A DNA stretch of 45,303 bases from a virus, in the IMG/VR virus record IMGVR_UViG_3300037137_002282, positions 1-45,303 of that record. The stretch is one strand, 5' to 3'. This document shows positions 1 to 45,303 of the stretch, piece by piece. The position numbers and the translations under genes are program-made. Numbering within the stretch: the stretch's first letter is position 1; every line of letters starts with the position of its first letter. The notes beneath the pieces are model-generated. The model ran no database searches. It saw only the letters and a list, made by a program, of their open reading frames with translations, and had not been told where the DNA came from.

Positions 1-129
1 TTCAGTATCCTGTTCGCTCATCTTTTCTTCAACAAAATTCTTCAGCTCTGCAAAATCCCGCTCAATTTGCGCAGTATCATAGAGATTTTTCGCACTCATA
101 GCCGCCTGGGCAATGGCGCGAATATCTTG
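1..129. repeat. Terminal direct repeat, left copy (circular overlap)
   Basis: These 129 bases recur at 45175-45303. Positions 1-126 are identical; base 127 is T here and C at 45301; 128-129 match. The small terminase reading frame runs through both copies without interruption, so this marks the closure of a circular or circularly permuted genome rather than a duplication with its own genes. The single difference is silent (CAA/CAG Gln). A true short physical terminal repeat is the less likely alternative. Confidence 0.95.
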
Positions 130-420
130 ACGTAAATTTGCATCGCTTGTTACGACCAGCCGATAAGCACAATCTCCCAGAAGTTTGGACCACCATGATA
201 GAGTGCCATCATAGGGCCGGGTAATAATATTTTCCGGGATGGGTGGAGGCGGTGGAACTAGGAGCTTTTTCTTCTGCGTATAAAATTTCTTTGCTCCGGA
301 TTTGGTTAGCTTGCGCGATGAATAATTCCTCCCGCCGACGGTGGAAAAATCCACTTTCCAACATCCGGGCTTGTACTCGACCGGCCCGGAAACAGCTAAA
401 ACCCCGCAGGATGGTCGCAT
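1..420 (-). CDS. terS: Small terminase subunit, N-terminal part (gene crosses window ends)
   Basis: Minus-strand frame starting ATG at 420 and open to base 1; it continues through the circular junction and ends with TAA at 45121-45123, giving about 157 residues. The role, recognition of viral DNA for packaging with the large subunit, is inferred from position: it ends 50 bp inside the start of terL and is the first gene after the predicted late promoter at 535-563. Visible features are a basic N-terminal half, a run of five prolines near residue 60, and a helical Ala/Gln/Glu-rich second half ending in an acidic tail. No clear helix-turn-helix was recognised and the Shine-Dalgarno is weak, so a GTG at 354 is an alternative start. 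Confidence 0.6.
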   Translation of the reverse strand, partial: MRPSCGVLAVSGPVEYKPGCWKVDFSTVGGRNYSSRKLTKSGAKKFYTQKKKLLVPPPPPIPENIITRPYDGTLSWWSKLLGDCAYRLVVTSDANLRQDIRAIAQAAMSAKNLYDTAQIERDFAELKNFVEEKMSEQDTE

Positions 421-432
421 TTCGCTTTAAGA

Positions 433-457
433 CTCGTCAAAAAACGTTGAATTCGAG
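433..457 (-). other. Weak hairpin before terS
   Basis: On the minus strand CTCG and TCAA pair with TTGA and CGAG around a short loop, with a 3-nt bulge, ending 13 nt before the terS ATG. Bases 455-462 could instead pair with the start of the late transcript (GAG-CA bulge-CUAUU). This is a weak echo of the stronger leader structures elsewhere in the genome. Bases 464-534 between here and the late promoter hold nothing else that I recognise. Confidence 0.25.
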
Positions 458-534
458 CTATTGTTAAACCGCAGGCCACCTAAGTTCCCGATACCCCTAC
501 CCTTTTTATCAACCTCAAATAGTGCTCTATTATT

Positions 535-563
535 AGTATGTTATGTGGGGTGAATCTTGTCAA
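535..563 (-). promoter_or_regulatory. Predicted late promoter
   Basis: Minus strand: -35 TTGACA (558-563), 17-bp spacer, -10 CATACT (535-540). It lies about 115 bp upstream of terS and faces the whole virion gene cluster. The -35 region carries the small palindrome CTTGTCAAG and shares AATTCTTGAC with the early divergent promoters, so a common regulator is possible. The 4/6 match of the -10 box makes it a moderate prediction. Confidence 0.55.
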
Positions 564-579
564 GAATTATTTTCTTTCC

Positions 580-874
580 TTGCCACGCCCTGCCATGCCC
601 TGCCATGCCCGTCCGGTCCGTTCCACTCCCATCCCATCCGCTCCACTCCGCGCCTGCCGATCCAGTCCCCTCCTCTCCACTCCCATCCGATCCAATCCAC
701 TCCGCGCCTGCCGATCCGCTCCCCTCCCTTCCTATCCCCTCCGATCCAGTCCGCGCCTGCCTCTCCAGTCCCCTCCGATCCATTCCCATCCGGTCCATTC
801 CGCGCCTGCCGCTCCAATCCGGTCCGATCCACTCCCCTCCAATCCCATCCGATCCAGTCCGCGCCTGCCGATCC
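580..874 (-). repeat. Degenerate GGA pentamer array 1
   Basis: From 611 to 874 the plus strand is built of NTCCN pentamers (NGGAN on the transcribed minus strand) in blocks of 8, 9, 8, 8 and 10, each block followed by a 9-nt linker CGCCTGCCG (once ending in T), and then a final ATCC. All 43 complete pentamers keep TCC, whereas both outer bases vary freely. Linkers start 54, 49, 49 and 59 nt apart. A lead-in at 580-610 has a 10-nt period (CTGCCATGCC). The array begins exactly at the stop codon of the 874-1332 gene and ends just upstream of the late promoter. No stops arise in most frames, so open frames here are not evidence of coding. Confidence 0.95.
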
Positions 875-1332
875 TATGCTGCTTTCTCTTGCAACATCAG
901 CAATTGTTGCAACACAATTTCCAATTCGTCACGCAACTTCAAAATATCACAGACCCCCCGCGATCTCTCCAACGCTGCCCGAACACGCGTTAATTCATCA
1001 TTCAAAATCTCATGTGCCCATTCCTTGTTTTTTTTTGCGCGATCCATCGGCACATAACCTCGGATATCTTTCGTGATCGAAACTGAAGCATAGTTTGGAC
1101 ACTCCAGTTCCGCCCGCGTGATCGTTTCAATGTATCGCACCTCTCGAATCAGTTCTCGCGCCACATCGAGCCGATGGGCATTGGCCGCTTTTTGATCATC
1201 CCACTCAAACCGCTCATGCAGCGGAGATTTCGGATTTCGCGCATCGTTGACCACCGCTTGCGGAGTTAGATAGCCCTTCTTTTTCTCCAACTCGTACAGT
1301 CTGGTTGCGAGTGCTTTTTGTTTTGCAGTCAT
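874..1332 (-). CDS. Conserved phage protein, unknown function
   Basis: A 152-residue mostly helical protein. Its start overlaps the preceding stop as ATGA at 1329-1332, so it is translationally coupled to the 270-residue protein upstream. The N-terminal part has the pattern LTPQAVVNDARNP then SPLHERFEWDD and AANAHRLDVARELI, which I recall from hypothetical proteins of many unrelated phages; no function is established. The C-terminal 60 residues look like a coiled coil (charged heptads, then leucine/glutamine-rich). Its stop codon touches GGA array 1. DNA metabolism or a structural RNA/DNA-binding role are both possible; the sequence does not decide. Confidence 0.8.
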   Translation of the reverse strand: MTAKQKALATRLYELEKKKGYLTPQAVVNDARNPKSPLHERFEWDDQKAANAHRLDVARELIREVRYIETITRAELECPNYASVSITKDIRGYVPMDRAKKNKEWAHEILNDELTRVRAALERSRGVCDILKLRDELEIVLQQLLMLQEKAA

Positions 1333-2141
1333 ATCGTTGCCTCCATCGCAGCCCCTTTGTCCTTCCCATTCCCGCGAGAAATGTTACGTGCCTTGGTTGT
1401 TTCATTGTACCATTCGAACAGTTCTCTGCTCTCTTGGTCGTAAAAATCTGGAGTCTCCAATGCGGCGAGTTGTGCTTTCCTTCCACCGTTTTTCATAATG
1501 GCCAGATATTTTGGGTCTGAAGATTTTACCGCCTCCCATGTACCAAAATTTCCAGCGCCCTTGCCCGGCCTCTTCTCTCCTATACCACGAATGAACCCCG
1601 CCAACTGGAGGAGTTTAACCGTCTCCTTCTCGTTCAGGATAGGCATTAAATATTGAATCCGCAAATGACACGCCCAGTGAGGAATAATTGCGCGAGTACG
1701 AATGTCTGGTGCTCTTGTTTTGCCAGATTGCTTTACCGCGTCCATGTGCAGCATGGGGACACCATATAGAGCGATTCGTTCCTCTGGCGCGGTGATAAGT
1801 CGCTCCAATTTTGTTTTTTCCAGAGATGTGGGCATGTCCAAGGCTACCGATGCCATAGCATGCTTGATAGAACAGGCGACGAGTTGTATTTCCGTCGGTC
1901 CCTTAGGATCTTTATCACGATAGCAAGATGCGCGATATTCTTCTAGCGGATCATGTTTTAGACTTGTCTTCTTCTCGGTTTCTGTTTTTCTCCCTTTGGG
2001 CAAAAGCAATTCGTGTCGTGCTTTCTCACTCAGTCTGTTGAGGAGAATTGGGGACGTTCCGATTAAAAAGACCTCTATCTCTCCTCGCTCCAAAATAGAA
2101 AACTCCAAAATCTGTTCTTTCTCTACTTTTTTCATTGCCAT
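1329..2141 (-). CDS. Conserved phage protein with Gly-rich C-terminal motif, unknown function
   Basis: 270 residues. The ATG at 2141 is chosen because GGAAGAGG lies 7 nt upstream; the frame stays open to 2324 only because it runs through GGA array 2. The middle holds SPILLNRLSEKA, and the C-terminal region reads RTRAIIPHW...LRIQY...LLQLAGFIRGIGEKRPGKGAGNFG. I recall this ending (LLxLAGF-GIGExRP-FG) from a widespread phage family that usually lies beside homologues of the next gene. The glycine-rich loop is reminiscent of RAMP/Cas7-like RNA-binding folds, but that is inference only. It is transcribed from the promoter at 2521-2548 through a structured leader and the array. Confidence 0.8.
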   Translation of the reverse strand: MAMKKVEKEQILEFSILERGEIEVFLIGTSPILLNRLSEKARHELLLPKGRKTETEKKTSLKHDPLEEYRASCYRDKDPKGPTEIQLVACSIKHAMASVALDMPTSLEKTKLERLITAPEERIALYGVPMLHMDAVKQSGKTRAPDIRTRAIIPHWACHLRIQYLMPILNEKETVKLLQLAGFIRGIGEKRPGKGAGNFGTWEAVKSSDPKYLAIMKNGGRKAQLAALETPDFYDQESRELFEWYNETTKARNISRGNGKDKGAAMEATI

Positions 2142-2412
2142 TGTTTCGCCTCTTCCGTTGGTTGGTTGTTGTTCTAAATCCGTCCCATCCGGTCCAATCC
2201 CTTCCTGCCTCTCCGGTCCAATCCGGTCCAGTCCATTCCGCGCCTGCCGCTCCTTTCCTTTCCCCTCCTCTCCCCTCCAGTCCCCTCCGCGCCTGCCGAT
2301 CCCTTCCGTTCCGCTCCGCTCCACTCCGGTCCGGTCCAGTCCGGTCCGCGCCTGCCGATCCGGTCCGGTCCAGTCCGCTCCAGTCCTTTCCCATCCTCTC
2401 CACTCCTGCCAT
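2026..2412 (-). CDS. Possible array-encoded Gly/Arg/Trp-rich peptide
   Basis: An ATG at 2412 follows AAGGAG (2417-2422) by 4 nt and lies 17 nt after the structured leader, the same geometry as the first genes of the other early transcripts. The frame runs 128 codons through the GGA array and overlaps the start of the 270-residue gene in another frame. Because any frame of NGGAN repeats reads as G-x-[DE]-[RGW]-x without stops, openness alone means little. It could be a leader peptide, a low-complexity protein, or an accident. Confidence 0.25.
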   Translation of the reverse strand: MAGVERMGKDWSGLDRTGSAGADRTGPDRSGAERNGRDRQARRGLEGRGGERKGAAGAEWTGPDWTGEAGRDWTGWDGFRTTTNQRKRRNNGNEKSRERTDFGVFYFGARRDRGLFNRNVPNSPQQTE

Positions 2413-2421
2413 TCCGCTCCT
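2182..2421 (-). repeat. Degenerate GGA pentamer array 2
   Basis: Same design as the array at 611-874: NTCCN pentamers on the plus strand in blocks of 4, 6, 8, 10, 9 and 2, separated by 9-nt linkers. Three linkers are exactly CGCCTGCCG (2240, 2289 and 2348) and two are variants (TTCCTGCCT, CTCCTGCCA). The exact linkers are 49 and 59 nt apart. All 39 pentamers keep TCC. It occupies the 5' untranslated region between the promoter at 2521-2548 and the ATG at 2141. Both arrays have the same orientation and flank a two-gene unit. Confidence 0.95.
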
Positions 2422-2429
2422 TCAATAAA

Positions 2430-2510
2430 TTCTCGCCCCTCTGCGCGGATCCGACGAAGAAAACACGCAAAGCGGCGAGAAACTGTTTAAAAACGGAATT
2501 CGTCGGATCT
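2430..2510 (-). ncRNA. Structured leader S (interleaved inverted repeats)
   Basis: Minus strand, beginning about 12 nt after the -10 box. Segment A (GATCCGACGAA, 2509-2499) is perfectly complementary over 11 bp to A' (2458-2448). Segment B (TTCTCGCC, 2481-2474) is perfectly complementary over 8 bp to B' (2437-2430). The order A-B-A'-B' makes an H-type pseudoknot in which the RNA 5' end pairs with the hairpin loop. An AAGGAG-ATG follows within 18 nt. Three other early promoters show the same design. Confidence 0.55.
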
Positions 2511-2520
2511 AACAGCTACA

Positions 2521-2548
2521 CTTTTAGCATGCTCCCCAAAAAAGTCAA
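2521..2548 (-). promoter_or_regulatory. Predicted early promoter PS
   Basis: Minus strand: -35 TTGACT (2543-2548), 16-bp spacer, -10 TAAAAG (2521-2526). It lies just beyond the SSB stop codon and would start RNA near 2514, carrying the structured leader, the GGA array and the two conserved phage genes. Confidence 0.5.
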
Positions 2549-2550
2549 GC

Positions 2551-2937
2551 CTAAAACGGAATATCTTGATCATCGAGCGGCGGAGCTTCTTCTTGCCTCT
2601 GACCTCCGCTGTCACTCTTGCCTCCGAGGAAAATAACCTGATCGGCAACGATTTCTGTCACATAACACTTGCGGCCATCCTTATCGTAAGATCGAGTTTG
2701 CATCCTGCCCTCGATGTAGCATTGCTTCCCCTTGGTCAGATATTTTGCACATGCTTCCCCCTGTTTACCCCATACAACTAGCTTAATCCATTGAGTATCT
2801 TCTTTTTTTGCTCCTCCGCCATCAACCCATTTCCTGGTACAGGCTATTGAAAAATTACATACCGAGGTTCCCCCGGATGTAGTTTTTAACTCTGGATCTT
2901 GTCCTAAGTTTCCAATAAAACAACACTTGTTCAGCAT
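2551..2937 (-). CDS. ssb: Single-stranded DNA-binding protein
   Basis: 128 residues with the bacterial SSB pattern: N-terminal OB fold starting MLNKCCFIGNLGQDPEL, the central WIKLVVWGKQGEACAKYLTKG and YIEGRMQTRSYDKDGRKCYVTEIVADQV strands (to about residue 105), a short Gly/Ser/Gln linker, and an acidic tail ending DDQDIPF, the peptide by which SSBs recruit partner proteins. It covers single-stranded DNA at the replication fork and would act with the primase-helicase encoded 3 bp upstream and with the Erf protein. It is the last gene before the promoter and leader that begin the next transcript. Confidence 0.95.
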   Translation of the reverse strand: MLNKCCFIGNLGQDPELKTTSGGTSVCNFSIACTRKWVDGGGAKKEDTQWIKLVVWGKQGEACAKYLTKGKQCYIEGRMQTRSYDKDGRKCYVTEIVADQVIFLGGKSDSGGQRQEEAPPLDDQDIPF

Positions 2938-2939
2938 AT

Positions 2940-5660
2940 CTACTCCTTTTCGTCATCGTCTGGGTGTATGGTACCACTGCTTACTGCTGCTGCGACTGCT
3001 GACTTGCGCTCCCACCATTTACCTAGTGGTAGTGGAACTTGATTTTTTCCATTGGCGGAACTGGCGGGATCAGCGGAAGTTTTAAGCGTAGTATAGTAAG
3101 TGTCATTTGACACTTTCCATGCGGGGTTTAAATCTTCCTCATTTTCCTCTGGTTCCGCTTGGTTTTCTTTACGATCCATATCCTCTACTGCCCACCTATG
3201 CCCTCGGTTGGAGTCGCTAATAGCTAGTACAAAGCGGAGTCCGTCTAGTATTCTTCCTCGGTAGCGCTTGAGCGTCCATGCAACAGTCCTAGATGTAATG
3301 GGAGTATCGCTGCCGCGCCACTTGGAGTCACAGGCACCAAGCGCATCTCTCAGGTCCGTTGCACTAACCGACTTGGCATCACCAATTGCCGAGCTTATGC
3401 CAACTGGCCTTGAGCCGTAGTTGTCCCACCATGCGTGCAGCAAGTTGCGTAGATTTTCCATTCCCACGTCTGCCTCTTCGCGTATACGCGCCCGGCCAAG
3501 GGTGGGGTCGGCCATACCCAGCCACATAAGCGGCGCTCGGATCATGTCATCCCATGATTCGAAGGAGCCGATTGGAATGCGGTTAATAATTGGTTTTCCA
3601 GCACAGAAGAAAGCGCGGACTATGGTTAGGCAAGACACTACCAGGCGAGGTCTGTTTTCCAGAACCCAGTCTAGTAAGGGATCATGCTTCCAGCCGGTTC
3701 GCTCCTCTGGGCGTTCGGTTTCGGCGTCTAGGGTTATGGGGATAACCCTCCGGCCAGTGTCAGATTTGATTTGGATATTATTTCCTGTAACGAAGACTAC
3801 GGCTCTCCAGGGTACGGTGCGAGTTTCTGTGACTCCCAAAACTCGATCAGTAACAAAACCGCTGGTTAAACTGGCGTCAAGGGCACCGCTCCCAAGAGGA
3901 GCGGTTAGATTATCAATGAGCACCAACGGAGTTCCTTCGATGGCAATGGCCAGAAGGCGCTTGGCCTCTTCGGCTTCCTGGTGCGCCTGGGTCATGCGAG
4001 CCGCTTTGCGTCCACACGAAATGGTGGAGATTACGTCTACCAGAAGAGACTTCCCGGTGCCCGCGGCGCGTGCATCGATGGTGAAAAGAGGGACGGGGCC
4101 GTTGATAGCACTGCGGCACACCACGGAGAGCAGCGCAGCGATGATGGCCGATCGGTCGTGATCAGACATTATGGGGAAGTCGGAAAAAATTTCCAATAGA
4201 TCGTTGATGGCTTTGCGCGCTTCAAGTATGGTGGGATTGACGGGGACGGCGGGATAATTATCACTCATGGCGAGCATGATGCCGGTTTCTTCGTCATAGC
4301 CCGGATTTTCGATCACGGTCCCGTTGGGGCGAAGAGTAGGGGCCTCGGCTATGCCAGTAATTGGGGGAAGCGTCCACTTGCCGCGGTCAGAGAACATTTT
4401 TATTGCCCAGTCAGGGGGTATAGATGCACCCCACTCACCGGATCGTTTGTCTAGCCTTAGCCAGTCGGCGGAAAGAGAAGCCATTTCGGTGAGGTGGGGG
4501 ATTGGTGCGGCTCCAATCGCGGTTGCGCCGATTACCTTGGACAGTCCGCGCGGGGGATTGGCGTCAACGGTTATGCGGACGAGCCTGCCTCCACGTTGAA
4601 ATATTTTTCGAGGGCGTAATTTTAAAATTGCATCTTCGAGTTGGTCAACTACATCTGGCATGTTTGTGGTTATGTGGATAATTTGCCGGGCGTTGTTTTC
4701 TGGTTCGTCCGGGATGGGACCGGGATCAGATGACGAGTTTGATGTTGAAAGAGTTTCTGGGGCTCCGAAACCTTTACGCGCCAACCCGCGAGCGGCGGCG
4801 CTAAAATCTCCTCGGTGTTCGAGCAACGAAAAAAGCTGGAAAAGCGAATACCCACGCATGGGGTCAAGGTGGGTGGAGGAGGTGAAACAATAAAATACCC
4901 GTTTTCCGACGTGCCAAGTTCCGCCCGTGCCGGATGGTTTATCCGGCCTGGTCCAGAGCTCATTGTCTCCGCTTCGTCCATGGATTCGCCAACCGTTATT
5001 TATCAAAACCTGGACATGATCCCCACGAGAGGAGAAGTCGTCTCCGGGGGACTCGCCGCGGCGAGGTGGGCTCGATCCGGGCGATGGAGGGGGTGAGAGT
5101 TCGGGGGGGAGTTCCGGTGCGCTGTTTATATCCAAAGGCATACCGGGATGAGATAGGGAAAAATGCGGGTGATCCGGTGCTGACATGGGCAGCCATGAAA
5201 GGCGAGACGGGTCTTTGCATGCTGGATCCCATGCCGTTCCGATCAGGTATGTTGCCAATCGCGGATAGAGGGCGCTCCAGGACGCTCCGGGTACTGGTTC
5301 TTTGAGGGGGAAAACCACTCGCCAGCGAGGGACAGCCGGTTGACCGTGTTTTTCTTTAAGATGATGGGCGGTGCTATAGACGACATAGGATAGGCCGCGT
5401 TCAATCCAAAGTTGCGAAACATCCTCTACGACGATTCCACAATCAACATCCAGGACAAGACAATAAACCAACTCGACCCCCGCAGCTCCGCGCGTAGTTC
5501 CGGGCAGGTATTTAGTAGGGCTCCAGAGCTTGGCTTGATCCTGGTCGATGGCGGGAGAGAATTGTGAGAGTAGGTCGCAAAGCTGATCCCATGACACCGT
5601 TGCCGGTTCGGGTGTAGTGGTGTATTTATTTTTCCAGAGACAGATTTCTAGCGCAACCAT
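2940..5660 (-). CDS. Primase-helicase fusion (AEP-type primase plus ATPase)
   Basis: 906 residues from ATG 5660, which overlaps the preceding stop by 13 bp. The N-terminal region carries an archaeo-eukaryotic primase/PrimPol pattern: LDVDC with D71 and D73, YSTAHH (H99/H100), then PRWRVVF around residue 112. A proline-rich linker (about 185-205) precedes a small WHVGKRVFYCF module. The second half is a helicase-type ATPase with Walker A AAGTGKS near residue 535, Walker B LVLIDN near 582, and a VTGNN sensor-like motif. It probably primes and unwinds DNA as the central replication protein. I cannot tell from sequence alone whether the primase also polymerises DNA; no separate DNA polymerase is encoded. 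Confidence 0.88.
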   Translation of the reverse strand: MVALEICLWKNKYTTTPEPATVSWDQLCDLLSQFSPAIDQDQAKLWSPTKYLPGTTRGAAGVELVYCLVLDVDCGIVVEDVSQLWIERGLSYVVYSTAHHLKEKHGQPAVPRWRVVFPLKEPVPGASWSALYPRLATYLIGTAWDPACKDPSRLSWLPMSAPDHPHFSLSHPGMPLDINSAPELPPELSPPPSPGSSPPRRGESPGDDFSSRGDHVQVLINNGWRIHGRSGDNELWTRPDKPSGTGGTWHVGKRVFYCFTSSTHLDPMRGYSLFQLFSLLEHRGDFSAAARGLARKGFGAPETLSTSNSSSDPGPIPDEPENNARQIIHITTNMPDVVDQLEDAILKLRPRKIFQRGGRLVRITVDANPPRGLSKVIGATAIGAAPIPHLTEMASLSADWLRLDKRSGEWGASIPPDWAIKMFSDRGKWTLPPITGIAEAPTLRPNGTVIENPGYDEETGIMLAMSDNYPAVPVNPTILEARKAINDLLEIFSDFPIMSDHDRSAIIAALLSVVCRSAINGPVPLFTIDARAAGTGKSLLVDVISTISCGRKAARMTQAHQEAEEAKRLLAIAIEGTPLVLIDNLTAPLGSGALDASLTSGFVTDRVLGVTETRTVPWRAVVFVTGNNIQIKSDTGRRVIPITLDAETERPEERTGWKHDPLLDWVLENRPRLVVSCLTIVRAFFCAGKPIINRIPIGSFESWDDMIRAPLMWLGMADPTLGRARIREEADVGMENLRNLLHAWWDNYGSRPVGISSAIGDAKSVSATDLRDALGACDSKWRGSDTPITSRTVAWTLKRYRGRILDGLRFVLAISDSNRGHRWAVEDMDRKENQAEPEENEEDLNPAWKVSNDTYYTTLKTSADPASSANGKNQVPLPLGKWWERKSAVAAAVSSGTIHPDDDEKE

Positions 5661-5854
5661 TTGCTCACGCCTGCCTGAATATTTTCCAGGGCAGAGATCA
5701 TTTTGTCTGTTACCCGCTCGTTTTCTTCGATCCAAACACGCATGCTGGTGACTTTTTCGTATACTGAGTCGCTGAAGTCTTCGGCTTGTTCGGGGAGATC
5801 TTCGAGGCTGGCCAAAATTTCGTCGCAGAGTTCAATAGCTTCTTCGTAGTCCAT
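5648..5854 (-). CDS. Small acidic helical protein, first gene of left operon
   Basis: 68 residues, strongly acidic and helical (DYEEAIELCDEILASLEDLPEQAEDF). ATG 5854 has GAGGAA 4 nt upstream; a longer frame from TTG 5923 has no usable ribosome site and runs into the leader hairpin. It overlaps the start of the primase-helicase gene by 13 bp. No family was recognised. As the first product of the leftward early operon it could be an anti-host factor or a partner of the primase, but nothing in the sequence shows this. Confidence 0.75.
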   Translation of the reverse strand: MDYEEAIELCDEILASLEDLPEQAEDFSDSVYEKVTSMRVWIEENERVTDKMISALENIQAGVSKWLR

Positions 5855-5874
5855 CGTTTCCTCGGGCAATAAAT

Positions 5875-5991
5875 AACCAGCCGCCAGAACACTCGTTGAG
5901 GAGGAAGCGAGCAGGTCGATCAAAACCTCTGACGGCTGGTTGGGTCGCTAAACTTTTTTTGTTCTCCTCTTCGAGTTGCGTTTTGATCGAT
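5875..5991 (-). ncRNA. Structured leader L (pseudoknot design with anti-SD loop)
   Basis: Minus-strand leader of the left operon. A (5990-5980, 11 nt, ending CAAAAC) lies at the predicted RNA 5' end and is perfectly complementary to A' (5926-5916). B (AACCAGCCGTCAGA, 5941-5928) pairs with B' (TCTGGCGGCTGGTT, 5888-5875) over 14 bp with one G-U. A' lies in the B hairpin loop, giving an H-type pseudoknot. The same loop also holds TTCCTC (5906-5901), complementary to the GAGGAA ribosome site of the 68-residue gene. The stem ends 20 nt before that gene's ATG. Confidence 0.6.
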
Positions 5992-5998
5992 AGCGAGC

Positions 5999-6027
5999 AC
6001 TCTAAACAAAGATGGCTGGGGAGTCAA
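5999..6027 (-). promoter_or_regulatory. Predicted left early promoter PL
   Basis: Minus strand: -35 TTGACT (6022-6027), 17-bp spacer, -10 TAGAGT (5999-6004), predicted RNA start near 5991. It drives the small acidic protein, primase-helicase and SSB. Its -35 box lies inside the palindrome at 6023-6040, shared with the divergent rightward promoter. Confidence 0.75.
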
Positions 6028-6040
6028 GAATTTTCTTGAC
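6023..6040. promoter_or_regulatory. Palindromic operator candidate between divergent early promoters
   Basis: GTCAAGAATTTTCTTGAC: perfect 8-bp arms around TT. The left arm contains the -35 of the leftward promoter and the right arm the -35 of the rightward promoter, so one bound dimer would block or organise both. Half of it (GTCAAGAATT) recurs at 559-568 beside the late -35 box. Confidence 0.6.
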
Positions 6041-6064
6041 GCGGGGGAGTTGATGAGATAGGGT
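6036..6064 (+). promoter_or_regulatory. Predicted right early promoter PR
   Basis: Plus strand: -35 TTGACG (6036-6041), 17-bp spacer, -10 TAGGGT (6059-6064). It faces the rightward operon and shares the 6023-6040 palindrome with the leftward promoter. The -10 is not consensus, which would suit activation or repression. Confidence 0.5.
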
Positions 6065-6070
6065 GCTTGT

Positions 6071-6158
6071 TGCATCGGATGATTCTCTAAAAAAACATCT
6101 TGCCTCCTCGCGGTTCCATTCCCTCATCCGGTGCGGGACTGCGGGGAGGCGGGTTTTT
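6071..6158 (+). ncRNA. Structured leader R with terminator-like hairpin
   Basis: B (GCCTCCTCGC, 6102-6111) pairs with B' (GCGGGGAGGC, 6141-6150), 10 bp with one G-U, followed by GGGTTTTT: an intrinsic-terminator or attenuator shape between the promoter and the first gene. A (GCATCGGATGA, 6072-6082), at the predicted RNA 5' end, pairs with A' (TCATCCGGTGC, 6124-6134) inside the hairpin loop, 11 bp with one G-U. The two pairings interleave as in the other early leaders, so the 5' end could stabilise or compete with the terminator. Confidence 0.6.
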
Positions 6159-6173
6159 ATCGAGGACGAAAAA

Positions 6174-6449
6174 ATGGACACGAAAGAATTGAAAATCGAG
6201 CGAACAATCTCGATCGAGGTATGCGAGAGTGGAATTTATTTTGTGGATGGGGTGATGTGCATTACTTCTCTTAGCGCGGTGGATATGGTGAAAGACTGCC
6301 TTGGAGTCTCCGAGGTGAAAAAGGTCCGCAAGCCACGCAAGGGCAAGAAGGGCGGCGAGGCCGCGGGGGTTGCCGGGCTAACTCCTGCACCCAGGGCGGG
6401 CAGGCCGAAAAAAATTACCATCGTAGGCACCGATGGCGAGAAAAAATAA
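6174..6449 (+). CDS. Small basic protein with AT-hook-like tail
   Basis: 91 residues from ATG 6174, preceded by GAGGA with 7-nt spacing; the frame is open upstream to 6063 but that part overlaps the leader hairpin. The N-terminal half is beta-rich (TISIEVCESGIYFVDGVMCITSL); the C-terminal half is Lys/Arg/Gly/Pro rich with KKVRKPRKGKKGG and PRAGRPKK, the latter an AT-hook-like GRP core. Binding to DNA or RNA is plausible. As first gene of the rightward operon, directly upstream of the helicase (GTG immediately after its stop), it may be a regulator or helicase partner. Confidence 0.75.
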   Translation: MDTKELKIERTISIEVCESGIYFVDGVMCITSLSAVDMVKDCLGVSEVKKVRKPRKGKKGGEAAGVAGLTPAPRAGRPKKITIVGTDGEKK

Positions 6450-7712
6450 GTGGAACTCCGCGCCTACCAGCAACGAACGGTTTCTGACGTCCGGCGACTT
6501 TGGTCCGAGGGCAAGCGATCGGTATGTGTGGCGCTGCCCACTGGAAGCGGAAAAACCGTGATAGGCGCAGAGCTCGCCGCCGATCGTCAGACATTGTGGA
6601 TCTGTCATAGGCTGGAATTGTTAGAACAGACCAGGGCCAGGGTATCAGCCAATGTCCGCGTTGAAACCGTCCAAGGGTTGCTTGCGAGCGGGAAACGCCC
6701 GCTCGCCGAGGTTTTTATTCTCGACGAGTGTCACCATTATTGCGCCGAGGAATGGAACAAACTCGTAACGGATTATCCTGGCGCGCTCGTTGTTGGATTA
6801 ACTGCTACCCCATGCCGCGCCGATCAACAAGCGCTAGGCGATATTTTCGATGCAATTGTAACGGGCGCGAATTACTCCGAATTGATTAAAGGAAACTGGC
6901 TTATTCGTCCGAAGTGTATGCGTCCCCCAGAGGAGGTGCAGGGCCTCGCGCTGAAACCAGAGGACGCCTGGCGCAAGTGTGCCGGCGAGCGGCAGGGGTT
7001 CGCCTACTTTTCACGCCTCGAGTTGGCTAAGAAATTTTCAGACGCTTTGGGCGATCGGTGCGAAACAATCTTCGGTGAAACGCCGGAGGATTGGCGTCTT
7101 GAGGCAATGGATAGGTTTCGAGCGGGAAAGTTGCAGGTGTTGAGCTCCTGCTCTTGTCTGACCGAGGGGTTAGACGTTCCTCAAGCCGAAGTGGCGATGA
7201 TCGCCCGCGGATGCGATCACATCAGCACATGGGTTCAGATCGTTGGGCGGATTATGCGCCCTTGGGGTGGAAAAACCGAGTCATTGGTTGTTGACCTCCC
7301 CGGAGTCAGTCATCGTCATGGCCTTCCCGGAACTGACCTTGAATATTCTCTCACGGGCCAGGCGATCCGCGCCAAGGTGGAGAGCCTGCGGACATGCCTG
7401 AAATGCGGATGCACGTATCGCTGCAGTGAAGAAAAATGTCCATCTTGTGGACATATCGAACCGCCCAAGCCGGCCAAGGTGCGGATCTGGAACATACCGT
7501 TGGAGGATGCCCTACAGGCAGCACAGACTCCGAAAGAACGAGGCATTGCGCGGTATCGTCAGGAGATGGCAGGAGCGAGCAGGGAGGAGCTTAGGGCACT
7601 ATATCAATCGCTGGCGGCGAAGGGAGCGGAACGTGGCTATGCTCGCGGATGGGCATTGCATCAATATCGCATCAGGGTGGGGAGATGGCCCGATCGTGGT
7701 ATTATCAGTTAA
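6450..7712 (+). CDS. Superfamily 2 DEAD/DEAH-type helicase with zinc ribbon
   Basis: 420 residues from a GTG directly following the previous TAA. Helicase motifs are complete: PTGSGKT (30-36, ATP binding), DECHH (92-96), TATP (118-121) and QIVGRIMRP (263-271). A four-cysteine ribbon follows: CLKC (316-319) and CPSC (330-333). The C-terminal 70 residues are helical and basic. The arrangement resembles the UvsW/RecG-like helicases that many phages carry for branch migration, fork rescue or origin opening. It would act with the Erf annealing protein and nucleases encoded in the same operon. Confidence 0.92.
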   Translation: MELRAYQQRTVSDVRRLWSEGKRSVCVALPTGSGKTVIGAELAADRQTLWICHRLELLEQTRARVSANVRVETVQGLLASGKRPLAEVFILDECHHYCAEEWNKLVTDYPGALVVGLTATPCRADQQALGDIFDAIVTGANYSELIKGNWLIRPKCMRPPEEVQGLALKPEDAWRKCAGERQGFAYFSRLELAKKFSDALGDRCETIFGETPEDWRLEAMDRFRAGKLQVLSSCSCLTEGLDVPQAEVAMIARGCDHISTWVQIVGRIMRPWGGKTESLVVDLPGVSHRHGLPGTDLEYSLTGQAIRAKVESLRTCLKCGCTYRCSEEKCPSCGHIEPPKPAKVRIWNIPLEDALQAAQTPKERGIARYRQEMAGASREELRALYQSLAAKGAERGYARGWALHQYRIRVGRWPDRGIIS

Positions 7713-7729
7713 CCAACAGGAGAAAAGAA

Positions 7730-8161
7730 ATGAACACAAACGAAGAGAAAGTTAGTATTTCAAACCTTGCCGACGGAGCAGCCATCGAAATGTGCGATGA
7801 AGCACTTGAGCAGGTGTGGCGGGACATTTGCGATCCGAATACTGCTTCGACCGTAAAGCGCCAGTTTTCGCTTGTGCTCACGCTGGAGCCAGACGAGGGG
7901 CGAGAATTTATTACGATCGGGATCCAATGCGACAAAAAACTAGTCAAGGTTCGTTGCGACAAGTGCGGAAGCGTCGGACTTTCGCGACGTTGCTTCTGTG
8001 CCCACCAGATGCGCGAGGAGCTGAAGGCGAAGGGTTGGAAGCACGTTGCCGAGGGAGGGAAGGACTTCTGCCCCAAGTGCAAGCCTCGCCGAAAGCCTCG
8101 GAGGCGCTCACGGACGACGATCACGCTGGTAAACAGCGAGAGAAAAACGGAGCGAGGTTAA
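7730..8161 (+). CDS. Zinc-motif protein with replication-terminator-protein-like N-terminus
   Basis: 143 residues; ATG 7730 has AGGAG with 7-nt spacing. Residues 9-68 (ISNLADGAAIE...DPNTASTVKRQFSLVLTLEPDE) match the pattern I recall from the small phage proteins annotated as replication terminator protein in Firmicutes phages, whose activity is unproven. This version adds a cysteine-rich C-terminus (CDKCGSVGLSRRCFC, then CPKC) and a very basic KPRRKPRRRSR tail, suggesting nucleic-acid binding. It lies between the helicase and a run of small overlapping genes. Confidence 0.75.
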   Translation: MNTNEEKVSISNLADGAAIEMCDEALEQVWRDICDPNTASTVKRQFSLVLTLEPDEGREFITIGIQCDKKLVKVRCDKCGSVGLSRRCFCAHQMREELKAKGWKHVAEGGKDFCPKCKPRRKPRRRSRTTITLVNSERKTERG

Positions 8162-8164
8162 CGG

Positions 8165-8413
8165 ATGAAACAGAACCCAGAATTGTATTGGCACTGCCTC
8201 CAATGCGGGGCTCACGATCCTGTCGATCCGACTGCCGGAGCAGAGCAGGAGCAATACGGTCTTGGAGATTACGGGCCGTGCATCACATGCGGCGGCGGGA
8301 CCGCGCACGTAGTCACGCTTCGCATGGGCGCATGCTATGAGCAGGGCCGAGCGCTCGGTATGGATATCAGAGACGCATGGGATCGCGCTCTGAAATTGCG
8401 AGGCGGAAAATGA
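8165..8413 (+). CDS. Small zinc-ribbon protein
   Basis: 82 residues from ATG 8165 (GCGAGG upstream). Two cysteine pairs, CLQC (11-14) and CITC, form a probable zinc ribbon; the C-terminus is helical. No named family was recognised. It is followed by an ATGA overlap with the next gene, so it belongs to the tightly packed early operon. Confidence 0.7.
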   Translation: MKQNPELYWHCLQCGAHDPVDPTAGAEQEQYGLGDYGPCITCGGGTAHVVTLRMGACYEQGRALGMDIRDAWDRALKLRGGK

Positions 8414-8613
8414 TCGACTGGTGGAACCTACAGCCGACATGGCTCAAGAGGCTGCGCTTGTTTCTAGGCATCGTCTGGCGCATGCACGAGGGCAACCGCA
8501 TGACGTGTGCGCTTTCGTGGGATGTCGCCAAGTGTCTATACCCAATAAAGAATCGAGGCCACGGATTTAACAGCGAGAGAAGTAAGCAGCGCGAGAATGG
8601 AGGCCGACCGTGA
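8410..8613 (+). CDS. Small basic protein, unknown
   Basis: 67 residues from ATG 8410, overlapping the previous stop as ATGA with GAGG 6 nt upstream. It is rich in Trp, Arg and Lys (MIDWWNLQPTWLKRLRLFLGIVWRMHEGN) with an amphipathic first half that could associate with membranes or nucleic acid. No family was recognised. Confidence 0.6.
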   Translation: MIDWWNLQPTWLKRLRLFLGIVWRMHEGNRMTCALSWDVAKCLYPIKNRGHGFNSERSKQRENGGRP

Positions 8614-8768
8614 TTTTCATTGAGGTTCGTGCGAGCGTGGCGCGTGTCGAGCTTGCCCGAGGTGCGGGAGGAAAAATTATCGCGGTGGAGCCGCGGTCCA
8701 GGCAAACGGAATTACCACTTGCGGGGGTAACCGATATCAGCACGGCACGAGGAGGCGAAAATGATTAA
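8610..8768 (+). CDS. Very small protein, unknown (52 aa)
   Basis: GTG at 8610 overlaps the previous stop (GTGA) and has a near-perfect GGAGG with 6-nt spacing. The 52-residue product begins MIFIEVRASVARVELARGAGG and ends STARGGEND; its stop overlaps the next gene's ATG at 8761. The ribosome site and the overlaps on both sides support it as a real gene despite its size. No function can be assigned. Confidence 0.6.
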   Translation: MIFIEVRASVARVELARGAGGKIIAVEPRSRQTELPLAGVTDISTARGGEND

Positions 8769-9501
8769 AAATGCGTTGGAATATATTGCTAAATTGGGGC
8801 AGCAGGCAGTAAATAAAAAGAGGGAAATTTTTCAATCCCCGGATGGGAAGGATTGTTTCACCGATACCGGAACGTTAATCGTACCACCAGCCCCCCCCGT
8901 ATTATTTTTTTCGATGCTAGAGGGATTTGCCGGTTACATTAATGCCAATCGAGATGAGTTGATCTTGGCGATGCAGACCGTTCATGTAAAATCTCCCACA
9001 TTGGTGGAAATATACGGGAGAGTGGATGATAAATATAAGCTCCGTTCCATCCCTGCACAATGCTGCCCGCCCGCTGCAACCCGGCATAAATTCGGCGAGT
9101 ACCTCGACGCCGAAAATTTTATAATCTGGTTGCTCTCTGGTTTTGTGCAAGACGAATCTACGGCCAATGCTCTTAAAGTCGTGGGAAATCTGAAGTCAGA
9201 AAAAATATCCACGATCGTCGACGACGGAGTGACGCAGATTACATCAGTGCGCGCCAGAATAAGTAAACTCGTCGAGGTGGAAATCAGAAACCCGATCTGG
9301 CTCCACCCATATCGGACCTTTGAGGAAATTTCGCAACCCAGCTCTCCGTTCATTTTGTGTTTGCGCGAGAGGGGGGAGGCTCTCCCGCAGATCGCCCTAT
9401 TCGAGAGTTCGGATATGAGCTGGATGAATACCGCAGTTAAATCGATCGGCGAGAAATTAGAAACGCTGATCGACGATAAAGCCATCCCAATACTTATCTG
9501 A
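8761..9501 (+). CDS. DUF2303/YfdQ-like phage protein
   Basis: 246 residues; ATG 8761 follows GAGGAGGCGAAA. The pattern KFGEYLDAENFIIWL...VVGNLKSEKISTIVDDGVTQ..VR then NPIWLHPYRTFEEISQPSSPFILCLRE...ALFESSDMSW resembles the YfdQ/DUF2303 group found next to recombination genes in prophages. Biochemical role is unknown. It ends in an ATGA overlap with the VRR-NUC nuclease gene, which points to DNA metabolism. Confidence 0.65.
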   Translation: MIKNALEYIAKLGQQAVNKKREIFQSPDGKDCFTDTGTLIVPPAPPVLFFSMLEGFAGYINANRDELILAMQTVHVKSPTLVEIYGRVDDKYKLRSIPAQCCPPAATRHKFGEYLDAENFIIWLLSGFVQDESTANALKVVGNLKSEKISTIVDDGVTQITSVRARISKLVEVEIRNPIWLHPYRTFEEISQPSSPFILCLRERGEALPQIALFESSDMSWMNTAVKSIGEKLETLIDDKAIPILI

Positions 9502-9845
9502 TGAAACCGCCCACCCCCGAATCTCAGCTCAAGCATGATATTCGTCTGGCCCTCGGCGCCGAACCAGATCTCGTACTCTGGAACAATCCGCGAGGTTTTG
9601 CAATCATGGAAAACCGCCGCATAAAATTCGGGCTTTGCCCCGGCGCGAGTGACCTCCTCGGAATTTTGGCACCGGCTGGTCGCTGGTTTTGTCTGGAAAT
9701 AAAAATCAAGAAAAATAAACCGACCGATGATCAAGAAATGTTCGTGGCCCTGATCCGCGCCAGGGGGGGATTTGCATGCGCGGTCTGGTCCATCGCCGAG
9801 GCGCTGGAAGCGCTCGAGCGCGCACGTGGGGGACTGAGCCAGTAG
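9501..9845 (+). CDS. VRR-NUC domain nuclease
   Basis: 114 residues, the usual size of a stand-alone phage VRR-NUC enzyme. Motifs: E7 and the N-terminal helix, GASDLLGIL (metal-binding Asp), FCLEIKIKK (the Glu-x-Lys of the PD-(D/E)XK core) and DQEMFVALIRARGGFACAV (the VRR-like helix and strand). It probably cuts branched or flapped DNA during replication and recombination. ATG overlaps the preceding stop. It is the last gene before the internal promoter at 9912. Confidence 0.9.
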   Translation: MKPPTPESQLKHDIRLALGAEPDLVLWNNPRGFAIMENRRIKFGLCPGASDLLGILAPAGRWFCLEIKIKKNKPTDDQEMFVALIRARGGFACAVWSIAEALEALERARGGLSQ

Positions 9846-9846
9846 G

Positions 9847-9881
9847 TGTATATTATTTGCCACAGTATACATTTTGCCACA
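9847..9881 (+). promoter_or_regulatory. Repeat cluster upstream of P9912
   Basis: The 9-mer TTTGCCACA occurs at 9856-9864 and 9873-9881, 17 bp apart, and TGTATA (9847-9852) is inverted as TATACA (9866-9871). The cluster lies 30-65 bp upstream of a near-consensus -35 box, where activators or repressors commonly bind. No known operator was recognised. Confidence 0.4.
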
Positions 9882-9911
9882 CCCAATGCGATAAAAAATA
9901 TTAAAAAAGTA

Positions 9912-9939
9912 TTGACAGAAACATTGTACATGCTATTAT
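9912..9939 (+). promoter_or_regulatory. Strong predicted sigma-70 promoter
   Basis: Consensus -35 TTGACA (9912-9917), 16-bp spacer, -10 TATTAT (9934-9939); with 17 bp the hexamer would be ATTATA. The RNA start near 9946 gives a leader of only about 28 nt to ATG 9974, with no hairpin, unlike the four structured early leaders. Confidence 0.8.
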
Positions 9940-9973
9940 ATAAGTATAAGGCAATCAAGGACAGGAGACGAAA

Positions 9974-10288
9974 ATGAAAGCAATAATTGCAGGAAAAAGA
10001 TACAACACTGCGACGGCCCAGAGGGTGGCGAAATGGGACAATAATTACCCCCTGAATGATTCGGGGTACGAGGAGGAAACCCTGTTTCTAACCACAAAGG
10101 GAAGCTGGTTTCTGGATGGCGAGGGGGGAGCCTCCAGCAAGTATGCTGTCCCAATCGGGAGCAATGAGCGTGGCGGATCAGGTAAAATCACTGCGCTGAC
10201 CCCCACATCGGCGAGGGAATGGCTGGAAGAGCGGCAAGAGCTCAGGGCTCTGGAAGAGTTTTTCCTCGAGGCATTGAGCGACGCTTAG
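9974..10288 (+). CDS. Conserved small phage protein, unknown
   Basis: 104 residues from ATG 9974 with AGGAG 6 nt upstream, within the box AAGGACAGGA. The start KAIIAGKRYNTATAQRVAKWDN...LFLTTKGSWFLDGEGG is typical of small beta-rich proteins seen in many phages and plasmids; none has a known activity that I can name. The C-terminal 35 residues are helical (REWLEERQELRALEEFF). It is the first gene of the transcript from the strong promoter at 9912. Confidence 0.75.
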   Translation: MKAIIAGKRYNTATAQRVAKWDNNYPLNDSGYEEETLFLTTKGSWFLDGEGGASSKYAVPIGSNERGGSGKITALTPTSAREWLEERQELRALEEFFLEALSDA

Positions 10289-10349
10289 ACCGCGCTGGAG
10301 CAGGCATCCAGCGAGGAATTTTTTCTGTTTGATAGAGAGGAGTAGAAAA

Positions 10350-10538
10350 ATGAAAACCCTCAACATCGAAATTTCTGCTGCCCTGCGCGCGCGCATCGAT
10401 GCCGCACGGCAAGCATGCGCAGAAGCGAAACAGATCCCGCTAACCGCGTGCAGCAACCGGGTTGTTTTACCCTGGCTGCTGGAGCTGGCGCTAGATACAA
10501 TCGAGCGCCGCGAGGCACTAGACGATCCTCAGAGATAG
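10350..10538 (+). CDS. Small ribbon-helix-helix-like protein
   Basis: 62 residues, ATG 10350 with GAGGAG and 7-nt spacing. It opens with a strand-like KTLNIEIS and then helices (AALRARIDAARQACAEAK; LPWLLELALDTIERREAL), a layout compatible with a ribbon-helix-helix DNA binder, though no diagnostic residues prove it. Bases 10289-10349 before it hold no gene. Confidence 0.6.
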   Translation: MKTLNIEISAALRARIDAARQACAEAKQIPLTACSNRVVLPWLLELALDTIERREALDDPQR

Positions 10539-10553
10539 AAAAGGACAGGAAAA

Positions 10554-11798
10554 ATGAAATTGCTGAACTTAGAAATTGAAAACGTGCGTGGTATTCGCCA
10601 CGTAAAAATCCTAGCGAAACAGATCAACGAAATTGCTGGCCCCAACGGAGCCGGAAAAACCACGGTGTTGGATGCGGTGAAAATGCTTTTTTGCGGCAAG
10701 CGCGCCAGCGGTATAAAACCGCTGCGCAATTACGAGGAAACGGGAAAGATCAAGGGCATCGTGGGAGATGAAAACGGCGAGCGGTTCATCGCCACCAGGA
10801 AATTCGATAAGAACGGCGAGAGCAAATTAACGATCGTGCCGAAAGACGGAACAAAACGCGGCCAAGACGAACTCGACGAGTTGATCAATAAAAAAACGCT
10901 TGATCCCTTGTATTTTGATCGCCTCTCTTCCAAGGAAAAATTCGGGGCCATCCAGAGCATGGCCCCGGATGGTTTCCTCCAAGAAATGGGCAAATTAAAC
11001 GGCGAGGTTTTGCAGGCGGAGGAGGAGCGCAAGGACGCAAAAAAAGATCTTGCCAAAATAGGAAAAATTCCAAAAGTTGAGTCGGTCGCCGAGGTGGATG
11101 TTTCCGCCCTCATGGCCGAGATGCAGGAGAATGAAAAACACAATGCCAGGCAACGCACCGTAGCAGATAAACTCGCACGCGATCGGCAAACATTGCAAGC
11201 TATGGCGGATAAAATAGCAGAGCAAGCGAAGCAGTTCGAGATTTTGAAAAAAGAAATCGAATCCACTCCCGAACCCCAACCAATCATTAATCTTGACGGC
11301 ATCGCCGCTAAAATCTCTCAGGCAGGGGAAGCAAATAAAGCTGCACAGGCATACGCGGAATATCAACGCCGCGTAGCTGAGCAGGTTGTCAAAGCTCAAT
11401 CCGTCGAGGAGTGGGAGGCCAAAGTTTCCGACCTCCATGTTCGGCGCAAAGATCTGCAAGCAAAAATCTCTCTGCCCGTAGATGGTCTCACCTTCGATGA
11501 GAATAATCTTTGGCTTAATGGCGTTCCCTATCCCGAACTCTCAGCCTCGGAGCGAATCAGGCTGAGCACTAAAATTGCCATGTCTCTCAATCCTGAGTTG
11601 CGGATCTTGTTTGTTCAGGATGGCTCAAATTTGGATCAGCAGAGTTACAAGGAAGTTGAAACACTCGCGATGGAGAAGGATTACCAGCTCTGGATTGAAA
11701 CCGTAGGCGCTGGCCATGGATCCGCGCTGATTTTGAGGGCTGGCGAAGTGGTCGAGGGGGAAGCGCTTGAAGCGCTCCTCGCCAGCATGCGTCCATAG
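10554..11798 (+). CDS. SMC/RecF-like ATPase
   Basis: 414 residues, ATG 10554 preceded by the AAAAGGACAGGA box. N-terminal Walker A AGPNGAGKTT (about 28-37) follows the LEIENVRGIRHVKI strand pattern of RecF/SMC/Rad50 enzymes; residues 150-310 are coiled coil; the C-terminal lobe has the signature-like LSASERIRLSTKIAMSLN and the Walker B region LRILFVQDGSNLD. The usual Asp-Glu pair reads Gln-Asp, a deviation I also recall from related phage ATPases. It probably binds DNA ends or single-strand gaps, working with the Erf protein encoded next. Confidence 0.85.
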   Translation: MKLLNLEIENVRGIRHVKILAKQINEIAGPNGAGKTTVLDAVKMLFCGKRASGIKPLRNYEETGKIKGIVGDENGERFIATRKFDKNGESKLTIVPKDGTKRGQDELDELINKKTLDPLYFDRLSSKEKFGAIQSMAPDGFLQEMGKLNGEVLQAEEERKDAKKDLAKIGKIPKVESVAEVDVSALMAEMQENEKHNARQRTVADKLARDRQTLQAMADKIAEQAKQFEILKKEIESTPEPQPIINLDGIAAKISQAGEANKAAQAYAEYQRRVAEQVVKAQSVEEWEAKVSDLHVRRKDLQAKISLPVDGLTFDENNLWLNGVPYPELSASERIRLSTKIAMSLNPELRILFVQDGSNLDQQSYKEVETLAMEKDYQLWIETVGAGHGSALILRAGEVVEGEALEALLASMRP

Positions 11799-11805
11799 GG
11801 AATAA

Positions 11806-11834
11806 TTGACGAAGAAGAACCGTTTTAGTACAGT
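11806..11834 (+). promoter_or_regulatory. Predicted promoter PE (erf)
   Basis: -35 TTGACG (11806-11811), 17-bp spacer, -10 TACAGT (11829-11834). The RNA start near 11841 would put the segment TGGACAGGGG at the very 5' end of a 113-nt leader. The promoter starts 8 bp after the ATPase stop. Confidence 0.7.
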
Positions 11835-11840
11835 GCGGTA

Positions 11841-11950
11841 ATTGGACAGGGGAATAGTACCCCTAAAAAAACAAAATATCCTGGCTCTTCCAGCGTGCCC
11901 TCGCGGCCCCTGTCCAGCGCTTGAGGAGCCAGGTTTTAGAAAAGGACAGG
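11841..11950 (+). ncRNA. Structured leader E (pseudoknot and anti-SD loop)
   Basis: B (11880-11895) and B' (11918-11933) form a nearly continuous 16-bp stem with one mismatch and one G-U (CCTGGCTC with GAGCCAGG at the base). Its 22-nt loop holds CCCCTGTCCA (11907-11916), perfectly complementary to TGGACAGGGG (11843-11852) at the RNA 5' end and, over 7 bp, to GGACAGG (11944-11950) beside the erf start. A smaller hairpin AGGGG/CCCCT (11848-11864) competes for the 5' segment. The three-way competition suggests translational control. The stem is followed by TTTT, so attenuation is an alternative. Confidence 0.65.
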
Positions 11951-11953
11951 ACA

Positions 11954-12769
11954 ATGGACACTATCACCGCTGAATTTTCTGAAGTAGCAAACGGAAATAG
12001 CAATCCAGCCGCGCTGATCAAAGTGGCCGTGGACAAAGGCGCCCCGATCGAGTACCTGGATCGTCTTTTGAATTTGCAACTCAAGTGGGAGGCAAACGAA
12101 GCCAGGAAGGCTTTTACTCGCGCCATGAGCGAGTTCAAAAGCGATCCGCCATCCATCATCAAGGATCGCCAGGTTTCTTTTAACCAAACGCACTATAAAC
12201 ACGCCAGCCTGGGGAACGTGGTGAGGGAGACAACCGCGGCACTGGGGAAGCATGGCTTGAGCGCCAGATGGGTGACAACCCAGGCCGAGGGAGGTAAATC
12301 AGTCACCGTCTCGTGCGTTGTTACCCACCTGCTGGGTCATTCCGAGGAGGTTTCCCTGACCGCTCCCATGGACACCAGCGGAAGCAAAAACCCGATCCAG
12401 GCGATCTGTTCGACGGTAAGCTATCTCCAGCGCTATACCTTACTTGCCGCGCTTGGGCTGGCGACCGAAGATCAAGACGACGATATAGCAACGGCTGCCC
12501 CTCCCCCCCCAAGCGAAGCACCAAAACCCGCCGCTCCCCAAGTCTCCATCAAAAATCAAAAACTCCTTTCTGGTTTAAAAAAATATGGAATTGACCCGAC
12601 GGACATCAAGCGAATTATTCCGCGTGATCCACAGGACTGGACTGACGAGGATTATAATTTGCTGGTAAAAAACGGGGGAGAGATCAAAAACTCCAAGCCA
12701 GAAGAACGTGCGGAGAAAATCCGCACGCTGTTTAAGATTGCGGATAGAGATCCCGGCGAGGAAGGGTGA
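11954..12769 (+). CDS. erf: Erf-family single-strand annealing protein
   Basis: 271 residues from ATG 11954 (AAGGA with 7-nt spacing). The Erf core spans about residues 30-180, with EANEARKAFTRAMSEFKSDPPSI, the YKHASLGNVVRETTAALGKHGLSARW stretch and the diagnostic PIQAICSTVSYLQRYTLLAALGLATEDQDDD. A proline-rich linker and a charged C-terminal domain follow. Erf proteins anneal complementary single strands in phage recombination and end joining. The stop overlaps the exonuclease gene as TGATG, coupling annealing protein and nuclease. Its leader is unusually structured, suggesting controlled dosage. Confidence 0.93.
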   Translation: MDTITAEFSEVANGNSNPAALIKVAVDKGAPIEYLDRLLNLQLKWEANEARKAFTRAMSEFKSDPPSIIKDRQVSFNQTHYKHASLGNVVRETTAALGKHGLSARWVTTQAEGGKSVTVSCVVTHLLGHSEEVSLTAPMDTSGSKNPIQAICSTVSYLQRYTLLAALGLATEDQDDDIATAAPPPPSEAPKPAAPQVSIKNQKLLSGLKKYGIDPTDIKRIIPRDPQDWTDEDYNLLVKNGGEIKNSKPEERAEKIRTLFKIADRDPGEEG

Positions 12770-13590
12770 TGCTTTACCGCAACCTACTAATTGACGGTGG
12801 CGCGAGCGTTGCCGCCCACAAGGCTAGCGGAACGCTGACTCCGTTTGTCTCGCGCATCATGGATCTGATCGCCCAGGTGCAACCCGTTTGCACCTTCGTC
12901 TGTTGGGACTGTCCCCGCGAAACAGGATGGAGGAGAGCGCTTAGCCCGGCATACAAGGCGAATCGCCCGCCCGCCGACTCATCCTATGTGATGGCACTAG
13001 CAGAAATCCAGCCCATACTAACTGCGCTTGATATAGTGCAGGCGCGCGCGCCAGGCTGCGAGGCAGATGATCTTTTATATAGTCTCTCACGCCAGCTCCC
13101 CGGCCCCACCATGATGGCCAGCGGCGACAAGGACATGATCGCTGCGGTGACTGACGGAGTTGACCTATTCAAGCTCGGCGCAAGTAAGCGATTCCCAGAT
13201 CTGCTTATTACGATAGAGAGCCTGATCGATGGCATGACTCCGCGCCAGTGGGGCGGCTATCTTGCATTATCAGGTGATCCAGTGGACGGAGTTGCAGGGG
13301 TACTAGGCATCGGTCCAGCAAAGGCAAAAGCGCTGATACAGGCATGCCCCGGAGTGGTAAGATTGATCCTTGACGATCGGCTATACGAGGCACGCGCCAT
13401 GGTCGTGGGTGAGGACGCTACCGCGTACGGAATCCTGGAGAAGGCGATCAAAAATAAAACAGATCTGGAGTTGAGCTACAAACTAACCCGCTTTGCAATG
13501 GTTGATCCTGAAATAATCGACGCCGAACCGGACCAAGAAAAAGCAAACGAGTGGCTGAGAAACACTGGACTCGGGAGGTATGCAAAATGA
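12769..13590 (+). CDS. 5'-3' exonuclease / flap endonuclease (FEN family)
   Basis: 273 residues; ATG 12769 overlaps the Erf stop, with GAGG 7 nt upstream (a GTG one codon earlier is possible). FEN motifs: LLIDGG with D9, the SPAYKANRP stretch, GCEADDLLY, ASGDKDM (metal-binding acidic residues), and the helix-three-turn-helix GDPVDGVAGVLGIGPAKAKALIQ. It resembles the T5 D15 and polymerase I N-terminal nucleases, removing RNA primers or flaps and resecting ends for Erf annealing. No attached or separate polymerase is seen. Confidence 0.92.
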   Translation: MLYRNLLIDGGASVAAHKASGTLTPFVSRIMDLIAQVQPVCTFVCWDCPRETGWRRALSPAYKANRPPADSSYVMALAEIQPILTALDIVQARAPGCEADDLLYSLSRQLPGPTMMASGDKDMIAAVTDGVDLFKLGASKRFPDLLITIESLIDGMTPRQWGGYLALSGDPVDGVAGVLGIGPAKAKALIQACPGVVRLILDDRLYEARAMVVGEDATAYGILEKAIKNKTDLELSYKLTRFAMVDPEIIDAEPDQEKANEWLRNTGLGRYAK

Positions 13591-13859
13591 GGAGATCCCG
13601 CGAAGGAGCTTTCAAAATAACCCGCCTCGCAAATGACGGCGAAATGATGCTGACCTTTCACCTCATTGTCGAGGTGAGCTACACTCCGGTGGAGGATGGT
13701 CTCTTTAACATTGAGGACATCCGGCTAGAGCATGTTGAGATCGAAATGGTTACCAACGAAGACGGCGTTGAAATACCAGCAGAAGATCCGCTTGTGCCAC
13801 GGTTGAAAGAGCTGGCAATGACATACGATGAGATGGAAGATTTTTTAGGAGGATGCTGA
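13587..13859 (+). CDS. Small acidic protein, unknown
   Basis: 90 residues; ATG 13587 overlaps the previous stop (ATGA) and has GGGAGG 8 nt upstream. It begins with a basic, strand-rich part (FKITRLANDGEMMLTFHLIVEVSY) and becomes strongly acidic. No family was recognised. It is coupled to the Ala-rich protein gene by TGATG. Confidence 0.65.
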   Translation: MRRSREGAFKITRLANDGEMMLTFHLIVEVSYTPVEDGLFNIEDIRLEHVEIEMVTNEDGVEIPAEDPLVPRLKELAMTYDEMEDFLGGC

Positions 13860-14575
13860 TGGAAACCGCGTGGCATTTTTGCGTTGGAACCGACAGGCCT
13901 TTTCTGCGCGATGGTTCTCCGTTTGAGGTGGGCAAATGGTATGAGCATTCCGGCGAGTTGATCATGTGCAAGGCGGGATACCATGCGAGTAGTAGAATTT
14001 TGGACGCGCTTGAGTATGCCCCAGGAGTATGGGCTTGCATGGTGGAAATCGATGGGGAAATAAAACGCGATACAGCTAAATTGGTGTGCTCGCGAAGAAG
14101 GGCGCTATGGGCATTTAATGCTGCCGACGTGCTAATACAATTTTCACGAGAACAAGCGGCAGGAGTTTTACACCTGTGGGATGCTCCACAAATTGTGAAA
14201 GATTATTTGGTCACGGGCGATGAGGATTTGAGGGCTGCCGCCGGGGATGCCGCCGGGGCTGCCGCCGGGGCTGCCAGGGATGCCGCCTGGGATGCCGCCG
14301 GGGCCGCCAGGGCTGCCGCCAGGGCCGCCAGTGCCGCCTGGGCCGCCAGTGCCGCCAGTGCCGACTGGGCCGACTGGGCCGCCTGGGCCGCCTGGGCCGC
14401 CTGGGCCGCCTGTGCCGCCAGTGCCGCCAGTGCCGACTGGACCGCCTGGGCCGCCTGTGCCGCCAGTGCCGTCAGTGCCGACTGGGTCGCCAGGGCGGCC
14501 AGTGCCGCCAGTGCCGCAAATCAAATGCTGGAGGGGATGATTTTATTCAAGGCATCGGAGCGAGGGCTGCTTTGA
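13859..14575 (+). CDS. DUF7666-like protein with long Ala-rich repeat domain
   Basis: About 238 residues from ATG 13859, chosen because AGGAGG is 6 nt upstream (the ATG at 13853 is too close). Residues 1-115 (WHFCVGTDRPFLRDGSPFEVGKW...YHASSRILDALEYAPG...VLHLWDAPQIVKDYLVTGDEDLRAA) match a domain I know from many phage and bacterial proteins that almost always carry Ala-rich repeats after it. The repeat domain (about 125-222) is an alanine helix with regular Trp, Ser, Asp and Arg (AAW, AAS, ADW triplets). Function is unknown; HExxH or other catalytic motifs are absent. Confidence 0.8.
   Translation: METAWHFCVGTDRPFLRDGSPFEVGKWYEHSGELIMCKAGYHASSRILDALEYAPGVWACMVEIDGEIKRDTAKLVCSRRRALWAFNAADVLIQFSREQAAGVLHLWDAPQIVKDYLVTGDEDLRAAAGDAAGAAAGAARDAAWDAAGAARAAARAASAAWAASAASADWADWAAWAAWAAWAACAASAASADWTAWAACAASAVSADWVARAASAASAANQMLEGMILFKASERGLL
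14230..14517 (+). repeat. GCC-rich tandem repeat inside the Ala-rich gene
   Basis: GCCGCC-TGG/AGT/AGG and GCCGAC-TGG units repeat with 9-nt and shorter steps, almost always using GCC for alanine. The uniform codon choice shows expansion at DNA level. Shifted frames give collagen-like Gly-Pro-rich frames on both strands, which are by-products. Confidence 0.9.
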
Positions 14576-14811
14576 AATTCCGCATCCTAGACCACGCCGG
14601 CAAGCTCCTAGCAGAGCGCGATACTATCGACGCCGCGTTATTATATTCGCGCACCACTCTGGCGGCTAAGGATATTGTGCGTGAGGACGGGGTACTCATG
14701 GCGCGCAAAGCCACAAGCAGGGGCGTAGAAGCGTGTTTTTGGGCTTATGCTGGAGAAGAAAACTTTGGACCGCGGCATTTACAACCAAGAAAGAAGAGAG
14801 GCGAATCATGA
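14572..14811 (+). CDS. Small protein, unknown (79 aa)
   Basis: Starts at TTG 14572, overlapping the previous stop (TTGA) with GCGAGG about 6 nt upstream. The 79-residue product (KFRILDHAGKLLAERDTIDAALLYS...) is mixed alpha/beta with a basic C-terminus. No family was recognised. It ends in an ATGA overlap with the next gene, supporting coupled expression. Confidence 0.6.
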   Translation: MKFRILDHAGKLLAERDTIDAALLYSRTTLAAKDIVREDGVLMARKATSRGVEACFWAYAGEENFGPRHLQPRKKRGES

Positions 14812-15143
14812 AAAAGAAAGTTGCACCGAAGAGAACCGCAAAGAAAAAACCACTACTGGCCATTCTGGCGAATAAAAGCTATGGGCTATATTTTGGCGAG
14901 GTGCTGTCGTTCGACGCTGCCAACGGAGTGGCGGCGGTCAAGGATTGTTGCCACGTATGCCGCTGGTTTGGTCGAACGGGGGGGATCACCAGCTTGGCCG
15001 CGTACGGTATTTGCGGCCCGCGCATGGGAGAAAGCAGGATAGGGGCTCCGACTACGCAACCCTCGACCCTAACCGGGATAGTGAACATTTTTCCTTGCAG
15101 CGAGGAGGCGGTGAGAAGTTTTGACGCTGTAAAACCACAATGA
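14808..15143 (+). CDS. DUF6948-like conserved phage protein
   Basis: 111 residues; ATG 14808 has GAGAGG 6 nt upstream and overlaps the previous stop. After a lysine-rich start, the pattern SYGLYFGEV...KDCCHVCRWFGRTGGITSLAAYGICGP...RIGAP...LTGIVNIF is a small conserved phage domain (DUF6948 as I recall it). Function is unknown. It overlaps the Gly-Tyr/Ser repeat gene by ATGA. Confidence 0.75.
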   Translation: MKKKVAPKRTAKKKPLLAILANKSYGLYFGEVLSFDAANGVAAVKDCCHVCRWFGRTGGITSLAAYGICGPRMGESRIGAPTTQPSTLTGIVNIFPCSEEAVRSFDAVKPQ

Positions 15144-15595
15144 GCAATATGGATAATGGCTATGGCTATGGCTCTGGCTCTGGCTATGGCTATGGCTCTG
15201 GCTCTGGCTATGGCTATGGCTCTGGCTCTGGCGATGGCTCTGGCGATGGCTCTGGCTATGGCTCTGGCTATGGCGATGGCTATGGCTATGGCTATGGCTA
15301 TGGCTATGGCTATGGCTCTGGCTGTGGCTCTGGCTCTGGCTATGGCTATGGCGATGGCTCTGGCTCTGGCGATGGCTCTGGCTCTGGCTCTGGCGATGGC
15401 TCTGGCTGTGGCTCTGGCTGTGGCTCTGGCTCTGGCTCTGGCTCTGGCGATGGCTATGGCTATGGCTCTGGCGATGGCTCTGGCTATGGCTCTGGCTCTG
15501 GCGATGGCTCTGGCTATGGCTATGGCTATGGCTCTGGCTCTGGCTCTGGCTATGGCTATGGCGATGGTGATGGCGATGGTGATGGCTCTGGCTAA
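15140..15595 (+). CDS. Gly-Tyr/Ser/Asp dipeptide-repeat protein
   Basis: 151 residues: MSNMDN and then only Gly alternating with Tyr, Ser, Asp or occasionally Cys, to the stop. ATG 15140 overlaps the previous stop, as do its neighbours. Such a chain would be disordered, hydrophilic and prone to phase separation or tyrosine-mediated adhesion; I recall similar Gly-rich chains in other phages beside DUF7666-like genes. No catalytic function is possible. The alternative frame of the same DNA is discussed in the findings. Confidence 0.65.
   Translation: MSNMDNGYGYGSGSGYGYGSGSGYGYGSGSGDGSGDGSGYGSGYGDGYGYGYGYGYGYGSGCGSGSGYGYGDGSGSGDGSGSGSGDGSGCGSGCGSGSGSGSGDGYGYGSGDGSGYGSGSGDGSGYGYGYGSGSGSGYGYGDGDGDGDGSG
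15158..15592 (+). repeat. (GGC NNT)n hexanucleotide array
   Basis: About 70 units of GGC followed by TAT, TCT, GAT or TGT. GGC is invariant except for a couple of GGT units near the end. One frame reads Gly-x; another reads Met-Ala/Leu-Ala and is continuous with the endolysin frame; the minus strand reads Ser-His/Gln. Confidence 0.95.
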
Positions 15596-15617
15596 AAAAA
15601 TCCAACAGGAAAATGTG

Positions 15618-16256
15618 ATGGATAATTCCTTCGACCCCTTGACCCTCCCCGAGTTTCTCTCCGGCCTAGAGCGCCTGTGGTCATACTGGGGAGATTTCCG
15701 TCATGGCCAAACGCGCAATTTTTCCCGCGCTCCAGACCTGCTCGTGATCCATAGCGGCGCCGCCGCAAATTGGGTAGCCGAGTATTTGTCGAATCCAGCA
15801 TCCCACGGCATACAACATGCGGGTGAGCATCTATGCGACGATGGGCGATATAGATTCGTTAGCGCGGCACATATTTGTTTTTATGCTGGCCGCGTTGACT
15901 TGCTTTCGCCCGGCGTCTCTCCTCCCGCGCGCCCTATGACATTCGTGCAAACCGCCAGCTTGCGGCATGAGGTCCCCCACGTCGGTGGCTCGATTTGCAT
16001 GGGCGATCCGCGCCCCAACCGGCGTAGCATCGGCGTGGAATTGCCGGCCGTGGCCTTGCTGCATACGCATTTCGACGCGCAACAGCTTTTCGAGGAGCTG
16101 CTCGACGAGCTGTTGCCCGCTATGCCCTCGCTGAAGTTTTATACTCTGCACCGGGCTATCGATTTCAAAAAGATGGACCCGGTTGCAGGGAGTGGATTTG
16201 ATAAGGGTTGGATGGACGGGCGAGGGCTTACTTTCGTAGGACGGAGCAAATTATGA
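15618..16256 (+). CDS. N-acetylmuramoyl-L-alanine amidase (endolysin)
   Basis: 212 residues from ATG 15618 with AGGA 7 nt upstream. It is an Amidase_2/PGRP-type fold: LLVIHSGAAANWVAEYL (zinc ligand H45), AHICFYAGRVDLLSPGV, HEVPHVGG, NRRSIGVELPA, and the C-terminal LHRAID (H178) with MDPVAGSGF (D187) as the remaining likely ligands. It cleaves the amide bond between peptidoglycan sugar and peptide at lysis. The same frame is open upstream to 15156 as an Ala/Met/Leu-rich stretch, so longer membrane-targeted forms are conceivable. It is the last gene of the rightward operon. Confidence 0.9.
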   Translation: MDNSFDPLTLPEFLSGLERLWSYWGDFRHGQTRNFSRAPDLLVIHSGAAANWVAEYLSNPASHGIQHAGEHLCDDGRYRFVSAAHICFYAGRVDLLSPGVSPPARPMTFVQTASLRHEVPHVGGSICMGDPRPNRRSIGVELPAVALLHTHFDAQQLFEELLDELLPAMPSLKFYTLHRAIDFKKMDPVAGSGFDKGWMDGRGLTFVGRSKL

Positions 16257-16295
16257 ACTATACACCCATTCCCAAGGATTAGGACCGGGCCCATA

Positions 16296-16481
16296 TCATT
16301 TGGGAGAGCCGTCCATCACCTGTTTCTCGGTGATCTCGTCCGCCTCGATCTGCTTTTTGCGTGCGGCGATCTCGACCGTTACTTGCTCCGCAAATTCATC
16401 AGCATTGACCCCCGCCCTTTCGATAAGCAGAAAAATTTGCGACACAAGACCGACAAGGAAGGAAACGATAGTTGCATCCAT
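16296..16481 (-). CDS. Small membrane protein, possible holin
   Basis: 61 residues from ATG 16481 (AAAGG 9 nt upstream). An N-terminal hydrophobic segment (IVSFLVGLVSQIFLLIERA, residues 4-22) is followed by a charged helical tail. Size, one membrane segment and position beside the endolysin and other membrane proteins fit a holin or antiholin, but no family signature is present. It is the last gene of the late operon, convergent with the early operon. Confidence 0.6.
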   Translation of the reverse strand: MDATIVSFLVGLVSQIFLLIERAGVNADEFAEQVTVEIAARKKQIEADEITEKQVMDGSPK

Positions 16482-16486
16482 TGTGC

Positions 16487-16514
16487 TTGACCTTTCTTCT
16501 GACTCGAATACAAT
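16487..16514 (+). promoter_or_regulatory. Predicted promoter of the HNH gene
   Basis: -35 TTGACC (16487-16492), 16-bp spacer, -10 TACAAT (16509-16514). It starts 6 bp outside the divergent 61-residue gene and gives the HNH endonuclease independent transcription against the late operon. Confidence 0.65.
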
Positions 16515-16523
16515 AAACTAATC

Positions 16524-16556
16524 GGACGGGCGCAGAGCGTTCACTCTGGCCCATCC
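16524..16556 (+). other. Leader hairpin before the HNH gene
   Basis: A nested stem: GGA-C-GGGC and CAGAG pair with CTCTG, GCCC-A-TCC around the loop CGTTCA. It begins a few bases after the predicted RNA start and lies 34 nt before the GTG. It is an ordinary hairpin, not the interleaved design of the four early leaders. Confidence 0.5.
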
Positions 16557-16590
16557 TAACCAAAGCCAAACCTATTAAGGAGGTTGAACC

Positions 16591-17259
16591 GTGGCTATTC
16601 AAGACTATATGTCACCAGAGGAATTTTGGTCAAGCGCAGATGTCAGGGGACCAGATGACTGCTGGCTCTGGCAAGGATATGTTTTCCCTAGCGGATATGG
16701 TGGATTGACCAGATCGCCCGATAAACTTGCTCATCGTGCGGCATGGATGTTTTCGCATGGACCAATTCCGAAAGGTTTTTGTGTTTGCCATTCATGCGAT
16801 GTCCGCTATCCCGTGGGAGATAAAACAAATCGGAAATGCGTCAACCCCGCCCATCTATGGCTGGGAACGTATGCTGATAATGGTGCGGACATGGTTCGCA
16901 AGGGGAGATCGGCAAGCGGCGATAGAAACAGTTCGAGACTTTATCCGGAAAGACTGTCTAGGGGAGATGAACATTATTCCAGAAATCATCCAGAAAAATT
17001 ATTGCGCGGCGAGAAACACTGGACGCATATACATCCTGAAAAAATAGCCAGGGGAGATAGAAGCTCCTCTCGACTTCATCCGGATAGCTATAGAGGGGAA
17101 CAAAATGCACATGCAAAACTTAAATCAGATCAAATATTAGACATTCGCAGAAGATATGCGAAAGGAAACTATACCTTGTTAAGACTTGGAATGCTTTTCA
17201 ATGTTCATTTGGCTACAATTAGCAAGATTGTGCGGCGGAAGGCCTGGAACCATATCTAG
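16591..17259 (+). CDS. HNH homing endonuclease
   Basis: 222 residues from GTG 16591 with AAGGAGG at 7-nt spacing. The HNH core reads LAHRAAWMFSHGPIPKGFCVCHSCD...CVNPAHLWLGTYADNGADMVRKG. The middle has repeated Gly-Asp/Glu motifs (RGDEHYSRNHPEKL, RGEKHWTHIHPEKI, RGDRSSSRLHPD), and the C-terminus is a helix-turn-helix for target binding (AKLKSDQILDIRRRYAKG...LGMLFNVHLATISKIV). Free-standing HNH enzymes cut DNA of related phages and spread. The gene runs opposite to its neighbours inside the late operon and its stop overlaps the opposing stop at a shared CTAG. Confidence 0.93.
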   Translation: MAIQDYMSPEEFWSSADVRGPDDCWLWQGYVFPSGYGGLTRSPDKLAHRAAWMFSHGPIPKGFCVCHSCDVRYPVGDKTNRKCVNPAHLWLGTYADNGADMVRKGRSASGDRNSSRLYPERLSRGDEHYSRNHPEKLLRGEKHWTHIHPEKIARGDRSSSRLHPDSYRGEQNAHAKLKSDQILDIRRRYAKGNYTLLRLGMLFNVHLATISKIVRRKAWNHI

Positions 17260-17894
17260 GGGATCACCAATTTCTTTTCCTTCACGGCTCGGTAGACTTT
17301 ATCAACGAGGACCGCAGCCTCAACTATCGCCTTGCGCGCCCCGTCTTCGTCGGACACCGCGGCGAAGCGCATGGCGAGACTGAGCGCCATCTGCGCATCA
17401 TCAAGCAACTCTTGCAGGGCTCGCCGCCCCTGACAGCATTTGAGCCAGCCTATACACGCATCGCTTGCAACTTTCTTGGCCTTGCATGCCTGGGCCTCAC
17501 CTTCACAGCGCGCGTGGAATGCACCGACCGCCACGGGTGAGAGCTTGGCGATCACCGCGTCCATGGAAGATATCTGTTTGCCAATTGTCGCGCACCCGCC
17601 GAGCCCGGCGACGAGCGCCAGGTGAAGAAGTATTTTGGTCGATCCGACCTTGTTGAACGCATTCCAAAGTACGCTCATCAGCTCGCCAATAAATAAGGGC
17701 CATTTAAAATTTCCCAGGGTGCCGGGGGCGTCCCCCTTAGAACGGATGAAACTTAGAGCCTCGGTGAGCACGAGAAATATGACCGCATACCACGACTTCG
17801 CCTTGCTGAAATGCGGCGAGGCTGCATTTGCAATGCTGATAAGTACTCCGATTATAATGCTGATGATTTCCCAGTGGGCAATGATCCAAGTCAT
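17256..17894 (-). CDS. Membrane protein with embedded lipoprotein signal (holin/spanin candidate)
   Basis: 212 residues. Three hydrophobic segments lie at about 3-25, 34-50 and 65-80. Then KILLHLALVAGLGGC forms a textbook lipobox with Cys101. Starting from the internal ATG at 17678 (Met73) that cysteine falls 29 residues from the start, ideal for signal peptidase II. The C-terminal 110 residues are helical with several cysteines. The gene may be a holin-like membrane protein, an outer spanin embedded in frame, or both. It lies next to a coiled-coil membrane protein and near the endolysin. No diagnostic family motif was recognised. Confidence 0.6.
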   Translation of the reverse strand: MTWIIAHWEIISIIIGVLISIANAASPHFSKAKSWYAVIFLVLTEALSFIRSKGDAPGTLGNFKWPLFIGELMSVLWNAFNKVGSTKILLHLALVAGLGGCATIGKQISSMDAVIAKLSPVAVGAFHARCEGEAQACKAKKVASDACIGWLKCCQGRRALQELLDDAQMALSLAMRFAAVSDEDGARKAIVEAAVLVDKVYRAVKEKKLVIP

Positions 17895-18391
17895 TTTGGT
17901 TTCCCGTCTGCGGCAATGAATGCCGCTTTGAGTTTCGTCTGCACGCGTATGTTTTTTAATTCCTTGGCGATTTCGGCGTCGGTTACCGACGGACCCTGAA
18001 TTATTTTATAGATGGTCAATCCCCCGCTGATCGCGGTTAGCATGGCCAGGATTACAGCGCCGATGATGGCGAGCTTCTTCCAGTTCTGTTCAACTCGTTC
18101 TTTCGTCCTGGCCCCGTTAGTTCGGATCTCGGAAATATCATTCCAACTGCTGTCCACTTTGCGGTAGAGTCCGGAAATTTCCTCTCGGTTGTCGTCGGTT
18201 TTCTCCTCGGTGGCGGTGAGTTTTACCGAGAGAATCGCCACCTCAGATTTGCAAACCTTGAGCTCGTTGTTCATGAGCCCGACATCGCCGCGAAGTTCTT
18301 TTACGTCGCTTTTAATTTCGCGGGTGTCTTCGCGTAGGCCGCGAAGCAACTCATGGTTGGCGAAAGAAACATCTCGAGGATTTTTGCTCAT
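17891..18391 (-). CDS. Coiled-coil membrane protein
   Basis: 166 residues. Residues 10-105 are a long charged coiled coil (LREDTREIKSDVKELRGDVG...), followed by a membrane segment at about 107-128 (LAIIGAVILAMLTAISGGLTIY) and a short tail. The layout resembles XhlA-type haemolysin/holin accessory proteins or inner spanins, in reversed order. ATGA overlap with the next gene suggests a joint role in lysis. The Shine-Dalgarno is weak. Confidence 0.7.
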   Translation of the reverse strand: MSKNPRDVSFANHELLRGLREDTREIKSDVKELRGDVGLMNNELKVCKSEVAILSVKLTATEEKTDDNREEISGLYRKVDSSWNDISEIRTNGARTKERVEQNWKKLAIIGAVILAMLTAISGGLTIYKIIQGPSVTDAEIAKELKNIRVQTKLKAAFIAADGKPK

Positions 18392-18399
18392 GGCCTATT

Positions 18400-18969
18400 C
18401 TAATCCAGAGTTACTCGCAAGTCTGGGCAATTCTCGGTCAGTGCCTGTGCAACGATAGCCCCTGTCCATGGACCCGCTCCGGTCAATACTCCGGCAGTCC
18501 CGGTTGTCAAAATATTCCCCTGGGCAAAATCATTATAAAGACCAGTTATCGTGGGATTGGTGGTCCCCATCGCTGTTCTGATACCTGCCCAGAGGTGGGT
18601 ATTGGCAGCAATCGATGTTGTAAGAGCCGATGTATTTCGCTTTACCCCAAGGCCAACAGTAAGACTATCTACCGTCGCATCAGACGCTAGCTTGGTGAGT
18701 ACCTGTGCCGCTTTGTTGGGCGCAAGGGGGCTGGAGAATAGTCCCACCTCAACCGCCTGGGTTCCCACCCCGAGAATGGAAACATAGAACTCCACGAACT
18801 TGGGGGTAATGGCCTGTCCGGTTCGACAGAGATAGACGAAATAGGCCACGTTGGATATGAGGAGCAGGCCTGCTGTGCCCTTGGACAGGTCACTCATTAG
18901 CACTCGTTGAGTTCTGCTGGACTCGCCGGAAGTGACCAGACGCGGACAACCTATGAATTTAGTGGGCAT
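18400..18969 (-). CDS. Probable virion-associated protein, unknown
   Basis: 189 residues from ATG 18969 with AAGGAGG and 7-nt spacing. It is Ala/Thr/Gly/Leu-rich and beta-structured in places (FVEFYVSILGVGTQAVEVGLFSSPLAPN). It follows the tailspike gene by TAATG overlap, so it may be a tailspike partner, chaperone or second receptor-binding subunit. No family was recognised. Confidence 0.7.
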   Translation of the reverse strand: MPTKFIGCPRLVTSGESSRTQRVLMSDLSKGTAGLLLISNVAYFVYLCRTGQAITPKFVEFYVSILGVGTQAVEVGLFSSPLAPNKAAQVLTKLASDATVDSLTVGLGVKRNTSALTTSIAANTHLWAGIRTAMGTTNPTITGLYNDFAQGNILTTGTAGVLTGAGPWTGAIVAQALTENCPDLRVTLD

Positions 18970-20588
18970 TAGGCCACCTCCTTAATCACGGTGCATTCAC
19001 CAATGTCAACAATGGCAGGAACTCCAACTCCAGCAGCATCTACCTCTGCCCAAGTGCCAGCCGGTGTTACTCCATCCGTAGAAATGTCTCCAATGCCACC
19101 CGTCAAAGTTGGTGGTGCTCCATGTTTGATCTGAACATCTGAAACATCATGAGCATAGATACCAGCCCCACCATTGCCTGTACCAGCAAAAACACCAATA
19201 AAGGTCAATTGAGAATTGATAGATTCTATGCCATGAGTAAGGCAATCATGCACACTGCCTCTATTAAAACGGAACTGGGAATTAATGAATTTTATTCCAA
19301 CTCCAGCGGGGTTATCCACTTGAAAAGAGGTATAAGATGCCGACGCGGTATCAGTATTATGATACCCAAATGTTTCTCCCAAGTTAACAGAATTAGCTAT
19401 TATCATACTACGGAAGCGTGAACATTGAAATGCGGCATTACTCCCATACGCAGAGGCATCCACTTGAAGCTTATAACAATAACAATGACATACGAATAGT
19501 GTTTTTATAGTAGAAGCACTCAAAAAAGTACTTGCGTTAAGTAAACTTAGCCCGTGGCTAAACAAAGTCAATACGAATGTTATTGGGTGCTGTCCATAAT
19601 TAGTACACCCTGCTGAACCTGATTTCTGCATATAACATCCGGCAGCACTACTTGATACTACTGTTACGAAAGCTATACAATAACTTAGGTTATATACGCC
19701 AAAGCAGGACTGTGTTCCAGAAAACGACAGTCGTTGAACATAGATGTATCCCCGTCCATTGCTGGAAAACGATACATAACTACTAAGCGCGGTAGAAGAC
19801 AAAGTAGTTGCTGGTCTAACCACCCTAAACCCTGCTCCAACTCCAGGATCAATAGTAAAGAAATGTTGAACAGTGATTGTGGTTACTGTGTTTGAAATTA
19901 TCAAGGCTTGTTGACCCGCTGCTGGTCCACTGGTTATCTCAACCATGTAACCTGCATATTGATCAATTGCCTTCCCCCAAGTAGTTAATCCAATGGTACT
20001 GGTGCTATGAATATCGGACACCCAAGGGGCTCCGGCATTATCTGCAACTATAGATATTGCAGATCCCCCATCAATAATTAGGGACGGATAAGTAAGCAGG
20101 TATTGCACAAAGCTTTTATTTATTGCGGGTGTCCCATACTCATCAAATATCCCAGCCAAATTAACAGTCGTGTTGTGTTTTATGAAATCAGGCACAGCAT
20201 TAAAGATTGCTTGCAATGTTAACTTTGGCGATGCTATTGCCCATCTACCTGCAACGGGTAACGCTTCTGTCACTCCACGAACATTAGCGTATGTGATTTG
20301 ATTAGCTGCTGGTCTACTCAATATTACAAAACTTCCATTATTATCAGATGATGTACAATCATCTATCCAAGCATGCCAACCCACTATGGATGCTGGGAGC
20401 ACAGCTCCAGCGAGAGTAGCGGTAACAACTCCTGCTGCAACTGCTAAAGTTCCACCAGTCCCATTACTATGTTGCAATCCGGTATTAGCGTCTAAGCCAG
20501 TTGTGCCATTAGCATAATATTGGGTAGATGCAATGGTTTGGGAGACTTTTCTATTCAGTAATGAGAATGGCAATCCTGGAGTTCTCAT
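18969..20588 (-). CDS. Tailspike / receptor-binding protein with beta-helix
   Basis: 539 residues; ATG 20588 has GGAGG at 7-nt spacing. The N-terminus reads like a short particle-binding head; residues 130-490 are a parallel beta-helix of Ser/Thr/Val-rich rungs with many short turns (e.g. SSYVSFSSNGRGYIYVQRLSFSG, SMIIANSVNLGETFGYHN, GIESINSQLTFIGVFAGTGNGGAGIYAHDVSDV). Such folds bind or cleave surface polysaccharide. The DNA is visibly AT-richer than its neighbours, consistent with separate acquisition. Catalytic residues cannot be assigned. Confidence 0.8.
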   Translation of the reverse strand: MRTPGLPFSLLNRKVSQTIASTQYYANGTTGLDANTGLQHSNGTGGTLAVAAGVVTATLAGAVLPASIVGWHAWIDDCTSSDNNGSFVILSRPAANQITYANVRGVTEALPVAGRWAIASPKLTLQAIFNAVPDFIKHNTTVNLAGIFDEYGTPAINKSFVQYLLTYPSLIIDGGSAISIVADNAGAPWVSDIHSTSTIGLTTWGKAIDQYAGYMVEITSGPAAGQQALIISNTVTTITVQHFFTIDPGVGAGFRVVRPATTLSSTALSSYVSFSSNGRGYIYVQRLSFSGTQSCFGVYNLSYCIAFVTVVSSSAAGCYMQKSGSAGCTNYGQHPITFVLTLFSHGLSLLNASTFLSASTIKTLFVCHCYCYKLQVDASAYGSNAAFQCSRFRSMIIANSVNLGETFGYHNTDTASASYTSFQVDNPAGVGIKFINSQFRFNRGSVHDCLTHGIESINSQLTFIGVFAGTGNGGAGIYAHDVSDVQIKHGAPPTLTGGIGDISTDGVTPAGTWAEVDAAGVGVPAIVDIGECTVIKEVA

Positions 20589-20590
20589 CG

Positions 20591-21016
20591 TTATTCCTCC
20601 AGCGTCAATGTGCAGATCCCCTCCGTGGGGTCCTCCCCCGCTATCACAAAAACATAGCCATCTGATGCGGCAGTGACGGGGAATGAATCAATTCCCCCGC
20701 CTCCGAGATAAACGCTCCCGGCGGTATCCTTTGCCGCTGTTACTGTTGACGCACCTTGCTTAAACCAGATCTCTCGATTGCCCGAGATGCGCCAATTCCC
20801 TACGGCAAGAATTGTGCTTCTCGCCCCAGTGGAATTAATGTTTAACACCTGGCCGCCCGTCCCTAACTTTCGACCAGGAGCACTCTTAACCTGTGTTGCT
20901 TCCAACGCAAGCGCCGAGGTGTCGAGGTTCGTTCCCGCGTTCGCGGTGACTGCAAATCCCTCTGTTGCCGGAGTGACGGATTGGCTAACTGCTGCCGCCT
21001 GTATTCCTAGTCCCAT
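20591..21016 (-). CDS. Small Ala/Gly/Thr-rich virion protein
   Basis: 141 residues from ATG 21016 (GGAGG with 7-nt spacing), overlapping the preceding glycosyltransferase gene by 10 bp. Beta-rich with an N-terminal Ala/Ser/Thr part and a C-terminal strand-turn-strand region (ILAVGNWRISGNREIWFKQG...AGSVYLGGGG). A tailspike adaptor or tail accessory role fits its place; no family was recognised. Confidence 0.65.
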   Translation of the reverse strand: MGLGIQAAAVSQSVTPATEGFAVTANAGTNLDTSALALEATQVKSAPGRKLGTGGQVLNINSTGARSTILAVGNWRISGNREIWFKQGASTVTAAKDTAGSVYLGGGGIDSFPVTAASDGYVFVIAGEDPTEGICTLTLEE

Positions 21017-21930
21017 TCGAACACCTCCAATATTTTCCTGGTGAAAATTTGCCAGTTGTATTTATTTTCAACTCGCTTGCGGTTCATGATTGCCCCGGCG
21101 AGCAAAACTTTTTCTTCTACGTTCAGCCACTCATCAATGATAGCTTTGGATTTATTTACATCCCCGAATGGAATTATAACCGAAATGTCGGGACCCCACC
21201 CGCTTTTATCTGATGAAATCGGGAGAAATCCCCACGCCGCTGCCTCTAGAATGGTGGTAGGGTTGGCGTCGTTTCGCCCCGGAGCAATGATAAAATCAAA
21301 CGCCCGGGCAATCTCCGCGAGAATTGTGGGGTCCGCGAAATTCAGATATCCGAGGCTGGTCGTGCCCGGAATTGATCCATGCCCCGCGTGGAAAAATCGG
21401 CAATGCGGCATCGTATCGGAAATCGCGGAAAGAAAATCCGGCCCCTTGCAAGACAATGCGCATCCGATATAAAGAATCGACCGACGAGGGGCGCTACCCA
21501 CCGGCGCAAATTTACTTTTGATCTGTTTGTATTTTTCGGCATCGATGGCCATATTCAGTGGAGTGCTTTTCCCTCGCCAACCCTCCGGCAATCTCTCTGC
21601 CCAATATGGCCCGCAAATGGGAAAAAAATGATCCACTTCTTTGATTATCGCGTGAACCTGCGCGGTATATTCTTGCGATCCATTCCAGGGGCAGATGGCT
21701 ATTTTTTTGGCCCATGGGTGCACCATCGATTTGTTGAACGCTCTGTTCATCGATGGGTGAGGATGGCCTATCAGAATATCTCTTGGCCTTGGGACTATCT
21801 CCCGGTCATCCTCCCAGTCGTATTGCTCTATCGTCTGTCCTCTTCCCCGGAAAGCATCGGCTAGAGCGTTACCAATGGTCCACGGGGCGGCCTGCTTTGG
21901 ACCAAAGGGGTAGACTATATGCACAGTCAT
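21007..21930 (-). CDS. Glycosyltransferase, GT-B type
   Basis: 307 residues. The second half has the GT4-like pattern RSILYIGCALSCKGPDFLSAIS (nucleotide-sugar loop), AFDFIIAPGRNDANPTTILEAAAWGFLPISSDKSGW (the E-x7-E-like donor motif) and a C-terminal helix crossing back. It would transfer a sugar from a nucleotide sugar in the cytoplasm. It is one of several glycan genes in the late operon and overlaps the next transferase gene by ATGA. Confidence 0.85.
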   Translation of the reverse strand: MTVHIVYPFGPKQAAPWTIGNALADAFRGRGQTIEQYDWEDDREIVPRPRDILIGHPHPSMNRAFNKSMVHPWAKKIAICPWNGSQEYTAQVHAIIKEVDHFFPICGPYWAERLPEGWRGKSTPLNMAIDAEKYKQIKSKFAPVGSAPRRSILYIGCALSCKGPDFLSAISDTMPHCRFFHAGHGSIPGTTSLGYLNFADPTILAEIARAFDFIIAPGRNDANPTTILEAAAWGFLPISSDKSGWGPDISVIIPFGDVNKSKAIIDEWLNVEEKVLLAGAIMNRKRVENKYNWQIFTRKILEVFEWD

Positions 21931-22754
21931 GCGATGGCCCCTAAAATAATTTTAGCGCGGTTGACATAGGTGTGATGGGCTAGGACTTTCGCTTGTCCCT
22001 GTTTGGCAATTTTGTCGCAATAATAATCATCTCCGAGGAGCAAATCCAATTTTGCCTTGCAATCTTTTGCATCCTGATAGGTGATCAGGTCCTCGCCGTC
22101 GACGAAATGTCGCTCGAGTGTCTTGGAGAATTCGGTCAGCAATGTTGTACCCAGTCCCATCGTCTCAAAGATTCTCATTACCAGAAGCTCCCGCCCCCCT
22201 GATGCCAAATTATGCACATTCACCTTGAGTTGTTTTATCACATCCAGGTACTGCTGGCGATAAATTCCACTCACCATGTCGGCGTCAATTGTCCTAGCGA
22301 AATTCATCCTTGCGGAAAATGGCGATCCGATAACCGCCGCTCCCTTCTTTGGTTTTTCATCCGATTTCATCCAAAGATGATCGAAGGCATAGGGCAAATA
22401 CTGACTCCGATTAAATTCCACCAAATAAGCGGGGTTGGCTAGAAACACAAAATCAAAACGATGAGACAGAAATAACGACGCCTCGAGGTGCATTTCGGTA
22501 TCGAAATCCCAGAATACCTTGCAGCATGGCAGATCAATCAAACTCAAATACTGGGGGTCACCGTCGTTGCATTCCAGAAAAATGAGCACGTCATCTTTTT
22601 CAGGTAACGCGGTTCCCATGAATTCTGATGTCTGATGGTAGTTGCCATATGGTATGGCCTCATACCCGAGAAAATGGAGCGCCCTAATCAGGCAATCCCC
22701 GGTTGCCCATCCGCGAGATTGCGGAATACCCCGATAGCTGACAACGTATTTCAT
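21927..22754 (-). CDS. Glycosyltransferase, CgeB-like GT-B type
   Basis: 275 residues with a Rossmann-like N-terminus (MKYVVSYRGIPQSRGWATGDCLIRALHFLGYEA), the central KVFWDFDTE and FVFLANPAYLVEF, and the C-terminal ASGGRELLVMRIFETMGLGTTLLTEFSKTLERHFVDGEDLITYQD that is characteristic of CgeB/GT1-like glycosyltransferases. It is coupled on both sides by ATGA overlaps. The acceptor is unknown. Confidence 0.85.
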   Translation of the reverse strand: MKYVVSYRGIPQSRGWATGDCLIRALHFLGYEAIPYGNYHQTSEFMGTALPEKDDVLIFLECNDGDPQYLSLIDLPCCKVFWDFDTEMHLEASLFLSHRFDFVFLANPAYLVEFNRSQYLPYAFDHLWMKSDEKPKKGAAVIGSPFSARMNFARTIDADMVSGIYRQQYLDVIKQLKVNVHNLASGGRELLVMRIFETMGLGTTLLTEFSKTLERHFVDGEDLITYQDAKDCKAKLDLLLGDDYYCDKIAKQGQAKVLAHHTYVNRAKIILGAIA

Positions 22755-23512
22755 GCTTTCCCCATGATAAGATATTCAAAAATTGGCCATACCATCACAA
22801 TGTGATCATAGAGGGGACGCGGTAAATTGGCCTCGATATATTCACCGCAGAGCAATTGATCTCGCCTTATCTCCCAATTTGAGCGGTCGATGAGTTGTGT
22901 TTTTTCTATTCCTTTTTCCACAAATGTGATCTTGGGTTCTACCCAATCTAATACCAATCGGCGCAGGAGCGACTCATCAGAGAAAAACATCGGCGGATTG
23001 GCCATGGCTTCTTTATGATCGTGTTCCGCGGATAGCCGCCACTTATCCAACGCTGCGGTTTCATCTCCAAGAAACTCACGCCAGATTTTGCCCTCGGCAG
23101 TAAGATAGGAAGTGGGAAATTTACCATCATTATGCCCATCCCTGTATACCTCCTGCCCCACAATCAGCAGAGTGTCCGGCTTGCGTTGGGCCAGTAGATC
23201 AAACGTGTAATTGCTCTGCAAGGGGATGGAGTCTATGTCATGGACGGTGGAAATCCCATCGAGGTGCGCTGCCACAATGTAGCGCGCCATCTTCGCATGG
23301 TTCGCCGTCGGGATTCCGGCCAACGGCTTTAGCAGATGGACGGTTCCGTGCCTTTCTAGGCGAACCACCGTCGGATCCAACGCGTCACGATTGGTAACAA
23401 AGGCAAGATGTATCTTGCAATCAAAAAACTTTCGCCAGGCCGCACTGACCAGGGGCCAGTAGTCCAGAAAATAGGACTCATCGGAACTGACAACTATATT
23501 TTCAGGCTGCAT
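22751..23512 (-). CDS. Putative GT-A glycosyltransferase
   Basis: 253 residues. Pattern of a GT-A fold: IVVSSDESYFLDYWPLVSAAWRKFF, the MARYIVAAHLDGISTVHDIDSIPL segment with a D-I-D metal motif, and a C-terminal acceptor region. It probably transfers a sugar to a glycan or protein. Its start overlaps the WbqC-like gene by 11 bp. The family is less clear than for its neighbours. Confidence 0.7.
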   Translation of the reverse strand: MQPENIVVSSDESYFLDYWPLVSAAWRKFFDCKIHLAFVTNRDALDPTVVRLERHGTVHLLKPLAGIPTANHAKMARYIVAAHLDGISTVHDIDSIPLQSNYTFDLLAQRKPDTLLIVGQEVYRDGHNDGKFPTSYLTAEGKIWREFLGDETAALDKWRLSAEHDHKEAMANPPMFFSDESLLRRLVLDWVEPKITFVEKGIEKTQLIDRSNWEIRRDQLLCGEYIEANLPRPLYDHIVMVWPIFEYLIMGKA

Positions 23513-24068
23513 GTTTTAGAATCTCAATTGAGGGGGAAGTGTCCACCTGCGACAAGTCTTGAAATTTTACATCGATTCCTGCCTGTTTAAATTGCTCCAT
23601 ATCTAAATAATCGGCCCCGCTTTTGCCACTCAAATATTCATTTGCTCCCACACGCTGACAAATCTCCACTAGTCGGGCAGTGTTCCTTTTTTCTGTTTGG
23701 AAGTCTATCCCGATGTGGGCTTTTATTTTAAGCGTTCGGGCAATACGGTCTATGATTTGGATGTTGGTTGCAAGCATGCTGCCCATTATGCAATCGTCGA
23801 ATAGCGCGAGTTCTTGTCGATATTCGCGCAAATTTTCCTTGATACGATTCCAATCCCCCGGAGGATCGGCATATTGTTTCTCGCAGACGGGGGTCAGCCC
23901 CCTGCAAACGCTCATGGTATGAACCCGCCCCTTGGCAAAAAAGCGGTTCTGGAATCCTCCCTTTTCCCATTGGCACCAAGTCAAGATGATGAACAGATCA
24001 ACCTCTTTCATCTTCATAAAAAAGGGCCACCAGGGGAAAAAATTAGGCTGGTGAATTGCTATTCTCAT
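23502..24068 (-). CDS. WbqC-like protein
   Basis: 188 residues from ATG 24068 (ATGA overlap with the methyltransferase; the frame is open 13 codons further but without support). The N-terminus MRIAIHQPNFFPWWPFFMKMKEVDLFIILTWCQWEKGGFQNRFFA is the WbqC signature. The family is common in O-antigen and glycan clusters, where its exact reaction is unsettled (sugar modification or transfer). Its presence strengthens the view that this block builds or modifies a glycan. Confidence 0.88.
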   Translation of the reverse strand: MRIAIHQPNFFPWWPFFMKMKEVDLFIILTWCQWEKGGFQNRFFAKGRVHTMSVCRGLTPVCEKQYADPPGDWNRIKENLREYRQELALFDDCIMGSMLATNIQIIDRIARTLKIKAHIGIDFQTEKRNTARLVEICQRVGANEYLSGKSGADYLDMEQFKQAGIDVKFQDLSQVDTSPSIEILKHAA

Positions 24069-24715
24069 CTCTTCGCCAATACAAAAATGCCGAGTCCATT
24101 CCACCATCCCTCGGTCCTGCCGTCACCGCCTCTCGGGCCATGGGCCAGGGCAATGAAATATTTCGGGTTGAGCGATGCCTCTATGATTCCCTCAAATGTG
24201 CCCTCCTGGACCGCTATCTCATTCCAGTCGTCCACAACATAAATAAATTCATCTGCGAGCCAAGAATACATTTTAGTGAGGGCATCGCGTTGGGATGCGC
24301 GACGGTGATCGCCATCATAGAAGTAGAGGGTTGCGTCTCCCTTTCCAATTCTTCCCAATGCAAAGGCATCCCCTATGATGAAATTAAGCTGGTCTTCTCG
24401 ATATTGGCCCAGGCATCGCGCTATATTTTCGGCGAAGGATGTCCTTGTGTCTTCCCCTAGATAATTCCCCAGATCGAAGGAATACGCTTTTTTCACGCTG
24501 CCGTGATTGCCCGACAGCGCCGAACAAAGGGTTGCTCCCTTATAGCATCCCACTTCCAAATAAACTGCGCCCAGGTCGGCGCAAAGATGATTCAACAAAA
24601 ACCTCACCTTAATCCCAGTCATGCCCTCAACAAGCGCAGCCTCCTTGGATAGCCCCCCGCGCAATGCTTCCGCGTTGGCTATAGCGACGTCAATGCGATT
24701 TATTAAGTCGGACAT
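24065..24715 (-). CDS. SAM-dependent methyltransferase
   Basis: 216 residues, class I methyltransferase fold: YLEVGCYKGATLCSAL (SAM-binding glycine loop, near residue 52), YSFDLGNY (acidic end of strand 2), LNFIIGDAF, and LYFYDGDHR (strand 4/5 of the Methyltransf_24 type). It probably methylates a sugar or glycan end. ATG 24715 has AAGGGG 8 nt upstream and overlaps the preceding deacetylase-like gene by 13 bp. Confidence 0.82.
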   Translation of the reverse strand: MSDLINRIDVAIANAEALRGGLSKEAALVEGMTGIKVRFLLNHLCADLGAVYLEVGCYKGATLCSALSGNHGSVKKAYSFDLGNYLGEDTRTSFAENIARCLGQYREDQLNFIIGDAFALGRIGKGDATLYFYDGDHRRASQRDALTKMYSWLADEFIYVVDDWNEIAVQEGTFEGIIEASLNPKYFIALAHGPRGGDGRTEGWWNGLGIFVLAKR

Positions 24716-25257
24716 TCAAGCCACCCCTTCAATCTCTCCGGATTCCAAAGCCGTGGGTGGAGATACCAGTTGCCCTTGCCATCAAATTTATGATGCTCGG
24801 CAGAGCGCCACCCATCCTCAAATTTTACCAACTCTATGCTTTTCTTTTTGCATATTTCTTCAGTGTCCTCATTCCATTTATTGAAGGGAGGAACAAAAAT
24901 CCTAGTTCCAATTAATGAGCAAGACGTGATGATCGAAAGTTCCTGCGACTCTTTGGAAAGCAGGCGGTGGTCTACATGCAAGAGCCCATGGCTTGCCAGC
25001 TTTACGCATGTTGGACTAGTGGGAATGCCGCATTTTTCCACCTTGTAAAAATGTCGATAGTCCGAATACGCTTTAAGGACGCCCTTGAATACTCGTTGCG
25101 AATCTTGGGCGCTTTTCTCCTCGGACATGTCCGAAACAAGCGGGGAAATACACCACCAAATCTCAGGAACGGGAAAGCGCATAGACATCGCTTGCACCAA
25201 TGTTTGTGCATTTCCCATATCGGTATTGATGCAAATATCGTCGAAACGGAAGATCAT
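24703..25257 (-). CDS. Polysaccharide deacetylase-like protein
   Basis: 184 residues from ATG 25257 (AAGGA, 6-nt spacing, ATGA overlap). NodB-type motifs: FRFDDICINTDM (catalytic/metal Asp pair), LASHGLLHVDH (H-x3-H-like zinc site) and FVPPFNKWNED (motif 3). It would remove N-acetyl groups from a sugar chain, altering its charge. It lies between a double glycosyltransferase and a methyltransferase, as part of the glycan block. Confidence 0.75.
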   Translation of the reverse strand: MIFRFDDICINTDMGNAQTLVQAMSMRFPVPEIWWCISPLVSDMSEEKSAQDSQRVFKGVLKAYSDYRHFYKVEKCGIPTSPTCVKLASHGLLHVDHRLLSKESQELSIITSCSLIGTRIFVPPFNKWNEDTEEICKKKSIELVKFEDGWRSAEHHKFDGKGNWYLHPRLWNPERLKGWLECPT

Positions 25258-26762
25258 GCGTTTTCCTTCGGCCAAAGTTCGGGATTAAGCGGGAAGCCGG
25301 AGAGCTTATGAAGGTTCAACATTCGCTCACCAAGTGCCCAGTTTTGCGAGGAGTAGCTACGCCTTTGCGTTGCATCCCTATCTGCCCCCTCCCACATATG
25401 CTTAAATTTAATGTCCATAGCATCTATCTGCACCCCCATCTTGGCAGATAGTGCATCCATGTGATCATCACAAAAAACAGAAACGAAATCTGGCGACCAA
25501 AAATATCCGCACTGCTTAAACCATTCCCGTGTACCAATGAGAATTGTTAGAGGTGTCCTCCCGCCCCGTACCTCACGAGCAACCCCATCATCGACGCGAA
25601 GCACCACCGGCAACTGAGTCATTGGAATTTTCCGAACGATCAACTCGTCCCAATTTTGCGGAGGAATAAGATCGTCGTGAACCTGAATCAGAATTTCGCC
25701 ATGGGACAAATAGGCGGCTCGATTGTAGGCGTCCACGTTCCCGCGAGATTTGCCCGAAACAACGCAAATGCCGTTCTGCCCCGCCGGATAATTCTCCAGC
25801 AAGGGATCGTCCTCGTCTAGGCTGAGAATATATTCTACCGAATGTTTTTTTGATGCTTTGTCTAGCCATTCTTTTTTAGCTTTTTTTGCTATCTCGGGCC
25901 TACCCCTGGATGCATGGAGTAGGGAGAATTTGGGCCGGATAATTTCCGGCTTGGCAGTCATGCCGGAGTCCGCCGCCACAGTGTAACCATAGTTACCGTG
26001 ATGAGTGATTAGCGGCTTAAACGCCACATAGGATTCTATGCCTAGCTCCCTGGCACGATGGCAAAACGCCCAGTCCTCGCTAAGATGTAAATTTAGTTGT
26101 GGAGGCAGTACAGATCTCGGTTGAGTCGGAAAAGGTACCACGATGGGCATGAAAATAGGTCGGAATCCTGGCGCAGCAATTTCCGTTGCATCACTAACCC
26201 TTTGCAGGGCATCGCGATGATATGCAGTAAATGCAGCGCCGACATACCAAACGTCCGTTATTCCGTCCTGCCCCAGTTGGTGTTCTCCCTCGCGTTTCCA
26301 AAACGTTGCCACCCCCTGATCCCGAACTTTTTTTGAAACAAGAGCTCCTACGATTCCCCTTGTCTCGGCACACTTTCTGGCCAAGTGGCAAAGGTCCCCC
26401 TCATAGTCGGTGCGCGGACCCGCCCACGTAATATCATGGTCTAGCATAATGAGCACTTCAAATTCGGGCATTTTCTCCAAGAAATTTTGCGCAGTCATGG
26501 CGCGCGCGCGATCTATCAATGCGTCCTGCGCAGGTTGAACAATCTGCAATCGCCATCCCTTCTCGTCCGACAACATAGGATAAAGAGGAGAGATTTTCAG
26601 CTCTGCCCCAAGTTCTTCCTCCTCATGACGATACTGCAAAATACTACACCGAGAAGCACTAATAGCGGCATCTCGAACAATGTTCATCATGGTCATACCA
26701 TGGATTCCACCATAAGCAAAAATCGCCGCCACTGTGGGTGGCCCATCAAACCTAGAATACAT
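25254..26762 (-). CDS. Bifunctional glycosyltransferase (two GT-A domains)
   Basis: 502 residues from ATG 26762 (AGGAG 6 nt upstream; a TTG at 26777 is unlikely). Domain 1 (about 10-270): VLIMLDHDITW with a D-H-D metal motif, then YVGAAFTAYHRDAL and LSEDWAFCHRARELGIESY. Domain 2 (about 300-502): EYILSLDEDDP, ISGKSRGNVDAYNRAAYLSHGEILIQVHDDLIPPQNWD, GT2-like with its own DxD-type sites. One protein may add two sugars in turn. It is the first glycan gene after the tail proteins. Confidence 0.85.
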   Translation of the reverse strand: MYSRFDGPPTVAAIFAYGGIHGMTMMNIVRDAAISASRCSILQYRHEEEELGAELKISPLYPMLSDEKGWRLQIVQPAQDALIDRARAMTAQNFLEKMPEFEVLIMLDHDITWAGPRTDYEGDLCHLARKCAETRGIVGALVSKKVRDQGVATFWKREGEHQLGQDGITDVWYVGAAFTAYHRDALQRVSDATEIAAPGFRPIFMPIVVPFPTQPRSVLPPQLNLHLSEDWAFCHRARELGIESYVAFKPLITHHGNYGYTVAADSGMTAKPEIIRPKFSLLHASRGRPEIAKKAKKEWLDKASKKHSVEYILSLDEDDPLLENYPAGQNGICVVSGKSRGNVDAYNRAAYLSHGEILIQVHDDLIPPQNWDELIVRKIPMTQLPVVLRVDDGVAREVRGGRTPLTILIGTREWFKQCGYFWSPDFVSVFCDDHMDALSAKMGVQIDAMDIKFKHMWEGADRDATQRRSYSSQNWALGERMLNLHKLSGFPLNPELWPKENA

Positions 26763-27906
26763 ATTCAACTCCTCCAATCAGGTTATAAACGTAGAGAGTC
26801 CCCCCGCTTGTTACTTGCCCCTGCACATCAATTTTATTTACGTTGAGTGAATCATCGGCCCAATTGACGGTGGGGTTCAAAAACACATATTCGGAGCCGG
26901 GCGCGCCCTCAAAATATCCTGCGCCCTCTGCCGAATTAATAAATATTGTAACTTCATTCCCCGGAACGTGTTCGGGCCCAATGAATTTTACATTAGCATC
27001 CTGGTCGTCCGCCTCTGCCCATACCCTGGGCCGAACTGCTATTTTTTTTCCATAGGATTCGTTTTCGCATCCGATGCCAGCATATTGCATGTCCACTGAC
27101 CATCCGGGCGACGCAGCAGTGCGATCGAAAACGGATTGATCAAAAAGATTCACATAGTTCGCACTATCAACAGTAATACATTCCACGTTGCCAGGCGCGT
27201 TCGGCTTTTGCCCAAACCCCTGCGCGGACCATGAGATCACGGTAGGAAGGTTTTCCGACCGCATGTGGTGAGAAAGACATCTTACATTCTCGAGTACATC
27301 GTCAAGGATTTCTTTTCCGTGTCCCACGAAATAAGGATTGCAATATGTATCAATGGCCGTGTCCAATTGGTCCTTGGGAAAATCAAAGATGGTCGTTGCT
27401 AAGATCGTATATTCCCCAACCGTGGCCATGACGCCGGTCGTATCCGCATTAATCGGTTGCCCGATATTGAGAATTACATAATCTTCGAACACATCCCAAA
27501 AAGAATTTTGAGTGGCGACGTTTTCATTGTGGATTGGCGAGTTGGCCGCAGTGATGCTTCCTGCGATATAAAATGCCTCTACGTGACAATTTGCTGTTAT
27601 CGCACCGACCGGCTTGGTAGCAATCAGGTGAACACACTGCCGCTGCGTATTGGGTATACTGTGGCGATACTTCCAAACCATAAACCATGTTTTTGCAGAA
27701 GCAGAAGCGTCCCCCAGTGGCCAGCAGTCTTGAAATATTGGTCTCGGACACCTGGCCAGGAAATAGTTAGTCGCGTCCACTAAGAGTTTCAATCCTTCGG
27801 ATCGGTTGCCTCGGCGATGAACCCCACCGTCTCCGTCGGTGTAGAATATCGACGCCAGTTTGCTAACGTCAATGTCTTTTTTAAAAGGTACGCCTAGAAT
27901 GCTCAT
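26752..27906 (-). CDS. Virion (tail) protein, unknown
   Basis: 384 residues, mixed beta-rich protein without a recognised family (KTWFMVWKYRHSIPNTQRQCVHLIATKPVG..., ending GGTLYVYNLIGGVEYVF). Its start overlaps the previous stop as ATGA and its stop lies 11 bp inside the first glycosyltransferase gene. Position after the large LamG tail protein suggests a tail-tip or fibre component. Confidence 0.65.
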   Translation of the reverse strand: MSILGVPFKKDIDVSKLASIFYTDGDGGVHRRGNRSEGLKLLVDATNYFLARCPRPIFQDCWPLGDASASAKTWFMVWKYRHSIPNTQRQCVHLIATKPVGAITANCHVEAFYIAGSITAANSPIHNENVATQNSFWDVFEDYVILNIGQPINADTTGVMATVGEYTILATTIFDFPKDQLDTAIDTYCNPYFVGHGKEILDDVLENVRCLSHHMRSENLPTVISWSAQGFGQKPNAPGNVECITVDSANYVNLFDQSVFDRTAASPGWSVDMQYAGIGCENESYGKKIAVRPRVWAEADDQDANVKFIGPEHVPGNEVTIFINSAEGAGYFEGAPGSEYVFLNPTVNWADDSLNVNKIDVQGQVTSGGTLYVYNLIGGVEYVF

Positions 27907-28490
27907 AATAAATCCGAATATTGAGAATCGCGAAAGGGTTGAACACTCAGACTAATGCATTGACTCCAGGTATCTGCATTGCTGTTTTTTGCGGCAAGCA
28001 TCAAATATCGCCAACTCCCGCCAATCTCCGGCTTGGTCAACAATAATGAAGATGCCGAACGCACCCACACATTGGTTTCAGAAGCATTCCTAACGGTGGC
28101 CTTGGCCTTCCAGTTCAGTTTATTTTCATCATAGATCAGCGGGCCCACGTAAAGATTTTGTGAAGAAATCAGAGACCAGTCCGTGTAATCGCTGGATGTT
28201 GGAGGAGTGGGAGTAGCGATCTTAGTGGTGATCCACCAGTGCAGAGAATCATAGCTTTGATTTATCCAGTAGAGCCCAAGGTAACAAAGAATATTATTAT
28301 CCATATTGGCCGCGAGCGAGCCAGCCCACGGCCAGAATTGTTTTCTCACCATGGGGAAATTGTAAACGTGCCGATCGGCGTTATTCATTCCGTCGGCGAG
28401 TTCATGGATAACCCTCACCGAAAGAGGAAAAGGCGTGTCCCTGTCATAGCAGCTTATCGGCCTATATTGCCTGGTGTGATATCCTGACAT
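27903..28490 (-). CDS. Virion (tail) protein, unknown
   Basis: 195 residues from ATG 28490 (AGGTG 6 nt upstream, TAATG overlap); the frame begins at a GTG three codons earlier but without support. Aromatic-rich, beta-structured (FWPWAGSLAANMDNNILCYLGLYWINQSYDSLHWWITTK), perhaps carbohydrate-binding. It lies between the LamG tail protein and the 384-residue tail protein. Confidence 0.65.
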   Translation of the reverse strand: MSGYHTRQYRPISCYDRDTPFPLSVRVIHELADGMNNADRHVYNFPMVRKQFWPWAGSLAANMDNNILCYLGLYWINQSYDSLHWWITTKIATPTPPTSSDYTDWSLISSQNLYVGPLIYDENKLNWKAKATVRNASETNVWVRSASSLLLTKPEIGGSWRYLMLAAKNSNADTWSQCISLSVQPFRDSQYSDLL

Positions 28491-31400
28491 TATCCCCACC
28501 TGTACGGAGCTACATTAACGGGCAATGTGTAATCATACATATTCGCCAACCATACGCCGTTGAGTTTCTGAGATTCTTGAATATCGCTGTAATAGGAATA
28601 GGTAACAAAATACTCTCTGGCTGTATTGATTGGCCCAATGTCCTCCACTAGCGTTAAAAGTTGCGCCCCATTGGTCTCGTATTCATATGCCACAATACAC
28701 GGTCCCATGAGTTCACCTCCACTAAGGGGGTCCGATGGGCATCGCTCATATATCATCACCTTGTCCCCTGCGTGGAATGCCGCTCCGTCGTCCCGATCTC
28801 CGGCTATGCCATAGTGCAAGGGCGAAAGTTCTAACGCATTCATAGCGGAGTCCCAACCGTTATTAGGTGCGGATTTGTTCAGCACCGCCGCCGGAGCCCA
28901 TGGGAGCCCCCACGTCCCATAGGCCGAAAGCAACATGAGAGTGCAACTGCCAGTTTCAGTTTTGTAGTTCCAACTCTTCTCAAGCACAAGAGCATAAGTC
29001 GAGGTATTCATACTGCCCGTTCCGAGCGGATCGGGAACTGTTTTGCTCACAAACTTTACTACATCGCCGGGATAGACACGATTTATCAGGATCGGTGCAA
29101 GGGTGCGTTTGATGATGGGCGCAGCGTAACGAAAAATTCTTCCCTGGAGTCTATTGCGCAGCAACTCGGCAAGATTCGCTCTGCTGTCAAAATAAATTCC
29201 GGGGTGCTCAAGTGTTACCTGTTTAGTTATCTGGATGTTTTTGGAATCCATGTCTGATATTATTGTCGGAGGACCCCATTTGTCAGTTTTAGGATCATAA
29301 TCCAATTTGCATTCATACTGGTTAACTATGGTATCCGCCGACATAATCATCTCTGGCGTTTCGTATGGGTTAGCATTATTGGTATCGTCAAGTTGCACTG
29401 TTTGTGTTTCGGTTGACGGCGCGGTGATGTTTTTCAAACGCAACTTGCCGCGGTTCCAGGTGAGTATTTTCCCAAAAAGCATACACTCACGCTTAAGAAG
29501 TGTTTCAAAGGCGAGTGGCTTAGCGATAGGATAAAAACTTCTATCGGCCAGGGGATCTGAGGAGAATTCTTTGTCCGCATCAAGGAAGGAATCGACATCA
29601 ACCAAGGTACTATCCATTGCTATTCCCAGGTCGGGGAACAATTTGTCGTAGGTGGCGTGGTTATAGTTGGTCGTGCCCGTTGACAACAAAGGGAAAAGAA
29701 GCAATTCAAAGGGACCACGAATGGGAGCGGTCAACGGCTTCCTTGTCGGAACATAAATATTTCGAATTACCGAGGGATCCGATTCATCTTTTTTTCTGCC
29801 AATAAATGCCGTGGCGGTCAAATCGTCCGGCAGAACATAGCTAGAATCCAATGTCAGATAGTAATGCGTCTCCCAATTAGATGTCTGCGATTCCTGATAA
29901 TTGTCAAATCCCTTTCCCAGGTATCTGGCATAGTGACTTTGCTTATCATCCGAGCCGTTCCTATGGATATTTTCTACGATTACCCATGCCCTGGGCGACG
30001 AGTCGTCGCCCTGATCATTCCAAAGTTTTTCATTGTTTTTAACATACATTTTTCCGCCATTTAGCAATGGCGCAATTGGATGAAAAGCAATCCATTTGAT
30101 ACTTCTCTCTATCTCTGCGGTATAATATCCATCTTCGTCCGGCGTCGTATCCGTTCCACTATATTCTGTTTTCACCGCGGGAATGTCTAATCCCATGGCG
30201 GTTAACCAGATGCAAGGCATTTTATCGTCAACTGGTTCTATTACTGCGTATCTCCCCGCTTTTTTTGTTTTTATTGTTAACTTGTCCTCTTCTAGTTTTA
30301 TTTCTAGACTATGATCTGAGCCGGGCTCATCAACCCACACCATGTTTTCAAACGCTCGATTAACCTCGGAATCGAAAGTATATGGAGTCACGGATGATAC
30401 ACCCGTGAGCGCATTTATCACATTATGATATACGCCGGGGGTGAAAGTAATTGTTGCCGTGGCTTTATGCGTCGGCCCAAGGCTTAAATATTCTTTAATC
30501 TTCAGTACATTTCCACCATACTGCCAGGGAAGATTTATGGTGTTAGATAATTCTGTCTCCGGCATCCGGTTCCCAACCATTTTTTTAAGATCATCAAGAA
30601 TCGAAATGCAGGACAATTTCCAAATTCCCAATCTGGGATCAAATGATATCGAATCGCTAATCCGCCCGATCCATAGCGGCCCCTGGTTGATGCAATCGGA
30701 CTCCGAATGCATTAATCCTGTAAGGGGATCATAGGTGGCGACATAAAGTGCTATACGTTTGCCCATCATGGCAAATGGAACTTCGCCAACATATGGACGA
30801 TAATCGCCCTCGGTGACAAGTGGGATGTAATATGCATATCCCCACTCTGCCGCGCCAGAACAGGGATATATTCCTTTTGTTACGCCGGTAAGTCTTTTAT
30901 TGGGCTCATCGTACCCGGTAAATCCAAACGCCTCTATGCCTATATGATACATCCCATTACTTGTGATTCCTACTCCGGTCTCAATATTGATAGCATCACT
31001 GTTTGCCGCAAGATATGTGCCCTCCGCGGTCGCCGCCTTAATACGCCAATGTTTGTTAGCATCCCATCGCGCCGGGGCAAACATTTTGCCCCAATATGAT
31101 GTACCATCGTCATCCTTGATGTCTAGCAGCTCGAAGGTCATTTGTGAAATTTCAGAGGTGCATTCTGCTGGATTAATCGCAATGGACAACTCGGTGGGGG
31201 GATTCAAACATGCCTTGACTGACCGACTCCACGCATTTTCATTTATTGATCTTACCGTACACCAAGTTTCAATCCAGCCTTCCGTTTTTGCCTCACCATA
31301 CAAAATCACATCGTCTATGGGATGTGGACTATATCTAAGCATCCCCATTTCGGGGGAGTCCCCCCCCATGTCGATAAAAGCATTATTCAAAAACTGGGCA

Positions 31401-32158
31401 TCACTCCACGCTCCCCAGTCGAAATAACAATCCGTTAATAGATCTCCCTCATTGGTATATATCGTGCGATGATCCTCTTCTCCGTCCAGATAAAGAATAA
31501 TCGTGGTGCCATCCCAGGTTACTGCAAAATGATGCCAGCCTGGATATATGCGATTTTCGCTCTCGAATTCAACAATCGTGGAAGTGAAATCTAAATACAG
31601 GCCGAAATTTATTCGGACTGTGACGAACTCCAACGTCGGTGGACCTTCCCCTTCTTCCTTTCTGGTGCTTATTCTGATTTCTGCGTTTGGCCCTTCGCCC
31701 ACCGCATCGACCCGTAAATTGAACAATGGACCAATAGCCTCGTTGCCCTCATATGTCGCAGTATATTTCGACATATCCACAAAAAACCAACCCATAACTG
31801 AAAAATCCTGGACCTTCATCTTTAAATCGCCCGAAACATGACCATAACGCGGGCCAGATTCTTCCGCCGCTGGCGCAAAGTCCCTCGCCCCCCTTATTTT
31901 TCCAGTTGTCGTGGTCGGATTTCCACCAACGTTAGCGGTTAATCCATTGCCGCTAGAATCTATTAAATCGTCGGTATGCAAGGATTCATCCATCATCCAA
32001 TGGCCGATAGAGCCCGCGTTGGGATGAGATTCAATGTCAGCGCCAATCGATTCTCCCACGGATGTTGGCTGAAAAATATACGGTTCAACTCCGTCGATTT
32101 TCAAAAAATATCTTCGCCGGATTCCCGTCCTGGTCGCAAGATCTGTAGAAATGGTCAT
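28490..32158 (-). CDS. Large tail protein with LamG-like lectin domain
   Basis: 1222 residues from ATG 32158 (ATGA overlap). Residues about 50-320 form a LamG/concanavalin-like jelly roll (GHWMMDESLHTDDLIDSSGNGL..., WHHFAVTWDGTTIILYLDGEED). The middle and C-terminal parts read like a tail hub or tip protein (WIGRISDSISFDPRLGIWKLSCISILDDLKKMVG, and later ILINRVYPGDVVKFVSKTVPD). It is the third gene after the tape measure, where tail-tip or baseplate proteins lie. It probably contacts host glycans. Confidence 0.8.
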   Translation of the reverse strand: MTISTDLATRTGIRRRYFLKIDGVEPYIFQPTSVGESIGADIESHPNAGSIGHWMMDESLHTDDLIDSSGNGLTANVGGNPTTTTGKIRGARDFAPAAEESGPRYGHVSGDLKMKVQDFSVMGWFFVDMSKYTATYEGNEAIGPLFNLRVDAVGEGPNAEIRISTRKEEGEGPPTLEFVTVRINFGLYLDFTSTIVEFESENRIYPGWHHFAVTWDGTTIILYLDGEEDHRTIYTNEGDLLTDCYFDWGAWSDAQFLNNAFIDMGGDSPEMGMLRYSPHPIDDVILYGEAKTEGWIETWCTVRSINENAWSRSVKACLNPPTELSIAINPAECTSEISQMTFELLDIKDDDGTSYWGKMFAPARWDANKHWRIKAATAEGTYLAANSDAINIETGVGITSNGMYHIGIEAFGFTGYDEPNKRLTGVTKGIYPCSGAAEWGYAYYIPLVTEGDYRPYVGEVPFAMMGKRIALYVATYDPLTGLMHSESDCINQGPLWIGRISDSISFDPRLGIWKLSCISILDDLKKMVGNRMPETELSNTINLPWQYGGNVLKIKEYLSLGPTHKATATITFTPGVYHNVINALTGVSSVTPYTFDSEVNRAFENMVWVDEPGSDHSLEIKLEEDKLTIKTKKAGRYAVIEPVDDKMPCIWLTAMGLDIPAVKTEYSGTDTTPDEDGYYTAEIERSIKWIAFHPIAPLLNGGKMYVKNNEKLWNDQGDDSSPRAWVIVENIHRNGSDDKQSHYARYLGKGFDNYQESQTSNWETHYYLTLDSSYVLPDDLTATAFIGRKKDESDPSVIRNIYVPTRKPLTAPIRGPFELLLFPLLSTGTTNYNHATYDKLFPDLGIAMDSTLVDVDSFLDADKEFSSDPLADRSFYPIAKPLAFETLLKRECMLFGKILTWNRGKLRLKNITAPSTETQTVQLDDTNNANPYETPEMIMSADTIVNQYECKLDYDPKTDKWGPPTIISDMDSKNIQITKQVTLEHPGIYFDSRANLAELLRNRLQGRIFRYAAPIIKRTLAPILINRVYPGDVVKFVSKTVPDPLGTGSMNTSTYALVLEKSWNYKTETGSCTLMLLSAYGTWGLPWAPAAVLNKSAPNNGWDSAMNALELSPLHYGIAGDRDDGAAFHAGDKVMIYERCPSDPLSGGELMGPCIVAYEYETNGAQLLTLVEDIGPINTAREYFVTYSYYSDIQESQKLNGVWLANMYDYTLPVNVAPYRWG

Positions 32159-32937
32159 GCGTGTCTCATGAGGGGTATTTCGACATTCCAATATCCGTTA
32201 TAGAATTGAATATGCCGTTTTGCATAGGACATAAAGGCCCCCAAACCATCCTCATCTGATTCCCTGCCAAACATCGCAGTGATAAAATCGGTTGCGCCGT
32301 TTAGCGAGCGATCTAGAAAAATGCGCATTGGCCTTATTGCGTGAACCACATCAATCCAAAATTGCTGCAAATCGCCGTATACCGTTCCGGTGGAGGGTGT
32401 TTTTGTTTCTGCCTCGCCAAGGCAAAAATAATTTAGCACGGCATCATAAACCAAATTCTTTTCCACGCCATATGTGGTTCCGTCGCTACTACGGCATACT
32501 ATGGATGTTGAACGCGGCGGCCAGAAGGTTGCCGCTATCAGATTAAGCGGATAACCGGACACCGCGCGCAATGGACGCCAGGTGTAACGCGGATAGTTTT
32601 CTGCTATAAATATGGTTCCTGCCGCATAATTGGTAGAAGAAAATCCCAGAATTACCCCCAGCGCCGCATCGTCAAAATTCAGAGACGCGCTCGTTTTGAG
32701 AGTAATTGTTATTTTGCCAGATGTGGTTTTATCATAAACAACAGTGCTTGTATCCTGTCCCGCACCAATGGCTCTTATTTTTGCCTGGAGATGTTCGCAG
32801 AGCTGCGCGGTGGCCTCGCTGGTATACCCGGCAACATAATAATTTCCAACCGTCAATTCAATTGCATCAGTGCCGACCGACAAATCTTTCGATGAATCGG
32901 TGATGGCAAACTGTCCTAAAAATTGTTGATAGGCCAT
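32155..32937 (-). CDS. Tail tip / baseplate-type protein
   Basis: 260 residues from ATG 32937 (AAGG 9 nt upstream), beginning one base after the tape measure stop. Beta-rich N-terminal half (AIELTVGNYYVAGYTSEATAQLCEHLQAKIRAIG...GKITITLKTSASLNFDDAALGVILGF) and a C-terminal part with FWPPRSTSIVCRSSDGTTYGVEK. The place directly after the tape measure is where distal tail proteins are normally encoded; family not recognised. Confidence 0.65.
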   Translation of the reverse strand: MAYQQFLGQFAITDSSKDLSVGTDAIELTVGNYYVAGYTSEATAQLCEHLQAKIRAIGAGQDTSTVVYDKTTSGKITITLKTSASLNFDDAALGVILGFSSTNYAAGTIFIAENYPRYTWRPLRAVSGYPLNLIAATFWPPRSTSIVCRSSDGTTYGVEKNLVYDAVLNYFCLGEAETKTPSTGTVYGDLQQFWIDVVHAIRPMRIFLDRSLNGATDFITAMFGRESDEDGLGAFMSYAKRHIQFYNGYWNVEIPLMRHA

Positions 32938-32938
32938 G

Positions 32939-34990
32939 CTAATTGGCCTTTCTAAATCCGGCTTTTTGTAATTGGATTTCTACTTGGCGTTGAGAGATAA
33001 ACTTGGCTCCCGGATCTGATGGGTCACCAAAATAGACATTGACATAAATGGGCTGTTTGTCCTCGACCGTGGTTCCCATGGTGGGGCGATATTCCGAGGT
33101 GCCCGAGCCGGCGGCCCTGGCCGATTTCGCGGCGGCACCGCTATCCCCCGATTCGGCGTAGCCCAGGCCGATTGATGCGCCGATGCCTATTCCCGCCACC
33201 GCAGCATATTTTGCGGCGGCAACAAAATGCGCCGGGGCGGTAGGGGCCAGGGCAATTGAGGCCAGAGCCGCCATGCCCTCTGCCAACTCAAACAATGCCT
33301 TAACTGCCGCTTGCTGCGCAATCCCCATGATCACGGATTTTGTAACCTTTAGCATCGCCTGACCAATGGATTCCCCAGAAACAATCGCAGCAATGGAGCT
33401 GCTAACCAGCCCTTCGGTCAACCCCTGCAACCCTTCGTTAGTGAAAATCTTTAACTGCTTATCGGTATTATAATAAATATCTGACAAGGACTTGGCGGCA
33501 TCGTATTCTTTTTTGTGTTGAGCAATGGTTTCTTTTTCTCGTTGAAGCAATTGCCTGCGGGCGATATCTTGCCTGTTGAAAGCGGTCGTCAATTTCTCAT
33601 TGGCTTCCAATTCACGCTTGAGCTCTTCATCAATGCGTTTTGCGTTATCTTGACGCTCCAGGGCGTCCTCCATACGTTGTTTAGATGCTTTCTGAGCCGC
33701 AACGTCGGAAATATCCGGCCCCGGTTTTTTTCTGGCGGGTCCTTTCTTGCGTATCACTTCTTTTTCTTCTACCCATTTCTTTTTTGGAGTCCTCCGTTTC
33801 GCAACAGGAATGCTGTCGCTTAATTTTTGGAGGCGCTCAAACATCGCATTAGTTTTATTCGTCTCATTATTCAATTCCGCAAGTTGTCCTTTCAGCCCCA
33901 CCACCCCGCCGCCCAAATTATGCAATGCGATTAGTCCGTTGGCAGATCTATTAGAGAGTTCTGTTATTTCTTCCGAATACCCGGTTATTATTTTATTCAA
34001 TAATCCGAAATCCCATCTTATCGTTCTGGCCGAATTGGACCAGAATTTTGACCAAATCCCAGCGGTGCTCTCCAATCCCAACAGCTTATTAAACGCCTCG
34101 CCCAATTTGCCGGTTTCATCTGCTAATTCTTTTTCGGCTGCGCGTTCTTTCTGTCTACTAGTAACAATTTGTGAAGTGTAATTTTCTGTTACCCTGGTGA
34201 TGCCCTCTAATATTTGTTGCTGTCTTTCCAGGAGCGAGGACGTGGCATTGACTTCAATGCCTAATGGTTTGAATGCCTTTAAAGTTGCACTTTGAAATCC
34301 ACGATTTAATCGATCGAGCGAGGAATCCAAATCCATTCCCATTTTTTTGGCAAGTATATCAGCTGCCTTGGTGAATGATATTAATTGCTCTTCGGTTAAT
34401 TGTATTTCTCCACGCATTAACTTTTTTCTGTATGCCGCCAAATCGCTCATTGATGCAAGATGGCCTATGGATTCGGCCATCTTCTCAATCGTGGGACCGA
34501 ACACTTGCATTTCTTCATGCCATGCGTGCCCGGCTGAAACCAATTCGCCGAGCCCCTTGGCAGCCCTGACCAGTCCTCCGACGGCCATTCCGGTCAAAGA
34601 AGATGCCACGCCCGCCAGTCCTCCGGCCAACCCGATGCTACTTAATGTCGTATTTTTTATCGCATCACTTACCCCGGCGAATGCGCTTTTACCCGAAGCA
34701 ACCTTTGCGAATTTGTTTTCTAGCTCTTGCCCAAACTTTTGTTCCGCAATGGTATATGCTTCCAATCCCTGTCTGGCTTTTAGTATCGCCGCATCCTCCT
34801 CCATCCATGCCTTCTCTAGTTTTTTTACAGCACTTGATCCATCTATGCCTAGTTTTTCTTGGATAAGGCTAAGTTGTTTTAAGGTCGCCTCTTGTATGCG
34901 CAACTCTTTGGCAACTTTTTTTATATCTTCAGAGTAACCAGAGGAATCCATCAGCCATTTAGTAACCAGTGCTTCGGTGGGTATGCTCAT
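32939..34990 (-). CDS. Tail tape measure protein
   Basis: 683 residues, the longest helical protein. Extended coiled coils (about 30-80, 400-520) surround hydrophobic stretches typical of tape measures (GLAGGLAGVASSLTGMAVGGLVRAAKGLGELV near 125; AAVKALFELAEGMAALASIALAPTAPAHFVAAAKYAAVAGIGIGASIG near 590). It sets tail length and is ejected with DNA; at about 0.15 nm per residue it predicts a tail near 100 nm. ATGA overlap with the preceding gene. Confidence 0.9.
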   Translation of the reverse strand: MSIPTEALVTKWLMDSSGYSEDIKKVAKELRIQEATLKQLSLIQEKLGIDGSSAVKKLEKAWMEEDAAILKARQGLEAYTIAEQKFGQELENKFAKVASGKSAFAGVSDAIKNTTLSSIGLAGGLAGVASSLTGMAVGGLVRAAKGLGELVSAGHAWHEEMQVFGPTIEKMAESIGHLASMSDLAAYRKKLMRGEIQLTEEQLISFTKAADILAKKMGMDLDSSLDRLNRGFQSATLKAFKPLGIEVNATSSLLERQQQILEGITRVTENYTSQIVTSRQKERAAEKELADETGKLGEAFNKLLGLESTAGIWSKFWSNSARTIRWDFGLLNKIITGYSEEITELSNRSANGLIALHNLGGGVVGLKGQLAELNNETNKTNAMFERLQKLSDSIPVAKRRTPKKKWVEEKEVIRKKGPARKKPGPDISDVAAQKASKQRMEDALERQDNAKRIDEELKRELEANEKLTTAFNRQDIARRQLLQREKETIAQHKKEYDAAKSLSDIYYNTDKQLKIFTNEGLQGLTEGLVSSSIAAIVSGESIGQAMLKVTKSVIMGIAQQAAVKALFELAEGMAALASIALAPTAPAHFVAAAKYAAVAGIGIGASIGLGYAESGDSGAAAKSARAAGSGTSEYRPTMGTTVEDKQPIYVNVYFGDPSDPGAKFISQRQVEIQLQKAGFRKAN

Positions 34991-35499
34991 AGCTTTTTTA
35001 TCTCCCCGACTATGGAAATTTTCAATTGCCCACTGGCTTCCATTATGGGGAGATTCTTGTCTTTGCCATAGCGATTTTCTTTAATAGCTTTATACTTTGG
35101 TTCCAGCTCGGCAAATCTTCCCTGCTCTCCCTGCTCCTGTTCAAGATTATATTTGTATTGTTCTATGATATAATTTTTTACGTCGACTGCTCCCTTTGCA
35201 ATAGCATCCTTGTTTCCTGCCAAGAAATCATCTATGGCCTTTTTCCACATTCCCTGACATGCAGCAATGCGTCCTTCTCCTAGGAAAAAGAATTTTCTGC
35301 CCTTTTTTGCCTGTACTCGAGCAACAATAATATTTTGTACCGCGTTTCTAGCATTGGCCGCTCTACCGTGGGGGTTCTGCGGCATTCTTTGGGGAGTGGT
35401 ATCTTTAAATCCGATAAAAACGCAAATAGCCCGAGAGCCAAAGCGCTCCTCCATTTCGGCGATAATCAGATCTACCGGCTTGGTGAAACTAATTCCCAA
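34987..35499 (-). CDS. Tail-assembly protein, unknown
   Basis: 170 residues from TTG 35499, chosen because AGAGG lies 7 nt upstream and it overlaps the previous stop by 11 bp; the frame extends to 35550 without a ribosome site. Basic, mixed alpha/beta (VDLIIAEMEERFGSRAICVFIGFKD). The position just before the tape measure suggests a tail completion or chaperone role. Confidence 0.6.
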   Translation of the reverse strand: MGISFTKPVDLIIAEMEERFGSRAICVFIGFKDTTPQRMPQNPHGRAANARNAVQNIIVARVQAKKGRKFFFLGEGRIAACQGMWKKAIDDFLAGNKDAIAKGAVDVKNYIIEQYKYNLEQEQGEQGRFAELEPKYKAIKENRYGKDKNLPIMEASGQLKISIVGEIKKL

Positions 35500-35818
35500 G
35501 GATCTGCCTCTCGTTTTCCGCTTTCCATGCTTTTGTCTCAGACTCGGCAACGCGCAAATATTCTAGCCGCGCCGATTCCATGTCGTCGATATTCCCGAAA
35601 CATCCTCGTTGATAATCCTCAACGTCGGCTAGTATTTTCTGAATTTCGATTTGATGGGCGCAATATTGGGGGCATGTCCTGCCCCAATGCTCGTCGGTTG
35701 CGCCGAACTTGGGCTTTATCTCAGCCTGCCCCGCAAAACCATCATACCCGCATCCCCAAAACTTACGCTCATGTCCTGGGCAGTCTTTGCAGGCATAAGG
35801 AAAGGATCTGATTTCCAC
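35489..35818 (-). CDS. Cysteine-rich small tail-region protein
   Basis: 109 residues from GTG 35818 (GGGAG, 5-nt spacing). Cysteine motifs CKDCPGHERKFWGCG and CPQYC suggest a zinc site; the rest is helical and acidic. Gene order (after the 160-residue chaperone-like protein, before the tape measure) matches where the second half of a frameshifted tail chaperone lies in many siphoviruses, and it is in the -1 frame relative to that gene. No canonical slippery heptamer was found, and it has its own start site. Confidence 0.6.
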   Translation of the reverse strand: MEIRSFPYACKDCPGHERKFWGCGYDGFAGQAEIKPKFGATDEHWGRTCPQYCAHQIEIQKILADVEDYQRGCFGNIDDMESARLEYLRVAESETKAWKAENERQILGN

Positions 35819-35862
35819 TTTGCTCCCATCCTTCGCGCACGCATGCGCCCAAATGGCTTGCC

Positions 35863-36345
35863 TTAGGCATTGAACAAAGGGCCGGACGCCTCGCTTATTT
35901 TTCTGATCATGCTGGCGAGGCCATAAAGGAAAAGTTCCGGCATGTCAAATTTGTCCATCCATCCCTCAGTAATCATGGCCCCCATGGCGCCGTTTTGTTT
36001 TATTTCCGGCAATCCAATTTCGCTGGATCCACCATTGGCAACAATCTGATAATTTTTGGTTCCCGTCAGACCACATCTAATTGCCCAAGCGGCACGCATA
36101 CGCGATTGAGCATCGGCATCATAAGAGTCGAGAGCGTCTTTTTGTCTCCGGGTAAGAGGTTTTATTTCGAACAGACTCCATTGCTCTCCTGGCAATGCCT
36201 TGAGGTGTTTCACATCAAATAGCGATTCCTCGTAATCCTTAATATTGGAATTGTCCAGATCGATCGCCGGATCTATGATGGTAATGTCATTGTTTTGGAC
36301 CGCTATTGCTACCCAACGCGGCCCCACTATTTTGCGAGAAATCAT
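35863..36345 (-). CDS. Putative tail assembly chaperone
   Basis: 160 residues, mostly helical after a short beta start (VGPRWVAIAVQNNDITIIDPAIDL), with LTRRQKDALDSYDADAQSRMRAAWAIRCGL. Placement between the major tail protein and the tape measure matches gpG-like tail chaperones; homology is not certain. The start follows the tail-tube stop by one base and the ribosome site is weak, so it may depend on translational coupling. Confidence 0.6.
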   Translation of the reverse strand: MISRKIVGPRWVAIAVQNNDITIIDPAIDLDNSNIKDYEESLFDVKHLKALPGEQWSLFEIKPLTRRQKDALDSYDADAQSRMRAAWAIRCGLTGTKNYQIVANGGSSEIGLPEIKQNGAMGAMITEGWMDKFDMPELFLYGLASMIRKISEASGPLFNA

Positions 36346-36346
36346 T

Positions 36347-37597
36347 TTAGAACCATGTGATGGTAAATGGTGAACCTGCCAGATCGTCGGTCTGTGCCGG
36401 TTTGTCGGCGTGAATTTTTACCTTGACCGCCGCCAGGTTGTTTAGAACCGCGGGGACCGGCAAATGGTCTTGGTGGCCCTTGGGGTAATGAATAGCCACA
36501 CATTTTGTTGCCTGGTGCCCGAGCTGGAGGATAATTTTCTTCGCTTGCGCATTAGCATCAAAATCAGCGGCAAGGCCAAGCATATCCTCATCCATTAATA
36601 CCGTGGCCTCCAAGGATGGCCTACCCTTGATTTTTTGGAATCCACCAATACCATTTACCCCATTGGGGTCAGGTATCGCCTCGTAGGTGATCCCAGTGGT
36701 TAAATTGAACCCCCCCGCCTTAACTCTCTGCATGGTGGTGCTTCCAAAGTCCCCCAAATGAAACATGCCCAAGCCCTTGTCTTGGGGAGGATTGCCGCCC
36801 TGCATAGCGGTTGCCGGGGTCAACGCGGCCCGTTCATTGGCGGGTACGTATCGGTGGTCCCCAGGGGAAAAAGTCATATCGATTTTGGGATTTTCACCAG
36901 GCATAATCCCAGTTACATCGACGGTCCCCATCGCTCCAATCATCTGACGTTGATCTGCGGTAGCATGCCCAATGAAAAGCCCATCAATGTATTGCTGGGC
37001 CGCCGACTCCTGCACATAGACGGTGGTCCCAAAAACGATGGGGGCGCCGGATGCTGGAGCGGCCGGACAGGCAACTCCAACATTGAAATATTCCGCGGCC
37101 ACTCCCGCAATGGGATAGGCTAAACCGTCCGCCCCTCCATCTCCCCGCGTTCCAATCAGGGCCATCATCCCCGCGCCGCAATAGGTATTAGCCGAAGCGC
37201 AAGCTATATTTACGGTCCCGCTGCCCGACGTGGCAACGGTTGTTGACCTGGCATTACTCGGGCTCTGGCATCCGCCCATGAAGCAGTTCATCAGCTCAGC
37301 CTCGGGATTTACGTCCAAGTTGGCATAGGCTCCACCCAAGTACACGCTGATCTTGCAAGTCCCCTTGCGCAATCCAACGATCGGCGCGGGATCTGTGAAA
37401 AGATATTGTTGCAGCGTCGGATCTTGAACCCCTTCCTGCGTAAGGCCGGAATCATCGAAAACAATGGGGCGAATCTTTTTGATGCTGGTATTGGATACCA
37501 GCCAGTTTCCCAGCGCGGCGGCTGCGTTCAGAAACGAAGTTCCGAACGTGGTACTATGTTTCAAGCGAACTTCTCTAATCGCATGCGGTGATGCCAT
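36347..37597 (-). CDS. Probable major tail (tube) protein
   Basis: 416 residues, beta-rich, with the type of sequence seen in siphovirus tail tube proteins: conserved N-terminal strands (IREVRLKHSTTFGTSFLN), a central Gly/Ala/Thr-rich insertion (about 120-210) and a C-terminal Ig-like end (ILQLGHQATKCVAIHYPKG...VKVKIHADKPAQTDDLAGSPFTITWF). It is longer than typical (about 200-300), so the middle may be a decoration domain. Position before the chaperone and tape measure supports the call. Confidence 0.7.
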   Translation of the reverse strand: MASPHAIREVRLKHSTTFGTSFLNAAAALGNWLVSNTSIKKIRPIVFDDSGLTQEGVQDPTLQQYLFTDPAPIVGLRKGTCKISVYLGGAYANLDVNPEAELMNCFMGGCQSPSNARSTTVATSGSGTVNIACASANTYCGAGMMALIGTRGDGGADGLAYPIAGVAAEYFNVGVACPAAPASGAPIVFGTTVYVQESAAQQYIDGLFIGHATADQRQMIGAMGTVDVTGIMPGENPKIDMTFSPGDHRYVPANERAALTPATAMQGGNPPQDKGLGMFHLGDFGSTTMQRVKAGGFNLTTGITYEAIPDPNGVNGIGGFQKIKGRPSLEATVLMDEDMLGLAADFDANAQAKKIILQLGHQATKCVAIHYPKGHQDHLPVPAVLNNLAAVKVKIHADKPAQTDDLAGSPFTITWF

Positions 37598-38074
37598 TTA
37601 AATCTCACTTTCCCAAACTTGGCAAGCCCATTTCTGTTTGAGGTATGAGGTTACAGCGTCGGTCTTGTCCAGAGTACTTCCCATCAAGATACGCCGCCAA
37701 AGTCCAATATTGGTTGTTGGATTATCGTCTGATGTCCCCTGCCATTTCGCATCATCGCGAAGGCATTTAATCAAATTCCTTTCATCAGAAAGAACCAATT
37801 CCGAAAAAAGATTTAATTTTATTTCCGTTGAATAAGCCACGTCAACCGCAAAAACTAAGTCTCGGGTGTACCCAGTCCCATCGCATGGCTCATGAATCTC
37901 CCCGCCCGATTCATAGCGCACCGTGAAAACGCGGCATGTCCCACTGCTTTGGTCCGGATTGAAATTGCCGGGTGAGTCGTTAAAAAGAAATTTCTTGGTG
38001 ACAATTGCCGACGTTGGCGCGATGTTTTGAATCCGCCAGACGAAATTATCATAGACGAGTTGAGAGTTGCTCAT
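37598..38074 (-). CDS. Tail terminator / neck-type protein
   Basis: 158 residues, mixed alpha/beta (YDNFVWRIQNIAPTSAIVTKKFLFNDSPGNF; RDLVFAVDVAYSTEIKLNLFSELVLSDERNLIKCLRDD). Gene order between the connector protein and the tail tube protein is that of tail terminators. TAATG overlap upstream and direct abutment to the tail tube gene. No family signature was recognised. Confidence 0.55.
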   Translation of the reverse strand: MSNSQLVYDNFVWRIQNIAPTSAIVTKKFLFNDSPGNFNPDQSSGTCRVFTVRYESGGEIHEPCDGTGYTRDLVFAVDVAYSTEIKLNLFSELVLSDERNLIKCLRDDAKWQGTSDDNPTTNIGLWRRILMGSTLDKTDAVTSYLKQKWACQVWESEI

Positions 38075-38925
38075 TATCGCCGCAGTGCCCCACTGCGGCC
38101 CGAAATTCGCTCATTCTGTGAAATAATCCCATCCTGATTTGCATCTCGAGGCGTAGTAACGCAAACCCGATTGACCTCGGCGTCCAACTCGGCTCGATAT
38201 CGTTCGAAGAGATCTTTGGCCACATCCCCCGGCTGGCGCATGTACCAGATATAAAGTGCGGCCAATGCGGTAGCGTGGCGAAATTCGGTGGTGCCCGGAT
38301 ACACCCTGGCTCGAATATCCGGCGCAATTGCGGCAAGGCGCGAAAGAACCTGATCCATCCCGAGATCCAGTAGGCGCTCTATGTCTGCCTCGTCGTCGAT
38401 CATGTGATAAATTTTCGGTTCGATATCAAACAGATCTTGCGATGTAGCCAAGCGTTGCATTGGATATTGAGTACACTCACATGCCGAGTAAAAAAGTTCT
38501 CCGTCGATATTCCACTCTGCCCGACCATCCCACCAAAACGAAGATGCGATGTTTGAGTTTACCGCATACTCTATCCGCCCAGATTCTATAACCGCGCTAT
38601 TCGCGTGATCATAGAGAAACGGTCGTCGAACATAGATGGTTGTGCCAGACACCTTGCGGATCAAAACCTCCTCGGGATCATCCTGGAGATGAAATGTCTT
38701 GCCTACCAACATTCCGTTGTTGCTTGCCACGGTTAGCGAATAACCGCCGCGAGAAACCGCGCCGTTTAGCGTCGTGGCAATGTTGGAAATGTTCGCCGCC
38801 GTAGCGTTCAAAACCACGTCTCCGCGTCCGGTGTAAATTTTGACCGTTACGGAAGAAGGGCGCGTTTGCACGTCTATCGATAGCGTGCCGCCTACGCCCT
38901 TCTGTATGGATTGCCCTAAGCTCAT
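38074..38925 (-). CDS. Head-tail connector with C-terminal EF-hand loop
   Basis: 283 residues. An N-terminal beta-sandwich-like half (TVKIYTGRGDVVLNATAANISN; GKTFHLQDDPEEVLIRKVSGTTIYVRRPF) is followed by a helical region (DEADIERLLDLGMDQVLSRLAAIAPDIRARVYPGTTEFRHATALAALYIWYMRQPGD) like phage head-tail adaptors. Near the C-terminus DANQDGIISQNE is a complete 12-residue EF-hand/dockerin-type calcium loop (D1, N3, D5, G6, I8, S9, E12). Calcium binding could lock the neck. Confidence 0.7.
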   Translation of the reverse strand: MSLGQSIQKGVGGTLSIDVQTRPSSVTVKIYTGRGDVVLNATAANISNIATTLNGAVSRGGYSLTVASNNGMLVGKTFHLQDDPEEVLIRKVSGTTIYVRRPFLYDHANSAVIESGRIEYAVNSNIASSFWWDGRAEWNIDGELFYSACECTQYPMQRLATSQDLFDIEPKIYHMIDDEADIERLLDLGMDQVLSRLAAIAPDIRARVYPGTTEFRHATALAALYIWYMRQPGDVAKDLFERYRAELDAEVNRVCVTTPRDANQDGIISQNERISGRSGALRR

Positions 38926-39566
38926 GCTTTGGCCGGTCGGCCTGGTCCCCTCTTCTCTTCTTGGAGTGCCTCGGGTTTTACTTCTTCGTACTGCCAGATT
39001 CGCTTCTGTTCATCTTCATCGATGGCTTTCGCGCAAAACTTCCCAGCCTGCCGCAGACATGGCCACGCATACCATACCTCGAGACTGGCTTCTTTTTTGC
39101 GCGTATCCAGATAAACCTCCTCCACCATTTCAACCTTTGCTATCATCGCAGAGGACTGGCCGTTGTATACCCATTCCCGTTCGAGATATTTCTGCGGTTT
39201 ACATCCGGTAGACCATTGGATGGTTTTGTCCTTGATCGAACGAATTTTGATTCTTGCTTCTCTCACCTCGGCGGGACACACCTCGAGCAAATCTATTTTT
39301 TGCTCATACGCCCGACCCTCCATGACATATTTTTGGCCGAGCATTATCTGGCCAGCGCAATCGGAAATTTGCGTTGATCCCTGATTGAAAATATCCGTCA
39401 AGTAGAGCTTGCCCTCGGTGGCCAGCGTCACCAGAATTTCCTTGACGTATTGAGCCCGATCCTCTTGACTATTCCACTCAAAAAATCGCGGAAACAAATT
39501 GGGAGAAACGTGTTTCGCCGCTGCCAGGGTGGGGCGTGATTCAAAAAGTTCGATCGCTTCAGACAT
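38922..39566 (-). CDS. Head protein with AT-hook-like tail, unknown
   Basis: 214 residues, ending EEKRGPGRPAKA, a GRP core flanked by basic residues as in AT-hooks. The body is mixed alpha/beta with TDIFNQGSTQISDCAGQIMLGQKYVMEG and a basic IKIRSIKDKTIQW. It lies between the 120-residue head protein and the head-tail connector, so it may line the capsid or assist completion. The ribosome site is weak and follows the hairpin at 39581-39610. Confidence 0.6.
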   Translation of the reverse strand: MSEAIELFESRPTLAAAKHVSPNLFPRFFEWNSQEDRAQYVKEILVTLATEGKLYLTDIFNQGSTQISDCAGQIMLGQKYVMEGRAYEQKIDLLEVCPAEVREARIKIRSIKDKTIQWSTGCKPQKYLEREWVYNGQSSAMIAKVEMVEEVYLDTRKKEASLEVWYAWPCLRQAGKFCAKAIDEDEQKRIWQYEEVKPEALQEEKRGPGRPAKA

Positions 39567-39580
39567 TTTCAGATTCCAAT

Positions 39581-39610
39581 GAGGCCCCCCAGTAAGATCC
39601 GGGGGGCCTC
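39581..39610 (-). terminator. Strong GC hairpin after the capsid genes
   Basis: Perfect 10-bp inverted repeat GAGGCCCCCC/GGGGGGCCTC with a 10-nt loop, in the only sizeable gap (39567-39622) of the head cluster. On the transcribed minus strand it is followed by ATTGGAATC, with no U run, so it is more likely a processing, stabilising or partial attenuation element that raises capsid message over downstream message than a full terminator. Confidence 0.55.
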
Positions 39611-39622
39611 CGAAAAACTACG

Positions 39623-39985
39623 TTAGATTGCGGTTCCCCACGCAACGAAGGGAATATTGACGCCGGAGAGATCTGCCCAATCAGCAACTAACCCCAAGGC
39701 CAAATTCCATTGAGCATTAGAAAGGGTTGCGCCGTTAATCTGTACGCATTTCACAAAAACGGCAGATGCCGCCGCAGTGCCCAAATTATGCTCACAAATA
39801 AACCCGTTCATCGCAGCACAGAGCACCGTGGGGGAGCTGGTAAAAAGAAAATGGTTGGCCAAATTCAATGCCGCCCCGGTTGCTCCCATGTGATTGGAAG
39901 GAAGAGTAAATTTTCCGCCGATCATTTTTTGTCCGGCCATCGACGGAGATTGGAATTGTACGTAAAGGGTGCAAGTGTTTGCCAT
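39623..39985 (-). CDS. Small head protein, decoration candidate
   Basis: 120 residues from ATG 39985 (AGGAG 8 nt upstream). Ala/Gly/Asn-rich, beta-structured (CTLYVQFQSPSMAGQKMIGGKFTLPSN; FICEHNLGTAAASAVFVKCVQING). It comes directly after the major capsid gene and before a strong hairpin, a place typical of highly expressed decoration or head-stabilising proteins. No family was recognised. Confidence 0.6.
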   Translation of the reverse strand: MANTCTLYVQFQSPSMAGQKMIGGKFTLPSNHMGATGAALNLANHFLFTSSPTVLCAAMNGFICEHNLGTAAASAVFVKCVQINGATLSNAQWNLALGLVADWADLSGVNIPFVAWGTAI

Positions 39986-39997
39986 GATAGTTTCTCC

Positions 39998-40900
39998 TTA
40001 TGCCGTGCAGGCGGTTAGTTGTGCCTGTTTGATTGGATTTCTATTAACCAATAATCCGGCATAACTGATTTGATAGAGATCACTGTCCCCCGATGGCCCC
40101 ATGTCCTTTACTTGCCACGGACGATGGACGATATTTTTAAAATATCCCGGAGAGCGATCCAGCATGAAAATCACCGTGGTCGTCATATCGGCGATCCCCA
40201 TCACCGCCGTTGACGCAAAACTCTGATTGTCGAAATCCGCGGCGGCATCTGCCGGGCCGATATACTTCGCGGCGGGCTGGCCAGTGATGTTATAAATTCT
40301 TGCCTTCTGGTTCCAGGGGCAAAGAATCAGATCGGGGCGCGCACCGCGCTCTGCGGCCCTCATCGTCCTGTAGGTGGTCATCAGCGTCGAATAACTGATG
40401 TAATCAGACAATGCAGCAGTGTAAGCTTCGAACCAGGTGATCGATCCCCTCGTTTGTCCCGCATAGGACCCGGTTGCGAGAATCGCGTTTTGCAGACCAT
40501 AGGTCGATCCCATAAAGGTCGTAGTCCAGAGATCTGCGATTTGCGAGGTGAGTTGAACCGCCTCTTCGTCGAGTCCATTGACCCAATTGGACCGCATGGC
40601 ATCTTTGGCGTGTCCGGTCGCCTGGAGCAGCCCACGGAAATAGACATAAGGCGAATAGCACTGCACCCATCCCTGATTGCCGGCTGCGGGCTGAATTGCG
40701 TTCTCGGTAAAAATCTCAACCGAGTTATTGGGGCTCATGTGGACAAGCCATCCGTACTTGGTTCCTCCGCCCGAGTCCTCGGGGGGCGGCATGATGGGAG
40801 CAAGTTGATTGTTCAAAAACACGGCATCTTCCCATGCGCGAACGTAATTTTCGCGAATGAGAGCTGCACCGGTATAAGTTCCGCTAGCAGTAAAGGCCAT
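39998..40900 (-). CDS. Major capsid protein
   Basis: 300 residues from ATG 40900 (GGAGG 4 nt upstream). It begins near an N-arm (AFTASGTYTGAALIRENYVRAWEDAVFLNNQLAPIM), then the E-loop-like VHMSPNNSVEIFTENAIQPAAGNQGWVQCYSPYVYFRGLLQATGHAKDA and a C-terminal domain (RPDLILCPWNQKARIYNITGQPAA...DRSPGYFKNIVHRPWQVKDMG...YQISYAGLLVNRNP). This fits a small HK97-fold shell protein with no N-terminal delta domain; a separate scaffold gene precedes it. Confidence 0.88.
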   Translation of the reverse strand: MAFTASGTYTGAALIRENYVRAWEDAVFLNNQLAPIMPPPEDSGGGTKYGWLVHMSPNNSVEIFTENAIQPAAGNQGWVQCYSPYVYFRGLLQATGHAKDAMRSNWVNGLDEEAVQLTSQIADLWTTTFMGSTYGLQNAILATGSYAGQTRGSITWFEAYTAALSDYISYSTLMTTYRTMRAAERGARPDLILCPWNQKARIYNITGQPAAKYIGPADAAADFDNQSFASTAVMGIADMTTTVIFMLDRSPGYFKNIVHRPWQVKDMGPSGDSDLYQISYAGLLVNRNPIKQAQLTACTA

Positions 40901-40908
40901 AGACCCTC

Positions 40909-41595
40909 CTATGCCGACCTAAGTTTCTCAAGATTGGCCAACCGCCATGCTCTGTGCTCCGGGGAGTTGAACGGCAACTTAGATATCTCTGGGGGAGGCG
41001 GGGCTCCATCAAAGCCCGGCCTCGCACCGCTTCCCGGTGAACTGATTGGTTTTGCCAATTGAGGATACCTGGCCAGCGTTTCATCGATGAGTTGATCCAA
41101 ATTTTGCGTTGAAACCTTCCCATCTTCCCCGAGAATCTGTAGATTATACTCCTCGTCGGCAGTAACGCGATCCCTAATGGCCTTCCAAAGTAAGTCAGGG
41201 GCATTGCTCTTCGTGGCTGCCGCGCTCAACACGGCACCAAGTGTGGTTTTCTCAACCGCCCTGGAATTCGCCTTGGCAAATTTTCCCTTCGCTTCTGCCG
41301 CTTCCTTTTCCGCTTTGGTTAAAGCCGTCTTTAGCTGCCGGTGCTCCGCTGCTACCTGATCTCGCTTTGCCAATGCATCGAGGGCCGATTGGTCCAAGCC
41401 GTGTTCTTCCCTGAATGCTGTAAGAGCTTCGGCTATCCGTGCATCGGTTCCCTGTTGCATCCTCTTTTGCTCGCGGCCAAGTCGATCAGTAACAATCCGA
41501 TCTACATCCTTCTGGGTAAATGTTTTTTCTCCCGCCTTTGGATCACTCCCGGCTGGCGTGCCTTCCCCGCTGATCGGGTTGCCTTCTACGTCCAT
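40909..41595 (-). CDS. Scaffolding protein
   Basis: 228 residues from ATG 41595 (GGAGG 8 nt upstream, TAATG overlap). Pattern of phage scaffolds: FTQKDVDRIVTDRLGREQKRMQQ, then a long Ala/Glu/Lys coiled coil (about 60-120), and a C-terminal Pro/Gly-rich end with SPEHRAWRLANLEKL that could contact the capsid protein. It guides shell assembly and leaves before DNA entry. It lies immediately before the major capsid gene. Confidence 0.88.
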   Translation of the reverse strand: MDVEGNPISGEGTPAGSDPKAGEKTFTQKDVDRIVTDRLGREQKRMQQGTDARIAEALTAFREEHGLDQSALDALAKRDQVAAEHRQLKTALTKAEKEAAEAKGKFAKANSRAVEKTTLGAVLSAAATKSNAPDLLWKAIRDRVTADEEYNLQILGEDGKVSTQNLDQLIDETLARYPQLAKPISSPGSGARPGFDGAPPPPEISKLPFNSPEHRAWRLANLEKLRSA

Positions 41596-42008
41596 TAATT
41601 CATCCTCCCTCTATCGAGGTAAAGTTTATTTTTCCCGGCCGCCCTTTTTCGGCCAGAATGAATTTTATCCCGCCGCTCGTTCAGTCTATCGTCTGAAAAT
41701 TGCGGTGCTTGATCTACCCTTCCCTTGCCCGCTGCCTCGCAAAACTCGACCGGATTTTCCGTACCATCATCATCGATGGTAACAGCCTCCAACTTCGAGG
41801 TAACCTGCCCATGGTAGAAGTCGGGGTCATTCCTGGAGTCGGGCCAATCATGATGCCTGAAGCGCTTCCCCGTCCCCCCATTGCAATGGGCTGTATGTTT
41901 GGTTTCTTTTCGACAGTTTTCACACCAAAGATATTCACTGGCCGTCTCGGACATAACGTCCCGCACGTTCTCGCCACACACCGTACAATAAAAATCTCTA
42001 AGCACCAT
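41595..42008 (-). CDS. Zinc-ribbon protein in head cluster
   Basis: 137 residues from ATG 42008 (10-bp overlap with the portal gene). CTVC and CENC pairs near residues 8-35 form a zinc ribbon; the remainder is His/Arg/Asp-rich and hydrophilic (RHHDWPDSRNDPDFYHGQVTSKLEAVTIDDDGTENPVEFCEAAGKG). Small zinc proteins occur at this place in several phages, but the function is not known. Confidence 0.65.
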   Translation of the reverse strand: MVLRDFYCTVCGENVRDVMSETASEYLWCENCRKETKHTAHCNGGTGKRFRHHDWPDSRNDPDFYHGQVTSKLEAVTIDDDGTENPVEFCEAAGKGRVDQAPQFSDDRLNERRDKIHSGRKRAAGKNKLYLDRGRMN

Positions 42009-43677
42009 CTTGCATTCCCATGTCAGCAAGTTTGTTTCCGCCAGCCCCCGGAGGCGTCCCTACGCCAGTCACAATCTTGGAGGCCGGCGGTTCTGGCGGT
42101 TCCTCCACTTCGTCAAGCAAAATCAAAATCGCATCGATTTCTTTTTGTTCTATTTCGGCATCCCGAAGTTTTTTTGCAATAACCGGCTTGGCCACCGCGT
42201 TGATTACCTCGGGATTGATGGATTTAATCGAGGACAATTGAACCAGATCTTGAACCTCGGCGGTAATATTTCTCGAAACAAAATCCTTGCAATAGACCGG
42301 GCGAAGGGGAACTTTTTGTTTTTCCCACAGAGCCCAATGTTTGAATTGCTCCAAATCTCCTTCTTCCATTTGTCCAGACCACCAAGCCAACTGGTTTCTC
42401 TTGTCCTCGTTTTCAATCATAAGCGCCTGCGCGCTTCTTTCTTCTTTTGAAAATTCCGCCTTGCCCCGACTGGCTCCAAGAAGTTGCCGAATGACAAAAG
42501 ACTTTTCTTGAATACGACTCCATTTCCCCGCGGACTGCGTAGAGTCTGGCGAAACATATTGAGGCATTCCCCCTGGAGAAACGCGGAGATATTTGTCCGG
42601 TCCCACGTCCACTGGCCCAATCGGCCCGCCGTCCATTTCAGGGAGGCAAAGGATAGAAAACGCCTGCATTCGGTCAACCTCGTCGAGCTCTGAAAGCTGA
42701 TTCAGGATGTGGCGATCCCAGTCAAGCCCGTCACTGATCGGGGATTCGCAAGCCATCTGCCCTAGCCGCCCGTCCTTGGTGCAATAGGTCGTAGAAAGCA
42801 TTACCTCACCGAACGGATTATCGCCATACTCCACCAGTTCGAACGTCCCGGCATCAGAGGGCAGCATAGCGTTTGTTGTGGAGTAAGTTGAATTGTACTG
42901 GGTTTGATTGGATGTGGTTTTTATCCTTCGCCAAAGCTCCCAATGATCCCTGCGTAATATCCGATATTGGGCCCGTGAATCGTCGAGTATCTGTCCCGGC
43001 TCGCGCGTGTCCGGCTCCCTCTCTCGAATGACGGCCCAGATAAATTTCCCTTGCTCGTCCAGCGCCCAGTCGACGAGATCAAGGGGAGATACCAAAAGCG
43101 AATAGGTCCTAATGCCTCGCTGTATCTCGTCGTATCGACTAATCGACGGCTCGCCCGACTTGCGATCGGTCAGCACATGCACGCGGCCAAAGCACAATGA
43201 CATGGCCAATTTTTGCCGACGAAATGCGTCCATGGAATTTCCAGAACCGTCGACATTGGCCAAATAATCCTTGAATGCAGCAATGGAATCGTCGTCATTA
43301 GGAGAGCTCTTCAAAATCCCTGCGGAAAGAACATTGATCAGATATTGAAAAAGGGGAAGATGAACTTGCCTTTTGCAGCGCTCCTCAAAGGATGGAATAT
43401 TTTCCTGCTGGTGGGGATGAAGATAGGAAAGATTTTTTGCGACAACGCAATCTGCCGCTTGCTTGGTTGTGGAGATGTTCGGATCTTCGCTTGTCGCGTC
43501 GTCGGTGGTAACGGTTCGATTTACAAATCTCGTTGTGGATATTTCACGATCTGGGGAGAGAACATAAATGCCACCACGCCAAAAATCCCACGACTGCTGC
43601 CAGCGCTGCGCCATCCTGACATAATCAGGATGTCGAACAAAATCCCAGTTGGGGGATTTATCTATCGTCGGTGACAC
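41998..43677 (-). CDS. Portal protein
   Basis: 559 residues from GTG 43677, overlapping the terL stop by one base. Features of DUF4055/SPP1-like portals: HLPLFQYLINVLSAGILKSSPN, a central wing domain with the SLLVSPLDLVDWALDEQGKFIWAVIRERE strands, HILNQLSELDEVDRMQAFSILCLPEM, and the long crown helices (KEERSAQALMIENEDKRNQLAWWSGQMEEGDLEQFKHWALWEKQK). The C-terminal tail is Gly/Pro-rich. It forms the ring through which DNA is packed. Confidence 0.9.
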   Translation of the reverse strand: MSPTIDKSPNWDFVRHPDYVRMAQRWQQSWDFWRGGIYVLSPDREISTTRFVNRTVTTDDATSEDPNISTTKQAADCVVAKNLSYLHPHQQENIPSFEERCKRQVHLPLFQYLINVLSAGILKSSPNDDDSIAAFKDYLANVDGSGNSMDAFRRQKLAMSLCFGRVHVLTDRKSGEPSISRYDEIQRGIRTYSLLVSPLDLVDWALDEQGKFIWAVIREREPDTREPGQILDDSRAQYRILRRDHWELWRRIKTTSNQTQYNSTYSTTNAMLPSDAGTFELVEYGDNPFGEVMLSTTYCTKDGRLGQMACESPISDGLDWDRHILNQLSELDEVDRMQAFSILCLPEMDGGPIGPVDVGPDKYLRVSPGGMPQYVSPDSTQSAGKWSRIQEKSFVIRQLLGASRGKAEFSKEERSAQALMIENEDKRNQLAWWSGQMEEGDLEQFKHWALWEKQKVPLRPVYCKDFVSRNITAEVQDLVQLSSIKSINPEVINAVAKPVIAKKLRDAEIEQKEIDAILILLDEVEEPPEPPASKIVTGVGTPPGAGGNKLADMGMQDGA

Positions 43678-45170
43678 TAAGCGGCCATTATATTTATGCT
43701 CCTAAATCTTGAGATTCTGGTCGTGGGCTCAAAAAATGCGATTGGATACGTAGCGGCATCTACCACGTGATCCAGCCCAGCGGTTTTATCCAGATTTTTT
43801 CCATTAGGTGCCCACACGAGGCTTTCTAGTGCTAAGGCTAACTCCTCACACCTGGGCAACGCAAGGAAAAAAGTGATCTCCCCCTGCACCGGAGCCATTT
43901 TCACCAGCACAGCGCTGATTCTGTCCGTAACGTTGGGGTTTTTGGTGCGATGTAAAACTACGAATCCGGCCCTTCTAAGTAGAATAAAACTCGATCTGCT
44001 CCCTTTCCCATATTGCCCGGTGGCATCATCCACTATTACCGAGTCCCCGTACCCGCGATCTTTCAACGCCTTGGCCAGAAATCCAGCGTGGGACTCTCCC
44101 TGTTGCGGATCTGTGGCTACGATATCTATGGCCACCCATCTGTTGCCCTCGAGGATTTTATAGATCACGGCATAATTCGGGTAATCCCAGTTGTAGTCAA
44201 CACCGACGATAAAACTCTTCGCCGTCCCCGCTTTTTTCTTGGAGTATTCTCGTGTGATGTCCTTGGCCTTTGACGGTGGCCATGCGGTTTGATGTTTCTC
44301 CCTCGAGAAGCAATAGAAAATCAAATTCTCGTCTTCGTCGACGATCCACTCCGCAAGAATTTCTTGACGATAGGTACGCTCATCCATCTGTTGTTTAGCC
44401 AGCTCGAACACGCGATGGCTGATAAATGGATTAGAATAAGAGTCAAATTGGATAACTACAGAGTCGGGATCTTCCAATAGTTTTTTGTGTCGGTCGTGGA
44501 ATTCCCCTTTCTTGGGGGTGCCGCACGTCCAGAGCTGGGGGGTGTCAGTTTCGCGCAGCGACGGCCAAATAATATCAACTGCCTCAGTTAAAACATCCTG
44601 CTCCTCGTCAATGAAAGCATAATCCCCACCCCAACTGCGCAATGCGTCCGGGTTATCCGTTGAAACAAACCGCAAGGTGTGACCGTTGATTAGATGAACT
44701 TCGCGGTCGGTGAGCCTGAACCCCTTCCTCCCGCCCTTGAGCCAGGCGAAGGGAATCAGATCTTTTATTTTGATCCAATCAATTTTAAGAATTCGATAAA
44801 CCGGCGCGGAAATCTCACCGCGGCCCCAAGGCAACTCGCATATTTTCCGCACAACTTTGCGTAACCCGCCCTCAGATTTCGCCCCGCCGCGACCACCATT
44901 CCCCTCGATTCGCGGTGAGTCGCACTGGATGAGCTCAAATTGTTTTTCTGATACGTCGAAATGGATTACATTTTCGAGAGAGGGGGGGGCGATGTAATGC
45001 TTGCGGAAAATATCATATTTTCCGCCATAAACTTTGGAACGCAGTCCGGTGCGTTTTAGCTTGGTTCCTTCTCGAATTACGACGTGAAATTGACAAGCTA
45101 TGTCTATCTGACCGCCGCTCTTAATGAGTCGACGTTTCAGGTCCTTGATCTGGCCCGCTAATCCAAGCAA
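43677..45170 (-). CDS. terL: Large terminase subunit
   Basis: 497 residues from TTG 45170; an in-frame TGA a few codons upstream leaves this as the only sensible start, overlapping terS by 50 bp. ATPase motifs: atypical Walker A GNGGRGGAKS (90-99) and Walker B YAFIDEE (183-189, D187/E188). The RNase H-like nuclease has VGVDYNWDYP (D324), IVIVDDATG (D380/D381) and LDHVVDAATYP (D466/D470). It drives DNA into the prohead and cuts the concatemer. Order terS-terL-portal is standard. Confidence 0.93.
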   Translation of the reverse strand: MLGLAGQIKDLKRRLIKSGGQIDIACQFHVVIREGTKLKRTGLRSKVYGGKYDIFRKHYIAPPSLENVIHFDVSEKQFELIQCDSPRIEGNGGRGGAKSEGGLRKVVRKICELPWGRGEISAPVYRILKIDWIKIKDLIPFAWLKGGRKGFRLTDREVHLINGHTLRFVSTDNPDALRSWGGDYAFIDEEQDVLTEAVDIIWPSLRETDTPQLWTCGTPKKGEFHDRHKKLLEDPDSVVIQFDSYSNPFISHRVFELAKQQMDERTYRQEILAEWIVDEDENLIFYCFSREKHQTAWPPSKAKDITREYSKKKAGTAKSFIVGVDYNWDYPNYAVIYKILEGNRWVAIDIVATDPQQGESHAGFLAKALKDRGYGDSVIVDDATGQYGKGSRSSFILLRRAGFVVLHRTKNPNVTDRISAVLVKMAPVQGEITFFLALPRCEELALALESLVWAPNGKNLDKTAGLDHVVDAATYPIAFFEPTTRISRFRSINIMAA

Positions 45171-45303
45171 CGGATTCAGTATCCTGTTCGCTCATCTTTT
45201 CTTCAACAAAATTCTTCAGCTCTGCAAAATCCCGCTCAATTTGCGCAGTATCATAGAGATTTTTCGCACTCATAGCCGCCTGGGCAATGGCGCGAATATC
45301 CTG
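45121..45303 (-). CDS. terS: Small terminase subunit, C-terminal part (gene crosses window ends)
   Basis: Continuation of the gene that begins at 420: the same frame runs from 45303 (equivalent to base 129) to TAA at 45121-45123, ending ...EEKMSEQDTESVAWISGPDQGPETSTH. The acidic, hydrophilic tail overlaps the start of terL. Residues 98-139 are encoded in both terminal copies. Confidence 0.6.
   Translation of the reverse strand, partial: QDIRAIAQAAMSAKNLYDTAQIERDFAELKNFVEEKMSEQDTESVAWISGPDQGPETSTH
45175..45303. repeat. Terminal direct repeat, right copy (circular overlap)
   Basis: Repeats bases 1-129 with one difference (C at 45301, T at 127). Confidence 0.95.

Follow-up and report, generated by a model that had tools for sequence, protein, structure and literature searches.

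The two pentanucleotide arrays and adjacent genes found in a 45,303-nt viral sequence (the whole stretch of DNA analysed, hereafter the window) very probably form a VIPR locus with a GGA core, in which the arrays would serve as vrRNA guide arrays. This assignment follows from the link between GGA arrays and the Vipr protein family, together with a profile match to PDB entry 36pp and the published description of the system. VIPR (Viral Interference Programmable Repeat) was described in a 2026 preprint as a phage-borne CRISPR relative composed of a RAMP protein (Vipr, gene vipr), a small accessory protein (gene vap) and vrRNAs, occurring mostly in phages and prophages (PMC13142463). In the main text of that work, vrRNAs consist of alternating GGY/NN, with 9-16 YNNGG repeats and then a structured 3' tail; DNA is recognised through the NN dinucleotides, which follow a one-base-skip code, and rival phages are the main targets that the system represses (PMC13142463).

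Arrays and genes of the locus

The locus lies on the minus strand, with the transcript order ssb (2937-2551), array 2 (2179-2420), vipr homolog (2141-1329), 152-aa gene (1332-874), array 1 (587-869) and another small gene. Both arrays are intergenic (GGANN)n sequences resembling vrRNAs, and flank the two co-oriented genes. Array 2 is upstream of vipr; array 1 is made up of roughly five guide units, each with 8-11 GGA cores, and has a GGC-core stretch (587-610) on its RNA 3' side. Read on the opposite strand, array 1 has 43 NTCCN pentamers, a count that takes in only pentamers already matching NTCCN, and array 2 has 39. These counts and the array positions agree with an initial annotation of this DNA, which had described a core held between free flanks: the inner positions were T/C/C in 82/82 run pentamers, and all four bases occurred at both outer positions (22 G/11 T/27 C/22 A on one side and 31 G/24 A/18 C/9 T on the other). 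The longest uninterrupted core runs were 10-11, whereas 200 first-order resamplings of the window gave runs of no more than 4 cores; the arrays are therefore far beyond chance.

When walked whole on the RNA strand, array 1 comprised 58 GGN steps (43 GGA and 15 GGC), with step lengths of 5 nt (52 steps) or 4 nt (5 steps), and array 2 comprised 50 (41 GGA, 8 GGC and 1 GGG). Non-GGA cores were placed at 4-nt slips, except for five GGC cores of array 1 in its GGC-rich 587-610 end. Thus, the core is GGA within units and GGC at unit boundaries and at that end. Units are separated by GGCAGGCGC, in which a 4-nt slip (GGCA) precedes a GGC core. This minus-strand punctuation, CGGCAGGCG (pattern CGCCTGCC[G/T]), was present in array 1 at 651-659, 705-713, 754-762 (the copy ending in T), 803-811 and 862-870, with spacings of 54, 49, 49 and 59, exactly as annotated initially, and in array 2 at 2241-2249, 2290-2298 and 2349-2357. 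The GGCA slip recurred in GGA-containing relatives (L070 and L362) and in the GGC arrays of phages UmaThurman and BobaPhett, which suggests a unit-boundary signal common to GGA and GGC arrays.

Coding sequence was considered and rejected for the arrays. Open frames over them are trivial, because with a period of 5 every frame runs through one and the same codon cycle, and the TCC strand cannot hold a stop. Rfam gave no match across window positions 400-2700, no structured 3' tail was recognised beside the arrays, and neither promoter nor terminator scans rose above chance level. A perfect 11-bp inverted repeat (GATCCGACGAA/TTCGTCGGATC, 40-nt gap) between ssb and array 2 (2448-2509, no strand assigned) is a possible operator or control region.

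The product of the vipr homolog (270 aa, 1329-2141) belongs to PHROG 4652, a family of unknown function. The profile of its family matched PDB 36pp_D ("SUSP1 Vipr protein") with E = 2.1e-39, and the next match, Csm5, was weak. Single-sequence phmmer did not reach 36pp from the window protein, which is too diverged for such a link, and the relationship was therefore tested with split profiles. Among 54,599 ORFs, a profile built from the window side only found the Felix-O1-like ortholog at 2.7e-13, and one built from the SUSP1-like side only found the window protein at 1.2e-4; hhalign of the two profiles gave a probability of 99.6%. PADLOC reported weak Csm3/Cas6 matches for single family members. 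The AlphaFold (AF2) model had a pLDDT of 83.6, and its Foldseek matches were Csm3/Cas7 RAMP subunits (best E=3e-6). Invariant Gly and Arg residues were present near the C-terminal end of the domain. Profile searches and predicted fold thus place the 270-aa protein in the Vipr RAMP family.

The second gene (874-1332, minus strand) is assigned to PHROG 15946 and has a 4-nt overlap with the vipr stop; both genes are open. Its 152-aa product was modelled as mostly helical (AF2 pLDDT 86.6), with no fold match in PDB. Members of this family are kept beside vipr homologs in many loci of unrelated phages, and by this position the gene is probably vap.

Window genes with family matches were phage replication, recombination and structural genes, and BLAST of the region against phages gave no match. 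Two other repeats were observed on the plus strand of the window. A hexanucleotide array (15140-15595, about 73 copies, GGCTNT-like) is part of an ORF whose product has a long Gly-X repeat, with X mostly Tyr, Ser or Asp, and a 9/36-bp GCCGCC-rich repeat (14231-14517) inside ORF 13853-14575 encodes an Ala-rich segment that also contains Trp, Asp, Arg and Ser.

Relatives found by array and by protein

The initial annotation had proposed a regular-expression search of other genomes. Pattern scans of IMG/VR for pentamer arrays revealed the same array anatomy in dozens of unrelated viral contigs, with, for example, 199 pentamers in one locus (L116) and five arrays in another (L355). In these array-selected loci, GGA was mostly on the coding strand of flanking genes, in agreement with the assignment of GGA to the transcribed strand in that annotation, and no locus had arrays on both strands. 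Arrays commonly begin just past one stop codon and end shortly before the next start. Clustering of neighbour proteins, made with no prior expectation, placed homologs of the 270-aa protein from 29 loci in one family and homologs of the 152-aa protein from 13 loci in a second; a third small family replaces the latter in some loci. By profile searches, the Vipr family was encoded in 43/51 GGA-array loci, a set that includes near-copies and therefore represents fewer independent cases. Among the other eight loci, three (L113, L346 and L353) are on the same contig as a positive locus, L358 has the family elsewhere in its record, and L341, L350, L404 and L412 gave no Vipr match in their searched records. 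Rfam searches of 12 loci detected one unrelated c4-type RNA and nothing else.

Loci were also chosen by protein rather than by array, using tblastn against cultured phages. Vipr homologs were detected in phages of Mycobacterium (BobaPhett, LittleE and prophiBWHA-1), Gordonia (UmaThurman, Ecliptus and Trine) and Pseudomonas (LESphi2 and Medea1), in Felix-O1-like phages, in Listonella phage phiHSIC and in cyanophage Cy-LDV1, where the homolog adjoins a match to the 152-aa family. NN-variable pentamer arrays lie beside the gene in these phages (weak arrays only in prophiBWHA-1 and Medea1) and have GGC/GGY cores in all but phiHSIC, whose arrays (L469 3611-3900) have a GCA core (GCANN) rather than GGN. 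Sixteen further protein-selected loci from sampled bacterial genomes had GGC/GGY arrays, some of them weak. In total, 27 of the 28 classifiable protein-selected loci were GGC/GGY, one was GCA and none was GGA, and GGA therefore looks like a minority class of VIPR cores. The nearest protein relative by scan (L464) is at a contig end, with no array visible.

These searches place VIPR loci in cluster F mycobacteriophages, Gordonia phages, LESphi2, phiHSIC and Cy-LDV1, in array regions that are unannotated or overlain by hypothetical genes. The genes numbered 40 of UmaThurman (L460 4634-4957) and Trine (L466 3585-4388), both hypothetical, lie over pentamer arrays and are possibly spurious gene calls. 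The cassette was found inside structural-gene regions in LittleE (L467) and phiHSIC (L469), on the opposite strand in both, and in Ecliptus (L461), a placement like that of a mobile moron module. Linkers containing stretches similar to a tRNA T-arm (GGTTCGAnTCC) were observed in the arrays of a further locus (L417) and between arrays in LittleE (L467 4127-4492) and prophiBWHA-1 (L471 2660-2760); the T-arm-like linkers had no Rfam match.

Array-unit turnover, core base and alternative explanations

Two near-identical phages were compared. The 3' flanks of L116 and L342 were identical at 990/1000 positions, whereas their arrays were different: three consecutive units were identical, and the others were recombined or new. 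Cores other than GGA, among them AGA, GGG and GAA, were few, and core substitutions were rarer than flank changes, a comparison that the initial annotation had proposed as a check. Array units turn over whole, like guides. For the pooled NN of 169 guides, codon positions 1-2 of the same contigs gave a better fit than a phase mixture, the difference being 30 lnL units (contig bootstrap 2.6 to 58). If the wobble base is the one skipped, such a fit would be expected, and the NN composition of the GGA class is consistent with a wobble-aligned skip. Within-guide phase coherence was not significant. An exact search of viral contigs with three window guide patterns gave 0 matches, and a local scan of 172 guides across the collected loci, with skips 0-3 and controls, revealed no skip-1 enrichment over controls. 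No target was found for the window guides, and the one-base-skip rule is therefore unproven for the GGA class.

On the Vipr tree, GGA and GGY labels interleave, and well-supported branches force at least 5-6 changes. GGA rows of the tree came from array-based collection and GGY rows mostly from protein-based collection, which biases the frequencies, but the interleaving is independent of this. No Vipr residue tracked GGA versus GGY across independent pairs. We tentatively suggest that VIPRs with a GGA core represent a variant not previously reported, whose protein-bound scaffold base has changed between pyrimidine and A on several independent occasions. In this reading, RNA-protein pairs would not cross-react with those of GGY systems, and guide units would be bounded by GGCA slips. 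If so, not only the guides but also the scaffold of the code would be changeable. As the window locus and about 40 further contigs show, the GGY scaffold described in the preprint main text is not universal, and GGA is widespread in uncultured phages. The preprint recognises seven VIPR types with GGY/NN "or a related consensus" and also describes staggered and other array forms (PMC13142463); its wider wording could take in a GGA core, which the supplement may already include.

What was directly observed comprises the anatomy and orientation of the arrays, their association with homologs of Vipr and Vap, RAMP homology with the predicted fold, and unit turnover in relatives. For vrRNA transcription, binding of RNA, the one-base-skip code, targeting of DNA and a role in inter-phage conflict, our model relies on analogy with the preprint system. 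The cassette array 2 - vipr - vap - array 1 would be transcribed in this order, its arrays being read as noncoding RNA of (GGANN)n units split by GGCA slips. Vipr, a single-domain RAMP, would coat this RNA, probably at one subunit per pentamer and with the GGA core held by the protein, and successive NN would pair with DNA of the form NNxNNxNNx... The complex, assisted by Vap, would then repress genes of competing phages or prophages. GGA is probably a protein-bound scaffold and the NN flanks are probably information-bearing guide dinucleotides. A protein-bound scaffold had been among the options of the initial annotation, and such a scaffold on RNA is possible; the specific proposals of that annotation were not supported, and free NN as guide information was missed.

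The many GGA motifs on the transcribed strand had also suggested a sponge RNA titrating a host CsrA/RsmA-type GGA-binding regulator. The CsrA motif is ANGGA. However, this motif was not enriched in the arrays, where A starts only 11/72 inter-core dinucleotides, the strict 5-nt period is not set in hairpin loops as in CsrB-type RNAs, the cores of homologous loci are GGC, GGY or GCA, which would not bind CsrA, and the conserved neighbour gene encodes a RAMP rather than CsrA. A sponge is thus very improbable. An ordinary, functionless tandem-repeat (microsatellite) expansion, for which TRF reports period-5 tandem structure over the arrays, has next to no credibility: slippage would copy the flanks too, whereas here all 82 cores were held between near-random flanks, the arrays occur in dozens of unrelated phages with the Vipr family in most array loci, and core substitutions were rarer than flank substitutions in relatives. 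The argument of the initial annotation against microsatellite decay is therefore upheld.

An array derived from VIPR could instead be decaying, or reused as a binding scaffold (e.g., for regulation of its own operon) without targeting in trans. The lack of a target for the three window guides, the short units (8-11 cores) and the unrecognised tail would fit this reading, but cores are intact in every unit, both genes are open, GGA arrays elsewhere turn over like guides and the NN statistics look coding; we consider it unlikely. Nothing found in the analysis supports a replication or recombination landmark. A G-quadruplex landmark and TRAP-like ring binding were set aside on the basis of RAMP homology and the VIPR preprint. 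A VIPR locus of GGA-core form remains our preferred explanation.

Comparison with known systems

CsrB/RsmZ-type sponge RNAs resemble the window arrays in having many GGA motifs per RNA; however, they present GGA in hairpin loops and have no strict 5-nt period, whereas the window arrays have such a period and a RAMP as protein partner. TRAP-binding leaders contain GAGNN repeats, with a triplet core and two free spacer bases per repeat as in the window, but the TRAP protein is unrelated and its NN carry no targeting information. Class 1 CRISPR RAMPs (Csm3/Cas7) have the same fold as that predicted for the window Vipr, and the invariant Gly and Arg are common to both. Class 1 CRISPR systems have repeat-spacer arrays, in contrast to the pentamer arrays of the window, where a tandem-repeat scan detected no repeat-spacer array and the neighbourhood examined contained no other cas genes.

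VIPR is the closest in anatomy, and the preprint casts it as a noncontiguous DNA-reading RNA-guided system and a possible CRISPR ancestor (PMC13142463). Compared with its main text, the core is GGY in VIPR but GGA within units of the window (82/82), GGC being confined to boundaries and the array-1 end; vrRNAs have 9-16 repeats, and the window units have 8-11 cores in continuous arrays split by GGCA slips; and the structured 3' tail of vrRNAs was not recognised in the window. VIPR systems (with SUSP1 Vipr, PDB 36pp) and the window share a RAMP gene, a small neighbour gene, a phage setting, coding-strand orientation and flanking intergenic pentanucleotide arrays with a fixed triplet and hypervariable NN.

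Follow-up and report, generated by a model that had tools for sequence, protein, structure and literature searches.

Four operon leaders in one phage genome share a predicted 5'-terminal pseudoknot architecture built from unrelated sequences

Introduction

Several kinds of structured RNA are known that resemble, each in part, the leaders described here. The put sites of phage HK022 are plain hairpins with a conserved sequence, and the 5' stabilisers of the ompA/papA type are simple hairpins as well. The exonuclease-resistant RNAs (xrRNAs) of flaviviruses are located in 3' UTRs and adopt a ring-like fold that is braced against the enzyme. An RNA of this last kind also halts bacterial RNase J1 in vitro (PMC5760640). 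The operator of T4 gene 32 serves a single gene; its pseudoknot lies 67 nt upstream of the AUG and is followed by an unstructured A+U-rich run over the ribosome site, to which gp32 binds cooperatively (PMC3014915).

Here we describe four leaders in a single phage genome, in which a segment next to the predicted start of the transcript is complementary to the loop of a downstream hairpin that ends shortly before the start codon. We report how these leaders are built, how they compare with chance, at which promoters they occur and whether the same design is found elsewhere.

Results

Architecture of the four leaders

The window analysed here is a whole IMG/VR virus record of 45,303 bases, whose first 16 kb contain the genes for replication and recombination; the terminase and portal genes lie on the minus strand. 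The initial annotation had placed four structured leaders in this region without naming their strands. The positions were confirmed. Re-reading of both strands showed that leaders 1 and 2 can be read on the minus strand alone and that leaders 3 and 4 require the plus strand; every one of them heads an operon. The order of the parts is the same in all four: promoter, segment A, linker, segment B, A' (pairing with A), B' (pairing with B), Shine-Dalgarno sequence (SD) and ATG.

Leader 1 (2412..2548, minus strand) has the promoter TTGACT (2548-2543)-N17-AAAAGT (2525-2520), followed by A at 2509-2499 (GATCCGACGAA), the linker at 2498-2482, B at 2481-2466, A' at 2458-2448, B' at 2445-2430 and the ATG at 2412-2410. 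Its operon carries an unknown phrog_4652-type gene. At 590-880 and 2160-2412 there are long runs of a pentanucleotide repeat of variable sequence, TCCNN (read as NNGGA on the minus strand), interspersed with CGCGCCTGCCGATCC. The second run separates leader 1 from the likely true start of the phrog_4652-type gene (about 2141, MAMKKVEK...), and therefore the first ORF behind leader 1, which crosses the repeat, may not be a real gene. Two further repetitive stretches were noticed in the window: GCC-rich triplet-phased repeats form a low-complexity array at 14236-14520 within the ORF 13853-14575, and a hexanucleotide array of GGCTAT, GGCTCT and GGCGAT units at 15150-15600 produces false pseudoknot and miRNA hits.

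Leader 2 (5852..6027, minus strand) is preceded by TTGACT (6027-6022)-N17-TAGAGT (6004-5999) and consists of A at 5990-5980 (TCGATCAAAAC), a linker with a run of seven A (A7) at 5960-5954, B at 5941-5927, A' at 5926-5916, a loop L3 at 5915-5890 and B' at 5889-5875, with the ATG at 5854-5852. The operon behind it comprises a 68-aa ORF, a primase/helicase-like gene (2940-5735 frame) and an SSB gene (2551-2937; PF00436). In this leader base pairing is also possible between the linker (5979-5942, ACTCGAAGAGGAG) and L3 (CTCCTCAACGAGT); the resulting third helix would cross the other two. As an alternative, TCGCTTCCTC in L3 can pair with the SD (GAGGAAACGA).

Leader 3 (6036..6176, plus strand) starts with TTGACG (6036-6041)-N17-TAGGGT (6059-6064) and continues with A at 6070-6082 (TTGCATCGGATGA), a linker with A7 at 6089-6095, B at 6099-6117, A' at 6124-6136, B' at 6135-6153 and the ATG at 6174; it fronts a 91-aa ORF and a DEAD/ResIII helicase gene (6450-7712). 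Leader 4 (11806..11956, plus strand) has the promoter TTGACG (11806-11811)-N17-TACAGT (11829-11834), then A at 11842-11852 (TTGGACAGGGG), a linker with A7 at 11865-11871, B at 11880-11895, A' at 11907-11917 and B' at 11918-11933. The ATG that follows, at 11954, is that of a gene for an ERF ssDNA-annealing protein, and the operon also encodes a 5'-3' exonuclease.

In the four leaders A:A' measures 11-13 bp and B:B', with G-U pairs included, 15-19 bp; the B:B' stems of leaders 1 and 4 contain a bulge or mismatch. The distance from the end of B' to the ATG is 17, 20, 20 and 20 nt in leaders 1 to 4, a tighter range than the 17-23 nt first given. Loop geometry is more variable. The loops of the B:B' hairpins span 17-37 nt, the gap between A' and B' is 0-4 nt in leaders 1, 3 and 4 and 26 nt (L3) in leader 2, and the gap between B and A' (L2) is absent from leader 2 and about 7-11 nt in the others. 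With a transcription start site (TSS) predicted 7-8 nt past the -10 box, 3-4, 1-2, 0-1 and 0-1 nucleotides would be left unpaired at the 5' end of leaders 1 to 4, respectively.

The sequences of A and B are different in each leader. An A7 run is present in the A-to-B linkers of leaders 2, 3 and 4, against about 0.03 runs expected over the 98 nt of linker in total; the whole window has 25 such runs over both strands, about one per 3,600 nt of either strand.

Comparison with chance

The initial annotation had claimed a repeated architecture in unrelated sequences and had named shuffled controls as a check of it. We scored the A-B-A'-B' arrangement by stacking energies in 1000 dinucleotide shuffles of each leader, and the observed score was matched by 1, 0, 0 and 0 shuffles for leaders 1 to 4. 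When A was anchored at the 5' end, none of the 1000 shuffles matched for any of the four. H-type pairing of the order A-B-A'-B' is thus far above chance in every leader, as had been claimed, and the RNAs may fold into the corresponding knots.

We also compared the leaders with the rest of the genome, in 115-nt windows on both strands. With a low-complexity repeat excluded, the two highest pseudoknot scores genome-wide are those of leaders 3 and 4; the score of leader 1, the weakest, is reached by about 0.7% of windows. A lone strong pseudoknot therefore does arise by chance in this genome; its occurrence at all four promoters of the same kind does not. A detector was then defined by a sigma70-like promoter 4-12 nt 5' of A, two stems of -16 kcal/mol or lower each, and a start codon with an SD located 12-30 nt after B'. 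In the window it matched exactly the four leaders, and in 10 locally shuffled windows it gave 0-4 structure hits each, none of them linked to a promoter.

The frequency of windows as good as leader 1 is what speaks for chance inverted repeats, or for a role of the repeats at the DNA level, for instance as operator pairs. We consider both highly improbable, since all four real leaders behind promoters of one type carry the knot at fixed positions, no leader is equalled by more than 1 in 1000 of its shuffles, and no equal frequency was seen at promoter leaders of unrelated phages (1.85 Mb). Moreover, A and A' differ in sequence among the leaders, so no single DNA-binding protein would read them. 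Taken together, these results support well that the four leaders are a repeated pseudoknot architecture, real as a sequence feature. Rfam covariance models had no match at the leaders in window 1-18000 with E up to 1; models of this type cannot see knots that are free of sequence constraint.

Competing folds and the ribosome site

Rough energies, with a pseudoknot initiation penalty that we took to be 9.6, favour the knot over its best nested competitor in leaders 3 and 4 (-5.1 and -2.6 kcal/mol); the knot is slightly behind in leaders 1 and 2 (+2.0 and +0.9 kcal/mol). Nested folds of all four leaders include some base pairs between the linker and the tail, which would fit a translational switch, in which A:A' keeps the linker off the ribosome site and linker:SD pairing stops translation when A:A' is not formed. 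In leader 1, the linker segment ATTCCGTTTTT is complementary to AGGAGCGGAAT, which spans the SD, and this pairing beats 99% of dinucleotide-shuffled linkers; the SD of leader 4, GGACAGG, duplicates part of A and might be a rival partner of A'. However, in leaders 2 and 4 the linker pairs with the tail no better than its shuffled versions do, and in leader 3 it is only marginally better. We regard such a switch as quite unlikely. As a feature general to all four leaders it was rejected by this shuffling, being clearly above chance in leader 1 only.

Promoters with and without the knot

A scan that tolerated a single mismatch in the second box showed that one promoter type, TTGAC-N17-NANNGTG, fronts all four leaders. 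The sole further strict match with 17-nt spacing is at 33650, within the structural gene block, and one variant with 18-nt spacing is found at 16633. Two other promoters have leaders without a pseudoknot. The first (9912..9973, plus strand; TTGACA-N16-TATTAT) is near-consensus, with 11 of 12 consensus positions and a TG ahead of the -10 box, and has a short unstructured leader; it may be an earlier promoter or one of host strength. The second (418..563, minus strand; TTGACA-N17-CATACT) is probably late, and 644 of 1000 shuffles of its leader are equally good. The label "early" that had been attached to the four leaders is unproven; the strongest consensus promoter of the region (9912) and the probable late one both lack the design.

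The position of all four structures at the extreme start of an operon, behind a single promoter type, could also point to a transcriptional element, either a nascent knot acting on RNA polymerase in the manner of put antitermination or a B:B' attenuator tuned by A:A'. T-rich stretches do follow B' (TTTATT, ATTTATT, TTTTTA and TTTTA), but none of the four hairpins was found in a terminator scan, their loops of 17-37 nt far exceed those of intrinsic terminators, and sites of the put type have a common sequence whereas the leaders have none. We judge a transcriptional role improbable. Two specific forms of it were set aside: an intrinsic terminator or attenuator, which would be a GC-rich short-loop hairpin with a direct T run, on account of the loop lengths and the negative scan; and a put-like element, for lack of a sequence common to the leaders.

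Relatives and a similar leader in another phage

Megablast of window 1-20000 against 50,697 phage records found no close relative, and neither did single queries with the primase, portal, helicase and TerL against viral and genome contigs. Alignment queries with the primase and portal gave only relatives of 19-31%, tblastn with six proteins against the phage records gave nothing close enough, and the repeat motif TCCGCGCCTGCCGATCC led to contigs with at most a distant helicase in common. Phages Cy-LDV1, CP2 and UmaThurman have only a few early genes in common with the window. With no close relative in any of the searched collections, the pairing kept across four unrelated sequences is the nearest substitute for compensatory change within a lineage.

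The detector was run on T7, lambda, Mx8 and four phages with distant shared genes, and further on assorted viral loci (about 0.7 Mb) and on loci that contain ERF (1.5 Mb). T7, lambda and Mx8 gave no match, and one locus (L010) gave a single match with a poor -10 box. Only one outside match in 1.85 Mb has the strength of the leaders. It lies at 3437-3594 of a 40.7-kb contig (L194) of a Myxococcales metagenome-assembled genome (MAG), with TTGACT-N17-CAACAT followed by A, B, A', B', 21 nt and an ATG. The first gene (102 aa) overlaps the start of an ERF gene, so that this leader fronts an ERF operon; A is located at the predicted TSS, and the sequence is unrelated to those of the four leaders. It is the top pseudoknot window of its contig, the strongest among 519 structure hits of the ERF set and the sole one linked to a promoter. 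With offsets shifted as a control, a promoter was matched by an average of 2.5 among 519, or about 0.5% for each hit. Of 1000 5'-anchored shuffles, 1 was as good. When cases were ranked by z-score over the 1.85 Mb, the four leaders and L194 were the top five promoter-linked ones.

The contig encodes a Mu-type portal and baseplate J, and its phage is therefore unrelated to that of the window. As a fifth case L194 is suggestive but no proof, because the ERF loci were searched post hoc, with the design already known, and it is one case. Its phage had no relatives in viral contigs, and an ERF match was present in only 3 of 193 genomes of its class.

That this leader likewise heads an ERF operon would fit a shared operator, in which a phage or host protein reads the shape of the knot and jointly represses or activates translation of the replication and recombination operons, as a multi-operon form of the autoregulation of gp32 or of ribosomal proteins. 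The same shape in unrelated sequences and the near-constant distance to the ATG agree with it, as does the presence of ssDNA-binding proteins among the products (SSB in operon 2, ERF in operon 4). Nevertheless, apart from the A-rich linkers there is no common sequence element to read, the loops of leader 2 differ from those of the others as described above, the ribosome site is outside the structure, and most of the ERF phages sampled do not have the design. We consider joint control of this kind unlikely.

Discussion

The analysis establishes the pairings and where they lie with respect to promoter and start codon; it also shows that they are non-random and that the promoter type is common to all four. 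We infer from them that the knots form, that the transcripts start where predicted and that the mRNAs gain stability. Protection of the 5' end had been among the roles initially suggested, and it is supported as a possible one. Tentatively, and with slightly less than even confidence, we propose that a cis-acting pseudoknot buries the 5' end of the phage mRNA, leaves the ribosome site free and thereby stabilises the message.

The initiating 30S subunit has a footprint that starts roughly 20 nt before the AUG. In the model that we propose, the first 11-13 nt (A) would pair with the loop of the strong hairpin B:B', whose base would halt about 20 nt 5' of the start codon, at the edge of that footprint. 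The 5'-terminal pair could stack on the B:B' helix in leaders 1, 3 and 4, because A' and B' are only 0-4 nt apart there, and the linker, often A-rich, would run back along the helices. Decay that depends on the 5' end (RppH then RNase E, or RNase J) would find no free end and scant single strand, while the SD region, outside the structure, would stay accessible.

In all four leaders A begins within 0-4 nt of the predicted TSS, which is expected if the 5' terminus matters, and the near-constant distance of 17-20 nt between hairpin base and ATG also supports sealing of the end. Pairing of the 5' terminus is known to protect bacterial mRNA, and RppH of B. subtilis requires at least two unpaired nucleotides at the 5' end (PMC3997798); a knotted RNA is moreover able to halt RNase J1 mechanically, by shape alone (PMC5760640). 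The shuffle and detector results, the A7 runs of the linkers and the L194 leader count in its favour too. Against this proposal, a plain 5' hairpin would seal the end equally well, so that the need for a knot itself is not accounted for, the rough energies place the knot slightly behind in leaders 1 and 2, and leader 1 may leave 3-4 nucleotides unpaired.

A wider reading, which we hold to be doubtful, is that such leaders form a sequence-independent class of phage RNA that arose separately in unrelated phages and serves several operons in one genome. A hairpin next to the ribosome, on its upstream side, would lock the 5' end in its loop, as a bacterial counterpart of exonuclease-resistant RNA. 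Elements of this kind escape searches with family models because no sequence is conserved, and a simple detector finds them. Four unrelated knots, each set at a fixed distance from both the 5' end of the transcript and the start codon, are also natural replicates for the effects of a 5' knot on mRNA decay and translation.

Like the T4 gene 32 operator, with which they had been compared, the leaders place a pseudoknot in phage mRNA ahead of a gene for a replication protein. The likeness does not go much further. Here there are four operons, stems of 11-19 bp, an A segment at the predicted 5' end of the transcript and a structure that ends 17-20 nt before the AUG; the T4 layout, with the knot far upstream and the ribosome site covered by unstructured A+U-rich sequence, is absent, and an SSB gene (PF00436) is downstream in one operon of the four. 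With the stabilisers of the ompA/papA type the leaders have in common a 5' end in a helix near +1, the transcript starting within a few nucleotides of a stable helix (0-4 unpaired nt from the predicted TSS), and a free ribosome site. They differ from those hairpins in that the pairing partner of the 5' end is the loop of another, separate hairpin, which gives a knot, and in that several operons of one phage carry the arrangement in unrelated sequences. Like xrRNA they would be pseudoknotted RNAs that block 5'-3' decay, a block that is hypothetical here, but the 5' end itself is base-paired, the topology is different and no core sequence is in common. The put RNAs of HK022 are likewise structured RNAs at the start of phage operon transcripts, whereas the present leaders are knotted and have no sequence in common. 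Structured 5' leaders are thus a known kind of element; what is new, and well supported as a sequence feature, is their knotted, multi-operon and sequence-unrelated form.
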